Source: Helianthus annuus (lineage: Eukaryota > Streptophyta > Magnoliopsida > Asterales > Asteraceae). From it: a stretch of 64,000 bases of DNA. The notes beneath the pieces are model-generated. The model saw only the letters and a list, made by a program, of their open reading frames with translations. It ran no database searches and was not told the DNA's origin. Positions 1 through 64,000 of this stretch are shown piece by piece (position 1 is the first letter of the stretch; the number at the start of each line of letters is the position of its first letter). The translations under genes and the position numbers were made by a program. Where the stretch lies: the NCBI RefSeq assembly GCF_002127325.2, contig NC_035436.2, forward strand, positions 111,313,591 through 111,377,590, in the 5' to 3' direction.

Positions 1-1505
1 GATTAAGCCTTCCTCTTCGATGTAACCGCCATTTGTTCCAAGAACGCCCAATCATCTTGCTCGTAATTGGTACCGAATGTACCATTCGTGATAGACATCA
101 AATCACGAGCATCCTCGGAACATAAACCCTCATGGAACGCGTTCAACAACTCCCATAATTCAATACCATGATGTGGAAAACTTTTAAGCATCAAATTGAA
201 CCGTTCAAACGCTTCATGGAACATCTCAACTTGTTGTTGTTGGAAGCTTCTCAAGCTTCTTCTCGCATCATTCGTCTTTTGGGCCGTGAAAAATTCTTCT
301 AAAAAGATTTGTTGCATTTCTGCCCATGTATAAATTGATGCTGACGGTAAGGTGTAGAACCATTTTTTCGCCTTGTCTTCTAACGAAAACTATTAAAGTA
401 CCAACTTTACTTCATCCGATGAGAACCCTTGCCCACCGATAGTATTGCATATCGAATCATATGCTTCCAAATGAAAATAGGGCTACTCCATTGCTAGACC
501 CTTATACTTCAGTAAACTCTGTAGAGAGTTCGTTCTAACTTCAAAAGTCCTTCCTTGATTGTTTTGAGGAATGACTATCGGTGACGGATTGTTGGTAATC
601 ACCGGCCTACAATGTGCTTCTATACCTCTAACGGCCTCTCGGTTATGTCTTCGTGGCACGCCCAATCAAACTCTTGGGCGTGGTGGACCTTGTGGTCTTG
701 GAACTTGTGGTCTTTGAGGCGCGAATTGTTGAGGCAGTGGTTGAAATATTTGCCCCACATGTTGTTGTTGCTGAATTTGTCTTTGAATTGGTGGACCTTG
801 TGGTGGCAATTGTTGAGTAACAATTTGTTGTATTACTTATTGTAGAGGTCTACCAAAACCTTGCATCCCTTGACTTTGACCTTGACCTTGACCTTGACCT
901 TGCACATACATATACTCCCCTTGATCTCCATCACCTCCATAAAAATAACCTTCTTCTTCATAGCCCCCAAACTCTTCCTCATATCCATCATCATACCCAT
1001 CTCTTCTCACTCTCGAGGTTTGTAGAAGTTGTGGTGTTTGATATTGTACCCCCGGTTGTAAAGGTGGTTGAAATGAAGGGGTAGCATGAACTATGGATGA
1101 AGTTAGATGAAATGGATGTGGTGGTGGTATTTGCTATGATGAAGAGGATTGTTCAGATGATGGGAAGAAAGATGAAAAGGCTGGAACGGCTGATGATGTA
1201 GGAGCATAGCTAAAAGTTTATTCGGTTTGGGTATTTTTGGGTAAGGTGGTGTTGATTTTCTTAATTTCAGGTGTTGATTTAGGAATGGTAGAATTTGGTG
1301 GAGGTGTGGATAGTGTTGGTTGACCCGTAGTGGGTGGAGGTTGTGGTGGATCCATTGTTCTGATCGGTGTAATTGGTGTTGTAGGTGTTGTTGGTGAACC
1401 ACTGATTTTGTTTTCTCTTAGTAACACTCTGTTTCTTTGCAAAGTTCGTTCAATTTCCGGATCGAATGCTAGAGGTGATAGCTTGTGAGAGCCTCTAGTA
1501 TGCAT
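1..1505 (-). pseudogene. Athila-type Ty3/gypsy gag, broken, 3' part outside window
   Basis: Minus-strand remains of a retrotransposon capsid gene. Positions 3-317 encode a Retrotrans_gag-like stretch with the signature PHHGIELWELLNAFHEGL, which in this family lies in the capsid domain. Near 1415-1475 the start of the protein is visible (LAFDPEIERTLQRNR), a form typical of Athila gag N-termini, and it lies just inside the primer-binding site at 1601-1616. Between these (about 480-1400) the reading frame is broken repeatedly and is rich in Gln, Pro and His codons. The element continues beyond base 1, so protease and polymerase are not seen. Assignment to Athila rests on the gag signature plus the tRNA-Asp-type primer site. 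Certainly non-functional as it stands. Confidence 0.75.
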
Positions 1506-1600
1506 GCACCTATCAATACCTGCACACTAAACACAACCCGCGTAAACCTGAAAAATAACAAACTAAAACTACAAAACATAACACACGTTGCGCACTACTC

Positions 1601-1616
1601 CCTGGCAACGGCGCCA
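1601..1616 (-). promoter_or_regulatory. Primer-binding site, tRNA-Asp type (Athila)
   Basis: The minus strand reads TGGCGCCGTTGCCAGG, the primer site typical of Athila elements and complementary to the 3' end of tRNA-Asp. It lies between the gag start and the LTR, a few bases from the LTR edge, and so sets the element's orientation as minus. Confidence 0.8.
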
Positions 1617-1621
1617 AAATT

Positions 1622-2819
1622 TGATGTGAGGTCGAAGTCTCAATCAGATTTAATCCAAATACTACTAGATAGATTGCGGTAAGTGGGTATCGAACACAGG
1701 GAGTTTGTGGAATATGTGCTATCTCAATGATTTATCTAAATTGACCAAAGTTAACTAAATTGCAAGAAAAGTAAATTCAGAATTGTGGTAGTTTGATTTT
1801 AAAAACTAAAAGTAACTACTTAAATTGCAAATCAACAATTGGTTTTGTAAACAGTTTAGGAACAAATGACCATCCTAAGTTTCCGGTTTTAATTGACAAT
1901 CACGTTCAAATTCAACTAGAAAGAACTACATAGACGTGGCTCATGTGTAGTTAATTGTTTGTGATAAAAGGGAACTAAGTACTCGGATTACAAGAATGCG
2001 AGGTTGTTATCCGATGACCAATTAATCAATATCCAACCCTAATCCCTCCCATGATATCTCGATTGCCAACGGCACCAAGAACGTATGGTTTAGACTATGA
2101 TCGAAATATAAATCAACAATTTACAAACAAATATCAACACACCATAATAAACAAACAAAGGTTGCAAGTCTATTATTCAAGAAATATGAACAAGAACACA
2201 AATGTCTTAAACAAACCTTCAACCTAGGATGATCACCATAAGTTTAGCCACTCATGACTTGGTACATCATCATCACACAAGTATCAATGTTCATAGGAAT
2301 TAAAAACACCAACAAATTGTTCAGAAATTGTTTTGAACCAAGAAGAACAAGCCAAAATCGCCCAAGAAGTGCTCCAAAACGGTTGGGAATAATTGGATTT
2401 GAAAAGACACAATAAAACATCATAAAATAGGGCAGTTACACATTTCTCGTTGGCCTCCACTGTAAGCTACGGTGGCACCGTAGCTTACGGTGGCTTGGAA
2501 TGGCCTATGGTGGGTTTAAACTGTCATACGGTGATAAATTTTGTCAGGGTCCACCGTAAGCTACACCCTCCACCGTAGGCTACGGTGGGCTTCAGCATGC
2601 AATTTTGTTTTCAGCATAACTTTTTCATTTCAACTCTGTTTTCTTCGTCGTTTTCGCCCACGTTCTCGTAATTTCATCCTCTATCATGTTATCTTATTAA
2701 TTCTTCAATTCTAATAAATTATTTTCTTCATTTATGCTCCATCTTTGAATCTCCAATCCAACCGCGCCTATTCGAAGCTTCATTTCCACACTTTTAAAGC
2801 CCTGAACACACCTAGAACA
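1622..2819 (-). repeat. 5' LTR of the Athila element (outer edge uncertain)
   Basis: The LTR starts on the plus strand with TGATGTGAGG, six bases beyond the primer site, and is AT-rich non-coding DNA. The outer end is not defined because the partner LTR is outside the window; a CA at 2818-2819 is only a candidate edge, and the LTR could run further toward 3035. It contains a cluster of hairpins at 2458-2592. Confidence 0.5.
2458..2592. repeat. Cluster of CCACCGTAGCTTACGG inverted repeats
   Basis: Several copies, in both orientations, of a 16-19-bp unit built on CCACCGTA(G/A)GCTTACGG lie within 135 bp. The first two copies form a hairpin with a stem of about 15 bp and a short loop (about 2464-2500). 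Two more arms sit near 2551-2590. The units are GC-rich in an AT-rich LTR. Confidence 0.7.
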
Positions 2820-3032
2820 TGAGCAACCATAGTTATCTAATTCAAGATAAATACATGGATAAATGCGAGATTAAGTTATTGTTTATAATATTTAAGGGTT
2901 GTCCTACGGACTACTCGACAGTAACGACGCATAAAGTCCATTCGTTGAGTTTTGTAATTAATAGTTTATGTTATTTAATTTGTGGAAAACCGAGCTCTAG
3001 AGCCCGACCCTACTAGCAAAATTGTTGTGTAG

Positions 3033-3070
<38 letters not shown>

Positions 3071-3082
3071 TATACATATATA
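2820..3082. other. Unassigned AT-rich DNA ending in a (TA)n microsatellite
   Basis: No coding potential or terminal repeats recognised from 2820 to about 3030. From about 3031 to 3085 there is an interrupted TA dinucleotide tract. It may be the remainder of the Athila LTR or of an unrelated older insertion. Confidence 0.4.
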
Positions 3083-3275
3083 TATAGGACAAAGATCCGT
3101 TAGGAACCACCCTTTATTGCGAGAACCGTGAGAACGAATGTGAACACAACCAAAAATGCCTAAAAATAGCTAAAAACACACACAAAAAAATTTTTTAAAT
3201 ATTTTTTATAAAAAAATCGCTACTAAAAATAGCTAAAAATCGCAACCCTTTATTGCGAGAACCGCGAGAATGAAT
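3083..3275. mobile_element. Half of a MITE (GAGAACC family), truncated
   Basis: It begins after a TA tract with AGGACAAAGATCCGTTAGG followed by GAACCACCCTTTATTGCGAG and GTGAACAC. This matches the inverted right end of the MITE at 23699-25621 and, more loosely, the ends at 41372-41863. Only one terminus is present: after an internal copy of the motif at about 3239-3272 the sequence switches to the interior of a Tekay LTR at 3275. The other half was evidently lost in a deletion. Confidence 0.7.
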
Positions 3276-3810
3276 GACCCGCTCGCCATTGGCCTCGGCG
3301 ATTAAGTCGATATAAAATGAGGGACTTAATTATAGAGTTTTGTCTAGTAAGTTTTAAGGTTGTTGTCCAACCCGAAGAGGACGAACGTACGTATTCTACC
3401 CAAGGAGAATACGCAGGATTAATATTGGCATCCTACCCATGGAGGATGGTAGTACATATCCTACCCAAGGAGGATATGTAGGTTCCGTTTTATTTCTTTA
3501 ACCCATTCCCAAACTACCGGGAATCCCATGCCTTGTAGAGAGTGTGAACTCACCTTGGTTTGCTCGGTTAGATTAGTTACTCTAATAATCAGAAATCAAG
3601 TACATCCTAATAAGGTACAGATAACAATCAGTTTCTCACGCATAACACTATCCTACGTACGGTTTATCTACTCATTACTTCTATCACGTACCGCACAATT
3701 ATAATGTCAAGATACTTTGTTACGTTAGATTATTTTACCCTCAAATAATATAACTATCTCACAAAATAAACAAGTATCCACACAAGTGTTCTAGTATAAA
3801 ATATATATTC

Positions 3811-3882
<72 letters not shown>

Positions 3883-5632
3883 ACCATTTTACTTGTAAAA
3901 ACCAACCTCCGCTACTTTGTATTTTTGTAACAAAACTCATGGCGAAGTTTATTTTGAAAAACAAAGTTAAAACGTATTTATGAACACTTGTTAGAAAAAT
4001 AATTTCTAAGTGTTGGAATTTTTAGAAAAATTTCGCCAGAGTTTCCTTTGTAAATGGAGGTGTCCATGCTAATAAGCATATCATTTTCTTTTCCAAACAT
4101 TATTCAATAATCAACAATCATTCACTAAACAATATTACATTCACCAAGTGTAAAAACAATGCACTCTACGTAGTAACATGAACTTGAGTTTTCGTAAAAA
4201 CGCGTAGTAACTTGGTAAGGTATTTAGTGGTCTTAGTTACCTCCCGAAGTGTATTTACTTTTGTGAAAATCTCTTTCTCGGGATTTCTTGATGTTTACAA
4301 CTTGTAGGTACTTTTTACAAAATATTTATTTACCACATCTTCTTGTTCCAAAAATATTTCTACACTTATTTTGTTACTAAAAATAGTGTAGGTTTACTAA
4401 AAATCATGATCTTTCAAGAATCATATTTTCAAACTTGTTTCCTTTAGGAAAATCATTCACAAGTCTTGGATCTAAAAGATTACTAGTTCACTATGTTTGT
4501 TATTTTACAAGAAATCATTTTATGTTTAAGTTCATGTCTAAATGTGAAGGTGGTCATTTTATCTAAACCCTTAATCACCTCCTAACTTGTTAACTCATGT
4601 CGTTAATCATGATTTAACAAGTTCCATATGATGATCAACATCATATTTCTAGTAATCAACAAGCAATCATCAACATATACCACACAACATCATACTAACA
4701 TTATTTCTTCATGTATCATCTTGTTTAAGCTTATGTTCAAGTTTCATTCTTTTGATTCTTAGTGTTCTTCATGATAATCAACATGTAACATCTTTATAGT
4801 AAGATGTAAAATGGAGTGTATGATGTTCTTACCACTAGCTCAAGGCTACGGATGATCAAGGGAAGAAATGGAGCGGATAAAAACAAACGAAGAAGGTCCT
4901 TGAACTTCCGAAAGCTCCTAGCTTCCTTGTGCAACCTCTAACACCTTTGTATATGCTTGAAATTGATTGAAGATGAGTGAATGATGGTGGTGTTGGTGTT
5001 GTTGATTTCGGCCGAAGCCAAGAGGGAGAAGAGAGAGTTTGAGGTGTGTTTTGATGTGTGTAAGAAATGAAGTTAAGTTCATGTTGTGCATTCTTATAAT
5101 CCATACTTAAGTATTAACCCATGTATATTGTGTCTCAAAAGAACAAACATGATCTAATAAATAATTCAAAGAAAATCAAGTGTGTTAGGGCCTTGGTGGC
5201 CGTGAGATAGGTGGGGGGGGGTAGTAGGCTAGGTTAAACTATCTAGTTAGTTATTAAGTTAAAAATCCAAGTATTAGTTAGGATTTAGTTACTAGATATT
5301 TTTAAAGTGTATTATGATGTCCGGGGATCATAACTAGCTTGGCAATGATAAAACAATGCTTCTAGCATTATTTTGGTGTTTTGGGTAGTGTCCGGTTGTT
5401 CGGTTAGTTACTGTCCCGTTAAAGTGCTAAGTTATATCGTTTAGTGTCTTATATATATCTTTTTGTACCACTTTGAATTCCCAACACCCAGGAAAGCATA
5501 TAGGACGATTTAGTAAATTTTCTGCACAAGACTAGTATGTTAACAAGCACATGTAAGTATGACACAGTCATCAAGCACTTTAATTAACATAAATAAATCG
5601 TACGGATACATGAAATTTTGAGGGTTGTTACA
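3275..5632 (-). repeat. 3' LTR of Tekay-1, outer end deleted
   Basis: Matches 11371-13234 from AATGACCCGCTCGCC to the common end (GTTACA here, GTCACA there). The first 650 bp of the LTR (as read on plus) are missing; the sequence joins a truncated MITE instead. It keeps about 460 bp (roughly 3933-4405) absent from the right copy. At 3808-3880 it has a (TA)n run that is only a few units long in the partner. Short ORFs in it have no family resemblance. Confidence 0.85.
3808..3880. repeat. (TA)n microsatellite inside the Tekay-1 3' LTR
   Basis: About 36 uninterrupted TA units. The matching site in the 5' LTR (about 11908-11920) has only a short ATATATAT, so the expansion happened after insertion. 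Confidence 0.95.
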
Positions 5633-5648
5633 TTCTCCCCCTGTTAAG
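5633..5648 (-). promoter_or_regulatory. Polypurine tract of Tekay-1
   Basis: The minus strand reads CTTAACAGGGGGAGAA directly against the LTR start TGTAACAACCC. This is the plus-strand DNA primer for reverse transcription. It fixes the inner edge of the 3' LTR. Confidence 0.85.
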
Positions 5649-5689
5649 AGAATTTCCTCCTGAAATTTAGCACGTGGTTACTGAGGAAG

Positions 5690-7065
5690 CTAGTTAAGTT
5701 GCGTGGTTTCATAGTTTTCCTGGGGTGTCACATTATCCCCCCGTTGGTTTGGAATTTCGTCCCGAAATTCTGTAGTAGCTTCAGTCTCAGTAGTGGTTGC
5801 ACTTTTTCTAAACAACTGGGGATACTTGAGTTTCATTTGGTCTTCTCGTTCCCAGGTATACTTTGGGCCACGATGGGAGTTCCAACGAACTCGGATAAGA
5901 GGTATTCTGGTACGCTTGAGAATCTTAACATATCGATCAGTAATCTCTACTGGTTCCTCGATGAATCGCAGCTGATCATCGATTGTGAGCTCCTTGAGAG
6001 GAACTATGAGGGTGTCATCTGACAGGCACTTCTTCAGATTCGACACAAGGAAAACATTGTGAACTCCGCTGTGTTCTGCCGGTAAATTCAGCTTGTAGGC
6101 CACCTTGCCAATTTTCTCAATGATTTCGAAGGGTCCAACATATTGCGGGTTAAGTTTGCCTCGTTTTCCGAAACGAACTACACCTTTCCAAGGTGAGACT
6201 TTAAGTAGCACTCGATCCCCAACCTGGAATTCGAGTGGTTTCCTTCACTTATCAGCATAGCTTTTCTGACGGTCACGAGCTGCCGCCATTGGTTGTCGTA
6301 TCTGAGCAATCCTTTCGGTTGTATCCACTACTAGTTCTGGGCCAGTGATTTGACTGTCGCCAACTTCTGCCCAACAAAGAGGTGATCGGCACTTCTGTCC
6401 GTACAATGCCTCGAACGGAGCGGCCTGGATACTGGTGTGGTAACTGTTGTTATACGAAAATCCACTAATGGGAGATGTTTTTCCCAGCCATTACCGAAGT
6501 CGATTACACATGCCCTAGGCATGTCTTCAAGGGTTTGGATGGTGCGTTCAGATTGCCCATCCGTCTGTGGATGATATGACGTGCTCATGTCTAATCGAGA
6601 ACCAAAGGACTTGTGCATAGCTTGCCACAATTCAGATGTAAAACGTGAGTCACGATCAGAAATGGTGGAGGTTGGCGCTCCGTGCCTTCATACTACTTCC
6701 TTTAGGTATACGTCTGCTAGAGTAGAAAACTTATCCGTTTCCTTGATAGCTAGAAAATGTGCAGACTTGGTCAATCGATCCACGATCACCCAAATGGTAT
6801 CATTTCCGCGTTGAGATCTAGGCAGGCCAGTTACGAAATCCATGGAAATTTGCTCGCATTTCCATTTAGGTATCTCTGGTTATTGGAGTAGGCCTGATGG
6901 TTTCTGATATTCAGTCTTGACTCTCGCACAAGTCAAACATTTACTGACGTAGGTTGCTATGTTGGCTTTCAAACCAGGCCACCAATACGTAGTCTTGAGA
7001 TCGTGGTACATCTTATCCGAACCAGGATGTACTGAATAATGAGACTTGTGTGCTTCGTCCATCAC
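5690..7065 (-). pseudogene. pol: Tekay-1 integrase with chromodomain, broken
   Basis: Minus-strand integrase remains. The zinc-binding HHCC module is at 6880-7065 ([10 protein letters not shown] ... [16 protein letters not shown]). It ends at an in-frame TAA where Tekay-2 keeps the same codon run, so CAA to TAA is likely. The core with [18 protein letters not shown] is at 6331-6630 and shifts frame after about 6440. The C-terminal part at 5690-6211 has the [16 protein letters not shown] segment. It is followed by a chromodomain-like region (IPLIRVRWNSHRGPKYTWER) that in chromoviruses directs integration to heterochromatin. At least two stops and one frameshift break it. Confidence 0.85.
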
Positions 7066-7095
7066 AAGCTCGCGTAAGTTTCCATAAAGTGGGAC

Positions 7096-8560
7096 CTAGA
7101 TGTGCCCTGTTACATAGTAGGCGCCGTCTTCCTTTTGTTCTAACCGCTGCCTCGATCCTCGTAAGGACTCAACCCTAATGTTTTCTGCTTTCAACGCTTC
7201 AACCTGAGCATCTCGTATTTGAGCGGGAAGGCTAGAGTGAATGGTAAGCTGTAACGCACGTACACGCTTAGGTATAGTATCCTTTCGACTGAGGGCTGGC
7301 TTTGCCCGGATGGTACTTAATCGCACATTCGTAATCATTCAAGAGCTCGACCCATCGGCGTTGTCGCATATTTAATTCCTTTTGCTTGAAGATATGCTCA
7401 AGACTCCTGTGATTGGTGTAAATGGTGCACTTCGTACCGTACAGGTAATGTCTCCATATCTTAAGTGTGAAAACAACTGCTCCTAATTCCAAGTCGTGCG
7501 TAGTGTAGCTCCTTTCGTGAACTTTAAGTTGGCGCGATGCGTAGGCAATGACCTTGTCACGTTGCATCAACACGCAACCAAGTCCTTGGATGGAAGCGTC
7601 GCAGTAAACCACAAAATCATATGTGCCTTCAGGCAATGAGAGGATAGGCGCGCTACAAAGTCTGTCTTTTAAGTTTTGAAATGCGGACTCCTATGCATCA
7701 CCCCAACGATAGGTGACACCCTTCTGAGTCAGTGAAGTGAGAGGTTGCGCAATCTTTGAGAAATCCTTGATAAACCTTCTGTAATATCCTGCCAAACCCA
7801 AGAATTGGCGGATTTCTGTTGGTGTACAGGGTGCAGGCCAGTTCTTGATCGAGTCAACCTATGATGGATCCACATGAATTCCATCCTCATTTACCACATG
7901 GCCTAGAAAGTGGACTTCGCGAAGCCAGAAGTCACATTTTGAAAATTTGGCATACAACTGCTCTGTTCAAAGAAGTTCCAAAATAAGCCTCAGGTGTAGC
8001 TCGTGTTCTTCCTGACTCTTCGAACAGATCAGGATACCGTCGATGAATACAATGACAAACTCATCCAGGTAAGGCTTGCACACTCGGTTCATGAGATCCA
8101 TGAAGACTGCAGGTGCATTCGTTAATCCAAAAGGCATAACCAGAAACTTGTAATGCCCATACTGAGTCCTGAATGTTGTCTTAGAGATATCCTCGTCTCG
8201 AACTCTCAGTTGATGGTAGCCTGACCTCAGGTCAATCTTTGAGTAGAAACTCGACCCTTGCAATTGGTCGAATAAGTCATCAATGCGTGGGAGAGGATAA
8301 CGATTCTTCACCGTCACCTTGTTGAGTTCACGGTAGGCAATACACATTCTGAAGGTACCGTCTTTCTTCTTCACGAATAACACTGGAGCTCCCCAAGGCG
8401 AAGAGCTAGGACGTATGAATCCCTTTTCCAAGAGTTCTTGTAGTTGCGTAGACAGTTCTTCAAGTTCTGATGGAGCTAGACGATAAGGTGCTCGAGCTAT
8501 GGGCACTGCTCCAGAAGCTAGCTCGATTTGAAACTCGACTTGACGATGAGGCGGAAGATC
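7096..8560 (-). pseudogene. pol: Tekay-1 reverse transcriptase and RNase H, broken
   Basis: RT at 7967-8506 shows the finger and palm blocks ([59 protein letters not shown], [17 protein letters not shown]). The catalytic box reads FIDGIL instead of FIDDIL: the second metal-binding Asp is Gly (codon 8036-8038), so the enzyme would be dead even without the stops. The thumb and connection (7640-7966) carry at least three stops. RNase H at 7268-7636 keeps [15 protein letters not shown] and [21 protein letters not shown] small deletion just after YHPGKA removes the usual NVVAD and shifts the frame into 7096-7338. Confidence 0.88.
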
Positions 8561-8599
8561 AGGTAATTCCTCAGGAAATACCTAAGGAAAGTTACGTAC

Positions 8600-9097
8600 A
8601 ATAGGTATGTCTTCTATCTTCCTTTCTTCCAAGGATGTATCAGAAACGAGGGCTAGAATAGCAGTGTGGCCCTTTCGCAACCACTTATGGGCCTTAAGGA
8701 AAGAGATGATGCCCACAACAGCACCACTCTTGTTGCCATGAATTACGAGGGGTTCTTTACCAGAACGAGGGATGCAAACAATCTTCTCGTTGCAAAGAAT
8801 TTCCGCTTGCTGATGAGATAACTAATCGATCCCAATAACAACGTCGAAACTACCCAGAACGATAGGAATAAGATCGATAGAGAAGGCCTGACCAGCTAGA
8901 ACAAGATTACAACCCTTAACTATATGTGCGGCTTCAAGACTTTTACCGTTTGCTAGTTCTACCGTGTGTTTGGTGGTCAAAAGTGTTGGAGTGCGCTTAA
9001 GCATTTGGCTCACTTTTAAGGACATACAACTTGTATCGGCACCCGAATCAAATAAAACAGAAACAAAGAAATCATCCAGAAGAAACTTACCCATCAC
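8600..9097 (-). pseudogene. pol: Tekay-1 aspartic protease, broken
   Basis: Minus-strand retropepsin-like domain: FFVSVLFDSGADTSCMS with the catalytic DSG triad, then a hydrophobic segment ending GSFDVVIGID. The next residue, normally Trp (as in Tekay-2 GMDWLSK), is a stop (TAG, about 8824). The protein continues in the same frame toward 8600 as LSHQQAEILCNEKIV and onward, with further stops. A single-base loss near 9097 separates it from the end of gag. Confidence 0.8.
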
Positions 9098-10417
9098 AAC
9101 GTCGGATCGTTCCTTGCATCAACCTGACCAATCACGAAGGCACAACCTCGGGCGCCGTTGCCATTATTGTTACCCCCGTTGTTGCCTCCATTGTTGTTCC
9201 CATTTCCTTGGTTGTTGTTGTTCTGATTCTGGTTCAGCTGAGGACAGTTCCTCTTAAAGTGGCCTTCAGCGCCACACTGAAAGCATCCTTTATTGCCCAG
9301 CTGTTGCTGCTGCTGGTGGTTCTGTGGAGCTTGTGTTGTTGTTGTTGGCGATTCTGATTTGCTGGTCGTGCACCCCTGCAATCCTTTGCTTCATGAACAA
9401 ACTTGTTACACCTCAGACAACGACCCTTGTGGCACTGCCCGCTATGATGCTTGTTGCACCGGTTGCACTTGGGGTGGTTCCCTCGGTATCCACCCTGTCC
9501 TTGACTACCAGAAGATTGCTGACCAGGACTCTGGTAGTCATCAGTCTTTCGCTGCTGGGACTGAGACTGAACTGAAGTAGAACCCTTGCCTGAATTCCCA
9601 TCCCACTTGCGCTTGTTATCACTAGGAGCATTAGAAGTAGAAGTAGCGCTAATATGCTTGGGCAGCCTGTTCTGCTCAACTGCCTGATCAGTGAGATGAT
9701 GAGCCAACCAGATGATTTGCTGAATGGTGCCAATATTAGTTGAGGTCACGTGGCTCGGAATTTCTGGCACCAAACCCTTAAGGTACAGCTCGATACGCTT
9801 GATAGGAGGATCTACCATAGTAGGACACAAGATAGCTAATTCGTTTGACCTCTTTGTGTATGCCTCGATTTCAGACCCCATCATCTTCAAATTGAAAAAT
9901 TCCACCTCTAGCTTGTGGATGTCGTCACGACTACAATATTCTTCTTTGGTCAGTTCTTTGAAGTCGTTCCATGGGGTGGCATTAGCAACCGCCATCCCTA
10001 GCAGTTGAACATGTGCTTTCCACCAGGTTAACGCAGCACCTTCGAGTGTTCCAGTAGCAAATTTCACCCTACGATCTTCAGGGCATTCACACATCTCAAA
10101 AACAGACTCAAGCTTCTCGAACCAGTGAAGAAGACCTACAGCTCCTTCTGTGCCGCTGAAAGTACTAGGTCGGCAGTCCATGAATGTTTTGAACGTGCAC
10201 ACAGGAGGCTGAGCATGTTGACCTGTTGCACGAGAATAAAAGACAAGGTTAAGCACAAGGGTTGGTTTGCGAGGGTAGGATCTAAACGTCCTAAGATATG
10301 GCAGGTTATACCTCCTGCAGGGACAACTACAAGTGCCTCAGCCACTCGTTCATTGATCAAAGCCGTCAACTGGGCTTGAGTCAGGTTGATACCACCACGT
10401 CCTCCGCGTCCGCTCAT
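9094..10417 (-). pseudogene. gag: Tekay-1 gag (two exons), frameshifted near 3' end
   Basis: The capsid/nucleocapsid gene starts at 10417 (MSGRGGRGGINLTQAQLTAL). A GT-AG intron of 89 bp is predicted at 10311-10223; splicing joins the frame as Gly-Gln-His-Ala ahead of the capsid body (CTFKTFMDCRPSTFSG, ALTWWKAHVQLLG, KLEVEFFNLKM). Zinc knuckles follow: CNRCNKHHSGQC, CLRCNKFVHEAKDC and, after a frameshift at about 9330-9370, CFQCGAEGHFKRNC in another frame. An Asn/Gly-rich linker leads to the protease junction, which has a one-base deletion near 9097. The intron is inferred from frame, splice consensus and the equivalent intron in Tekay-2. Confidence 0.8.
10223..10311 (-). other. Predicted gag intron, Tekay-1
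   Basis: Donor G/GTATAAC after codon 35 plus one base and acceptor GCAACAG/GT; 89 bp, phase 1. Without splicing the frame opened at 10417 runs into unrelated residues. With splicing it enters the capsid frame exactly. The same position and phase occur in Tekay-2 (62793-62894). Confidence 0.6.
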
Positions 10418-10705
10418 GATCTTCACAACGAAGCAATGTAAGTGAGAAAAATGTCGCGAAAGTGTGTAAGCGTGGGACGGCAGAAAAGAGTAAACACACA
10501 AGGTTCAAATAGCAGTTATCACGTTAACTAATGCACTATGTGAACTATCTATCAGACAATATAGACATAAATCATACCACCTATTGTGTCGAGTCTTGCA
10601 CGTGGAGCGGAGCGTCGTTGTGGATCGTTGAGCACTGTACAGGTTATAGTCTGGTTTTGTCAAAAAGCTTTTCCCCTTTTAAAACCATGTTCACTATAAC
10701 CAATG

Positions 10706-10717
10706 GCTCTGATACCA
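10706..10717 (-). promoter_or_regulatory. Primer-binding site, initiator tRNA-Met (Tekay-1)
   Basis: The minus strand reads TGGTATCAGAGC, the standard site complementary to the 3' end of initiator tRNA-Met, three bases inside the 5' LTR edge at 10721. Confidence 0.92.
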
Positions 10718-10720
10718 ATC

Positions 10721-13234
10721 TGTCACACCCCCAAAACCCACCATGCGGAGTATCACCGCTTGGAGGCGTGACATGACCAGGATCGAGCCACCAATCATAT
10801 TGAACAACGTAATTAAATAAATAAAACCAACCACAATACAATTGGTGACCAAAAGAAAGTAACCAACTTTAAGTTAACATCGGAAGCATAAAACGTGAAA
10901 CCAAAACATAAGTCTTATAGGTTCATAAAGTTCAAATATTAAGCACGGGACATAACAGTCCATATCCCACAACAACCTCCTCCTGCAAGCTCCATAAGCA
11001 TCTAACGACTTGTAAGGCATGTAACAACGAGTCAACAACAAAGTTGAGTGAGTTCACAGTTGGTTGTTTAGTTTTGAGTTGTTTCCGAAAACATGGTTTG
11101 TCTTTTGTTGGCTTACTTGCCGTGGGGGTTACCCCATAGTTGAAAATATGATTAACTAGTTCCTTCTTTATTACCCAAACCATATCCATAATCAGTGGGG
11201 GCTTCCCCATGTGAACCACTAGACCATTACCGTATCGACTACTAACGAAAATAAGTTGTGCCCTACGTCAATGTCTATCATCATTGATAGTTTGCCATAG
11301 TCCATTAGTACACGCCCGTCCGACTGGCACGGTGTGCGGTTTGTTAAACCTAATAGCGCTATTAACTAATGACCCGCTCGCCATTGGCCTCGGCGATTAA
11401 GTCGATATAAAATGAGGGACTTAATGATAGAGTTTTGTCTAGTAAGTTTTAAGGTTGTTGTCCTAACCAAGGAGGACGAACGTACGTATTCTACCCAACG
11501 AGAATACGCAGGATTAATATTGGCATCCTACCCATGGAGGATGGTAGTACATATCCTACCCAAGGAGGATATGTAGGTTCCGTTTTAGTTCTTTAACCCA
11601 TTCCCAAACCACCGGGAATCCCATGCCTTATAGAGAGTGTGAACTCACCTTGGTTTGCTCGGTTAGATTAGTTACTCTAATAAACAGAAATCAAGTACAT
11701 CCTAATAAGGTACAGATAACAATCAGTTTCTCAAGCATAACACGTATCCTACGTACGGTTTATCTACTCATTACTTCTATCACGTACCACACAATTTTAA
11801 TGTCAAGATACTTTGTTAAGTTATATTATTTTACCCTAAAATAATATAACTATCTCACAAAATAAACAAGTATCCACACAAGTGTTCTAGTATAAAATAT
11901 ATATTCTAAATATATATATTTAACCATTTTACTTGTAAAAACCAACCTCCGCTACTTTGTATTTTTGTAAAATCTTTCAAGAATCATCTTTTCAAACTTG
12001 GTTCCTTTAGGAAAATCATTCACAAGTCTTGGATCTACAAGATTACTAGTTCACTATGTTTGTTATTTTACAAGAAATCATTTTATGTTCAAGTTCATGT
12101 CTAAATGTGAAGGTGATCATTTTATGTAAACCCTTAATCACCTCCTAACTTGTTAAATCATGTCTTTAATCATGATTTAACAAGTTCCATATGATGTTCA
12201 ACATCGTATTCTAGTAATCAACAAGCAAGCATCAACATATACCACACAACATCATACTAACATTATTTCTTCATGTATCATCTTGTTTAAGCTTATGTTC
12301 AAGTTTCATTCTTTTGATTCTTAGTGTTCTTCATGATAATCAACATGTATCATCTTTTAACCACTATAGTAAGATGTAAAATGGAGTGTATGATGTTGTT
12401 ACCACTAGCTCAAGGCTAGGGATGATCAAGGGAAGAAATGGAGTGGATAAAAACAAATGAAGAAGGTCCTTGAACTTCCGAAAGCTCCTAGCTTCCTTGT
12501 GCAACCTCCAACACCTTTGTATATTCTTGAAATTGATTGAAGATGAGTGAATGATGGTGGTGTTGGTGTTGTTGATTTCGGCCGAAGCCAAGAGGGAGAA
12601 GAGAGAGTTTGACGTGTGTTTTAATGTGTGTAAGAAATGAAGTTAAGTTCATGTTGTGCATTCTTATAATCCATACTTAAGTATTAACCCATGTATATTG
12701 TGTCTCAAAAGAACAAAGACGATCTAATAAATAATTCAAAGAAAATCAAGTGTGTAAGGGCCTTGGTGGCCGTGAGATAGGTGGGGGGGGGTAGTAGGCT
12801 AGGTTAAACTATCTAGTTAGTTATTAAGTTAAAAATCCAAGTATTAGTTAGGATTTAGTTACTAGATATTTTTATAGTGTATTATGATGTTCGGGGACCA
12901 TAACTAGCTTGGCAATGATAAAACAATGCTTCTAGCATTATTTTGGTGTTTTGGGTAGTGTCCGGTTGTTCAGTTAGATACTGTCCCGTTAAAGTGCTAA
13001 GTTATATCGTTTAGTGTCTTATATATATCTTTTTGTAACACTTTTAATTCCCAACACTCAGGAAAGCATACAGGACTATTTACTAAATTTTCTGCACAAG
13101 ACTAGTATGTTAACAAGCATATGTAAGTATGACACAGTAATCAGAAAGCAGTTAAGTAATTCAGCACAGTCATCAAGCACTTTAATTAACATAAATAAAT
13201 CATATGGATACATTAAATTTTGAGGGTTGTCACA
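10721..13234 (-). repeat. 5' LTR of Tekay-1
   Basis: 2,514 bp from TGTCACACCCC (next to the primer site) to GTTGTCACA. Its inner 1.86 kb aligns with 3275-5632. It includes the CCCGCTCGCC and GGAGGATATGTAGG blocks and a poly-G run near 12783. Relative to the left copy it lacks about 460 bp after TTTTTGTAA (about 11970) and has a 30-bp insertion near 13138. Nothing coding was recognised. Confidence 0.88.
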
Positions 13235-13236
13235 GT

Positions 13237-13702
13237 TAGGTTAACGTACAAATGCCCTTATCGTACATTACGTACGCTACAATCTCAGCCGTCCGATCAT
13301 CTTCCCGCATTAAATTCGCATGTTGTTTTTTTGTAACAATTTCGCATGTTGGTTTTTTAACATGCGATTTCATCAAAATTACCACATGCGAAATTGTTAG
13401 AAAAAACAACATGCTATTTCATCAAAATTATCACATGCGAAATTGGTACAAAAAAACATGCGAATTCATCAAAAATTATCACGTGCGAAATTGTTATAAA
13501 AAAAGAACATGCTATTTTATCAAAAGTTATCACACGCGAAATTGGTACAAAAAAAACAACATGCGAATTCATCAAAAATTATCATATGCGAAATTGTTAT
13601 AAAAAAACAACATGCGGTTTTTTTAAATGCTGGAAGATGATCTGACGGCTGAGATTGTAGCGTACGTAATGTACGATAAGGCCATTTGTACAGTACACTT
13701 TA

Positions 13703-13706
<4 letters not shown>
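13237..13706. mobile_element. MITE with 60-bp terminal inverted repeats and internal GCGAAATT repeats
   Basis: The ends are near-perfect inverted repeats containing GCCTTATCGTACATTACG, CGTACGCTACAATCTCAGCC and GATCATCTTCC (about 13245-13310 and the complement at 13630-13700). The flanks are TA/GGT...ACC/TA, which would fit a TA target duplication as in mariner/Stowaway MITEs. The middle (about 13310-13620) is a tandem array built on ACATGCGAAATTGTTA and ATTCATCAAAAATTAT units of roughly 45-50 bp. ORFs across the array are by-products of the repeat. It lies directly beside the Tekay-1 5' LTR. Confidence 0.85.

Positions 13707-13745
<39 letters not shown>
13706..13745. repeat. (TA)n microsatellite
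   Basis: About 20 TA units adjoining the right end of the MITE. Confidence 0.95.
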
Positions 13746-13748
<3 letters not shown>

Positions 13749-15409
13749 GTATTGGCATAACATTCGAACATTTAGGTTTGTATGTAAATATAAATCATAG
13801 ACTACATTTGTAAATAAAAACTTAAACCGAGATATTTAAATTAACATTCGAACAATGGATTTATGGATTCGGACACTTGTTTATTGAGATTGTCGACAAC
13901 TTGTGTTGTCGGGGTTATTATAAAAACAAAGGAAACTCTGCACGATTTTCGTAAAATCTAAAATACGTAATAAGCTTAAAAGTCGGATTTTTATAATACG
14001 ATGGTATTTAACTTGGATTAATTCATGTGTTATATAAAATAAGTTTAATCACTTATATTTGTTTGGAACGTTTAGTACGAGGTGCGAAGCATAATAAAAT
14101 TTATACCAAACGAAGATAAGCATTTGAAATATTATCGTAACGAATGAACAACTTAAAATAAGTATATATGTATTTAAATCCATTTTGATGAATATAAACA
14201 GGATGCGAGTATATCTTTTGGTTTACCATTGGACTACGTATTTTTCACTTAAAATTTCAATATGCGTGTCCATGCATATTAAATTATATACTTGTTTTTG
14301 GTATTAATACATGTATATTTTTATACACACCTATAAGGGTACCTTAACTTACTCATGGTAACGAGTATACCATCAGGTCATAGGTTTAGTGTATCGATAG
14401 AGCTCGGTCGCACGTGAAACAACTTTACTCTAGTGTTGGTTACTTATAATGTGTTAAAAGTTTTCTAGGGATGTCTTGGTGAATATTGACATGCTATGCT
14501 AGTTCATGTCATTAACACATACTACTTTCGGATATAACATGCACCCTAAGGTGAGTTCACGGCCTCTACTCTTTAAACGTTTATAAACACGAGGGGGAGA
14601 AAACATGTATCACATTACTACAAAGTAATGCCACATTACTGGTACGTAATGCTTAACGTTATGGTAATATAACGTCTTTAGTTGATAGAGTTTTTGTTGT
14701 ATCGTTATGGTCACAAAGTATCATTTTATCACATAAAGTCCTCATAAACCTTGGACCGTTAGTATTGGGTGGATAGCAAGAGAATTTTGAGTAGTACTAC
14801 TGGGCCCGACAAGCCCCACTCGAGCTCGTCGTGCTAGCTACACCGATAATGGTCAATGGAGGTAGAATTGGCCTAACTTATCACCATGGTCAGTGATAGA
14901 CCTAGCAGACAGAGGCAACAACAGTCAGCTTTGGTTTCGAACTCTTTTGTGGCATAACATAGGTTAGCTACCTATAACTATAACAAGTAACTGCTAATCA
15001 TTACAACTTATTGTTTCGGGTTGAAACAATGGAAAACTTTTGGGAAACAACTCACTTTAAAACTACAATCAAAACTTGTGAACTCACTCATCATAATTGT
15101 TCACACTTGTTCTTACATGTTTTTCTCAGGTTGTTAAGGTATCACACATCAGGACTAGGATGCATCATGGAGTCGCATTATTTTCATCAAACAAATAGAC
15201 TCAGCTTTAAATTACATTAGCTATTTTGGTTTAGTAATTCTTTCATGCTTCCGCAGCTCAATTGTATAAACATTATTTTCTAATGAATGGTTAACCAAGG
15301 AAATTTTTAAACCCATATAGTGGTCTTTCAATATGACTAATGACTGTGATCCTGGTTTGTCACATGCCTCACAGTAGAACTCCGCAAGTGGAAGTTTTGA
15401 GGGTGTGAC
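13746..15409 (+). repeat. Probable degenerate LTR remnant, plus orientation
   Basis: No coding region. It ends at 15409 with TTTTGAGGGTGTGACA, the kind of 3' end seen on Tekay-type LTRs read in the sense direction. It also contains GGAAACTCTG and AAGGTGAGTTCACGG blocks resembling parts of the other Tekay LTRs in reverse. No primer site or polypurine tract borders it clearly, and the left edge is not defined. Fragment or solo LTR; weakly supported. Confidence 0.35.
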
Positions 15410-15514
15410 AATCATCTCGTCTTAAGAGATGACATGTTAAGGAGCACATTACAAGGTATTAAGATAATATTAATAGTTGATGATAATAGTAGTTAGCTAG
15501 GGCTATCATAGTCT
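15410..15514. other. Short unassigned segment
   Basis: About 100 bp of AT-rich DNA between the LTR remnant and the solo LTR, with an imperfect palindrome ATCTCGTCTTAAGAGAT at 15413-15429. Nothing else seen. Confidence 0.4.
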
Positions 15515-18085
15515 TTGCATGTAACACCCCGACCATGTAAAACAACAAACCATGGCAGAAACGCCGGGGAGTCACGTTACAAGAATTGATTAAAACATAT
15601 GGTACATAAGGTTTTGTTTTATGGAATTAATAAATTACATTGTCTTTGGATAACATAAGCAATATACACACAATTGTCTTTAAGTTATTATAGTAAATTA
15701 AGGCCCGAGTCCATCCTATGTGTAGCATGCGTTCAAATCATCACACATTAGCTCCTGAAACATATGTGAAAATAACGTCAGCATAAAAATCTGGTGAGTA
15801 ACATAGGTTTTGTGAGTCAAATTCATGGCTTTGTATTCGTTATTGCAATACCTCGTCCGACAACGAGAGTCGATAAATTTGTATCAAAAGTGTTTGGCAT
15901 TGCAATATGTTTAACCAACTATACAAGTTGGTCTAAATTATAAAACCTTGTAGCCATGAATCTTGACAAAAAGCTTTTCTTTTGTAAAACCATATAAGAA
16001 AAGGATTTAAAAGAAACCATTGTATGGTTTATATCTTTAAGTGAAAATGGTTTGTGACTAGTCCAAAACCATTTGTCCTTGTTGAAGTGATTTGGATAAC
16101 GCTACAATGAGTAATACGATAAAAGCATTTATATATAGGAAGTTCCAGTGGGGTATCCACAATGCTTTCATCGTATTACACCCGCCCCGTTATCTAAATC
16201 ACTTACCATGTACAAACCAATCGTTCGTGTCATAAACCAATCGTCCCTGTTATAAACCATTCCTCTGTGTTATATATAAACCAATTGCCCTTGTTTAAAT
16301 TGTGTAAACTGTGGTCGTTTTGGTGAATACATTCAAGCCTGTGTTGACTCGTCTAGACTAATAGACCGCCAAAGGGTCTATTAAAATATTCGACTAATAA
16401 ACCACCAAAGGGTTTATTAAAATAAAGTTTCTGTCGTTCCCCAAAGTTCCCCACAAGCCCCGGGAAATCTAGTAACAGGATTTTCAGTCCTATGGTACCA
16501 TAACATACTACTTGTCGGCTTGGCCAAAGTTATTGAATGTCATTCGTGTCATGGATAACGCACCAACAAGTTTCCCACATTATTGAAAACAAATCGTTAT
16601 ATATAAACCATATACTTGTTTTGAAAACTTGAAAATGATTTAGCACATATGACTCACCCCAAAACATTTAGAAAACGCAAAAGAGGGGAGCTATGTACTC
16701 ACTTGGATTGCGTATATGTCTTGTGTAAACAAAGCTCAAGTGTTCAAGTGGTTCCTAATGTATCAGATATCGAGACTTTGAAGGGGAGATCAGATAGAAT
16801 GAGGTTTATTATACCAAACGAGTGAAGGATCTCATGTAATATGGTTTATGAAGCCTTACATTCTGATTGAAAAGAGTTTCTAAGTGCTTTGACCCGTTAC
16901 AACTTGTTAAAGTGGTTTACGCCACTTTAATGGGTCGTAAGCGTAACTATGAGTTCGGATGGTTAGATAAGTCATATGATAGGTCTATATATCAAAACAA
17001 GTTTGATTATGTTGTAACATCAGTTTAGATGTCAAAACTATGATCTTATATGCTTAAAACTGTTTATGCTCCAAAAGGGCATTTTCAGCAGTTTAAAAGT
17101 ACATATAATCGACTCGTCATATGACTAACCAAACGACATGACCATAAGGTATAACCTCAGAGGGTTATTCCCTATATTATTATGGTTATAAAAAAAGCGC
17201 TTCGTAGAATCCTAAAATTGACCAAACGGGTCAGATTCGAAAGTTAAAATGGTAGTCAAACCGCTCGACTTTCGACTAAATTAAAAGCACTAAACTAGAA
17301 ACGATGAGTTAGACCTGTTTGAACATGTCTAATAATGTTTTAAAACTGATTTGGTATCAAAACTTTAAGTTTTAATACTCGAAAGCGTTTTCGTCATAAA
17401 ATTCATCTTTTGTGCATTTTTTACTTTTAATTCTTAAAAGTTTGACTCGTCATTTCGCCTACTAAATGTGGTAATCAGAAGGTGCAATCGCAAGGGATTA
17501 TACCTTCATGATTACGATCACGTTGCAAAGTTCAATTTAAACTTTGACTTGAGCAAAATGGTCAGAACCGAAAGTCAAACAAAAGTCAATTTGTTTGACT
17601 TTTGGCTTATAAATAGCCAAAATAATGAAAAAAACTAGAGAGAGCACTTACTTATGTTGAAGAACACTTTCAGAACTCCGTAGGAGGCTTCCAATAGCTG
17701 GAAACAATCTCCAAAGAGATGGAAGAAGAAAATATGAAATGAGCAAGTTGAAATGGACACGAACATGGCTATTTATAGTGAACTTGGGCTCACCAAATCA
17801 AGCCATGTGTCCCTCCAGGTGTTATGACATGCTTAGTGTCCTCCCAGGTGTCCATAGGAGAAGAGAAGTGGCAAAATTCGTGACTTGGTGGCCAAGGAAA
17901 TGAGCTGGGATTACCAGCTACAAACTGCTGTCACTGGGTGTCCGTTACGGACCGTAAGGGCTTTGGTCTTACAGTCCGTAAGACCCTCAGAAAGCAAATG
18001 TTTTGCAGTTTGGCAGTTTCAGCCCCTGCACTTGTATTATCTCGTTTTTGTCATTTTTAACCCCTTTAACCTAATATTTATGTTA

Positions 18086-19269
18086 GAGTGAAGCTCAAAA
18101 ATTGTCTTTTATCTTTATACCCTTTTTCAAGCGGTGTCCTTTATGTTTAAAGTTGATGAGTTTTGTACTTTATGTTTTAAAATCCTGTAAGTTATGTCCC
18201 TTACGCCTAACCCAGTTAATTTTTTTTGTTAAACAAGATGATGTGCAGAGCACATGAGGGTATAATTGTCTTTTTACCCTATTATTTAAAAGAAAAAATA
18301 AACAATTTATATATTAGCTCATTGCCTTTCTCTCTCCAAAAAAAACCTTCATTATCTCTCTACTTATCTTTGTGAATTCCTCCTTCTACCACCTCCTTCC
18401 GCCACTACCACAACCTCCTATCACCACCACCACAACCGATTCCGGCAAAGAAAAAAAAACACGCTACTGCCTAAAAAACCGCCACAACAGTTTGCAAATC
18501 CAACAACCAACAAACAAATCGAACAACCTGTAATTTTTTTCCATCTCCATCGCAAATCCATCAACCCTTGTTTCTCTCTCTACTCTCTCACACATCGTTG
18601 TGTGTGTGACGAAAACAGATTTGAAGATGAGAACGAAGATCGAACCTTAATTTCAATATTCAAATTATCATAATCTGATATTCGTGATAATCTATAAGAA
18701 ACGTATAAAATTTTGGGGATTTTGTTGGTGTATCAACGATCTGCTGCTGTTGTTGTCTTAGTTGGGGGGGGGGGTGACGCACAAAATTGGGGTTTCATGT
18801 GTTGGTGTTTTGTTTCTGGGTTTCATGTTTTGTACTTGCGATATAGAGTTTCTGGGTATGTGGTCGATACGTCTACTTTGATGGTGGCAGGTGGGGCAAT
18901 GGTGGACGGTGGTGGTTTCTAGAGAAGATGGTGTTTTGGTGGTTATGTTGGTTGGTTGCAGTTGCAGAAGGTGGTGCAAGGTGGATGGTTAATGGTGGTG
19001 GATAGTGGGTGGTTGAAGAAGGTGCTGGAGGGAAGGTGGTTAATGGTGGATGGTGACGGGATTGTTCGAAATTGAAAAGGGGGTTTTCGTGTGTTGGATG
19101 GTGGCAGGTGGGGTGGTGGTTCGATTTGTTGTGTTCTGTCAGATGGTGGCAGGTGGGGTGGTGGTTCGATTTGTTGTGTTCTGTCGGATGGTGGCAGGTG
19201 AGGCGGTGGTAGGCGGTGATGGTTGATGCTGGCGGTTGTTGATGGAAGTGGAGAAAGTGAGAGATAAAT

Positions 19270-19304
<35 letters not shown>

Positions 19305-19552
19305 CTGATATATATAATTTTTTTAATTTATTTTAGATGTTTTATTTCTTAAAACGTTTTTATATAAATGAGTAAAAAGACTAGCATACCCTTGGGTGAT
19401 CAGATCTAACAGAAAAAATTAACTTAGTTAGGCCTAAAGGACATAATTTGTAGGATTTTAAAACATAAAGTACAAAACTCGTCAACTTTAAACATAAAGG
19501 ACACCGCCTGAAAAAAGGTATAAAGATAAAGGACAAATTTTAAAATTCACTC
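18086..19552. mobile_element. MULE-type non-autonomous foldback element, 9-bp TSD
   Basis: Long terminal inverted repeats of at least 140 bp: the left arm (18086-18235) has GGTGTCCTTTATGTTTAAAG and AACATAAAGT-type blocks, and the right arm (19390-19552) is its complement with about 90% match by eye. TTTATGTTA flanks it on both sides (18077-18085, 19553-19561): a 9-bp duplication, the hallmark of Mutator-like elements. The interior (18240-19390) has CACCACCACC-type and GGTGGTGG-type low-complexity stretches, two near-identical copies of a roughly 60-bp unit near 19098-19195 and a (GA)n run at 19272-19300. No transposase was seen. Confidence 0.85.
19272..19300. repeat. (GA)n microsatellite in the MULE
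   Basis: About 14 GA units. Confidence 0.95.
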
Positions 19553-19720
19553 TTTATGTTATATAAAGGTGGTAAGCCATGTGTAACTTGTATTTTGTTT
19601 CGGAATTGTTACAAATATCGTTTCGCTCGATCATACGCTGTAAATAAAATATAACATTTTATTGAATACGAAAGTAATCAAAATCGTACAACGTTTGAAA
19701 ATTGCAAACGTCACATTGCA

Positions 19721-21080
19721 TTAGGCTAAGGAGTGTGCTCCCTCTTCCCTATCCTGTACATCATCTCCACCTCACTACCTTCTCATCCATCCTCATCAAG
19801 AGGGTTGTTCCTCTCCACCTCACCTCCCTCTTCCTCTTCCTCTTCCTCTTCCCGATCCATACCCCACAGCCTTATGTATAAAGGTTTGTTAGGTTTTTAA
19901 GTTGTTGAAGGGGGTATGGTCCCAAATCCTGCGCCGACCACATGAGATACTCTCAGATCGCACGCAAGACCATACCCACTGTAAACCAGAAAGACGACTT
20001 TCATGACCTTGTGCTGGCTACAAGGGTTTGTCACAAGCCGCATGCGAGGTCAGGACCAAGATAAAATCAATCCTGACACTTAGTTACTTTGATAAAAGAC
20101 CCGGCTTTCCTGACCTTGCGCCGACTTCATAGGATGCATCCAAGTCACCTGGGGAAAAGGAGCGCAAGGTCTTTTTTATGTTCATGGTCCTATGTAAGGG
20201 CATATGATTGTAATAAATTAAGAGCTAATTGAATATTTGATTTAGAATTTAATTATGTAAGATATAAAATGTCATTCTTGCAAAATGCAAAAATGGGTTT
20301 TGAAAACTAATTTTAGGAGGTGATTTGTATATTTTTGAATTTATTTTATACACCATCATACTTATATGAATTTGGTTTGAAAATATAAACTATATACAAG
20401 AAGAACATGTGTTGTTGATAAAAAAAAATCATTAAGTTTTATAATTGAAAAGAGAGGAAAAAGGACAAAACATGCGAAAAATAAAGATGAAGGGCGCGTT
20501 TAGACTTAAATTCAAGAAATGAATGGGTTAAAATGTAAATGATACAGACCGTATGAAAAAATTAGCTGAACCGACAGACAGGGAGGGGTATCAAACCCAA
20601 GCTCTTGCTGTAACCATACTGCACACCTAACCAAGGACAACTTTTGTTTTCCATTTTATGTCATATGGTGTGTGTATATATTCCGCACAGAAAAATCTTA
20701 TTTACACCACCACTATTCATAACGAAAACTATGAGTGGACCAACCGCATTATTAATCAAATATATTCATCTCTATTTATTTTAGGAAATAGTACTTGTAT
20801 AACAATTGTGATTATTGTAAGTATTTGCTTAAGCTAATGGAAATTTATTATGTGATGAATTTATTTTATTCTAATAATTACTAGTCCACTTTTTCTTTCT
20901 TTTTTTTTTTTTGAACACTAGGCCACTTGTTGGACCGAGTTATTAACCGAATTACATTACATTATTTACAAAATATATATCTAACATAAAATAAAATGAT
21001 AATATTTTATCTTCCGGTGAATACTAACAAAATATACATGCTACAATAAATAAAATTTGAAGCGCAAACTATTAAGTAAA
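19721..21080. other. Unassigned AT-rich region
   Basis: No gene, LTR or inverted repeat established. It includes a CT-rich run near 19820-19850 (CTCTTCCTCTTCC) and a short hairpin-capable pair GGGTATGGTC / GACCATACCC (19914-19980). A tRNA-B-box-like GGTATCAAACCC occurs near 20588, too isolated to call a SINE. Confidence 0.4.
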
Positions 21081-21084
21081 CATA

Positions 21085-21345
21085 GTGAAACGGCCGGCTG
21101 AGGCCCGGCTAGGACCGGCGCCGGTCCCTCACACCGCCCCCCTGGGCTCGGCTCGGCACAACCGGCCACCCACAGCCGGGGTAGCCGGACCTTCTTCTCC
21201 TCTCTTCTCTCACATATACCTATACATACATACATATATATACATAAAGGGGTTCATCCCCCACCCCCTAGGTCCATCCCCTCCAAGCCACTCCTAGGTG
21301 ACGCCTACGTGGCGGCTCATCCCCTCCAAGCCCATCCTCTCCATA
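21085..21345. other. GC-rich patch of unknown origin
   Basis: About 110 bp (21090-21195) is roughly 70% GC with CGGCCGG, CCGGCGCCGG and GCTCGGCTCGG motifs, in DNA otherwise well over 60% AT. A short ATAC/TA tract follows. Then comes a C-rich stretch with GTGACGCCTACGTGGCGG and repeated CATCCCCTCCAAGCC, resembling one end of a small DNA transposon. No flanking duplication or matching second end was found. Confidence 0.4.
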
Positions 21346-22700
21346 CCCTTTAGTCTAATAGTCTATAAGATGATTATAAAGTAATCAATTAGACCGATTG
21401 TGTATAAGATGATTATAAAGTACTCAACTAGACCGATTGTGTATGTGGTTTTCGGTTGAACCAGCTGCTCAGCACCGATACTTAGAAAACTACTTGGTAA
21501 AAATCACACACTACAAAAGGTTTCTAGAGATACTTGGTATACATGCTGGAACAATCCCAAGAAATGACAAACGACGTTGTGAGTTAACTACCTCATAAAC
21601 GTGCAGATTTAAGAATTTAACTCTCAATAGGGGTACACATCAACACTCTTTAACAGGGTCCACTTAACAATATTAAATCCCAGCTACCGGGGAGCGTGGG
21701 GATCATACACATATACTTTTCTTTTTCTTTTACCTAATTTCATTTATGCTCAAAACAATATATGTAAAATATACTAAGTTCAAAAACTAAAATTTTATAT
21801 TTGTTATGATTCTCATTAAACATAAATTTTAATAATGTCATTCTTTTTATGCTTACACTTCGAACTAAAATAATCAAAACTCTAAAATCATAAACCCGTG
21901 ACATCTAGGAATTTAAAATTATATGGACCAATCTCCATTTTTTGGGAAGAGGATAACAAAAAAGTATTATTCATATGTTTAAGAAACTGCATATAACTGA
22001 TAAGACCTTTTTAAGTAAATATCTTAATTAGCAGGTAAGTTTTAAGGAAAAAGATATAGAAGTATAAATATGAGAATGACTATACCCCGTATTATGATTT
22101 TTTTGTTGTGATATCATACAAGTTTTTGAGGATATAAAGTTATTTATTTTTTGAATCAATTAAGTTTCATAAAGTTATTTACCGGAACGTGATACTCAGT
22201 TTCATATTAATCTTAGCAATATACTATTGTGCTAGCATAGGAGAGATATTGCATATCAAAAGAATATGTGAGGTAGTCTTTATGCATGTATGAGGCGTCT
22301 AACCACGTGCGTGCCTAAAGAAAGGTTAAAATGAAAACCATTTTAATCTTAAGAACCATGAGAAGTAGCCCATTCTAAAAGGATTTTTTTTTAAATTCTT
22401 AAAAATCATAAAAAACCACTTGTTCCAGTGAAAAGATAAAAAATACAAAAAAATTGTTACATGTAAAAGTTTACATCGGGTGTAAAAAAATTATTCGTGA
22501 TGTAACCCCGTAAACAAATTTTACATTAGGCGTAACTATTAACTCGACAATTTTTTGTTCTTTTTTTACAAATGTTTATAACAGTTTCATATACATTTGT
22601 ACAAAAAATGATGGCTCATCTCACCCGAAAAATAGGAGTTCTCATGGTTGTCATAACTCATGATGGTTCTTAATTGAAGCGAATTATATCTATAAATATA
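21346..22700. other. Unassigned AT-rich region
   Basis: No coding potential or terminal repeats recognised. There is a local duplication of GTATAAGATGATTATAAAGTA (two tandem copies, about 21360-21430). Otherwise nothing seen. Confidence 0.4.
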
Positions 22701-22706
22701 TATATA

Positions 22707-23659
22707 TAGGGATATGGTAAAAAGTGTCTAAAATGTGAGAAGGGTAAGAAGTGTTTTAAACCATTGGATATTTGATCTAATGGTTGAGATCAATATGGTA
22801 TAAAATGTAAATTGTGTTTTAATTAGAAGGACCTTATGTAAAATTAAAGGGCAATAGTGACTTTTCCAACGTTTCAAATATGGTAACCGTTTCAAAATCC
22901 CCATCAATCTCCTATAAATCAGCGAATTTATGGTAACTGTTTCAAAACCCCCATCAATCTCCTAAAAAATCAGCGAATTTCTTGTACTGAAATAAATTCT
23001 TCGATTTCCTTCACAACAACTTTTTATAACACTATAAAGAATAGTATATTACATGATAAAACACTATAGGAAGATATAACACTATCTGTTTACTGTAAGA
23101 CACTATACATAAAGAAAACACTGTTGATGGGGGACAAAAGACAATGAAAACGAACAGTATATTACATGATAAAACACTATGGGAAGATATAACACTATCT
23201 GTTTATTGTAAGACACTATACAGAATAAAACACTATTGATGAGGATAAAACACTATGAAAATGAACAGTATGTTACATGATAAAACACTATAGAAAGATA
23301 TAACACTATCTGTTTACTGTAAGACACTATACAGAATAAAACACTATTGATGGGGATAAAACACTATGAAAAGGAGATTAAAGATACCTGTACATAATAT
23401 AACACTATCGACTGGGGAATATAACACTACAACAAGAACTTACAGTAAACAATTAAATGTATAGAACAAATCGAATTCGAATCACATCCCTAATATATCG
23501 CCTGATATTTTTGGCAGTTATCTTTGGAAATCAATTAATTGATAAGAATGGACAATTACTAATATACCCTTTTTAATTAATTAAGATAAGTGACACTTGT
23601 CATTCCCAAATTATTTCTCACACTTCTCACAAAAGTTGGACTTTTTACAGGATCCTCTA

Positions 23660-23663
<4 letters not shown>
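22707..23663. mobile_element. MITE with AACACTAT tandem repeats, flanked by TA tracts
   Basis: Imperfect inverted ends: the left has GGTAAAAAGTG and GTGAGAAGGGTAAGAAGTG; the right, inverted, has TGTAAAAAGTC and GTGAGAAGTGTGAGAAAT. Both ends stop in TATATA. The interior holds a three-copy tandem array (23030-23375). No transposase. Confidence 0.7.
23030..23375. repeat. Tandem array, about 115-bp unit, three copies
   Basis: Each unit contains TTACATGATAAAACACTAT, GAAGATATAACACTATCTG, TGTAAGACACTATACA and AAACACTGTTGATG-type segments. The smaller AACACTAT octamer is therefore repeated every 20-30 bp. Confidence 0.85.

Positions 23664-23698
<35 letters not shown>
23664..23698. repeat. (TA)n microsatellite between two MITEs
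   Basis: About 18 TA units joining the MITE ending at 23663 to the one starting at 23699. Confidence 0.95.
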
Positions 23699-23702
<4 letters not shown>

Positions 23703-24646
23703 TAAGGTTCATGCGAGAACCACCCTTATTGCAAGAATCGCGAAAACCAATGTGAACACAAAATAAAATCTTAAAAAAGCACTCAAAAAAAAAATTTTTT
23801 TTTAATATTTTTCTTCAAAAAATCGCTATATTTCATTACCATAAAAAAAACTTTTTTTTTTCGAGTAACAGTTATCCATGCACATGTGCATATGTATCAT
23901 TACTTCAACAAATTCGGTAATAAGTTATCAGGAATAGACAATTGCACTTTAATTTACAATACCATTCGTAATACACTACTTTTTACATTACCGATATTCA
24001 AAATGCACATGTTCATCATTAGGTATAACCATGATATAACGTGTTTTGGTACAAAAAGTTTGTGATTTTGAATGGAGAAGTAGGCCCATATACATGTTTT
24101 TTGGTTAGTTATATCTAGTGATTGATGGTTTGGTTATAGTTGTTAATTTATGATATAATATGTTAATTGGATGGTATAAATGGTGTTTACATACATGTAA
24201 TAAAGTGAAAATATTGGTAATGGTATTGTATTATGGATGGTAGGAGGTAATGGTATTGTATTATGGATGGTAGGAGGTAATGGTAGGGTATTATGGATGA
24301 TATGATAGATGAAAGCGAAAGTGTATTCAAAGTAGTTTACCAAAACACCTTATTTCATGTTGATACATATAGATGCACATGTGCATTTCTAATATTGGTA
24401 ATGTAAAAAGTATTGTATTACACATGGTACTGTAAATGAAAGTGCAATTGTCTAATAGTTGTAATGAATTACGTAATTTCTCAAAGAAATGACAAAAATA
24501 CACATGTGCATGTTTGTGTGTTATGGATGGAATGATAGATGAAAGAGAAATTCGTGTACCAAAACATCTTATTTCATGTTGATACATATAGATGCACATG
24601 TGCATTTCTAATATTGTTAACGTAAAAAGTAGTGTATTACACGTGG

Positions 24647-25343
24647 GGGTAAGGTTCCAGCGTGAACAACCTCCCAAGAGTGAACTGCGTGAACAAATCT
24701 TGACCGCTGATTAATATGATCTTGATTATTTAAAGGGGTGGCATGATTGTACTTAATAGGTTAGATTTTATTGTTTTATTAAAATTAAAAGGGTAGAAAT
24801 GTAATTATATTATTTTGCTTATTTAAAACTTGGAAAGAAAATTATTTCCAATAATAAGAGAGTAAATCCCGTAAATATACCATGTATTATACACATGTGT
24901 ACTATCGTGTTGGAATGTATAGAACAGTAGAACACAGCAGTACACATGTGTACTACGGAGCTAAGACAACAATGTTGCGTGTCACATGTGTACTATACCA
25001 TGTATTATACACATGTGTACTATCGTGTTGGAATGTGTAGAACACAGCAGTACACATGTGTACTACGGAGCTAAGAGTTATACACAATAAAAAAGATGAC
25101 TGAAAACTCTAGTTTAACCAAAAAAAGACTAAAATTATAATTCGAATCTTGCTACTATGACCAAAAACAATGATGATGATTTAAATATGTTAGGATTTTG
25201 AAATTAATAAGACAATAATTTAAATTCAATATTTATATAAAGTTACAATCTTACCCTTGTTAAATGTATATGAAAACAATGGTTCAGAGCAGTTCACGCG
25301 GTTCACTCTTGGAAATTTGTTCACGTTTGAACCTAATCCTTAC
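24647..25343. mobile_element. Nested MITE with GTGAACC inverted ends
   Basis: The left end has GTAAGGTTCCAGCGTGAAC and CCAAGAGTGAACTGCGTGAAC; the right end inverted has GTAAGGATTAGG, ACGTGAACAAAT and CCAAGAGTGAACCGCGTGAAC. ACGTGG borders both sides (24641-24646 and 25344-25349) as a likely target duplication. Removing the element restores the host repeat found intact at 24413-24450. It contains a two-copy tandem repeat of about 110 bp (24883-25075). Confidence 0.8.
24883..25075. repeat. Two-copy tandem repeat rich in TACACATGTGTA palindromes
   Basis: Two copies of a unit of about 110 bp containing CCATGTATTATACACATGTG, TATCGTGTTGGAATGT and CAGTACACATGTGTACTACG. The CACATGTG palindrome appears five times. 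Confidence 0.85.
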
Positions 25344-25621
25344 ACGTGGTAGTGTAAATGAAAGTGCAATTGTCTAATATTTGTAATAAACTACGGAATT
25401 TGTCAAAAAAATAATACAAATGCACATGTGCATGGATAACTGTGACTCGGAATTTTTTTTTTGAATTTTTTTTTATTTTTTTATTGTAAAGGAAATATAG
25501 CGAATTTTACAAAAAAAAAATTTGGGTGTTTTTTAGATTTTTTTAGGTATTACTATTTGTGTTCACACTAGTTCTCGTGGTTCTTGCAATAAAGGGTGGT
25601 TCCTAACGGATCTTTGTCCTA

Positions 25622-26021
25622 TATATATATAGGATGAGTATCATTATATAACACTAATTATTGTGAAAACAAAAAGAAAAGCTCTAAAATACTAAATTTT
25701 AGGATTTAAAGTGTATATTTTTTAAATTTTATGTTTCTTACATTCATATGTGTATTATATATACATAAAAAAAGCAACGACTTTAATCTACAGATAGCCT
25801 ACATACATGTTGGTAATTTAACCTATACATAACCTACATATGTGTAAGTTATACAAAAAGTGAAATTTTTTTATATTTTGTTTTGAATTCTAGTGTAAGA
25901 AACAATAAATCTTATATTTATAACATTTTCATTTACTTTTTAGGTTCTTAAGATACAAAAAATTGGTGATTCATTGTATTCTGCATGTTCTTGCAATATT
26001 TATGGTTCTGCACAGAAGCTA
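25622..26021. other. AT-rich segment between TA tracts, possible MITE
   Basis: Bordered on both sides by TATATA like its neighbours. It starts AGGATGAGTATC and ends AGAAGCTACC. No convincing inverted repeat was seen, so its identity as a MITE rests only on position in the chain. Confidence 0.3.

Positions 26022-26096
<75 letters not shown>
26022..26096. repeat. (TA)n microsatellite, left side of the TRG-B insertion
   Basis: About 37 TA units. The tract resumes at 40853 on the far side of the 14.8-kb insertion, so the original microsatellite was the target. Confidence 0.95.
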
Positions 26097-26099
<3 letters not shown>

Positions 26100-26555
26100 A
26101 GGATCGTTTGCTGACCCGAACGAGGCGTTCAGAGGTTTACTCTTGCAATTCAGATGCGGAATAATAAGAAAAGCAAGTAGATATAGCTTGTTCTTCCTCC
26201 TAACTGTCTTTTGTATTGATTAGAAACGATTTACAGCTTGATCGTCACACCGACAGAGCTTCGGCGTGGAATACAATTACTTCTCTATGAGGATCGCCCC
26301 AAGCAACCCTATATATAGGCTTCTGGGTCCGCTCATGTGGACATGTGACACATGAGCGGTCCAGAGCTTGTACATAAAAGCGATCCATGATGACATATAA
26401 GCGACCCAATCCTCTAAAGACCATATGAGCGATCCTAAGTTCTAAAACCTATACAGACTCCTGTTTTCTCGTATTTCGTGCCCTATGCTATACAATACAA
26501 TGCAAGACCTGATCCTAGACACCTAGACGGAATCAACAGATGTAGTGCATCAACA
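26097..26555 (-). repeat. 3' LTR of TRG-B
   Basis: 459 bp, from TGTAGGATCG to GCATCAACA, directly followed on plus by GACTCCCCCTCAG (the polypurine tract). It carries GAGCGGTCC and AAGCGATCC motifs and a TATA-like TATATATAGG at about 26311-26321. Confidence 0.92.
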
Positions 26556-28709
26556 GACTCCCCCTCAGATGTTGATGGAGTCGCCAACACACCTTGATTT
26601 CAAAACTGTGTCTTCACATCTTCAGACTAGATCAGTCTCTGGGCTTCTTCTTCTTTCAATCTTCAGATTCCCCCTCTCGATTTACTGGCATTCTTTTGTT
26701 CTTCAGTAACATCTTCAGGATCGTTGTCTGGTACTAAAAACCTCTAATTCTCTTGATCAGATCTCTTGATTCCTTAAGTTCATCAGCATCATCAGTTTGA
26801 CATGATCTTCAGAATCAGAATCTGATCTTCACAGACTTTTAGAATCGAATATCCTGGCTCTATCAAAGATCTTTAGCATTAATTTCTGGGATCGAAACCT
26901 GGCTACCTGCACAATCTTAACCCAGAAATAAATTTTCTAATTTTATCACATATCAGATACCTCTGCACCAACATATGACTCCCCTCAAAACAATCTATGA
27001 TGAACCACTTGAAGAAGGTTAGATTTATCGAAGACAATTTGATTTATACACACACTCCCCCTCAAATATTGCTCATCATGTTTAGCATTTGGAATTTTGA
27101 AAATCAGTTTTCCAACATCAATTGTCGAAAATCTTTTTGACTTTTTCAAAATTAAGCTAAAATACCCAAAAATCTTTTTGGATTTTCTGAGAAACATTAT
27201 CTGACACCAATTAGAAAATAAAAACATAAAGAAATAAAATATTTACAGACAATATTTTTGTGAGTTCGTGCAAGAGGATCATATCAGTTTATGAGACAAA
27301 TCACCAACACCGTTAAGCTAGATTTCATTTTAAGCTTTAAACAATTTACCTAGATTGTCAGTATGTTTGTCCTCTTAAATTTTCAACACAAATTTCAATC
27401 GATTCGAGATACGATATTAATATTTTAGAGACTTAAACTTAATTGTGTATCACTCCACTTGAATATACTCCCGTATCCAGATCCCAAATATTCAGTCTTA
27501 CAGGTGAGTATACCACAGATGATATCTGTAAAGGGGTAATATGCGAGGGCCGTGAGAGCTCAGGTCGATACTTCCGTATACGCAGAGAGATGACGGCTTC
27601 GACTTTTGGTGGGTCCCCTTTAGAGGATCTTTTGTTACAACAACAAAGATTACCAATTTTATTGTTTAATCAGTTTGCTGAGGGCGGCGCTTATGTTTCA
27701 AAGCTTTTTGCAGAAAGTATTATTCGGGGACTAGGTCAGTATTTCCATACAGCAGAAGTCCTGGGATAATACCCCAGATATCACTGAGTATAAAGACCTA
27801 GTATCTCAGAATACGGGACCTTTCAAACAAGATTTCGGGGGTTACCCATATATCCAAGAATAGTTACCCACGAATTAAGCAAGTTTGAATTAGATTTATA
27901 TCTCGTTTCAATTTACTAAATGTGCGAAAACCTACTGACACATCCGCAGTAAGATTGTTTAACTCTTTTTAACTTTACATTTCTTTAGCGTGCCGTGATA
28001 GTCCACTGATGTACTATCATTTCCTCTTTTTCGCAACAAAACTCAATTTTGAATTTTATCATGTTTTTGCCTTTTTCAAAATTTTCAAATGTTTTTGGAT
28101 TTTCTGAAATTTCCCTACTCCCCCTAAAATGCAAACACATTTTAAAGAAAATTTGAAAACTTCAAGATTCTTGACCTACTAGAAACATAAAATGCAAAAC
28201 AAACTGTACAGAAACTTGACAACTGACACTGAATCACATCAAATCGCCATTCACTAGGCATAAACAATCTGAACTCCCCCTATCACAAATCATTTTCTCA
28301 TTTAGATTTCAAAACACTTAAGTTTGTTTTAATCAAAATGATTTTTCCGGAAAATGAGTTTGTGTTGATAACAACCACTTGTAGGATTATCAATGTTAAA
28401 AATGGGAATGTGGTTCATCATCTTGTCTATCTTTTTTCATGAATAGTAAATCAAGTACAAATTAATGTGCCTGATTTACCATTTGCATCTAAGAACCTTC
28501 TGTACCACTTGTAAATGTAATTACTTCAAAGTAACCAAGCATCTCAAAGTTTAACCACAAATACCACTTGTGGGATCAAGATTACCACTTGTAGATACCC
28601 AAAAACTACCACGTGTAGGAATATTACATCTACATCACCATTATATCAATCAGAATGCCGATTCCTGCTTCGCAATTAACCACCTGGAAGCTCCGGCATA
28701 GTCCTTTGA
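26556..28709 (-). promoter_or_regulatory. TRG-B 3' non-coding region with five polypurine-like tracts
   Basis: Between the gag stop and the 3' LTR lie five pyrimidine runs on plus (purine on the element strand): 26556-26566 (LTR-adjacent, the true tract), 26666-26677, 27053-27063, 28118-28126 and 28272-28281. All are built on ACTCCCCCT. The region also has LTR/primer-junction-like motifs (28373-28387, 28501-28515, 28562-28625) and the conserved block 27240-27840. No sense-strand coding potential. Confidence 0.75.
27240..27840 (+). other. Conserved block with antisense ORF, TRG-B copy
   Basis: Antisense to the element. The ORF at 27443-27769 starts MCITPLEYTPVSRSQIF, identical over its first 32 codons to the ORFs in TRG-A and TRG-C. 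It then leaves the common frame through small indels while the nucleotide sequence stays recognisable (GGTGGGTCCCCTTTAGAGG, GAGGGCGGCGCTT, GGGGACTAGGTCAGTA). Frame-breaking indels argue against a protein and for a conserved DNA or RNA element. Confidence 0.6.
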
Positions 28710-28861
28710 CTATTCTGGAAAACAAACTTCCCTCCAAGTCTTCTCAGACTTGAGAACTTTCAATTCTTCAGCTGTAGGGTTGTATGTCGCCTTTTTAGTT
28801 GCGTAAAAATCTTTTACCCCTTTAGCTTTCCCACTCAACATTTTCCCAAATATCTTCTTGT

Positions 28862-29357
28862 TGGTGCACTTCATCTGCTGATTACGTCTTGTATCGAGTC
28901 ATGAGTCTTAGAACGTTAGATCTGGGCACATTATACGAGAAAATATGAAAATTGTATAGATTTGATAGATGGGCCGCTCATAGGACCAATAAGTAGTTGG
29001 GTCGCTCGAGCGGACAAGCTGGTCCGCTCGAACAGCAAAGGCCTGGACCGCTCGTGTGGTTAAATCGTTGGATCGCTCGAGTGACGGATCGCTTATGTGA
29101 ACCGCTTATTGGACCTGTCCAATAAGCGGTCCAAGAGGTCTATAAATACCTCTGGAGCGATTTCAATTGTATCTTTTGTCCGAATCTCGTACCGAAGTGC
29201 TGCCGGATCGAGAACGTGCTGTAATTGTTATCATATCAATAGAAAAACAGTTAAAAGTAATATCTAGTCTATTTCTACCTTGTTTTCTTGTTTTCCGCAC
29301 CTGAATTCAAGGAGAAAACCTCTGATTGACTCGTTCGGGTCTCCAAACGATCCTACA
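28862..29357 (+). repeat. 5' LTR of TRG-A
   Basis: 496 bp, TGGTGCACTTC...GATCCTACA. It contains seven GGAYCGCT-type cores from 28971 to 29099, a perfect 14-bp inverted repeat with 2-nt loop at 29101-29130 and a TATA box TATAAATA at 29141-29148. The LTR is its own promoter and polyadenylation region. Confidence 0.93.
29101..29148 (+). promoter_or_regulatory. TRG-A promoter: inverted motif hairpin plus TATA box
   Basis: ACCGCTTATTGGAC and its exact complement, separated by CT, lie at 29101-29130. TATAAATA follows at 29141-29148. An inverted GGACCGCTT core is thus about 7-8 bp upstream of the TATA box. The same layout is in the LTRs of TRG-B and TRG-C. Confidence 0.7.
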
Positions 29358-29359
29358 AG

Positions 29360-29371
29360 TGGTATCAGAGC
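29360..29371 (+). promoter_or_regulatory. Primer-binding site, initiator tRNA-Met (TRG-A)
   Basis: TGGTATCAGAGC, two bases after the LTR end (CCTACA/AG/TGG). Standard initiator tRNA-Met site. Confidence 0.93.
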
Positions 29372-29552
29372 ATCAGGAGGAGGAATTCTACAGGAAATAG
29401 CTGGAAATTGTTGGAAATTCTGTCTTCTACTCATTCTTTTTCAGATTCGAACTTTTTCAACGGTCGATACTTGCTAAAAATCTCAGGGATTGTGCGCGAT
29501 GGCATAGAGACAAACCCTTGAAAGTTTGGGATCTAAAATCAAAGTTTAAACA

Positions 29553-29885
29553 GGTCCGATTGGCTGGTCCGCTTTTTCGAACATATTTGGATCGCTTTTA
29601 CTAATAGTTTCTGGACCGCTTATCCGGTCGATTGTGGATCGCTCATTCGGTCAGTTGATGTTGAACCGCTCCAAATTGCACATCTAGGATTGCTTATCCG
29701 GTTTATCTTTGGACCGCTTATTCAAACATTATTCGGATCGCTCATACAATTTGCTCGAACGATCAAGTATTTGGATCGCTTTTCTGGAATTGTCTTGGAT
29801 CGCTTATTTGGTTTTTCTGGTTCGCTTTTCTGACATCATATTGGACCGCTTTTGTGTCACTTTATATTCGTGAACCGCTTTTAAA
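29553..29885 (+). repeat. 24-nt-period GGAYCGCT array in the TRG-A leader
   Basis: Thirteen copies of a core GGAYCGCT (variants GAACCGCT, GGTTCGCT, GGATTGCT), mostly followed by TATT, CATT or TTTT. Starts: 29566, 29589, 29613, 29636, 29663, 29687, 29711, 29735, 29773, 29797, 29819, 29843, 29872. Nine of twelve spacings are 22-24 nt. The DNA between cores is not conserved. All copies point the same way relative to transcription. It ends 30 bp before the gag start codon. Confidence 0.85.
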
Positions 29886-29916
29886 GCTGTTTGTAGTGTT
29901 ATTTCAATATTCGAAC

Positions 29917-32900
29917 ATGGACGAGGATTTCTATAACGCGTTCGCTACACCAAGTACACCAATCACTGCTATTCAAACCACAATGCTTGAAAACGAAACC
30001 GGAACGATGCAAAAACCTCCCAAGTTAATGAGCATTGAGGAATTTCAACATTGGGAAGGTCGGTTTGAGAATTGGGTGCAAGCTAATTATCTTGATGCTT
30101 GGGAATGTGTCGAGACAAAGTATATCAGACCAATGAATGATGATGAAGAGCCAGTTCCAATCAAAGATCTTAGAGCAGATGAGAGGAAGAAGTACAAAAA
30201 TGAGAAAATGATGCTAAGTCTTCTTCAACAGGCAGTGAAAGAAGATATCATAGTTCTGCTACAGCACAGTGGAACATCTTACTCAATCTGGAAAGCATTA
30301 AGTTCAAAATTTAAAGGAAGTGATGAAATGATTAAAAGCAAAAATTCGCTTCTAAAGAAAGAGTTTGATCTGTTCCATCAGAGAAAGAATGAAAGCACAA
30401 AAGAGCTCATTGAACGATATTGCAACTTGCTTGCTAGTATGAAAAGATTAAGTATTAAGAAGAGCAATGAGGAGTTGATCGAAAAACTTGCTGATGCCTT
30501 GCCATATGAGAGTTGGGGGACATACTTGATGATGCTCAGAAATAAGAAAGGTTTTAACAGTTTGACACTTAGCAAGTTCATCGAAAAGATAGAAGCTCAA
30601 GAAATGGAGCAGCGTAAAGTGATTAGGATGAAAGATTTCGATGGTGAACAAGATGTCGAGTTATATTACAAAGCTGGAGTTAATGAAAAATCATCGAATT
30701 CATCTCCAAAGATTGTGACGGGGATGAGTGCCAAGAGTGTATCTGAAAGCCCATCGTCTGGATCAAGCAGCAAAACCAGCTTTACTCCATTTTCATCTTT
30801 TGATCCAAACATCTCAGCAACTAAGAATGGGAAAAAGTTACAGTGTAACATTGTACTGAATCTTGAGAATGATCAAGATTATTCTGAGGATATTGCCAAA
30901 AACCAAATGTCTTTATTAGGAATGGTTTTGGAATCTTATACTTGTTTTGTTGCAGGTCGTATCGGCAATCCAATGCTAACCAAAGAAGACTATGACCAGA
31001 TAGATGCAGAAGAGATGGAGCTGATGGACATAAAGTGGTGTCTGGCGAGTGTGTTACGGAGAGCTGAGAAGTTCAAACAAATCACGGGGAGAGATGATCT
31101 TCGTGATGCAAATGTTTCTACTTTAGGTTTTGACAAATCTAAAGTTACTTGTTTTCGGTGCAAGGAAAAAGGACACTTCAAGAGAGAGTGCACAAACCGA
31201 GAAGCAAGTGGAGCTCAAAATCCGTTCAACAACAACAACGATTACTATCGCAAAGCCATCTATCACCAAGTTGGTCAATCATCTCAACAACAAAAGCATC
31301 AAGCTCAGACTGCACATGGAAGAGATGTGATTGAAGATACCGGAAAAAGAGCTTATTTGATTGATCAAGAAGATGAAAAGCTTGCAGAAGGTTTTAGCTG
31401 GGCAAAGTTCACTTGGGATGATTATGTTCCTGATCAAACTACAGCTTATACTGCTTTTGCTGCAAAGATTGAAGATGATAGTGATGATGATACAGAATAT
31501 TGGGCAAGAAAATACAGAGCTGATATGAAGTTGCTTGCTGAGAGTGAGAGTGAAGATGATAGGGTCAAGAAGGAGAAGAAAAAGAAGAAGATCAAAACGC
31601 CGTTTAGTAGTGATGATGAAGAAGGGTCGTTGATGAGTAGTGATGATGAAGAAGTGCCGGTGAGTAGTGATGATGAAGAAGTGCAAGTAGTGAGAAAGAA
31701 AAAGATGACAGAAGTGCAAAAATTCAAGATTGATGAAAAAGTTGATGCGAAAGAAACTCAGGTGAAGTGTGAAAATTGTGAGATTGTGAAAAAGCAGAAC
31801 AGCACGTTGATTAACAACTTAAACAGACTGAAGGAGTCTTATGATGTGCTGAACAAGACAATGAATCAGTACGATCAAACAAGTGAAGAACAAGCAGTTG
31901 CGATGAGGACTCTTCAGGGAGCATTCATGACAAAACAAAAAGTTGTAAACAACTATATTGAAAAGTGTGCTGCGTTAGAACAAAAACTTGAGTTGCAACG
32001 AATTGAAACAGAAAGAGTGAATCGTTTATTGAAAAGTTACTCATGTACTTCCTATGTGATTGACAGGATCTATCCAACTGTTGAAAGCATGAAGGTCTGG
32101 GAAGAAGATGAGTCAACTGAAGAAAAAGCAGCTGAAGTGAGTAATGGAGAAAAGAGTGCTGACAAGAAGAAAAGTGACAGGAAGAAGGATACTGAAAAGA
32201 CTTCATCTGGTAAGAAGAAAGGTGTTAGTTATAACAGATGTCCACCTCCACTGGAAAACGGATATTTGCCTAGACATCCTAACGATGAAAGAGTCAAAAA
32301 GGCTACTAATCTACAGTGGGAGTCAGAGTCGTCTGTCAATCTTCCTGAAAGTATCGATGTTGTTTTTACGTCATCTGACACTGATCAACAATCTCAATTG
32401 ATGAAGATAGTCGTGGATCATGTGTTAGATAGTGATGACAGTGAAGAGTCAAAGTCAGAGTCTGCGTCAGAATCAAAATCTGAGTCAAAAGCTCCGAGTC
32501 AAACAGAAAAACAGGGAAAATTGGCTTATGATAGAAAATTCCTGTTATCAAAATCTAATTTGGATGATGGATTGTTTAAAGTTGCTTATACTTTAAATAA
32601 CTCGGACAAATTATATTCTGATGAGGAATTTCCTATAAGAGGTGTTAAAACTGAACTGATTAACAAGGTTTTTATACTCTCGGAAATCCATATTTCCGAA
32701 ATCAAAGGTTTATGTCTTAATGAAAAACCAAGACCTTACACCTCAAGAGTGCAGCAAAGATTGAATAAGAAAAAGAAATACAGTTCTGGTTCAAATTTTC
32801 AAAAGAAATCAAACCATAACGGTAATTTCAAAAAGAAAGGGTTGGGTTTTATTCCTACAGAAAAACAGAAAAATGAAAAATATGTTCGTGATTTTAAGTC

Positions 32901-33657
32901 CAAAATGTCTTTTGTTTCAGGCACATCTACTGATGAAGAAGAGAAGACATGCTTCTGGAGAGAAAAGAACAGTGAGTTTCTGAAAAAGAAACAAGCTGTA
33001 CAAGAGAAAGATTCGAGAACCTGTTTCAAGTGCAACAAAGTTGGACATATTGCCAAAGATTGTAATCAGGCAATACAATCAAAACAGGGAGTTTTTCGAA
33101 AATTCTCAGAAAAGGTGTATGTGTTTGAAACTCCACTGGATAGAACAAAATTGTTTAAAGATTCTATTTTTGAAATTGGTGAGAGTTCGACCAAGTTTTA
33201 CAAAAAGAGAGCCAAATCTCGCAACCAGAAATGGGTTGTGAAGAATGGTGGTGAAAGCTCTAGCGATGATTCTGATAGATCGAAATCAGAGGAGCTATCT
33301 TCAGGCGATGAAACTGATTCCACAAAGTCAGTTGAGCCACAAGTTGATTTAAAATGTGAAGCTAATGTAAAAAATGAGAACTCAGTTCCGATGGTTAATG
33401 ATGATGAATTTCCATCACTTCGGGCTGAGAATTACAAAAAGAAAATTGGTAAAGTTGAGATTTCTAACCAATTTTTCCATGATGAACAGGAATTTGATGC
33501 TGAAAAGGTCTTTAACCCCAGGGTAAAACATATTTTTGGTAAAATAATTGATCGAAAAGTCAAAGGGGTTAAAGAATTCTATGAGAAGAAGACAAAGAAA
33601 GAAAAAGTTGAACCATCCCTGGTTTGTGACTGGGATGGTACATATTTCGAACAGTAA
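29917..33657 (+). CDS. gag: Large gag-like protein of TRG-A (two CCHC knuckles, no pol)
   Basis: 1,246 aa from ATG 29917 (MDEDFYNAFATPSTP), chosen because the homologous proteins of TRG-B and TRG-C start at the matching residue; an upstream in-frame ATG at 29854 would lie in the motif array. About residues 30-230: copia-type gag (UBN2-like) with WEGRFENWVQANYLDAW, KEFDLFHQRKNEST, LIERYCNLLASMKRLS and WGTYLMMLRNK. About 340-400: a second conserved segment (AGRIGNPMLTKEDYDQIDAE). CCHC1 CFRCKEKGHFKREC about 411-424. Acidic SSDDEE repeats about 560-590. Coiled coil about 625-705. Basic region with YTSRVQQRLNKKKK about 945-960. CCHC2 CFKCNKVGHIAKDC about 1036-1049. Acidic/basic tail ending DWDGTYFEQ. 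Expected to form the virus-like particle and bind the RNA. It is two to three times the usual copia gag length, and no catalytic domain follows. Confidence 0.9.
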   Translation: MDEDFYNAFATPSTPITAIQTTMLENETGTMQKPPKLMSIEEFQHWEGRFENWVQANYLDAWECVETKYIRPMNDDEEPVPIKDLRADERKKYKNEKMMLSLLQQAVKEDIIVLLQHSGTSYSIWKALSSKFKGSDEMIKSKNSLLKKEFDLFHQRKNESTKELIERYCNLLASMKRLSIKKSNEELIEKLADALPYESWGTYLMMLRNKKGFNSLTLSKFIEKIEAQEMEQRKVIRMKDFDGEQDVELYYKAGVNEKSSNSSPKIVTGMSAKSVSESPSSGSSSKTSFTPFSSFDPNISATKNGKKLQCNIVLNLENDQDYSEDIAKNQMSLLGMVLESYTCFVAGRIGNPMLTKEDYDQIDAEEMELMDIKWCLASVLRRAEKFKQITGRDDLRDANVSTLGFDKSKVTCFRCKEKGHFKRECTNREASGAQNPFNNNNDYYRKAIYHQVGQSSQQQKHQAQTAHGRDVIEDTGKRAYLIDQEDEKLAEGFSWAKFTWDDYVPDQTTAYTAFAAKIEDDSDDDTEYWARKYRADMKLLAESESEDDRVKKEKKKKKIKTPFSSDDEEGSLMSSDDEEVPVSSDDEEVQVVRKKKMTEVQKFKIDEKVDAKETQVKCENCEIVKKQNSTLINNLNRLKESYDVLNKTMNQYDQTSEEQAVAMRTLQGAFMTKQKVVNNYIEKCAALEQKLELQRIETERVNRLLKSYSCTSYVIDRIYPTVESMKVWEEDESTEEKAAEVSNGEKSADKKKSDRKKDTEKTSSGKKKGVSYNRCPPPLENGYLPRHPNDERVKKATNLQWESESSVNLPESIDVVFTSSDTDQQSQLMKIVVDHVLDSDDSEESKSESASESKSESKAPSQTEKQGKLAYDRKFLLSKSNLDDGLFKVAYTLNNSDKLYSDEEFPIRGVKTELINKVFILSEIHISEIKGLCLNEKPRPYTSRVQQRLNKKKKYSSGSNFQKKSNHNGNFKKKGLGFIPTEKQKNEKYVRDFKSKMSFVSGTSTDEEEKTCFWREKNSEFLKKKQAVQEKDSRTCFKCNKVGHIAKDCNQAIQSKQGVFRKFSEKVYVFETPLDRTKLFKDSIFEIGESSTKFYKKRAKSRNQKWVVKNGGESSSDDSDRSKSEELSSGDETDSTKSVEPQVDLKCEANVKNENSVPMVNDDEFPSLRAENYKKKIGKVEISNQFFHDEQEFDAEKVFNPRVKHIFGKIIDRKVKGVKEFYEKKTKKEKVEPSLVCDWDGTYFEQ

Positions 33658-35511
33658 GTCTCAAGACTTGCCGGAGCTCCCAGGTTGGTAAGCGTGGAGC
33701 ATGAATCGGCATCTTTCTCAGAATTTTATTCGGTAACGTCAATCATAAAAACGGTAAAGAGGTTTGTTTGTGAATGTTTTACAATTGGTACGGAGGTTTC
33801 TGAACTGAAAATGGTAAATCAAGGACATTAAGTTGTACTTGTATTTTCCTACATTGGTCGAAAGACAAGATGATGAACCACAACCCCGAACATTTGTTGG
33901 ATATTTCTACAAATGATAATCTACAATTGGTAAAATCAATCAAACTTATTTTCCGGAAAAACCATTTTGATTAAAACAAACTTAAGTGTTTTGAAATCTA
34001 AATGGGAAAATAGTTTGTTGATAGTGGGAGTTCTGATTGTTTATGCCTAGTGAATGGCGAATTGAGGAGATTCGATATCAGTTGTCATGTTCTGTATAGT
34101 TTGTTTTCAATTTTCATTAGATGTATTTGAATTTTAGGGGGAGTAAGAAGTTTTAGAGAAAATCCAAAAACATCAGAAAATTTGAAAAAGTCAAAAACAT
34201 GATAATATCAAAAATGAGTTTTTGTTGCATAAAAGAGGAAATTATAGTACATCAGTGGACTATCACAACACGCTAAAGAATTGGAAAGTCAAAATGTGAT
34301 AAACGATCTTACTGCGGATGTGTCAGTAGATTTTCGCACATTTAGTAAATTGAAACGAGATATAAACCTAAATCAAACTTGCTTAATTCGTGGGTAACTA
34401 TTCTTGGATATATGGGTAACCCCCGAAATCTTGTTTGAAAGGTCCCGTATTCTGAGATACTAGGTCTTTATACTCAGTGATATCTGGGGTATTATCCCGG
34501 GACTTCTGCTGTATGGAAGTACTGACCTAGTCCCCGGATAATACTTTCTGCAAATGCTTGAAAAAGCGCCGCCCTCAGCATGCTGATGAAACAATAAAAT
34601 TGATAGTCGCTGCTGTTGAAATGCAAAAAGATCCTCTAAAGGGGACCCACCAAAAGTCGAGCCGTCATCTCTCTGCTGAACGGAAGTTCTGACCTGAGCT
34701 CTCACGGTTTCGCATTTAACCCCTTTACAGATATCATCTGTGGTATACTCACCTGTAAGACTGAATATTTGGGATCTGGATACGGGAGTATATTCAAGTG
34801 GAGTGATACACAATTAAGTTTAAGTCTCTAAAACATTAATATCGTATCTCGAATCGATTGAAAATTGTGTGAAGATTTAAGTGGACAAACATACTGACAA
34901 TCTAGGTAAATTGTTTATAACAGAGTATGTTTAAAGCTTAACGGTGTTGGTGTTTTGTCTCAAAACTGATATGATCCTCTTGCACGAGCTCACAAAAAAT
35001 ATTGTCTGTAAATAGTTTATTTCTGCATTTTTATTTCTCTTTCAAAAAATTCAAAAAGATTTTTGGTGTGTTTTAGCATAAATTTTTGAAAATTCAAAAA
35101 GATTTTCGACAACTGATGTTGAATAGCTGATCTTCAAAATTCCGAGTGCTAAACATTATGAGCAATACTTGAGGGGGAGTGTGTGTGTGAAATTCAAAGT
35201 TTACATAATCTAATCTTCCAAGTGGTTCATCACAATATCTGAATTTGTTTAAATGAGAATCTGAATTGGTGCAGACTTATATGTTTAAAAATTGTTTGAT
35301 AGAGAAATTTACTCTGTGTTTGAGTGTATGCAGAAAAGTCAGACGTTGATCCTGAAGATGTTGCTGAAGAACAAAGGAATGCCAGCAAATCGAGAGGGGA
35401 AGTCTGAAGATTGAGAAAGAGAAGCCCGAAGACTGATCAAGACTGAAGATCTGTTGACAGCATTTGTGTGACTCGATAATCGACTCCATCAACATCTGAG
35501 GGGGAGTTTGT
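33658..35511 (+). promoter_or_regulatory. TRG-A 3' non-coding region with repeated polypurine-like tracts
   Basis: GCCGGAGCTCCCAGG just after the gag stop is conserved in all three TRG elements. Polypurine-like sites: 34019-34032 (one base off), 34134-34146, 35169-35180, 35391-35404 and the LTR-adjacent CTGAGGGGGAGTTTGT at 35496-35511. Primer-junction-like motifs TACAATTGGTA occur at about 33780-33790 and 33922-33932. The conserved block lies at 34440-34990. No sense ORF. Confidence 0.75.
34440..34990 (-). other. Conserved block with 117-codon antisense ORF, TRG-A copy
   Basis: The antisense ORF at 34813-34460 (MCITPLEYTPVSRSQIF ... SPGIIPQISLSIKT) differs from the TRG-C copy by one residue in 117. 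The nucleotide match is almost complete here, tighter than in the gag genes of the same two elements. No known domain. Whether it is translated is doubtful because the TRG-B copy has frame-breaking indels. Confidence 0.6.
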
Positions 35512-36007
35512 TGGTGCACTTCATCTGCTGATTACGTCTTGTATCGAGTCATGAGTCTTAGAATGTTAGATCTGGGCACATTATACGAGAAAATATGAAA
35601 ATTGTATAGATTTGATAGATGGGCCGCTCATAGGACCAATAAGTAGTTGGGTCGCTCGAGCGGACAAGCTGGTCCGCTCGAACAGCAAAGGCCTGGACCG
35701 CTCGTGTGGTTAAATCGTTGGATCGCTCGAGTGACGGATCGCTTATGTGAACCGCTTATTGGACCTGTCCAATAAGCGGTCCAAGAGGTCTATAAATACC
35801 TCTGGAGCGATTTCAGTTGTATCTTTTGTCCGAATCTCGTACCGAAGTGCTGCCGGATCGAGAACGTGCTGTAATTGTTATCATATCAATAGAAAAACAG
35901 TTAAAAGTAATATCTAGTCTATTTCTACCTTGTTTTCTTGTTTTCCGCACCTGAATTCAAGGAGAAAACCTCTGATTGACTCGTTCGGGTCTCCAAACGA
36001 TCCTACA
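35512..36007 (+). repeat. 3' LTR of TRG-A
   Basis: 496 bp. Matches 28862-29357 with two transitions found by eye (in GAATGTTAGA and in TTTCAGTTGT). Confidence 0.93.
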
Positions 36008-39000
36008 CTTGTTAACATTCCCGTTGAATGTTTTCTCGACATCAAATTCCTTTTCTTCATTATAAAATTGATTTGAAATTTCAATTTTGCCAACTTTCTT
36101 TTTAACCTCTTCAAACTTCAGTGATGGAAAAACATCATCATTCACTGAAACTTTCTTCACAACTTGTGGCTCTTCTGGCTTTGTGGAACCAGATTCATCG
36201 CCGACTTTTTCTTCTACCTTTTTAGCAACCCACACTTGGTTGTCATTTCCTTTTCTTTTGTAAAATTTTTCTCTTTTCCTTTTTTCTGTTTTCGAACATT
36301 CCCCAACTTCATTTTTCGAATTTTTAAAAATTTTGGATTTCTCAGATTTTTCAACTACTTTTTCTTTTAACTTCTGAGATTCTTCCTGTTTTGCTTTGGT
36401 CTCTTTTGAGCAATTCGATGCATTGTGACCAGCTTCACTGCATTTAGAACAGGTTTGACTATTTCTCGGATGAAATACTCCAGTTCCATTCTTTCTCCTC
36501 TCAGCAAGAAACTCTTTGTTAGACTGTCTCCAAAATGATTTCTGCTGTTCGTCTTCCGAGCTTCCACCTGTCACAAATTCAGTGTTTGATTTAAAATTTT
36601 TCTCATTTTTGTAATTTTCTGATGGAACAAAACCTAAACCTTTCTTTTTGTAGCTACACTTTTGGTTAGATTTCTTGTGAAAACCAGAACCAGAATTGTA
36701 ACCTTTTTTCTTATTTAAACGTTGTTGAACTCTAGAAGTATATTTTTTAGATTTATCAAAACTTTTCAAAACTTTTAGTTCAGAAATATTAACCTCTATT
36801 AGTTTAAAAGTTTTGTTGATTAATTCCGTTTTGATACTCATTATCGGAACCTCTTTGTTGTAATATAATTTGTCAGAACCATTCAAAGTATACACAACTT
36901 CAAATGTTTCATCATTCAAATCTACCTTTGATAACAAAAATTCTTTACTATAAGACCGTTTAACCGACGAATTTTGACTGTTGACTGACGACTTTGGCTT
37001 TTCAGACTCAGACTTCGACACTGTCTCCTCATCAGTATCCAACACCTGATCGACCACCTTTTTGATTAATTCAGACTCATGATCAGTATCGGATGAGGTA
37101 AACGTCACATCAATGTTTTCTGGTAAGACGTCAGTTGTATTGGTTTTAAGCTGTATATTGACTGCTTTTGCATGTTGCTCCTCATTTGGTTTCCTAGGTG
37201 AATACCCATCCCAAATCGGAGGTGGACACTTGTTATAGCTAACAGTAGTTTTCTTACCACAGTCTTTCTTTTCTTTCGGCTTTTCATCTTGAAAAGCTTC
37301 CATACCTGCAACAGTTGGGTACACACGATCAATAAGATAATCAGAGGTAGAATAGCCCAACAATAACCTCTTAATCCTCTCATTTTCAATCTTTTCAGTT
37401 TCCAACTCTTGCTTCCATTTGGCGCTTTCTTCAATGTAGAAATTTATAGCTTTTTGCTTCGACATTAAAGTTGCATTCATCATTGTCAGCGCCTGTTCTC
37501 TTTCCGTGTTTGTCTTTTGAAGACCAGTTACTGTTTTGTTCAACATGTCGTATGATTCCTTCACATAATTGAGATTGAACAGTAACTGCTCTTTCTTTTT
37601 CTCGTACTCAGCTATGATATCATCTTTTGCTGCACACTCTTTGCAGGCTTCCAGACACTTCTCACATGGCTTGACGACTTCAACAATTTTTTCAACTTCG
37701 ACTGTTTTTACAACTTCAATCACTTTTTCTACTTCAATCACCTTTTCTACTTCTTTCACAACCTCACCAATCTTCTCAGCAACATTTTCAGCATTCTGAA
37801 CATCACTTTCAGATTCAGATTGTTGTTCTTTAGCAGCTTGTTTCTCTTTTAGTTTCTCCATTTTTTCTGCAAAATAAAAATGAAAACTTTCAGGAGACAT
37901 ATGAGATTTTGCAATATTTATATGTTTCTCTTCCTCATCATCACTACTACTATGATCTGGTGATTGATCAAATTGAACAGATTTTTCAGAATCATCATCA
38001 GAAACACCAGAATTAGATGGTGTTTTGTCAAATACAACATCCTGTTCTTGAACAGTTTCATCTTGTACAATTTCATCTGAACTATCTGACACATCCTCAG
38101 AGTGTTCTGAAAGTCTATCAGTACTATCTGAACTTTCATCATATGACACGGACTTTTCATCTCCACTTGACACATTCTCTCCAATAGATCTCATCCAAGT
38201 AGCAAACAAATTTGGCTCTCGGACGATCTTGGCAATGAAAGCTTTAAAACCTCCCTTTTCATCCACGAACATATCCCAACTGAAACCTTCTGGTAGTTTC
38301 TCATCATCTTGATCGATAACTCGTTCTGCTATGGCTTCAGATGATATGTAATCACTCCAGCTGAAATCTACAATACATGCTCTTTTGGAATCTTCAATCT
38401 TTCTCCCATGAGCTGTCTGCGGTTCTTGGGATTGACCAACTTGTTGATAGATAGCTTTGCGGTAGTAATCATCTTTCCCGAATGGATTATGTGCTCCACT
38501 AGCTTCTCTTCCTTTGCACTCCCGCTTGAAATGGCCCTTCTCCCTGCATCGAAAACAAGTAACTTTAGATTTATCAAAACCTAAAGTAGAAACATGTGCA
38601 TCAAGAAAGTCATTTCTCCCGGTAATAGTTTTGAATTTCTCAGCCCGACGAAGAACACTAGCAAGACACCACTTGATATCCATGAGTTCCATCTCTTCGG
38701 CGTCTATCTGATCGTAATCCTCTTTGGTGAGCATAGGATTTCCGATCCGACCAGCAACAAGTCCCTCATAAGAAAATAGAACAGAACCAAGAAGTGACAT
38801 ATGATCTTTCGCAGTGTCTTCAGAGAAGCTTTGACCTTCTGGAAGGTTGAGAGCTATGTTGCACTGAATCACATATCCGTTTCCAGTTTTTGTACCCTGA
38901 GACTGAAAACTCGTTTTAGTCTCTTTTGGATTCACAATCGGAAACGATGAAAACCCACAGCTACTCATGTTCGAACCCTGATCAGCTTTCTCAGATGAAT

Positions 39001-39849
39001 CACCAGCACTGAAAGCGGTTTGAATTTTCGGGCTTCTTTCAGACTCAGTCGCAGGAATACTACCCCTGTAATACATCTTCACATCTTGCTGACTACTCGG
39101 GCTATTCATTCTTGCGATCTTTTGTTGCTCAAGATCCCGACTTTCTATTTTCTCAATGAACTGTGAGATAGTCAACCCATCATACACACCCGTATTCTTC
39201 AAGATCATCAAATACGTTCCCCACTCTTTCTGAGGTAACGCGTCAGCCAATTTATCCACCCATTCCTCACGACCTTTTTCAACTCCTAGCATCGATAACG
39301 ACCGCACCAGGTGACAGTATCTCTCGATTAGCTTCTTAGTATCCTCTCCTGGCAAACTACTGAACAGATCGAACTCTTTCTTTAATAAAGCTTTCTTGCT
39401 TTTAATCATGTTTTCGCTACCCTCAAACTTGACTTTCAAAGCATCCCAAATTGACTTAGCAGTTTTGTCGTGTTGCAACAAAATGAATATATCTTCTTTT
39501 ATTGCCTGCTGTAACAAACTAATCATCATTTTCTCTGCTCTATACATTGCTCGTTCTTGTTCAGTAAACTCAGATATCTCTTTAATAACTTGCAATTCTG
39601 TTCGAGGCAATGTGTACTTCTTCAATATGCATTCCCATGATCTAAGATGGTTTGCTTGAACCCAGTTTTCAAACCTATCTTTCCACCCATAGTACTCCTC
39701 AATGCTCATCAATCTAGGGGGCTTTTGAGTCGTTCCCGTCTCATTTTCTAAGTTCATTGCTTGAGCAATTGCAGCTGGAGTGGTTGATGTAGCAAAGGCG
39801 TTGAAAAACTCAGAATTCATGATGACTTAACACGAATTTCAAAACAACT

Positions 39850-40180
39850 GACAGAAAAGCGGTTCTACAGTGAACAGAAAGGCGATCCAAAACAATTCTT
39901 TGAAGCGGTCCAGAAATCTTAATCTAAGAGCGGTCCTCAAACTGATTTTGAGCGATCTAAAAAAAAACTGTCTTATAAGCGATCCAGAAATAACTACTCG
40001 AGCGATCCAACAATGTTCACAAGAGCGGTTCAAGAATAAAATTTCGAGCGGTCCATGAATGTACTATGAGCGATCCAGGTGATTAATTTTGGAGCGGTTC
40101 AGAGGCAATTTTGTATTAATGAGCGGTCCAAAACACTAAATTATGAGCGGTTCACGATGATGTCATTCGAGCGGTCCATA
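39850..40180 (-). repeat. 24-nt-period GGAYCGCT array in the TRG-B leader
   Basis: Fourteen cores (plus-strand AGCGGTCC/AGCGATCC/AGCGGTTC). Starts: 39858, 39881, 39904, 39928, 39951, 39978, 40001, 40024, 40047, 40069, 40093, 40122, 40146, 40170. Spacings are 22-24 nt except 27 and 29. Sense-strand orientation and position just upstream of the gag start are as in TRG-A, but the intervening bases are unrelated. Confidence 0.85.
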
Positions 40181-40379
40181 TTACGAACAAGTTTTGATCT
40201 GTTTTTAAGCTCAATTTTGGTCTGAAACTTCCAAGGGTTTGTCTCGGTATGATAATGAACAATCTGTGAAAATTTGAACTAAATTCAACCGTGAAATCTC
40301 CTGGAAATGAGAAAAGAAGGTGTAGAAGTGAGAAGAAACAGTGAAATCCGGCTATAATCTGCAGAAAACCTCCTCCCAA

Positions 40380-40391
40380 GCTCTGATACCA
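40380..40391 (-). promoter_or_regulatory. Primer-binding site, initiator tRNA-Met (TRG-B)
   Basis: The minus strand reads TGGTATCAGAGC next to the 5' LTR end (CCTACCAG here, against CCTACAAG in TRG-A). Confidence 0.92.
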
Positions 40392-40392
40392 C

Positions 40393-40847
40393 TGGTAGGA
40401 TCCTTTGCTGACCCGAATGAGGCGTTCAAAGGTTTACTCTTGCAATTCAGATGCGGAATAATAAGAAAAGCAAGTAGATATAGCTTGTTCTTCCTCCTAA
40501 CTGTCTTTTGTATTGATTAGAAACGATTTATAGCTTGATCGTCACACCGACAGAGCTTCGGCGTGGAATACAATTACTTCTCTATGAGGATCGCCCCAAG
40601 CAACCCTATATATAGGCTTCTGGGTCCGCTCATGTGGACATGTGACACATGAGCGGTCCAGAGCTTGTACATAAAAGCGATCCATGATGACATATAAGCG
40701 ACCCAATCCTCTAAAGACCATATGAGCGATCCTAAGTTCTAAAACCTATACAGACTCCTGTTTTCTCGTATTTCGTGCCCTATGCTATACAATACATTGC
40801 AAGACCGGATCCTAGACACCTATACGGAATCAACAGATGTAGTGCAT

Positions 40848-40852
<5 letters not shown>
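40393..40852 (-). repeat. 5' LTR of TRG-B
   Basis: 460 bp, partner of 26097-26555. It contains AGCGGTCC/AGCGATCC/AGCGACCC cores at 40652, 40676, 40697 and 40725, an oppositely oriented GGTCCGCT at 40624 that can pair with the first of these, and a TATA-like TATATATAGG at about 40607-40616. Confidence 0.92.

Positions 40853-40888
<36 letters not shown>
40853..40888. repeat. (TA)n microsatellite, right side of the TRG-B insertion
   Basis: About 18 TA units continuing the tract at 26022-26096. Confidence 0.95.
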
Positions 40889-41863
<975 letters not shown>

Positions 41864-41881
41864 TATATATATATATATATA

Positions 41882-42286
41882 TAGGGGAAAGATAAATCGA
41901 AAACCCACTTGAGTTGAGAAAACCCAAATAAACCCTATGTAACATTTTTATTTTTTTTCTAAAAAAATAGGGAATGTAATATAAATGTACACCGACCTAT
42001 TTATGGAAAAAAAATGAAAAAAACTCTTACTAATTTTTTTTAAAAAATGTTGAAAATTTGTATGTTACATTTTTTTTGGACATATATTTTATGTAACCTG
42101 AAATTTGTAACATTTTTAAAAAAAAAAAACTAATTGGTGTTTTTTTGTGTTTCTTTTTTAAAAATGTTCAAATATATGTATATTACATTTTCCTATTTTT
42201 TTAGAAATGTTTCTTGAGTTTACATAGATTTTTTACGAAGGTTTTCTGAGTTTTCTCAACTCAAGTGGGTTTTCGATTTATCCTTC

Positions 42287-42291
<5 letters not shown>
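41882..42291. mobile_element. MITE with CCCACTTGAGTTGAG inverted ends
   Basis: Inverted ends of about 50 bp: TAGGGGAAAGATAAATCG and TAGGGGAAGGATAAATCG, then AAAACCCACTTGAGTTGAG and AAAAC. Separated from its neighbours by TA tracts (41864-41881 and 42292-42346). AT-rich interior, no ORF. Confidence 0.85.

Positions 42292-42346
<55 letters not shown>
42292..42346. repeat. (TA)n microsatellite
   Basis: About 27 TA units. Confidence 0.95.
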
Positions 42347-42354
<8 letters not shown>

Positions 42355-42670
42355 GATCCTAAGAGAAGTTCACCTTATTTGAGAAACTTGAGAAGCATTC
42401 TGGACCACAAGTTTTCCTAAGCTTTTCGTAATATACACATATGTATATAATCACTTTTGAGTTAATTGCCAAAATCATCCCTGAGGTTTGGGCACGTTTG
42501 CCATTTTCGTCCAAATTGACACTTTTGTACCAAATTGCCCCCAACGTTTTTAAGTTTTTGTCATTTTCATCCAATCCACTAACTTAGTTTATTTTTTCTG
42601 TTAAGTTGACGATATTTGGATGAAACTGGCAAATATAAAACAACAGCGACGATTTTGGCAATTTATTCAA
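42347..42670. mobile_element. MITE end followed by a small foldback element
   Basis: 42347-42460 starts TAGGGTAGGGATCCTAAG with GAGAAACTTGAGAAGC and looks like one end of another TA-flanked MITE; its second end is missing. 42461-42670 is a foldback: GTTAATTGCCAAAATCATCC with GTTTGCCATTTTCGTCCAAAT, and the complement (GATGAAACTGGCAAAT, GACGATTTTGGCAATTTA) at 42629-42665. A second partial copy of the TTAGTTTATTTTTTCTGTTAA segment lies at 42783-42835. Confidence 0.6.
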
Positions 42671-43390
42671 ACCCTTTTTAATTTCTTTTATTTAATTATT
42701 CTTGTTACATATATAATAAAAAAGAATATACATGGAGTTTTTAGAAAAAAAATAATAGTTTTGTCACATAATTTTTATAAATTTTCATCCAAATCACTAA
42801 CTCAGTTTATTTTTTCTGTTAAGGTGAAGGATGTTTTAAATTTTATAAATTAAGACAAAAATTAATTTACAGCTTCTTTATATAAATCAGTTTTATAAAG
42901 AGAAAACGTCATTGGTGTGCAACACATAACAATCGATTACAACTTTTAGTATTTATCAGTTGTAGAGATAGAAAAAAATTGTAAAACATTACATGTTTTT
43001 TAAATATGTTGAGCACCTCGGAAATATGTTGGTAGAAATAAAATATTTACTTAATTAAGATTATGAGGGTAACTAACTAATACTTATTCTGAGTGGCTTG
43101 AGTAAAAAAACTTTTGGTTCATAGCATTATAATTACAATTTGGTGGGTAATTTTAATGTTTGGTAATGATACGTTGTTTGATAGGGGGGGGCACTGGCTT
43201 ATGTTTTTCCTTAGGAGCGAAATAAAAAGAGTAGAAGATGAATTACAAACTTGGTACATATGATAAGATTTTTTTATTTAATCTTTTTCAATAATGAAGA
43301 AACACGAAACTAATTTTAGGGTTAATTAGTTTGGTTTATGTTTCAAACATGAGGGTTAATCTTCTTATAACTTTTCTGAGCTCCTTAATG
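42671..43390. other. Unassigned AT-rich region
   Basis: No coding potential or terminal repeats identified apart from the partial foldback copy at 42783-42835. Confidence 0.4.
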
Positions 43391-44847
43391 GTCCGATCTT
43401 CCTGCAAAACAGAACACCGTTAGCTCGTTAAGAGGGGAATATGGGGGTTTCCTTCTTAACCAGACTCCGGTGTGAGAATAAGTATCTGCTTTGAGGAAAT
43501 AAGTGTGTGTTAAGAGTGAGAGTGAAGAGAGCAGAATGAATTAACCTGTGCATGAAGGTCCTCTATTTATAGCCGGAGAGGTGTAAGAAGAGATGGTCTG
43601 ATGGATCTTGGGTCGGAAGGCGACAACATAGAATATCCTTCTTGTCTCACAAGTATCGACCGTTAATGCCTTCTAGAAGATATCCGATGCTGGCGCACCT
43701 TGATTGGAGCCACGTGTCGCTCTTGTCGGCCTTGTTGTCCCTCTGCCATCAGCAGGTAAGTGGAGATCATAGGGCAGGTGTCGCCGCCCCCTGATTGGTG
43801 CCACGTAGGCGTCCTTGTGTACTTATTGTCTCCTGCACGTCAGACGGTCATGAAGAACGATAGAGCACAACCTGGTGGACGTTGATTGGCTCTTTCTTCT
43901 ACGACTTGTACCGTGTGGACTCTCTAAAATGGCCTTGCGCTATAACTCCTGCGCGACCATTGTTGAGCACGTAACTAGCCCGCGCAGGGTTATAGGTGCT
44001 GAAGGCTCTTATTCAGAATGCTAAGTGTTGAAACTGATGTTCTCTCTGGTTTGGACCTCGTGCGAGGTCATTCTTTGTCAAGTAGCCTGCGCGAGTCTAA
44101 GATTGATCAGTTTGATGAGTAAGGAGTATGGTCCAGCGTGCGACCTGAAAAAGGTTTGCGCGGCTTTTTGGGACCATACCCCTTCAAGTCCCCCCAGTCC
44201 AGTGCTGCACCATGCGCGAAGTAAATGGTTGGAGCTCTGGACTTAGAAAAAAGAAAGTGCTAAGTGTGAGAAATGCCTGCTTGATCTTGGTAGACGGCGC
44301 GCGTGTAATTGTTTGTCAGTTACTACGGCGCGACTGCCAGATTTGGCAGATGATGATTCTCTGCTTTTGGCTTCAGGCGCGCAGTTCCATTGGATAATTG
44401 TGAATGCTGCGCGGCTTGAGTAACTTCTGCATGAAGTTTGTAGTAATTTTGAGCGGGAAAAACCTCGAATTTTGAATTCTGACAGGTTGGTGCAAAATGT
44501 CATTGATGGCGACGTTTGAGTTGACTGCTGACACAGCCATCATGAAGTTATCCCTGATGGTTCGGCTTTCCGTCAGGCGAGTGAGGCCCACGCGCGCGTG
44601 GTAACTGTCACTCCGAGAATCCCGCCTTACGTGGCGTCTGCTGGTTGCCTGCGCGCACGGTGAATCCGGCACGCTTACCCATCGCATTTAATGCGATGAG
44701 TATAAATAGTCGATGAGATGAGAGAAGTATTCACAAATCTTTCAACTGTTCCTCTTATTCTCCTATTCTCCTTCAAATCTTCAAAGAGACACTAGCAGAT
44801 CTTCAAGTTTCTCAGGAGTTCAAAGTTATTCAACTTGTTCTATATTC
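43391..44847 (+). promoter_or_regulatory. GC-richer upstream region of the gypsy-type gene, probable LTR
   Basis: Base composition rises to near 50% GC. There are CACGTG-containing boxes (43710-43735), GCGCGC motifs (44298-44660) and a pairing GGTCC/GGACC hairpin around 44129-44185. The C-rich GTCCCCCCAGTCC at 44190 resembles an inverted polypurine tract. TATAAATA at 44701-44708 lies 140 bp before the ATG at 44848. A second TATA-like CTATTTATAG at 43563-43572 faces the other way. No paired LTR was found, so this may be an LTR or a captured promoter. Confidence 0.4.
44701..44708 (+). promoter_or_regulatory. TATA box
   Basis: GAGTATAAATAG, 140 bp upstream of the start codon at 44848. A pyrimidine-rich 5' leader follows. 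Confidence 0.55.
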
Positions 44848-46850
44848 ATGGCTGAAGAAGAACCTCAACACGAAGAAGGTCCCCTCCCTGTCCTCAAGTG
44901 GGATCAGGGTTTGTTTGAACAAATTACTAGGAGATTCCGGCTCCCATCGGAATGGGATGCCCAGTATCCCTGGAAAGGGCAGACTGCCGCTGATGCACCG
45001 CCGGGGTATATAACCCTTTTTGAAGATTTATTTCTTCAAGGCAACTTTCGGTTGCCGGCGACGGAGTTCCTGTCGCATATCCTCCACTATTATGGCTTTC
45101 ATCTATCCCAGATGAGTCCACCCGGTATGGTGAGGGTGAGACACTTTGAGTTCTTATGCCGATCTCATGATATAGAATCCACTGTGGAGAGGTTTAGGGT
45201 ATTCTACCAGCTGATTAGGAACATGGGATTCTACTCCTTTGGCAACCGGGGGTCTGCCAAGAAGATTCTGCTTAACCCTCCGAAGAGTTTCCAAGACTGG
45301 AAACAGAAATTTTTCTTCATTAGGGAGGAGGTTATCCCCATAGCCATGATCTTCCGTGTGCCAGATGTGATTGAGAAGGAAGAGCTGGCGATTCTTAAGA
45401 AAGAAGACTGGTACGTAAAGCTTACTGCCGCACCTAATCGAGTTTTCGGTGAAAACGTTCTGGTCGCGGCGCAGATGAGTGACCAATGGTCGGAAGACAG
45501 CACTGAAGTACCTGTGTTGAAGTTTCAAGATAGACGTTAGTTACTTCTTTGATTATTTCCTCTTTTAGTAATTTAGCTGCGCTTAGTTGTTGATTTTGAA
45601 TGTAGAAGCGCACCTTTATCAAGCTGCTTTCCCCACCTTCGGTGGGTCCATGGGCGTGCGCCCGCTGGAACCAGGGGAGCAATATTGGTATGAGAGGATC
45701 AAAGGCCATTTTCTGTATCCTCTTGCTGGAGCTTTTGCCAATCCACCCACCGTAACCGAAGGTGCGCATATACCTAACCCCAGGCCCTTACGAGCTATGA
45801 CTTCTGCTGGGAAAGAGATTCTTTATCTTTCTAGTGAGGAGTCTGTAGGGTCTTCAAATGGGGAGCTAAGTTCCTGGTCTAACATCTTTGCAGGTGTGTT
45901 GCGCGACCTTGGGATTGACCCAGAGGAGAAGAAGAAAAAACCAAGTAAGAAGAAGAAGGTTATTACCATCGATGCTGAGGTGACCAGCAAGAAAGGTGGG
46001 AGTAGCCGCGCGACTGTCGGTGCTTCTGATAAAGGTACTCTACGGTTTCGTCAGAGTAACTTGGAGGATTACGTTATTACCAGTGACTCACTTGAGGGTT
46101 TGTCGCGTATAGGCGAGAAGAAAACTGGCACAGCTGGTTCAAAAAGCTCGGGGAGCGCGGGTTCCCAGAACCCAGATGCTGGTGCTACTCCCACTTCCAT
46201 CGCTCTTGACGAGGAAGAAGAGGAAGAAAAAAAGGAAGAGCCTGCTGTCAAGTTAATAAGTAGGAAGAAAAGCAGAGAGAAGACTACTGCGGGCGCGTCG
46301 GTGGCGCAGAAGACTGGGGAAGCCCTAGTAATAGGAAAGCAGTGCAGTCTTTATGAAATCTCTTTTTAACACTTGGTTTTTGCAGAGGCCAAGAAGAAGA
46401 CCCCTGAAAAGAAGGGTGTTGAGTTTAAAGACCCCCAAGAACATGCGCAAAAGAGAACCAAGGTTGTGATCAAGCCTTTTAAGTCTGCTGGGTTGGAGGT
46501 TGAGAAGGAGAAAAAGAAGGCTGCTGAGAAGCCTGTCAATAAGGAAAAAGAGAAAGAGAAAGAGAAGGTTGCGGAAAAGCCTGAGGGCAATAAATCCAAG
46601 GAGACCGGGGCCGCTGCTACTACTGCCTATGAGAAGGTGCAGGGTTCAGAGGTCGTTCATATTACGGGGCTTGACCAGCCCCTTCATGAGAAAAAGAAGG
46701 AAACTGCTCGAGGTAAGGGACCCGAGGTTGTGAAGCCAACCAAGCCTGTGCAAGTTGATGCCGCCACCCAGACTATTCAAGTGACTTCTACTACTGGGGG
46801 GTCAGCTGCTGTGGTGCATAAAGAGACATCTGCTGCTGCATGTGGTGCGA
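44848..46850 (+). pseudogene. Putative gypsy-type transposon (Transposase_28-like) gene, three exons, 3' truncated
   Basis: Exon 1 44848-45535 (MAEEEPQHEEGPLPVLKW) contains the plant 'putative gypsy type transposon' signature (LPATEFLSHILHYYGFHLSQMSPPG, then FEFLCRSHDIESTVERFRVFYQL). A GT-AG intron (45536-45605) joins in frame (DR/Q/AHLYQAAF) to exon 2 45606-46327, which turns Lys/Glu/Ser-rich. A second intron (46328-46387, GTAATAG to TTTGCAGAG) joins exon 3, an acidic/basic low-complexity region. The frame runs into sequence matching the Tekay-2 leader at about 46850, so the C-terminus is lost. Such proteins are encoded by large gypsy-related plant retroelements; their role is not known. No stop breaks the three exons. 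Confidence 0.6.
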
Positions 46851-47209
46851 ATTCCATAATTTTGTATGCATCCATAATTACGTAACTCCTTGCACAGTCC
46901 GCACAGTTCGTTTCATCCTTGTATCACTTCCTTCAGATAGGCCATTGTTTTCAGGTAAAGTCCCGTATTCTACTTCTAGTATATGTATATATCAATTATC
47001 ACACATAATTGCAAGTAATTCTTAATCACAGTCAAGTGCTACTCTAGTGCACCCTAAGTCTCGTAGTGTCTCTTCTTGACTCTTTGTAAATAGTTTCAGG
47101 TAGTGGATGTCGCGGGACGTTAAATTGTTTCGTGATAGGATCCTAGAGATTGTAGACTAGACTCGAGAGGGAATCCTGGTTCACTACAATCGCAGCTCTG
47201 ATACCAATC
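46848..47209 (-). repeat. Detached copy of the Tekay-2 5' leader with primer site
   Basis: From GAATTCCATAAT onward it repeats 63327-63708 (GCATCCATAATTACGTAAC, CTTCAGATAGGCCATTG, GTGGATGTCGCGGGACGT), apart from a deletion of about 30 bp and an initial substitution. It ends with the Met primer site (minus TGGTATCAGAGC, 47195-47206) against the LTR at 47210. This is a leader on the wrong side of what should be a 3' LTR. Confidence 0.9.
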
Positions 47210-50200
47210 TGTCACACCCCTTTCTGCGGCGGAAGCACGAGGTGTGATCATGAAAGGTTCTCATTGCATACGAAAGGTAAACATACTACATGCTCGTAAA
47301 AATAACTTCAAATACCAAACATTTCATAATTTGAAAACATAAGTTTAGCGTTTACATCGCGAGATAACATAAAGCATTGTCTTAAAAGTTTACAATTTTA
47401 TTTAAACATAAACATAGACGACATCCACAAGCATGAGTAGACCACGCGCACATCCACCTTTAGTTACCTGAAATACATGTGAGTTTTGGAAAAACGTCAA
47501 CATAATGTTGGTGTGAATTCATGCAGTTCTTGTATTGAACGTTTGTATACTTTGTATGAAAAACATGGTATGTAATTTGTGTAAATCAAGTATTCATGTA
47601 TGTATTAAGTTGTTAATGGGTTGCAAGGCCATTAACATGTGACACGACATAGGAAGTCACCAAACCATAGGCATTTTTCTAGTTGTCGATTCACGACGGA
47701 GACACAAAAACACTACTCGGTACTAGTTGTCACCAAGAGTGGGGCTGCCCTGAAACCCATTAGATCTAACCTTTTGTTCTACGGTCTAAGTATGTACACG
47801 ATTAATGGTGCTTATGGTACCCTATTCGTGACACGATTTCTCGTATCATTTCTCAAAACGCATCATACTTGGTACTAGTTATCACCAAGAGTGCTTCTTG
47901 TTTTTGTATCATACCATTTATAAACAGTGTAATGTCTATAACATGTATTTCACCCCCGAAGTTATAAAACCAAAATAGTTAAAGAAAAGGGGGAGCATGA
48001 ACTCACAACTTTGCGTTTCTTGCGTCGTAAACTTCACCGGATTTGCTTATAATGCGTTGTGACCTAAACGTGTTTTATTATCGTTAGTCACTAGACTTGT
48101 ATTGTACAAGCTCAAGTCATTATCTTTTGTATATGTATTGTTGTGTTAAAAATATTTTATATTTTTAACTATGTATCTTACTTATATTATTTTCTCTAAA
48201 ATTAATATAAGTATCTTGTATTTTACACCCGAATTATGCATCTTGTATGTTGTATGTGTATTTTTGTGTTTTTACTTCTCAAGAGTATTTCAAGTCCTAA
48301 TACACTAGCACATATAATACATACTACATACACTTAGCACAAAGTTTGGTGATCAAATAATATATATATTTTTCTCAAAAATATACATACTTAATGTCAA
48401 ATTTTTAACCTTGACGAAATCATCGTTTCTCAACTAAAAAATTAGGGAAACCTTGGTATACATTTTTAGGGAATAAGTTTCTCAAAACTTATATATTTTT
48501 CAAAGTGTCAAAATTTATAAAAATTTTGACAGAGTTTCCCCTAAAAATGGAGGTTTCCCGTGTTTTCAAAACATGTGTTTATTTTCTTTTAAAAATCATC
48601 ATCAATCAATTTCAACAACAATCATCAACAACACACACTAATTTCTCTATTTCATGAACTTGAAAATTTATAAAAATGTGTAGTAACTTACTAGGGTACT
48701 TAGTAAGCCTTGTTACCCTTTAAAGTGTGATTGCTTCTTTAAAAACTTCATTTTTAAAAGAATATGATTCTTTACAACTTATGTTCATGTTTTCTAAAAA
48801 TACTTCTTCTTGTATTTTTCTTGTTACACATGTGTATCTTTACTTTATTAACCACCAAAAATAAGGTTTATTTGTTTAAGAACCAAGATTAAGTAAAACT
48901 TGTATTTTTAACTTGGTTCTTTTGAAAAACCACTCATGGATCTTTAGATCTACATGTTTATCATCTTACTTTAATCTTTATTTTTAGGAAAACATAGTGT
49001 TCTTTCAAGTTCATGATCTTTTTGTGGATGATTCATAACCTTTAACATGTTCATCTCCTTATCTTGCTAGATTATGTTTTTAATCATGATCTAGCAAGGT
49101 TGTATGATGATCTACATTATTTCTACCAACAAACAATAACCAACAATCATAACAACTCATGTGCATCAAGTTTCCTTCATATTAAAAGCTTATGTTCAAG
49201 TTACATGCTTATGTTCTTTAGTGTTCTTATGATAATCATCATAATAAGTCTTTTAACCACTTAAAATAGAAGTAAATAAGAGTGTTCAAGGTGCTTACTA
49301 CTAGCTTGAAGCTAGGGAAGAACTATGATGAAGATCAAGTGGATAAAAGCACTAGAGAGAGGTCCTTCAAGTTCCTTTGTTTCCCACCTTCCTAATTAGG
49401 CTTGAATCACCTTAGGTTATGCTTGAAATGTGTTGAAATGGATTGAAAATGGAGGGACCAAGAGGGGTGTTTGTGGCCGTGAGCAAGGAAGAGGAAGGAG
49501 AAGTGAAGGTGTTGGTGAAATGGTGAAATGAGAAGTATGTTGCATCTAGTGGTCCTTTATGTATTATCTTCCAACATTAGATGGCATATGGCATCTATGT
49601 AGGCATATTCCCCAGCAAGATCCTTTAAAATATAACAAAGAAATCCCATGTGGGATCCTTGTTTCCCAACCGTCCAACAAGGGGGGGGGGGTAAGTGTAA
49701 TATTTCAACTACTAGTTACATGATTTAGTTTGAATAAAATGGTATTAGTTAGGTATTTTTAGGCATTTAGTGTTTAGGAGATGTAATAAGATGTTCGGTG
49801 ACCATAACTAGCCAAGAAATAAATAAGCAATGCTTCTAGTAATATTTTTATGTGCCGGTTAGTGTCCGGTTGTTTGGTTAGATACCGATTCGTTAAAGTG
49901 CTAAATTGCACCGTATAGTGTCTTTTATGTACCCTTTTGTACCCCTTTCAATTCCCGACAATTAGGGAAGCATTCTGGATGATAAATCATGATTTCTGCA
50001 TAATATTTATGTGTTAAAAGCTGATTTATAGCTGAATTTAATAAAATTCTGCACTTAAAGTGCGTTTCGGGTGCTTTTTAGTGCGTATTTTAGCTTCTGG
50101 ATGGTCTATATATATAAACCCTTGTATGTACTCTTGGGTTTTAATGTATTCTTGTCATTGGACCTACACCTAGGCTCCAATTTTATTGTCTAACTATTTT

Positions 50201-50421
50201 CTGCAGAATTGTTAACACAGTGTGTCTTACCGGTGAGTTTACTAGTATTTCTGACGCAACGCTCTTGTTAATGCATATAGCAATATTTAGTAGTATAAAA
50301 CGTGCATGAATTCACTTGTATATCATGTAATCAAACAATGTTGCCATTTAAGCATATAATTTCAGTCATTAAATAATAATTAAAGTGTACAGAAATTACC
50401 GGTTTGGTGCCAGTTGTCACA
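47210..50421 (-). repeat. Tekay-2 LTR (3' side of the internal region)
   Basis: 3,212 bp, TGTCACACCCC to GTTGTCACA. It is bordered by a primer site on its left (47195-47206) and a polypurine tract on its right (50422-50434), so it served as 5' LTR for one copy and 3' LTR for another. The first 290 bp match 63709-64000 with about six differences. It includes a poly-G run near 49681-49691. No coding region recognised. Confidence 0.88.
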
Positions 50422-50434
50422 GTCTCCCCCCGTT
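50422..50434 (-). promoter_or_regulatory. Polypurine tract of Tekay-2
   Basis: The minus strand reads TAACGGGGGGAGAC against the LTR start TGTGACAAC. Confidence 0.8.
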
Positions 50435-50439
50435 AAAAG

Positions 50440-51992
50440 AATTTCGTCCCGAAATTCAGGCTTCACTAGCTCTCGCAGGAGTCTTCTTGAACAGGTGGGG
50501 ATACTTTTCTTTGAACTAGTCTTCACGTTCCCACGTGTACTCGGGTCCGTGCTTAGAGTTCCAACGTACTTTGACAAGTTTGACAGTGCTCCTCCTGGTC
50601 TTGTTGACTTTCCAGTCTGTAACCTCAACGGGTCGTTTTGTAAATCGGAGGGTGTCGTCAATATGCACTTCGTCCGCAGGGATGATCACGTTTTCTTGTG
50701 TTGGACTTGTCTTGAGGTTGGATACATGAAACGTATCATGTACTCCATTAAGTTCTTCCGGTAATTCCAACTTATACGCCACGGTACCAATCCTTTCTAA
50801 GATCTTGAATGGTCCGATGTATCGGGGATTCAGCTTCCCACGTTTTCCGAATCGCACTACGCCCTTCCAGGGGGGAGACTCTTAGCAAAACTTTGTCTCC
50901 CACCTCGAACTCTAATGGTTTTCGTCTTCGATCTGCGTAGCTCTTTTGTCGGTCTCGAGCCGCCTTAATGCGCTCTTGGATCTGCGTAATTTTGTCGGTT
51001 GTCTCTTGTACTAATTCAGGACCAACCATACGTTTATCTCCAGCGTCTGCCCAACATAAGGGCGATCGGCAGTTGCGGCCATACAGAGCTTCGAACGGTG
51101 TGGCTTTTATGCTTGTATGATAACTGTTATTGTAGGAAAACTCAACTAAAGGTAGATGAGTATCCCAACTGCCACCTAGGTCCATGACACATGCGCGAAG
51201 CATATCTTCTAATGTTTGTGTGGTTCGTTCGCTATGGCCGTCTGTTTGTGGATGGAAAGTCGTGCTCAGATCTAACTGGGATCCAAAAGCTTCCTGAAAG
51301 GATCGCCAGATTCTTGAGACAAAGCGTCCATCTCTGTCTGAAATGATTGAGATAGGCACTCCATGACGTGTCACAATTTCTTTTAGGTATATCTTAGCAA
51401 GCTTTCCAGTGCTATCCTTCTCTCGGATTGGTAGGAAATGCGCAGACTTCGTTAGCCGATCGACTATCACCCATATCATATCGTGCCCTCTAGGGGTCTT
51501 GGGTAGTTTCGTTATGAAGTCCATCGAGATTTGTTCCCACTTCCACATGGGTATCTCTGGTTGTTATAGTAGACCAGACGGTTTCTGATATTCAGTCTTA
51601 ACCTTAGCACAGGTTAGACACTTTCCAACGTAGACAGCAACATCGCTTTTAAGTCTCGGCAACCAATAGTATTCTTTTAAGTCTTGATACATCTTGTCTG
51701 ATCCTAGATGGATCGAGTATCTCGATTTATGCGCTTCATCAAGGATGACTTCTCGTAGGCCACCATAGAGTGGAACCCATATGCGTTTCTTAAAGTATAA
51801 GGCTCCCTCTTCATCTGGCACCATATATTTCAATGCACCCCGGAGGTATTCAGCTTTACGGTTTTCTATTTTAAGGGCTTCTAGTTGGGCGCCATGAATA
51901 CGTGCTGTGAGGTTTGTTCGAATCGTCATTTCCAATGCTCGAACCCTTAGGGTCTTAACCCTTTCTTTTCGACTTAGCGCGTCTGCTACCAC
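50440..51992 (-). pseudogene. pol: Tekay-2 integrase with chromodomain, broken
   Basis: From NVVADALSRKE (51992, just after the TRG-C insertion) through the zinc module (HKSRYSIHLG ... [16 protein letters not shown]) to a TAA at about 51558, where the frame requires Gln. The DDE core at 50900-51548 has [15 protein letters not shown] and [17 protein letters not shown], with both Asp and the Glu present. A one-base insertion in a C-run at about 50870-50877 shifts the frame. The C-terminus and chromodomain ([14 protein letters not shown], then [19 protein letters not shown]) continue at 50516-50857. They end at a TAG (about 50514-50516) where Tekay-1 has Gln. Confidence 0.87.
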
Positions 51993-52003
51993 ATTTTCCT
52001 TTC

Positions 52004-52592
52004 TGTAGGATCGAATTTCGACCTAAACGAGTCGTTTGGAAGAGCTCAACTCCGTTTCAGAGGCGGAAACAAGGAAACGGATGCGTACACAGCTTGTATC
52101 ATACTTAAATCCTCTTGTATATTGATTTTACAACGTTTCGATTACAAGGAAAAACCGGCAATACCTCGGTATCAGATCTGAAAGTTGTTACAAATGAAAT
52201 GAACAATGATCCTATATATACTAGTTTGGGATCGCTCGAAATTACATGCCATAAAAGCGATCCATGAACATTACACTAAAAGCGATCCATCAACTTGTCA
52301 AATAAGCGATCCGAACAGATTCCTTAAAAGCGGTTCACAAGTTTGTCTTTTGACTTCACATGTTGTCATTTGATCTTTGAGAAGTGGAATCTCATTGGAC
52401 CCTCATTTGGTCCAATCAACACAAAGATCCAACATGTTTTGTCGTTTACATGAAATCCTTTAATGATAATCATATTTTTCTTGATGATGTCACATGATGT
52501 CATCATTGAACATGATAACATCATGCTTGACCAGATCCGCATCGCAACCCGAACTCGACATTAGACGTAGTCGACAGATGACTGCACCAACA
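52004..52592 (-). repeat. 3' LTR of TRG-C
   Basis: 589 bp, TGTAGGATCG to CACCAACA, followed on plus by the polypurine complement GACTCCCCCTCAG. It carries AAGCGATCC cores and TATATATACTAG near 52213-52224. Confidence 0.92.
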
Positions 52593-54440
52593 GACTCCCC
52601 CTCAGATGTTGACGAGTCTTAAGTGTCGAGTCTTCAACGACTTCAGTCTTTCTCACAATCTTCGGGCTTCTTTCTCTCTATCTTCAGACTCCCCCTCTCG
52701 ATTTGCTGACATTCCTTTGATCTTCAGCAACATCTTCAGGATCGACGTCTGGCTTTCCTGCATAAACTCTACCTCAGAGTAAATTTCTTTCACATACATA
52801 TTTTAAACATATGAACTTGCACCAATCCAGATTCTCATTCAAAACAAACACAGATATTTTGATGAACCACTTGACAGGTTAGATTATGAAAACATTTAAT
52901 TTCACACACACACTCCCCCTCAAGAATTGCTCATCATGTTTAGCACTCGGAATTTTCAAAAATCAGCTATTCAATATCAGTTGTCGAAAATCTTTTTGAA
53001 TTTTCAAAAATTTATGCTAAAGCACACCAAAAATCTTTTTGTATTTTGAAATAAAGAAACTAAAATGCAGAAATAAACTATTTACAAACAATATTTTTGT
53101 GAGCTCGTGCAAGAGGATCATATCAGTTTGTGAGACAAATCACAAACACCGTTAAGCTATAAACATACTCAGTTCTAAACAATTTACCTAGATTGTCAGT
53201 ATGTTTGTCCACTTAAATCTTCACACAAATTTCAATCGATTCGAGATATGAAATTAATGTTTTAGAGACTTAAACTTAATTGTGTATCACTCCACTTGAA
53301 TATACTCCCGTATCCAGATCCCAAATATTCAGTCTTACAGGTGAGTATACCACAGATGATATCTGTAAAGGGGTTAAATGCGAAACCGTGAGAGCTCAGG
53401 TCAGAACTTCCGTTCAGCAGAGAGATGACGGCTCGACTTTTGGTGGGTCCCCTTTAGAGGATCTTTTTGCATTTCAACAGCAGCGACTATCAATTTTATT
53501 GTTTCATCAGCATGCTGAGGGCGGCGCTTTTTCAAGCATTTACAGAAAGTATTATCCGGGGACTAGGTCAGTACTTCCATACAGCAGAAGTCCCGGGATA
53601 ATACCCCAGATATCACTGAGCATAAAGACCTAGTATCTCAGAATACGAGACCTTTCAAACAAGATTTCGGGGGTTACCCATATATCCAAGAATAGTTACC
53701 CACGAATCAAGCAAGTTTGATTTAGGTTTATATCTCGTTTCAATTTACTAAATGTGCAAAAATCTACTGACACATCCGTAGTAAGATCGTTTATCACATT
53801 TTGACTTTCCAATTCTTTAGCGTGTTGTGATAGTCCACTGATGTACTATCATTTCCTCTTTTATGCAACAAAAACTCATTTTTGATTTTATCATGTTTTT
53901 GACTTTTTCAAATTTTCTGATGTTTTTGGATTTTCTCTAAAAATTCTTACTCCCCCTAAAATTCAAATACATCTAATGAAAATTGAAAACAAACTATACA
54001 GAACATGACAACTGATATCGAATCTCCTCAATTCGCCATTCACTAGGCATAAACAATCAGAACTCCCCCTATCAACAAACTATTTTCCCATTTAGATTTC
54101 AAAACACTTAAGTTTTTTTTAATCAAAATGGTTTTTCCGGAAAATAAGTTTGAATGATTTTACCAATTGTAGGTTACCATTTGTAGGAATATCCAACAAA
54201 TGTTCGGGGTTGTGGTTCATCATCTTGTCTATCGACCAATGTATGAAAATACAAGTACAAATTAATGTCCTTGATTTACCATTTTCAGTACAGAAACCTC
54301 TGTACCAATTGTAAAACATCAACAAACATAAACAAACCTCTTTACCGTTTGTATAAATGACATTACCGAATAGACTTCAAGAAAGATGCCGATTCATGCT
54401 CCACGCTTACCAACCTGGGAGCTCCGGCAAGTCCTGAGAC
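52593..54440 (-). promoter_or_regulatory. TRG-C 3' non-coding region with five polypurine-like tracts
   Basis: Five plus-strand ACTCCCCCT sites: 52593-52604 (LTR-adjacent), 52687-52698, 52911-52921, 53950-53958 and 54062-54071, in the same order as in TRG-A and TRG-B. Primer-junction-like ACCAATTGTA at 54159-54168 and 54304-54313. The GCCGGAGCT motif after the gag stop is at about 54420-54430. No sense ORF. Confidence 0.75.
53100..53660 (+). other. Conserved block with 117-codon antisense ORF, TRG-C copy
   Basis: ORF 53280-53633 on plus, antisense to the element; one residue (Tyr for Cys) differs from the TRG-A copy. Flanking bases (GCTCGTGCAAGAGGATCATA) are conserved too, so conservation is not limited to the ORF. 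Confidence 0.6.
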
Positions 54441-57400
54441 TTACTGTTCAAAATATGTACCATCCCAGTCACAAACCAGGGATGGTTCAACTTTTTCCTT
54501 CTTTGTCTTCTTCTCATAAAATTCTTTAACCCCTTTGACTTTTCGATCAATCATTTTGCCAAAGATATGTTTTACCCTGGGGTTAAAGACCTTTTCAGCA
54601 TCAAATTCCTGTTCATCATGATAAAATTGGTTAGAAATCTCAACTTTACCAATTTTCTTTTTATAATTTTCAGCCCGAAGTGATGGAAACTCATCATCAC
54701 TAACACTCGGAACTGAGTTTTCAACTTTTACATCAGCTTCACATTTTGATACAACTTGTGGCTCCACTGACTTTGTGGAATCAGTTTCATCGCCTGAAGA
54801 TAGCTCCTCTGATTTCGACCTATCAGAATCATTGCTAGATCTCTCACCTCCATTCTTCACAACCCATTTCTGGTTGCTAGATTTGGCTCTCTTTTTGTAA
54901 AACTTGGTCGAACTCTCACCAATTTCAAAAATAGAATCTTTAAACAGTTTTGTTCTATCCAGTGGTGATTCGAACGCAAACACCTTTTCTGAAATTTTTC
55001 GAAACACTCCCTGTTTTGATTGTATCGCCTGAGAACAATCTTTGGCGATATGTCCAACGTTGTTGCACTTGAAACAGATTCTCGAGTCTTTCTTTAGTTC
55101 AGCTTGTTTCTTTTTCAAAAACTCACTGTTCTTTTCCCTCCAGAAACATGTTTTTTCTTTTTCATCTGTTGATGTACCTGAAACAAAGGACATTTTGGAT
55201 TTAAAATCACGGACATATTTTTCATTTTTCTGTTTTTCTGTCGATGTAAAACCTAATCCTTTCTTTTTGAAATTACCGCTATGGTTTGATCTCTTTTGGA
55301 AACCAGAACCAGAACTGTAATTCTTTTTCTTGTTTAATCTCTGTTGTACTCTTGAGGTGTATTTTTTAGATTTATCATTAAAACATAAGCCTTTGATTTC
55401 AGAAATATTGATTTCCGAGAGTATAAAAACCTTTTTAATCAGTTCAGTTTTGACACCTCTTAATGGAAATTCCTCATCAGAATATAATTTGTCCGAATTA
55501 TTCAAAGTATAAACAACTTTAAACAACCCATCATCCAAATTAGATTTTGATAACAAGAATTTTCTATCATAGACTAATTTTCCCTGTTTTACTGTTTGCC
55601 CCAGAGTTTTTGACTTAGATTTCGACTCTGACGCTGACTCCGACTTTGACTCTTCGCTGTCATCACTATCTAACACATGATCCACGACTTTCTTCATCAA
55701 TTGAGACTGTTGATCAGTGTCAGATGATGTGAACACAACATCAATACTTTCTGGAAGATTGACCGATGACTCTGACTCCCACTGTAAATATGTAGCCTTT
55801 TTGACTCTTTCATCGTTAGGATGTCTAGGCAAATATCCGTTTTCCAGTGGAGGTGGACATCTGTTATAACTGACACCTTTCTTCTTACCAGATGAAGCCT
55901 TTTCAGTATCCTTTTTCTTGTCACTCTTCCTCTTGTCAGCAATCTTTTCTTCAATACTGACTTCAGCTGCTTTTTCTTAAGTTACCTCATCCTCTTCCCA
56001 GACCTTCATGCTCTCAACAGTCGGATAAATCCTGTCAATCACATAGGAAGTACATGAGTAACTTTTCAATAAACGATTTATTCTTTCAGTTTCTATTCGT
56101 TGCAGCTCAAGCTTCTGTTCTAAAGCAGCACATTTTTCAATGTAATTGTTTACAACTTTTTGTTTTGTCATAAATGCTCCCTGAAGAGTCTTCATTGCTA
56201 CAGCTTGCTCTTCACTAGTTTGATTGTACTGATTCATTGCCTTGTTCAGCACATCATAAGACTCCTTCAGTCTGTTTAAGTTGTTAATCAACGTGCTGTT
56301 CTGCTTTTTCACAATCTCACAATTTTCACACTTTACCGGAATCTCTTTCGCATCAACTTGTTCTTCAACTTTAAACTTAGGCACTTCTGTCATCTTTTGC
56401 CTTCTTACCACCGGCACCTCTTCATCATCACTACTCACCGGTGTCTTAATCTTCTTCTTTTTCTTTTCCTTCTTGACTTTTTCGTCTTCGCTATCACTCT
56501 CAGCAAGCAGCTTCATATCTTCTCTGTCTTTTCTCGCCCAATACTCTGTATCATCATCACTATCATCTACAATCTTTGCTGTAAATGCAGTGTAAGCTGT
56601 AGTTTAATCAGGAACATAATCATCCCAAGTGAACTTTGCCCAGCTAAAACCTTCTGCAAGCTTTTCATCTTCTTGATCAATCAAACAAGCTTTTCCATTT
56701 TCTGGTATGTAGTTATCCCAGGTAAATGATTTCTTTTGATTTGGATTAACCACACAAGCTCTTTTTCCGGTATCTTCAATCACATCTCTTCCATGTGCAG
56801 TCTGAGCTTGATGTTTTTGTTGTTGAGATGATTGACCAACTTGGTGATAAATGGCTTTGCGATAGTAATCGTTGTTGTTGTTGAACGGATTTTGAGCTCC
56901 ACTTGCTTCTCAGTTTGTGCATTCCCTCTTGAAGTGTCCTTTTTCCCTGCACCGAAAACAAGTGACTTTAGATTTGTCAAAACCTAAAGTATAAACATTC
57001 GCATCACGAAGATCATCTCTCCCCGTGATTTGTTTGAACTTCTCAGCTCTCCGTAAAACACTAGCCAAACACCACTTTATATCCATCAACTCCATCTCTT
57101 CAGCATCTATCTGGTCGTAGTCTTCTTTGGTTAGCATTGGATTGCCGATACGACCTGCAACAAAACAAGTGTAAGATTCCAAAACCATTCCTAATAAAGA
57201 CATTTGGTTTTTTGCAATATCCTCAGAATAATCTTGATCATTTTCAAGATTCAATACAATGTTGCACTGTAATTTTCTCCCGTTTTTAGTTGCAGAGATG
57301 TTCGGATCAAATGATGGAAATGAAGTAAAACTGGTCTTGCTGCTTGATCCAGATGATGGGCTTTCAGAGAAGCTCTTGGCACTCATACCAGTCACAATCT

Positions 57401-58193
57401 TTGGAGATGAATTCGACGATTTCTCATTTACCCCAGCTTTATAATATAATCCGATATCTTGTTCACCATCGAAATCTTTCATTCTAATCACTTTTCTCTG
57501 TTCCATTTCTTGAGCTTCGATCTTTTCGATGAACTTACTGAGCGTCAGATTGCTAAAACCTTTCTTGTTTCTGAGCATCATCAGGTATGTGCCCCAACTC
57601 TCATATGGCAACGCATCAGCAAGTTTGTCAATTAACTCTTCATTACTCTTCTCAATACTTAACCTTTTCATATTTGCAAGCAGATTACAATAACGTTCAA
57701 TAATCTCTCTCGTACTCTCATTTTTCAACCCACGAAAAAGATCAAATTCTTTCTTTAAAAGCGACTTCTTGCTTTTAACAATCTCTTCACTTCCCCTAAA
57801 CTTCGAACGTAACGCTTTCCAGATTGAGTAAGACGTTCCATTATGCTGTAGCAGAACCATGATATCTTCTTTCACTGCCCGTTGAAGAAGACTTAGCATC
57901 ATTTTCTCATTTTTGTACTTCTTCCTCTCATCATCTCTAAGATCTTTGATTGGAACTGGCTCTTCATCACTATTCAATGGTCGAATATACTTTGTTTCCA
58001 CACATTCCCAAGCGTCAAGATAATTCGCTTGCACCCAATTCTCAAACCGACCTTCCCAACCTTTGTATTCTTCGATGTTCATTAACTTGGGAGGTTTTTG
58101 CATCGTTCCGGTTTCGTTTTCGAGCATTGTGGTTTGAACAGCAGTGATTGGGGTACTCGGAGTAGCGAATGCGTTGTAAAAATCAGAATCCAT
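54441..58193 (-). pseudogene. gag: TRG-C gag-like ORF with three in-frame stops
   Basis: A single frame of 1,250 codons from ATG 58193 (MDSDFYNAFATPSTP) to the stop at 54441 (DWDGTYFEQ). Three premature stops interrupt it: TGA at 56910-56912 (CGA in TRG-A, directly after the first CCHC knuckle), TAA at 56604-56606 (CAA in TRG-A) and TAA at 55977-55979 (GAA in TRG-A). There is no frameshift. The domain order is as in TRG-A. It has an extra Ser/Trp-type segment (FTWDNYIPENGKACLIDQ) after the first knuckle. Very similar to TRG-A in sequence but probably not functional. Confidence 0.9.
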
Positions 58194-58309
58194 GCTTCAA
58201 GAATCAGATGATATTTCGGGAAATACCTGAAAGACAAACAAACAACACAATCAGTTTAAAAATTTATCAATTAATAGAATCGAAATGGTACTCGAACTGA
58301 TGAATTTTC

Positions 58310-59105
58310 TGTGCGGACTGAAGGTTGACACACTGAGCGGACAAAAGATTGACACACTGTGCGGACAGCTTTGACCTTTTCAATGACCTGGCAAAATCAC
58401 ACGACTTGGAACGAAATCTAACTCAAACAACCGGAACGGAATCAAATCTCAAATGAACTGGCTTGATGTAAACTGATTCACCTAGTGAAACACCTCTGAT
58501 TTAACTAACTCAACTTTGATTGTTTTATGTTTATTATTGGGCCGCTACTTATGATCTACAATCCAATAAAACTGACATCATGGGCGGCTACAATTTTTTT
58601 TTTAAAAAAATGATTGGGTCGCATGGGCTTTTTGGCAGCACTTAATACATAACAAAAAAAAAACTGATAACATGGATAGCAATGTGATTGGGCCTTTAGT
58701 AGATAGTGGGGCGGTGCTATATAGTGGGCGGTAACTATGATTGGGTTCTTTAATATGGGCGGTGACAAACAAACAATCACATTCACATGCACTCCTGACA
58801 AGGTAAGCTTTAATGATAATACCACTGATAAGGTCCAATAATCTTCAAGAGGCGGCAACCTTAATTGTCAAACAGAATATTATAACTGTGTCGATAAAGA
58901 TTGTCACAAAAGCGACCCTTGACTTTTATGATGATGCCTTATGAGCGATTCACGAATGTCTCAAAAGCGGACCTCGGTATTAATGTTGACACAAAGGCGG
59001 TCCAAAGTTATACCAAATAAGCGAACCAGAGGTTAATTTTTGGAGCGGTCCTGACGTGACCTTATCAGCGATCCATAAACTTGACCAAATAAGCGAACCA
59101 CAAGG
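58310..59105 (-). repeat. 24-nt-period motif arrays in the TRG-C leader
   Basis: At 58310, 58334 and 58358 three GCGGAC cores are spaced exactly 24 bp, with the spacers also repeated (GGTTGACACAC / GATTGACACAC). A second, more degenerate array has AGCG(A/G)(T/C)CC-like cores at 58911, 58944, 58966, 58996, 59020, 59044, 59067 and 59092 (spacings 33, 22, 30, 24, 24, 23, 25). Same orientation relative to transcription as in TRG-A and TRG-B. Between them (58400-58900) is unassigned leader DNA. Confidence 0.8.
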
Positions 59106-59349
59106 TGACGTCAGCAACGGACGAACAACTTTCGAGCAAAAGTTCGATTTAAATCAATTTTAGGCCGATTTAAGTTCTGAAAACTTCCAGGTTTTGTTAA
59201 ATCATGATTACGCACACACTGTGTGAATTTTAAGCGATTTTGACCGTAAAAAGTTTCGTTTTTTCGAAAAAGAAAGGTGTAGAAGCAGAAAAAGTGATGA
59301 AAACGAGCTGTATATGCGAGATCTCCTCCTCCTTGGCTCTGATACCAAT

Positions 59350-59938
59350 TGTAGGATCGAATTTCGACCTAAACGAGTCGTTCGGAAGAGCTCAACTCCG
59401 TTTCAGAGGCGGAAACAAGGAAACGGATGCGTACACAGCTTGTATCATACTTAAATCCTCTTGTATATTGATTTTACAACGTTTCGATTACAAGGAAAAA
59501 CCGGCAATACCTCGGTATCAGATCTGAAAGTTGTTACAAATGAAATGAACAATGATCCTATATATACTAGTTTGGGATCGCTCGAAATTACATGCCATAA
59601 AAGCGATCCATGAACATTACACTAAAAGCGATCCATCAACTTGTCAAATAAGCGATCCGAACAGATTCCTTAAAAGCGGTTCACAAGTTTGTCTTTTGAC
59701 TTCACATGTTGTCATTTGATCTTTGAAAAGTGGAATCTCATTGGACCCTCATTTGGTCCAATCAACACAAAGATCCAACATGTTTTGTCGTTTACTTGAA
59801 ATCCTTTAATGATGATCATATTTTTCTTGATGATGTCACATGATGTCATCATTGAACATGATAACATCATGCTTGACCAGATCCGCATCGCAACCCGAAC
59901 TCGACATTAGACGTAGTCGACAGATGACTGCACCAACA
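59350..59938 (-). repeat. 5' LTR of TRG-C
   Basis: Partner of 52004-52592. AGCGATCC/AGCGGTTC cores at 59602, 59627, 59651 and 59675 (spacings 25, 24, 24). An oppositely oriented GGATCGCT at 59575 is followed on the element strand by CAAACTAG and then TATATATAGG at 59558-59567. The primer site (minus TGGTATCAGAGC) abuts at 59336-59347. Confidence 0.92.
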
Positions 59939-59943
59939 CTTTC

Positions 59944-61263
59944 CAGGATGGTACTTAATCTCACAGTCGTAATCGTTTAGCAACTCGACCCATCGCCGCT
60001 GGCGCATGTTCAATTCCTTTTGATCGAGTATGTGTTGTAGGCTTTTGTGATCTGTGAAGATTGTACATCGAGTACCATACAGATAGTGTCACCAGATCTT
60101 TAAGGTGAATACCACCGCACCCAATTCCAAGTCGTGCGTGGTGTAGTTCCTTTCATGTACTTTCAATTGTCTTGAAGCGTAAGCGATGACTTTTTGGCGT
60201 TGCATGAGCACACAACCCAAACCTTGGCGCGAAGCGTCGCAGTATACCACGAAGTCTTCAGTGCCTTCGGGTAATGACAGTATTGGTGCATCGCATAGCT
60301 TATTTTTGAGTAGTTGGAAGGCTTCTTCTTGTTTAACACCCCAGTCGTACTTCTTGTCTTTCTGCGTAAGGGTCGTTAGCGGTTGAGCTATTTTTAAGAA
60401 ATTCTCAATAAACTGTCGATAATAGCCCGCTAAGCCCAAAAATTGACGAACTTCAGTTGGGGTTTTGGGGGCTTCCCAATTCTTTATTGCTTCAATCTTG
60501 GATGGGTCTACATGAATGCCCTTCTCGTTTACAACGTAACCCAGAAATTGCACTTCGCGAATCCAAAATTCGCACTTTGAGAACTTTGCAAAAAGTTTCT
60601 CCTTCTTCTGTAGTTCCAGAATAGTTCTGAGGTGTTGCTCGTGCTCTTCTTTCGTTCGTGAGTAAATCAAGATATCATCGATGAATACAATCACGAATTT
60701 ATCGAGATATGGTTTGCATACGCGGTTCATCAGATCCATAAGCACCACTGGCGCGTTCGTCAGTCCGAATGGCATCAAAAGAAAATCGTAATGCCCATAG
60801 CGTGTTCTGAATGCAGTCTTTGGTACGCTTTCCTCTTGTATTCTTAACTGATGTTATCCAGATCGAAGATCGATCTTGGAATAGTAGCTTGATCCTTGCA
60901 ACTGATCAAATAAGTCATCAATCCTCGGTAGTGGATACCGATTCTTGATAGTGAGCTTGTTCAGTTCTCTGTAGTCGATACACATCCGCAGAGTTCCATC
61001 CTTTTTCTTCACGAACAATACTGGAGCTCCCTAGGGCGAGAAGCTTGGTCTTATGAATCCTTTATCCAACAACTCCTGGAGTTATGTAGATAATTCTTGC
61101 ATTTCGGATGGTGTAAGCCGATAGGGTGCCTTGGCTACAGGAGCAGCTCCTGGAACCAAGTCTATACGGAATTCGACTTGTCGTTGCGGAGGTAGTCCTG
61201 GCAGGTCTTTGGGAAAAACATCAAGGAATTCTTTCACCACAGGAATGTCTTCGAGTTTCGGCT
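59944..61263 (-). pseudogene. pol: Tekay-2 reverse transcriptase and RNase H, broken
   Basis: RT palm and connection at 60089-60778 ([31 protein letters not shown] with both catalytic Asp present, [21 protein letters not shown]) are open into RNase H ([31 protein letters not shown]). They stop at TGA (about 60086-60088) where Tekay-1 reads Arg. The fingers region (60780-61140) has further stops where Tekay-1 reads Trp, Gln and Tyr (for example in SP*GAP and RSG*HQL). RNase H resumes to YHPGK at the TRG-C insertion. Confidence 0.87.
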
Positions 61264-61264
61264 C

Positions 61265-61700
61265 TTAAGCCTTCTTATCTACAACGTGTGCTAGGAAGGC
61301 AACACATCCTTTCCTTAAGCACTTTCGTGCCTTCATGTAACTGATGATTCTTAGAGGCGCGTCTCGTTTTTCTCCATGCACGATGAGAGTTTCGTCATTC
61401 GCCAGAGGGTTGCGAATGATTTTCTCATGACAAACAATTTTAGCTTTGATCTTGGACAACCAGTCCATTCCGACCACTACATCGAAGCTACCCAATTGAA
61501 TAGGTAAGAGGTCGATGCTAAATCTTCGTTCACCAAGCTCTAATGTGCAGCCTCTAACAACTTCGCCCGATTCAACGAGTTTACCATTGGCTAGTTCTAT
61601 AGAATAAGGAATATCTAATCTACTCGATTCTATTCCAAGCATACGTTTAAATTCCACAGACATGAAGCTATAGTCAACACAAGTGTCAAATATATGGATG
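61265..61700 (-). pseudogene. pol: Tekay-2 aspartic protease, active site altered and frameshifted
   Basis: The frame 61663-61265 gives SVEFKRMLGIESSRLDIPY, GSFDVVVGMDWLSK and EKRDAPLRIISYMKARK, typical of the family. Just upstream (about 61675-61695) the catalytic triplet, DTG or DSG in relatives, reads FDTC. A one-base deletion also separates it from the gag frame that precedes it. Confidence 0.82.
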
Positions 61701-63102
61701 CAAAGTGATTGTTAATGAGAAACGTACCGGTGACCACGTTAGGGTCCTCGCGTGCGTTCCTTGCTCCAATCACAAATGCTCGTGCCTGAGCATTGTTTCC
61801 TTTTGGGCAGTCCTTCATGAAATGTTCATTGCTTCCACAACTGAAGCATCCTTGGTTTCGCCCAGCTTCATTCCCAGTTCGGTTACCGTTGACATTTCCG
61901 TTTCCCCTATTGTTTCCAGCACCGTTGCGGTTTCCATTCCCGTTTCTGTTTCCCTTACCCCAACAGTCCTCCGTGCGGTGACCCAGTTTTCCACACTTGT
62001 CGCATTTTGGGATGCGACAGACTCCTTCGTGATGACGCTTGCACCGATTACATTTGGGCAGAGTGCCCAGGTATCCCTTAGCTGGAGCGTCATTCATGGC
62101 TGCAAGAGATTTCGCCTCCTGAGGCGGGTTGGTGTCACGCTTCTTGTTGGAACCCTTATTGTTATGAGTTGCTTGATTCAGGTTTGCATGTTTCCTTTTC
62201 TTGTCGCCGGACGACTCAGCATGCGTCTCGGTCTTTTCTGTTGGGTTCAGTGATAGCTTCTTCATACGAACATCATCTTCAGTAAGGCTGACAGCCAGAG
62301 TTACAACCTCGGTGATTGTTGCGGGTTTGGCCGAAGTTACCAAACTGCGAAACTTCGGGGCCAATCCCCAGATGTAGCGTTCAACGCGCTTAAATTCAGG
62401 TGTTACCATGTAGGGGATCACCTTATACAAATCGTGGAACCTTCGAGTATACCCAGTGATGTCAGCACCTTCCATAGTCAAGTGCCAGAACTCAATCTCC
62501 AACCTTTGGAGTTCAGCACGTGAGCAATACTTCTTTCTCATTCTTTCTTTTAGTTCATCCCAAGTTAGGCCATAAGCGGCATCATCACCCAGAGTTTGGA
62601 CTTGCAAGTTCCACCAGGCCAGAGCTTCATCGACAAACAAACCAGTCGCGAAAGTGACTTGCTGATCCGTGGTACACTTGCTCATGCGGATAGTCGCTTC
62701 AGTCTTTTCCGTCCAGCGTACAAACTCCACTGCTCCTCCAGTGCCATCGTAGTTCAGTGGTTTGCAGTCGAGGAACTGTTTGAAGGTGCAGCCTGTAATT
62801 GATCCAACCAACTCACTCATGAGCAATCGAAGAAATAATGAAACAAAGACCGTTCATAAATTTCTCTATGCTTAGCAAATTGTATTAAGGTTACCTTGAG
62901 CTGCGTTTCCTCCAGACGAATCTCCATGTCCGTTACGCCTAGCATTGCTTGGTCCTCCACTGTCTTCGGTGCGGTTCGCCTCATACTGGGCGATAGCTGC
63001 AGAGATCCTTTCTTCCAGTAGTGCGTTCAGCTCTTCAGCAGTCTTTGGCAGTGGGGGAGGAGGAGGTTGATCACGGGCGTTCACAGTTCTTCTAGGTGCC
63101 AT
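61630..63102 (-). pseudogene. gag: Tekay-2 gag (two exons), nearly intact
   Basis: Exon 1 63102-62895 (MAPRRTVNARDQPPPPPLPK, coiled-coil-like LNALLEERISAAIAQ). A GT-AG intron 62894-62793. Exon 2 from 62792 (CTFKQFLDCKPLNYDG) is open through ALAWWNLQVQTLG, LEIEFWHLTMEG and VERYIWGLAPKFR, a basic linker, and three zinc-knuckle-like motifs: CNRCKRHHEGVC, CDKCGKLGHRTEDC and CFSCGSNEHFMKDC, with an Asn/Gly-rich spacer between. It leads into the protease junction, where a frameshift replaces the normal continuation. If the intron is spliced, gag has no internal stop up to about 61690. Confidence 0.82.
62793..62894 (-). other. Predicted gag intron, Tekay-2
   Basis: 102 bp, donor CAAG/GTAACC and acceptor ATTACAG/GCTGC, phase 1 (Gly codon split). 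Retention would end translation 8 codons past the donor (NLNTIC stop). Splicing restores the capsid frame at CTFKQFLDC. Same place and phase as in Tekay-1. Confidence 0.65.
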
Positions 63103-63693
63103 GTTCTGATAGAATATAACATAATAGGGTTAGACATTTGTCTGATATCATCTTACGAGACAGTAGTAGTATATATATACAAGCATATACCAGATAAGTG
63201 ATATCAAACAATTCTTACTCCAGCAGAGTATTTAGTAGGCTAGGGGGAGGGGGTTCATGTGTGACCTTCTCTTGCACTGAGGGAAGCTATTCGCGACAAG
63301 ACTTGTTGTGGTTTCTATGCACTGAATTCCATAATTATGTATGCATCCATAATTACGTAACTCCTTGCACAGTCCGCACAGTTTGTTTCATCCTCGTATC
63401 ACTTCCTTCAGATAGGCCATTGTTTTCAGGTAAAGTCAAGTATTCTACTTCTAGTATATATATATATATCAATTATCACACATAATTGCAAGTAATTCTT
63501 AATCACAGTCAAGTGCTACTCCATTGCACCCTAAGTCTCGTAGTGTCTCTTCTTGACTCTTTGTAATAGTTTCAGGTAGTGGATGTCGCGGGACGTTTTA
63601 TGCAATGAAAACTTTTTGAAAAATTTTTTCGTGATAGGATCCTAGAGATTGTAGACTAGACTCGAGAGGGAATCCTGGTTCACTACAATCGCA

Positions 63694-63705
63694 GCTCTGA
63701 TACCA
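63694..63705 (-). promoter_or_regulatory. Primer-binding site, initiator tRNA-Met (Tekay-2)
   Basis: The minus strand reads TGGTATCAGAGC, three bases inside the LTR edge at 63709. The leader between it and gag (63103-63693) has no gene. Confidence 0.92.
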
Positions 63706-63708
63706 ATC

Positions 63709-64000
63709 TGTCACACCCCTTTCTGCGGCGGAAGCACGAGGTGTGATCATGAAAGGTTCTCATTGCATACGAAAGGTAAACATACTACATGCTCGTAAAA
63801 ATAACTTCAAATACCAAACATTTCATAATTTGAAAACATAAGTTTAGCATTTACATCGTGAGATAGCATAAAGCATTGTCTTAAAAGTTTAAAATTTTAT
63901 TTAAACATAAACATAGACGACATCCACAAGCATGGGTAGACCACGTGCACATCCACCTTTAGTTACCTGAAATACATGTGAGTTTTGGAAAAACGTCAAC
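63709..64000 (-). repeat. 5' LTR of Tekay-2, cut by the window end
   Basis: Starts TGTCACACCCCTTTCTGCGG, as at 47210; only the first 292 bp are in the window. Confidence 0.9.

Follow-up and report, generated by a model that had tools for sequence, protein, structure and literature searches.

Three LTR elements with an extended Gag ORF, here called A, B, and C, lie inside a 64-kb window of Helianthus annuus DNA (the window being the whole stretch that was analyzed), and we found that each of them carries one short word, GGAYCGCT, many times over in two places: in the 5' leader ahead of gag, as an array of copies in a single orientation, and in the U3 region of the LTR, where a run of direct copies closes in an inverted copy exactly 16 bp before the TATA box. 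We lean, with modest confidence, toward explaining the array as a multimerized recognition site for one sequence-specific DNA-binding protein, serving as promoter and as downstream enhancer or insulator. An earlier sequence-only reading of the leader of A had proposed three roles for its array, namely binding of a transcription factor, binding of Gag in RNA packaging, and control of translation or splicing. Binding of a factor to DNA fits best because the word also lies upstream of the TATA box at a fixed distance; the other two proposals fare less well.

Anatomy of the three elements

We delimited the LTR pairs of A, B, and C with blastn, used lists of ORFs, and identified Gag domains with Pfam. 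Element A (28858..36007, plus strand) is an LTR retrotransposon with an extended Gag ORF, bounded by LTRs that are 99.6% identical (5' 28858-29357, 3' 35508-36007). Its TATA box, TATAAATA, is at 29141..29148, and TGGTATCAGAGC at 29360..29371, read from the sequence, is the primer binding site, of the initiator-Met tRNA type. The extended Gag ORF of A (29917..33657, plus strand) encodes 1246 aa with two CCHC knuckles. Element B (26098..40852, minus strand; LTRs 5' 40395-40852 and 3' 26098-26555, 98.5% identical) is split by A: the final 51 nt of the Gag ORF of B (35957..39820, minus strand) are inside the 3' LTR of A, so that A sits in B near the 3' end of the gag ORF. Element C (52004..59938, minus strand) is flanked by a 5-bp direct repeat, CTTTC, and has LTRs that are 99.3% identical (5' 59350-59938, 3' 52004-52592); its Gag is broken into three ORFs, with the N-terminal piece at 56910..58193 (minus strand). 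These LTR identities suggest that all three elements inserted recently. The LTR pairs differ at 2 (A), 7 (B), and 4 (C) positions, none of them in a core, though these numbers are too small to say much. Adjoining the insertion of C, a minus-strand ORF (51564-52022) resembles by eye a piece of Gypsy pol.

PF14223 and zf-CCHC were found in B and C, and A yielded zf-CCHC alone at E 0.01, its 96% identical homologue P0002 being listed with PF14223. The best match of the A Gag was a Helianthus annuus protein, at 96% identity over the full length. Our homologue search with this Gag scored the 7995 candidates sharing most words, resulting in 183 above threshold, and among the 120 of these that were listed, 119 bear a Helianthus name and the remaining one is without a name. 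No Gag relatives were confirmed in viral contigs. Two pattern scans of viral contigs gave at least 120 and 51 stretches, respectively, which do not enter the analysis. We found no pol in A, where, apart from gag, no stop-to-stop ORF overlapping the region between gag and the 3' LTR exceeded 117 aa, the longest being antisense; none in C, where the sense ORFs of at least 120 aa inside the element were the three Gag pieces (the middle one judged by eye); and none in B among the ORFs of at least 200 aa in the window list. With two LTRs, a Gag, and no pol ORF found, the earlier naming of A as a gag-only element (TRG-A) fits, and by their ORF content A, B, and C all appear to fit the gag-only TR-GAG class. 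PF22936, a Pol-associated domain, is present in four of the A-Gag homologues listed, so that some relatives may have pol. In looking for a DNA-binding fold in the Gag extension, we obtained an AlphaFold2 model of the C-terminal 492 residues with a mean pLDDT of 38.8, a confidence too low for use, and no PDB chain matched the extension at E 0.01.

The repeated word in the leaders

The leader array of A (29566..29879, plus strand) holds 13 sense copies with at most one mismatch, whereas 300 shuffles averaged 0.42 such copies and never exceeded 3. All 13 core starts given by the sequence-only reading were reproduced exactly, as were its 12 spacings (23, 24, 23, 27, 24, 24, 24, 38, 24, 22, 24, and 29). 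It had counted 13 copies of GGAYCGCT, and the 13 sites are indeed present, but the word is exact in only 8 of them and carries one mismatch in the other 5. The array was also said to stop 30 bp before the gag ATG; the last core in fact ends 37 nt before that ATG, at 29917. The leader array of B (39858..40177, minus strand) has 14 sense copies and that of C (58911..59099, minus strand) has 8, of which 2 are exact and 6 have one mismatch. The constant sense orientation noted for A therefore extends to 35/35 leader copies across the three elements. Units were picked by allowing at most one core mismatch, so more decayed ones, for instance in gaps of 38 and 33 nt, would escape. The leader of C has two more one-mismatch words, antisense and both far from the array.

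Spacing is regular without being strict. Taking A, B, and C together, 25 of the 32 leader spacings are 22-25 nt, with a median of 24, and base autocorrelation (lags 5-60) was highest at lag 24 for both A and C, and for B at lags 46 and 23. Helical phasing of the leader sites was not found (vector lengths 0.18, 0.05, and 0.39, against 0.25, 0.24, and 0.31 at random). A coding repeat, in which 24 nt would stand for 8 codons, was rejected because only 15/32 leader spacings are multiples of 3; the stretch 29665-29916 happens to be open in the gag frame of A. Tandem Repeats Finder covered just 29771-29853 of the A array, at 70% matches, and listed neither the B array nor the main C array. Past its main array and ahead of gag, the long leader of C has a second word cluster (58580-58763, minus strand) in which RCCGCCC(C)A appears four times in about 180 nt, possibly another repeated site.

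Across the 64 kb, we found 40 exact GGAYCGCT words where 0.98 were expected (the largest number in 100 shuffles was 4), and all 40 fall in the LTRs or leaders of A, B, and C. Dense clustering of a word is not, as such, unique to these arrays within the window. In a scan of 8-mer word families in 350 bp, the B and A arrays reached 12 and 11 sites, fewer than the words at 23028 (17) and 18880 (13); a word at 13360 also had 11. The clusters at 23028 and 13360 are, however, tandem repeats over their length according to Tandem Repeats Finder, and the arrays of A, B, and C are not. The first of these (23028-23373; 17 sites of the AACACTAT family in 350 bp) is inside a 111-nt tandem repeat with 89% matches and looks like an ordinary satellite-like repeat; that at 13359-13620 is a 51-nt tandem repeat of 5.2 copies with 81% matches. 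The cluster at 18880-19230, where the GATGGTGG word family has 13 sites in 350 bp, is partly a 45-nt tandem repeat. Elsewhere in the window, direct repeat blocks at 3273-5094 and 11368-12664, 96-99% identical and about 7.6-8.1 kb apart, are perhaps a segmental duplication or another LTR element.

Extent of the motif

Aligning the 35 leader units on the core, we found that the motif spans about 15 bp (TGGAYCGCTYNWNNG), with the extended pattern T(-1) GGAYCGCT Y(+8) N W(+10) N N G(+13). T at -1 is present in 28/35 units, C or T at +8 in 34/35, A or T at +10 in 35/35, and G at +13 in 21/35 (P 1.2e-7). The same positions are kept in 15 sense units from the LTRs, where G at +13 is found in 13 (P 2.3e-7), and none of the four played a part in picking the units. 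The spacers had been described as unrelated. This is incorrect for positions -1, +8, +10, and +13 and correct for the others, which have no unit-to-unit similarity beyond position-wise composition. The broader claim, that the core and a rough spacing are kept while most spacer bases are not, was borne out in 3/3 elements of the window. A missing period, or spacers as conserved as the cores, would have spoken against selection on core plus spacing; neither is seen in A, B, or C. Scanning the 64 kb with the extended motif (threshold 9 bits) gave 74 hits, of which all but 3 isolated ones (71) fall within the three leaders or the six U3 regions; because the matrix was built from the same units, only the absence of other clusters is informative.

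Copies upstream of the TATA box

The array had been presented as a feature of the leader only, which does not hold: the 5' LTR of A has another 7 direct copies and 1 inverted copy upstream of its TATA box. The direct copies form a U3 array at 28971..29106 (plus strand), with starts at 28971, 28999, 29021, 29045, 29070, 29086, and 29099, and are followed by the inverted core (29125..29132, minus strand), whose start precedes the TATA by 16 bp. In the 3' LTR of A, this array recurs with its 7 direct copies and 1 inverted copy (35621..35782, plus strand). In B (U3 array 40623..40732, minus strand) and C (59575..59682, minus strand), four direct copies are followed by an inverted core that again starts 16 bp upstream of the TATA, located at 40614-40607 in B and at 59566-59559 in C (both minus strand). 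From inverted core start to TATA, the LTR coordinates are 267 to 283 in A, 222 to 238 in B, and 356 to 372 in C. For B we took the TATA at LTR position 238; a second TATA-like word occurs at 320. More inverted one-mismatch words were seen at LTR position 488 in A and 257 in B.

The distance is thus the same in 3/3 LTRs, even though the LTRs of A and C barely align. With three elements from one window, it may stem from shared descent; toward their 3' end, the LTRs of A and B retain 77% identity across 124 columns. The U3 regions were predicted to fold more stably than shuffled sequences (A, z -4.8; in a second computation, -5.7, -2.3, and -2.0 for A, B, and C), as inverted copies would produce.

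On the DNA-binding explanation, the run of direct sites in U3, closing in the inverted site before the TATA, would form a proximal promoter, and the 8-14 leader sites in one orientation would form a downstream, transcribed enhancer or insulator block. One protein would read both blocks, and the many loosely spaced sites would make its recruitment dose-dependent and tolerant of mutation. The putative binder would probably be a host transcription factor or chromatin protein, and its effect on the element may be activation rather than insulation or repression. DNA sites need not all be in sense, as the leader copies are, though tandem growth would yield such an arrangement. We know of no protein that binds the GGAYCGCT word, which counts against this explanation, as does the lack of helical phasing among the leader sites.

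Divergence of LTRs and leaders

We compared the three elements outside the arrays. By blastn, A and C are 89.6% identical in the first gag piece (1275 columns) and 93.3% in the 3' region (1863 columns), yet the alignment of their LTRs spans only 41 columns, and in their leaders no more than two pieces of the array, 112 and 44 columns long, could be aligned. Ungapped comparison in windows of 20 bases gave 14-20 matches within gag, and 3 and 9 matches in the two windows that immediately precede its start. The gags of A and B are more distant than those of A and C, and the leaders of A and B align over 173 columns (69%) before the array; the leaders of B and C align over 82 columns. We left aside the global identities computed for short pieces of leader and LTR, since shuffled sequences reached equally high scores.

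Since the gag and 3' regions of A and C are close and their LTRs and leaders nearly unalignable, LTR plus leader would appear either to have been exchanged or to evolve far faster than the rest. The motif has been kept in both where its context was not, given the 16-bp distance that all three LTRs share despite the nearly unalignable LTRs of A and C. The bodies at 29917-35507 (A) and 52593-58193 (C), about 90-93% alike in the first gag piece and 3' region, make the pair a candidate for LTR-plus-leader exchange. For Tnt1, an extra U3 box has been described as the probable result of template switching (PMC2923131). It is conceivable, if doubtful, that LTR plus leader is a portable control cassette swapped among Gag-only sunflower elements, and that its two arrays, one on either side of the transcription start, are targeted by a single sequence-specific anti-silencing or insulator protein. 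If so, plants would have a gypsy-like or VANC-like system in an LTR retrotransposon.

Alternative explanations

Our second reading, after a DNA recognition site, is RNA packaging: the sense-only leader array would be a multivalent site for the zinc knuckles of Gag, by which genomic RNA is packaged, and the U3 copies would act close to that RNA's 3' end. Nucleocapsid proteins typically bind exposed G-rich words, and Gag has its two CCHC knuckles. All 35 leader copies are in sense, as are the direct U3 copies, which are located in the 3' end of the RNA. There is no RNA-level reason, however, for an inverted copy at a fixed 16 bp from the TATA in 3/3 LTRs. Nor are the cores more accessible than the spacers in the predicted leader RNA, with unpaired values of 0.30 vs 0.45 in A, 0.40 vs 0.40 in B, and 0.35 vs 0.38 in C. 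Rfam gave no match over 28800-30000, which also speaks against packaging, and the leader RNAs had no more structure than shuffled sequences (A, z -0.64; B, z +2.75). We regard packaging as unlikely.

The arrays may also be neutral remnants of an old 24-nt minisatellite in which the spacers decayed and the cores survived by chance, conversion, or recognition bias. Their uniform orientation and a period near 24 would follow naturally, and C has a younger 24-nt tandem repeat with a related word near the end of its leader (58309..58367, minus strand; 2.5 copies, 85% matches, core-like TGTCCGCWCA), which hints at a way for such arrays to begin. By eye, one unit of the arrays could be aligned among the leaders of A, B, and C, pointing to a probable common origin of the three arrays. 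Among units, identity was 0.79-0.85 in the cores and 0.37-0.43 in the spacers, where unrelated sequence would give 0.28-0.31; picking units with at most one core mismatch accounts for part of the core value, and this bias favors the neutral account. Against it, the unpicked positions +10 and +13 are conserved and the spacers are far less alike than the (picked) cores. Adjacent units were no more alike than distant ones (P 0.19, 0.57, and 0.43), and unit pairs stayed within the range of position-wise shuffles: the maximum was 11/14 matches where the null mean maximum was 11.0, and 4 pairs reached at least 11/14 where the null, with position-wise composition kept, gave 1.7. On these comparisons, the main arrays appear to bear no clear trace of recent tandem growth. 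The word is also found in the LTR at a fixed distance from the TATA, and we give a neutral origin only a slim chance.

CpG observed/expected is 1.19-1.52 in the arrays, compared with 0.71 (A) and 0.52 (B) in the adjoining leaders, though 1.46 in C. CpG-bearing repeats of this kind might be a target of host silencing, met by small-RNA and methylation machinery or by a repressor, so that the array harms the element; tandem repeats can indeed be targets of RNAi and silencing (PMC5735166). A purely harmful site should nonetheless be lost by the element and not kept, and the anatomy of U3 resembles a promoter, leaving this explanation very improbable.

Upstream ATGs are scarce in the leaders. Placing the predicted transcription start 30 nt after the first base of the TATA, we counted 15 ATGs in the predicted transcribed leaders, compared with 43.0 in shuffles (0/500 as low), and 5 in the array zones, compared with 14.8 (0/500 as low). 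In the 3' regions, ATG and its reverse complement are near balance (30/27 in A, 37/30 in C). The leader ratio of ATG to CAT (15 to 52) was set aside as main evidence because the motif itself often contains CTCAT. Given this depletion, the leader including its array probably belongs to the translated gag mRNA, with ribosomes probably scanning through, which could be taken to favor translation control; for splicing control there are the matches to strict splice patterns, namely four 5' sites in C and, in A as well as in B, a single 3'-like stretch. Strict patterns gave no 5' splice site in the leader of A or B, the array is not structured, and the word lies upstream of the TATA too, so that control of translation or splicing by the array is scarcely credible.

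Comparison with known systems

We searched the open-licence literature and, in the text available there, came across no plant LTR element described as having a leader array of this kind. TR-GAGs, LTR elements with gag only, have been reported among sunflower transcripts (PMC9784723, PMC11728184); the excerpts of these two papers mention no leader array, and the four likely TR-GAGs of PMC11728184 are Galadriel (Gypsy), whereas A, B, and C carry a Copia-type Gag. Tobacco Tnt1, a plant Copia element, has repeated BII boxes in U3 upstream of the TATA, as here, and these are said to bind defence-induced factors (PMC3316501); their sequence differs, and the excerpt mentions no leader array. Among plants, the U3 part is most closely paralleled by the repeated motifs of Sireviruses, Copia elements whose LTRs have many CG-bearing copies upstream of the TATA, suspected of regulation (PMC2829016); multiple copies in that position are found in A, B, and C. 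Each Sirevirus motif, however, is palindromic (CGG-CCG symmetry), whereas single sunflower units are not and it is the last direct copy and the inverted copy that face each other; the additional Sirevirus copies described lie before env, while the second sunflower cluster is in the 5' leader.

Two further plant systems share the density of the array. VANDAL21 of Arabidopsis has dense same-orientation word arrays in its non-coding parts, gained via tandem repeats and bound by VANC21 (PMC5735166), and the 35 sense copies in the sunflower leaders resemble them in this respect. VANDAL21 is, however, a DNA transposon, its word YAGTATTAY does not occur in the sunflower arrays, and its element-encoded trans factor VANC21 causes methylation loss (PMC5735166). 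A 2026 paper on sunflower methylation raises the VANDAL21 parallel for LTR elements in general (PMC12844716). In intron-mediated enhancement, about a dozen TTNGATYTG motifs in about 300 transcribed nt act in a dose-dependent manner and are active unspliced in a 5' UTR or exon (PMC6760150). That word is not found here, the sunflower units having G (35/35) and C (35/35) at its last two positions instead of T and G, and it had no effect upstream of the start site (PMC6760150), where the sunflower word occurs too.

In anatomy, the Drosophila gypsy insulator is a close match to the leader arrays. It consists of 12 Su(Hw) sites with a 12-bp consensus and short, variable, AT-rich spacers, within 340 bp of the 5' UTR (PMC2374998). 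The sequence-only reading knew of no described LTR element with such an array; the gypsy leader with its 12 sites shows that statement to be wrong. Both systems have about a dozen degenerate short cores (13, 14, and 8 copies here) with variable spacers in a 5' leader. They differ in that the Su(Hw) consensus contains TGCATA, which is not seen with the core GGAYCGCT, and in that gypsy is a fly element with a known binding protein, while the sunflower word is also present in U3 before the TATA. None of the gypsy, Sirevirus, VANDAL21, and intron-mediated enhancement motifs fits on sequence. In Drosophila, the copia element likewise carries a repeated enhancer in its leader. Binding of a chromatin protein to the copia leader has been described (PMC2443393). 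Control of plant LTR elements has mostly been sought in U3. As a candidate for a plant insulator or a downstream enhancer, the leader array would come in natural variants that differ in copy number and spacing, and the extended motif could serve to fish out the putative binding protein directly. A leader array built on the gypsy plan and sharing its word with the promoter would thus offer a simple, testable handle on the transcription of Gag-only elements.
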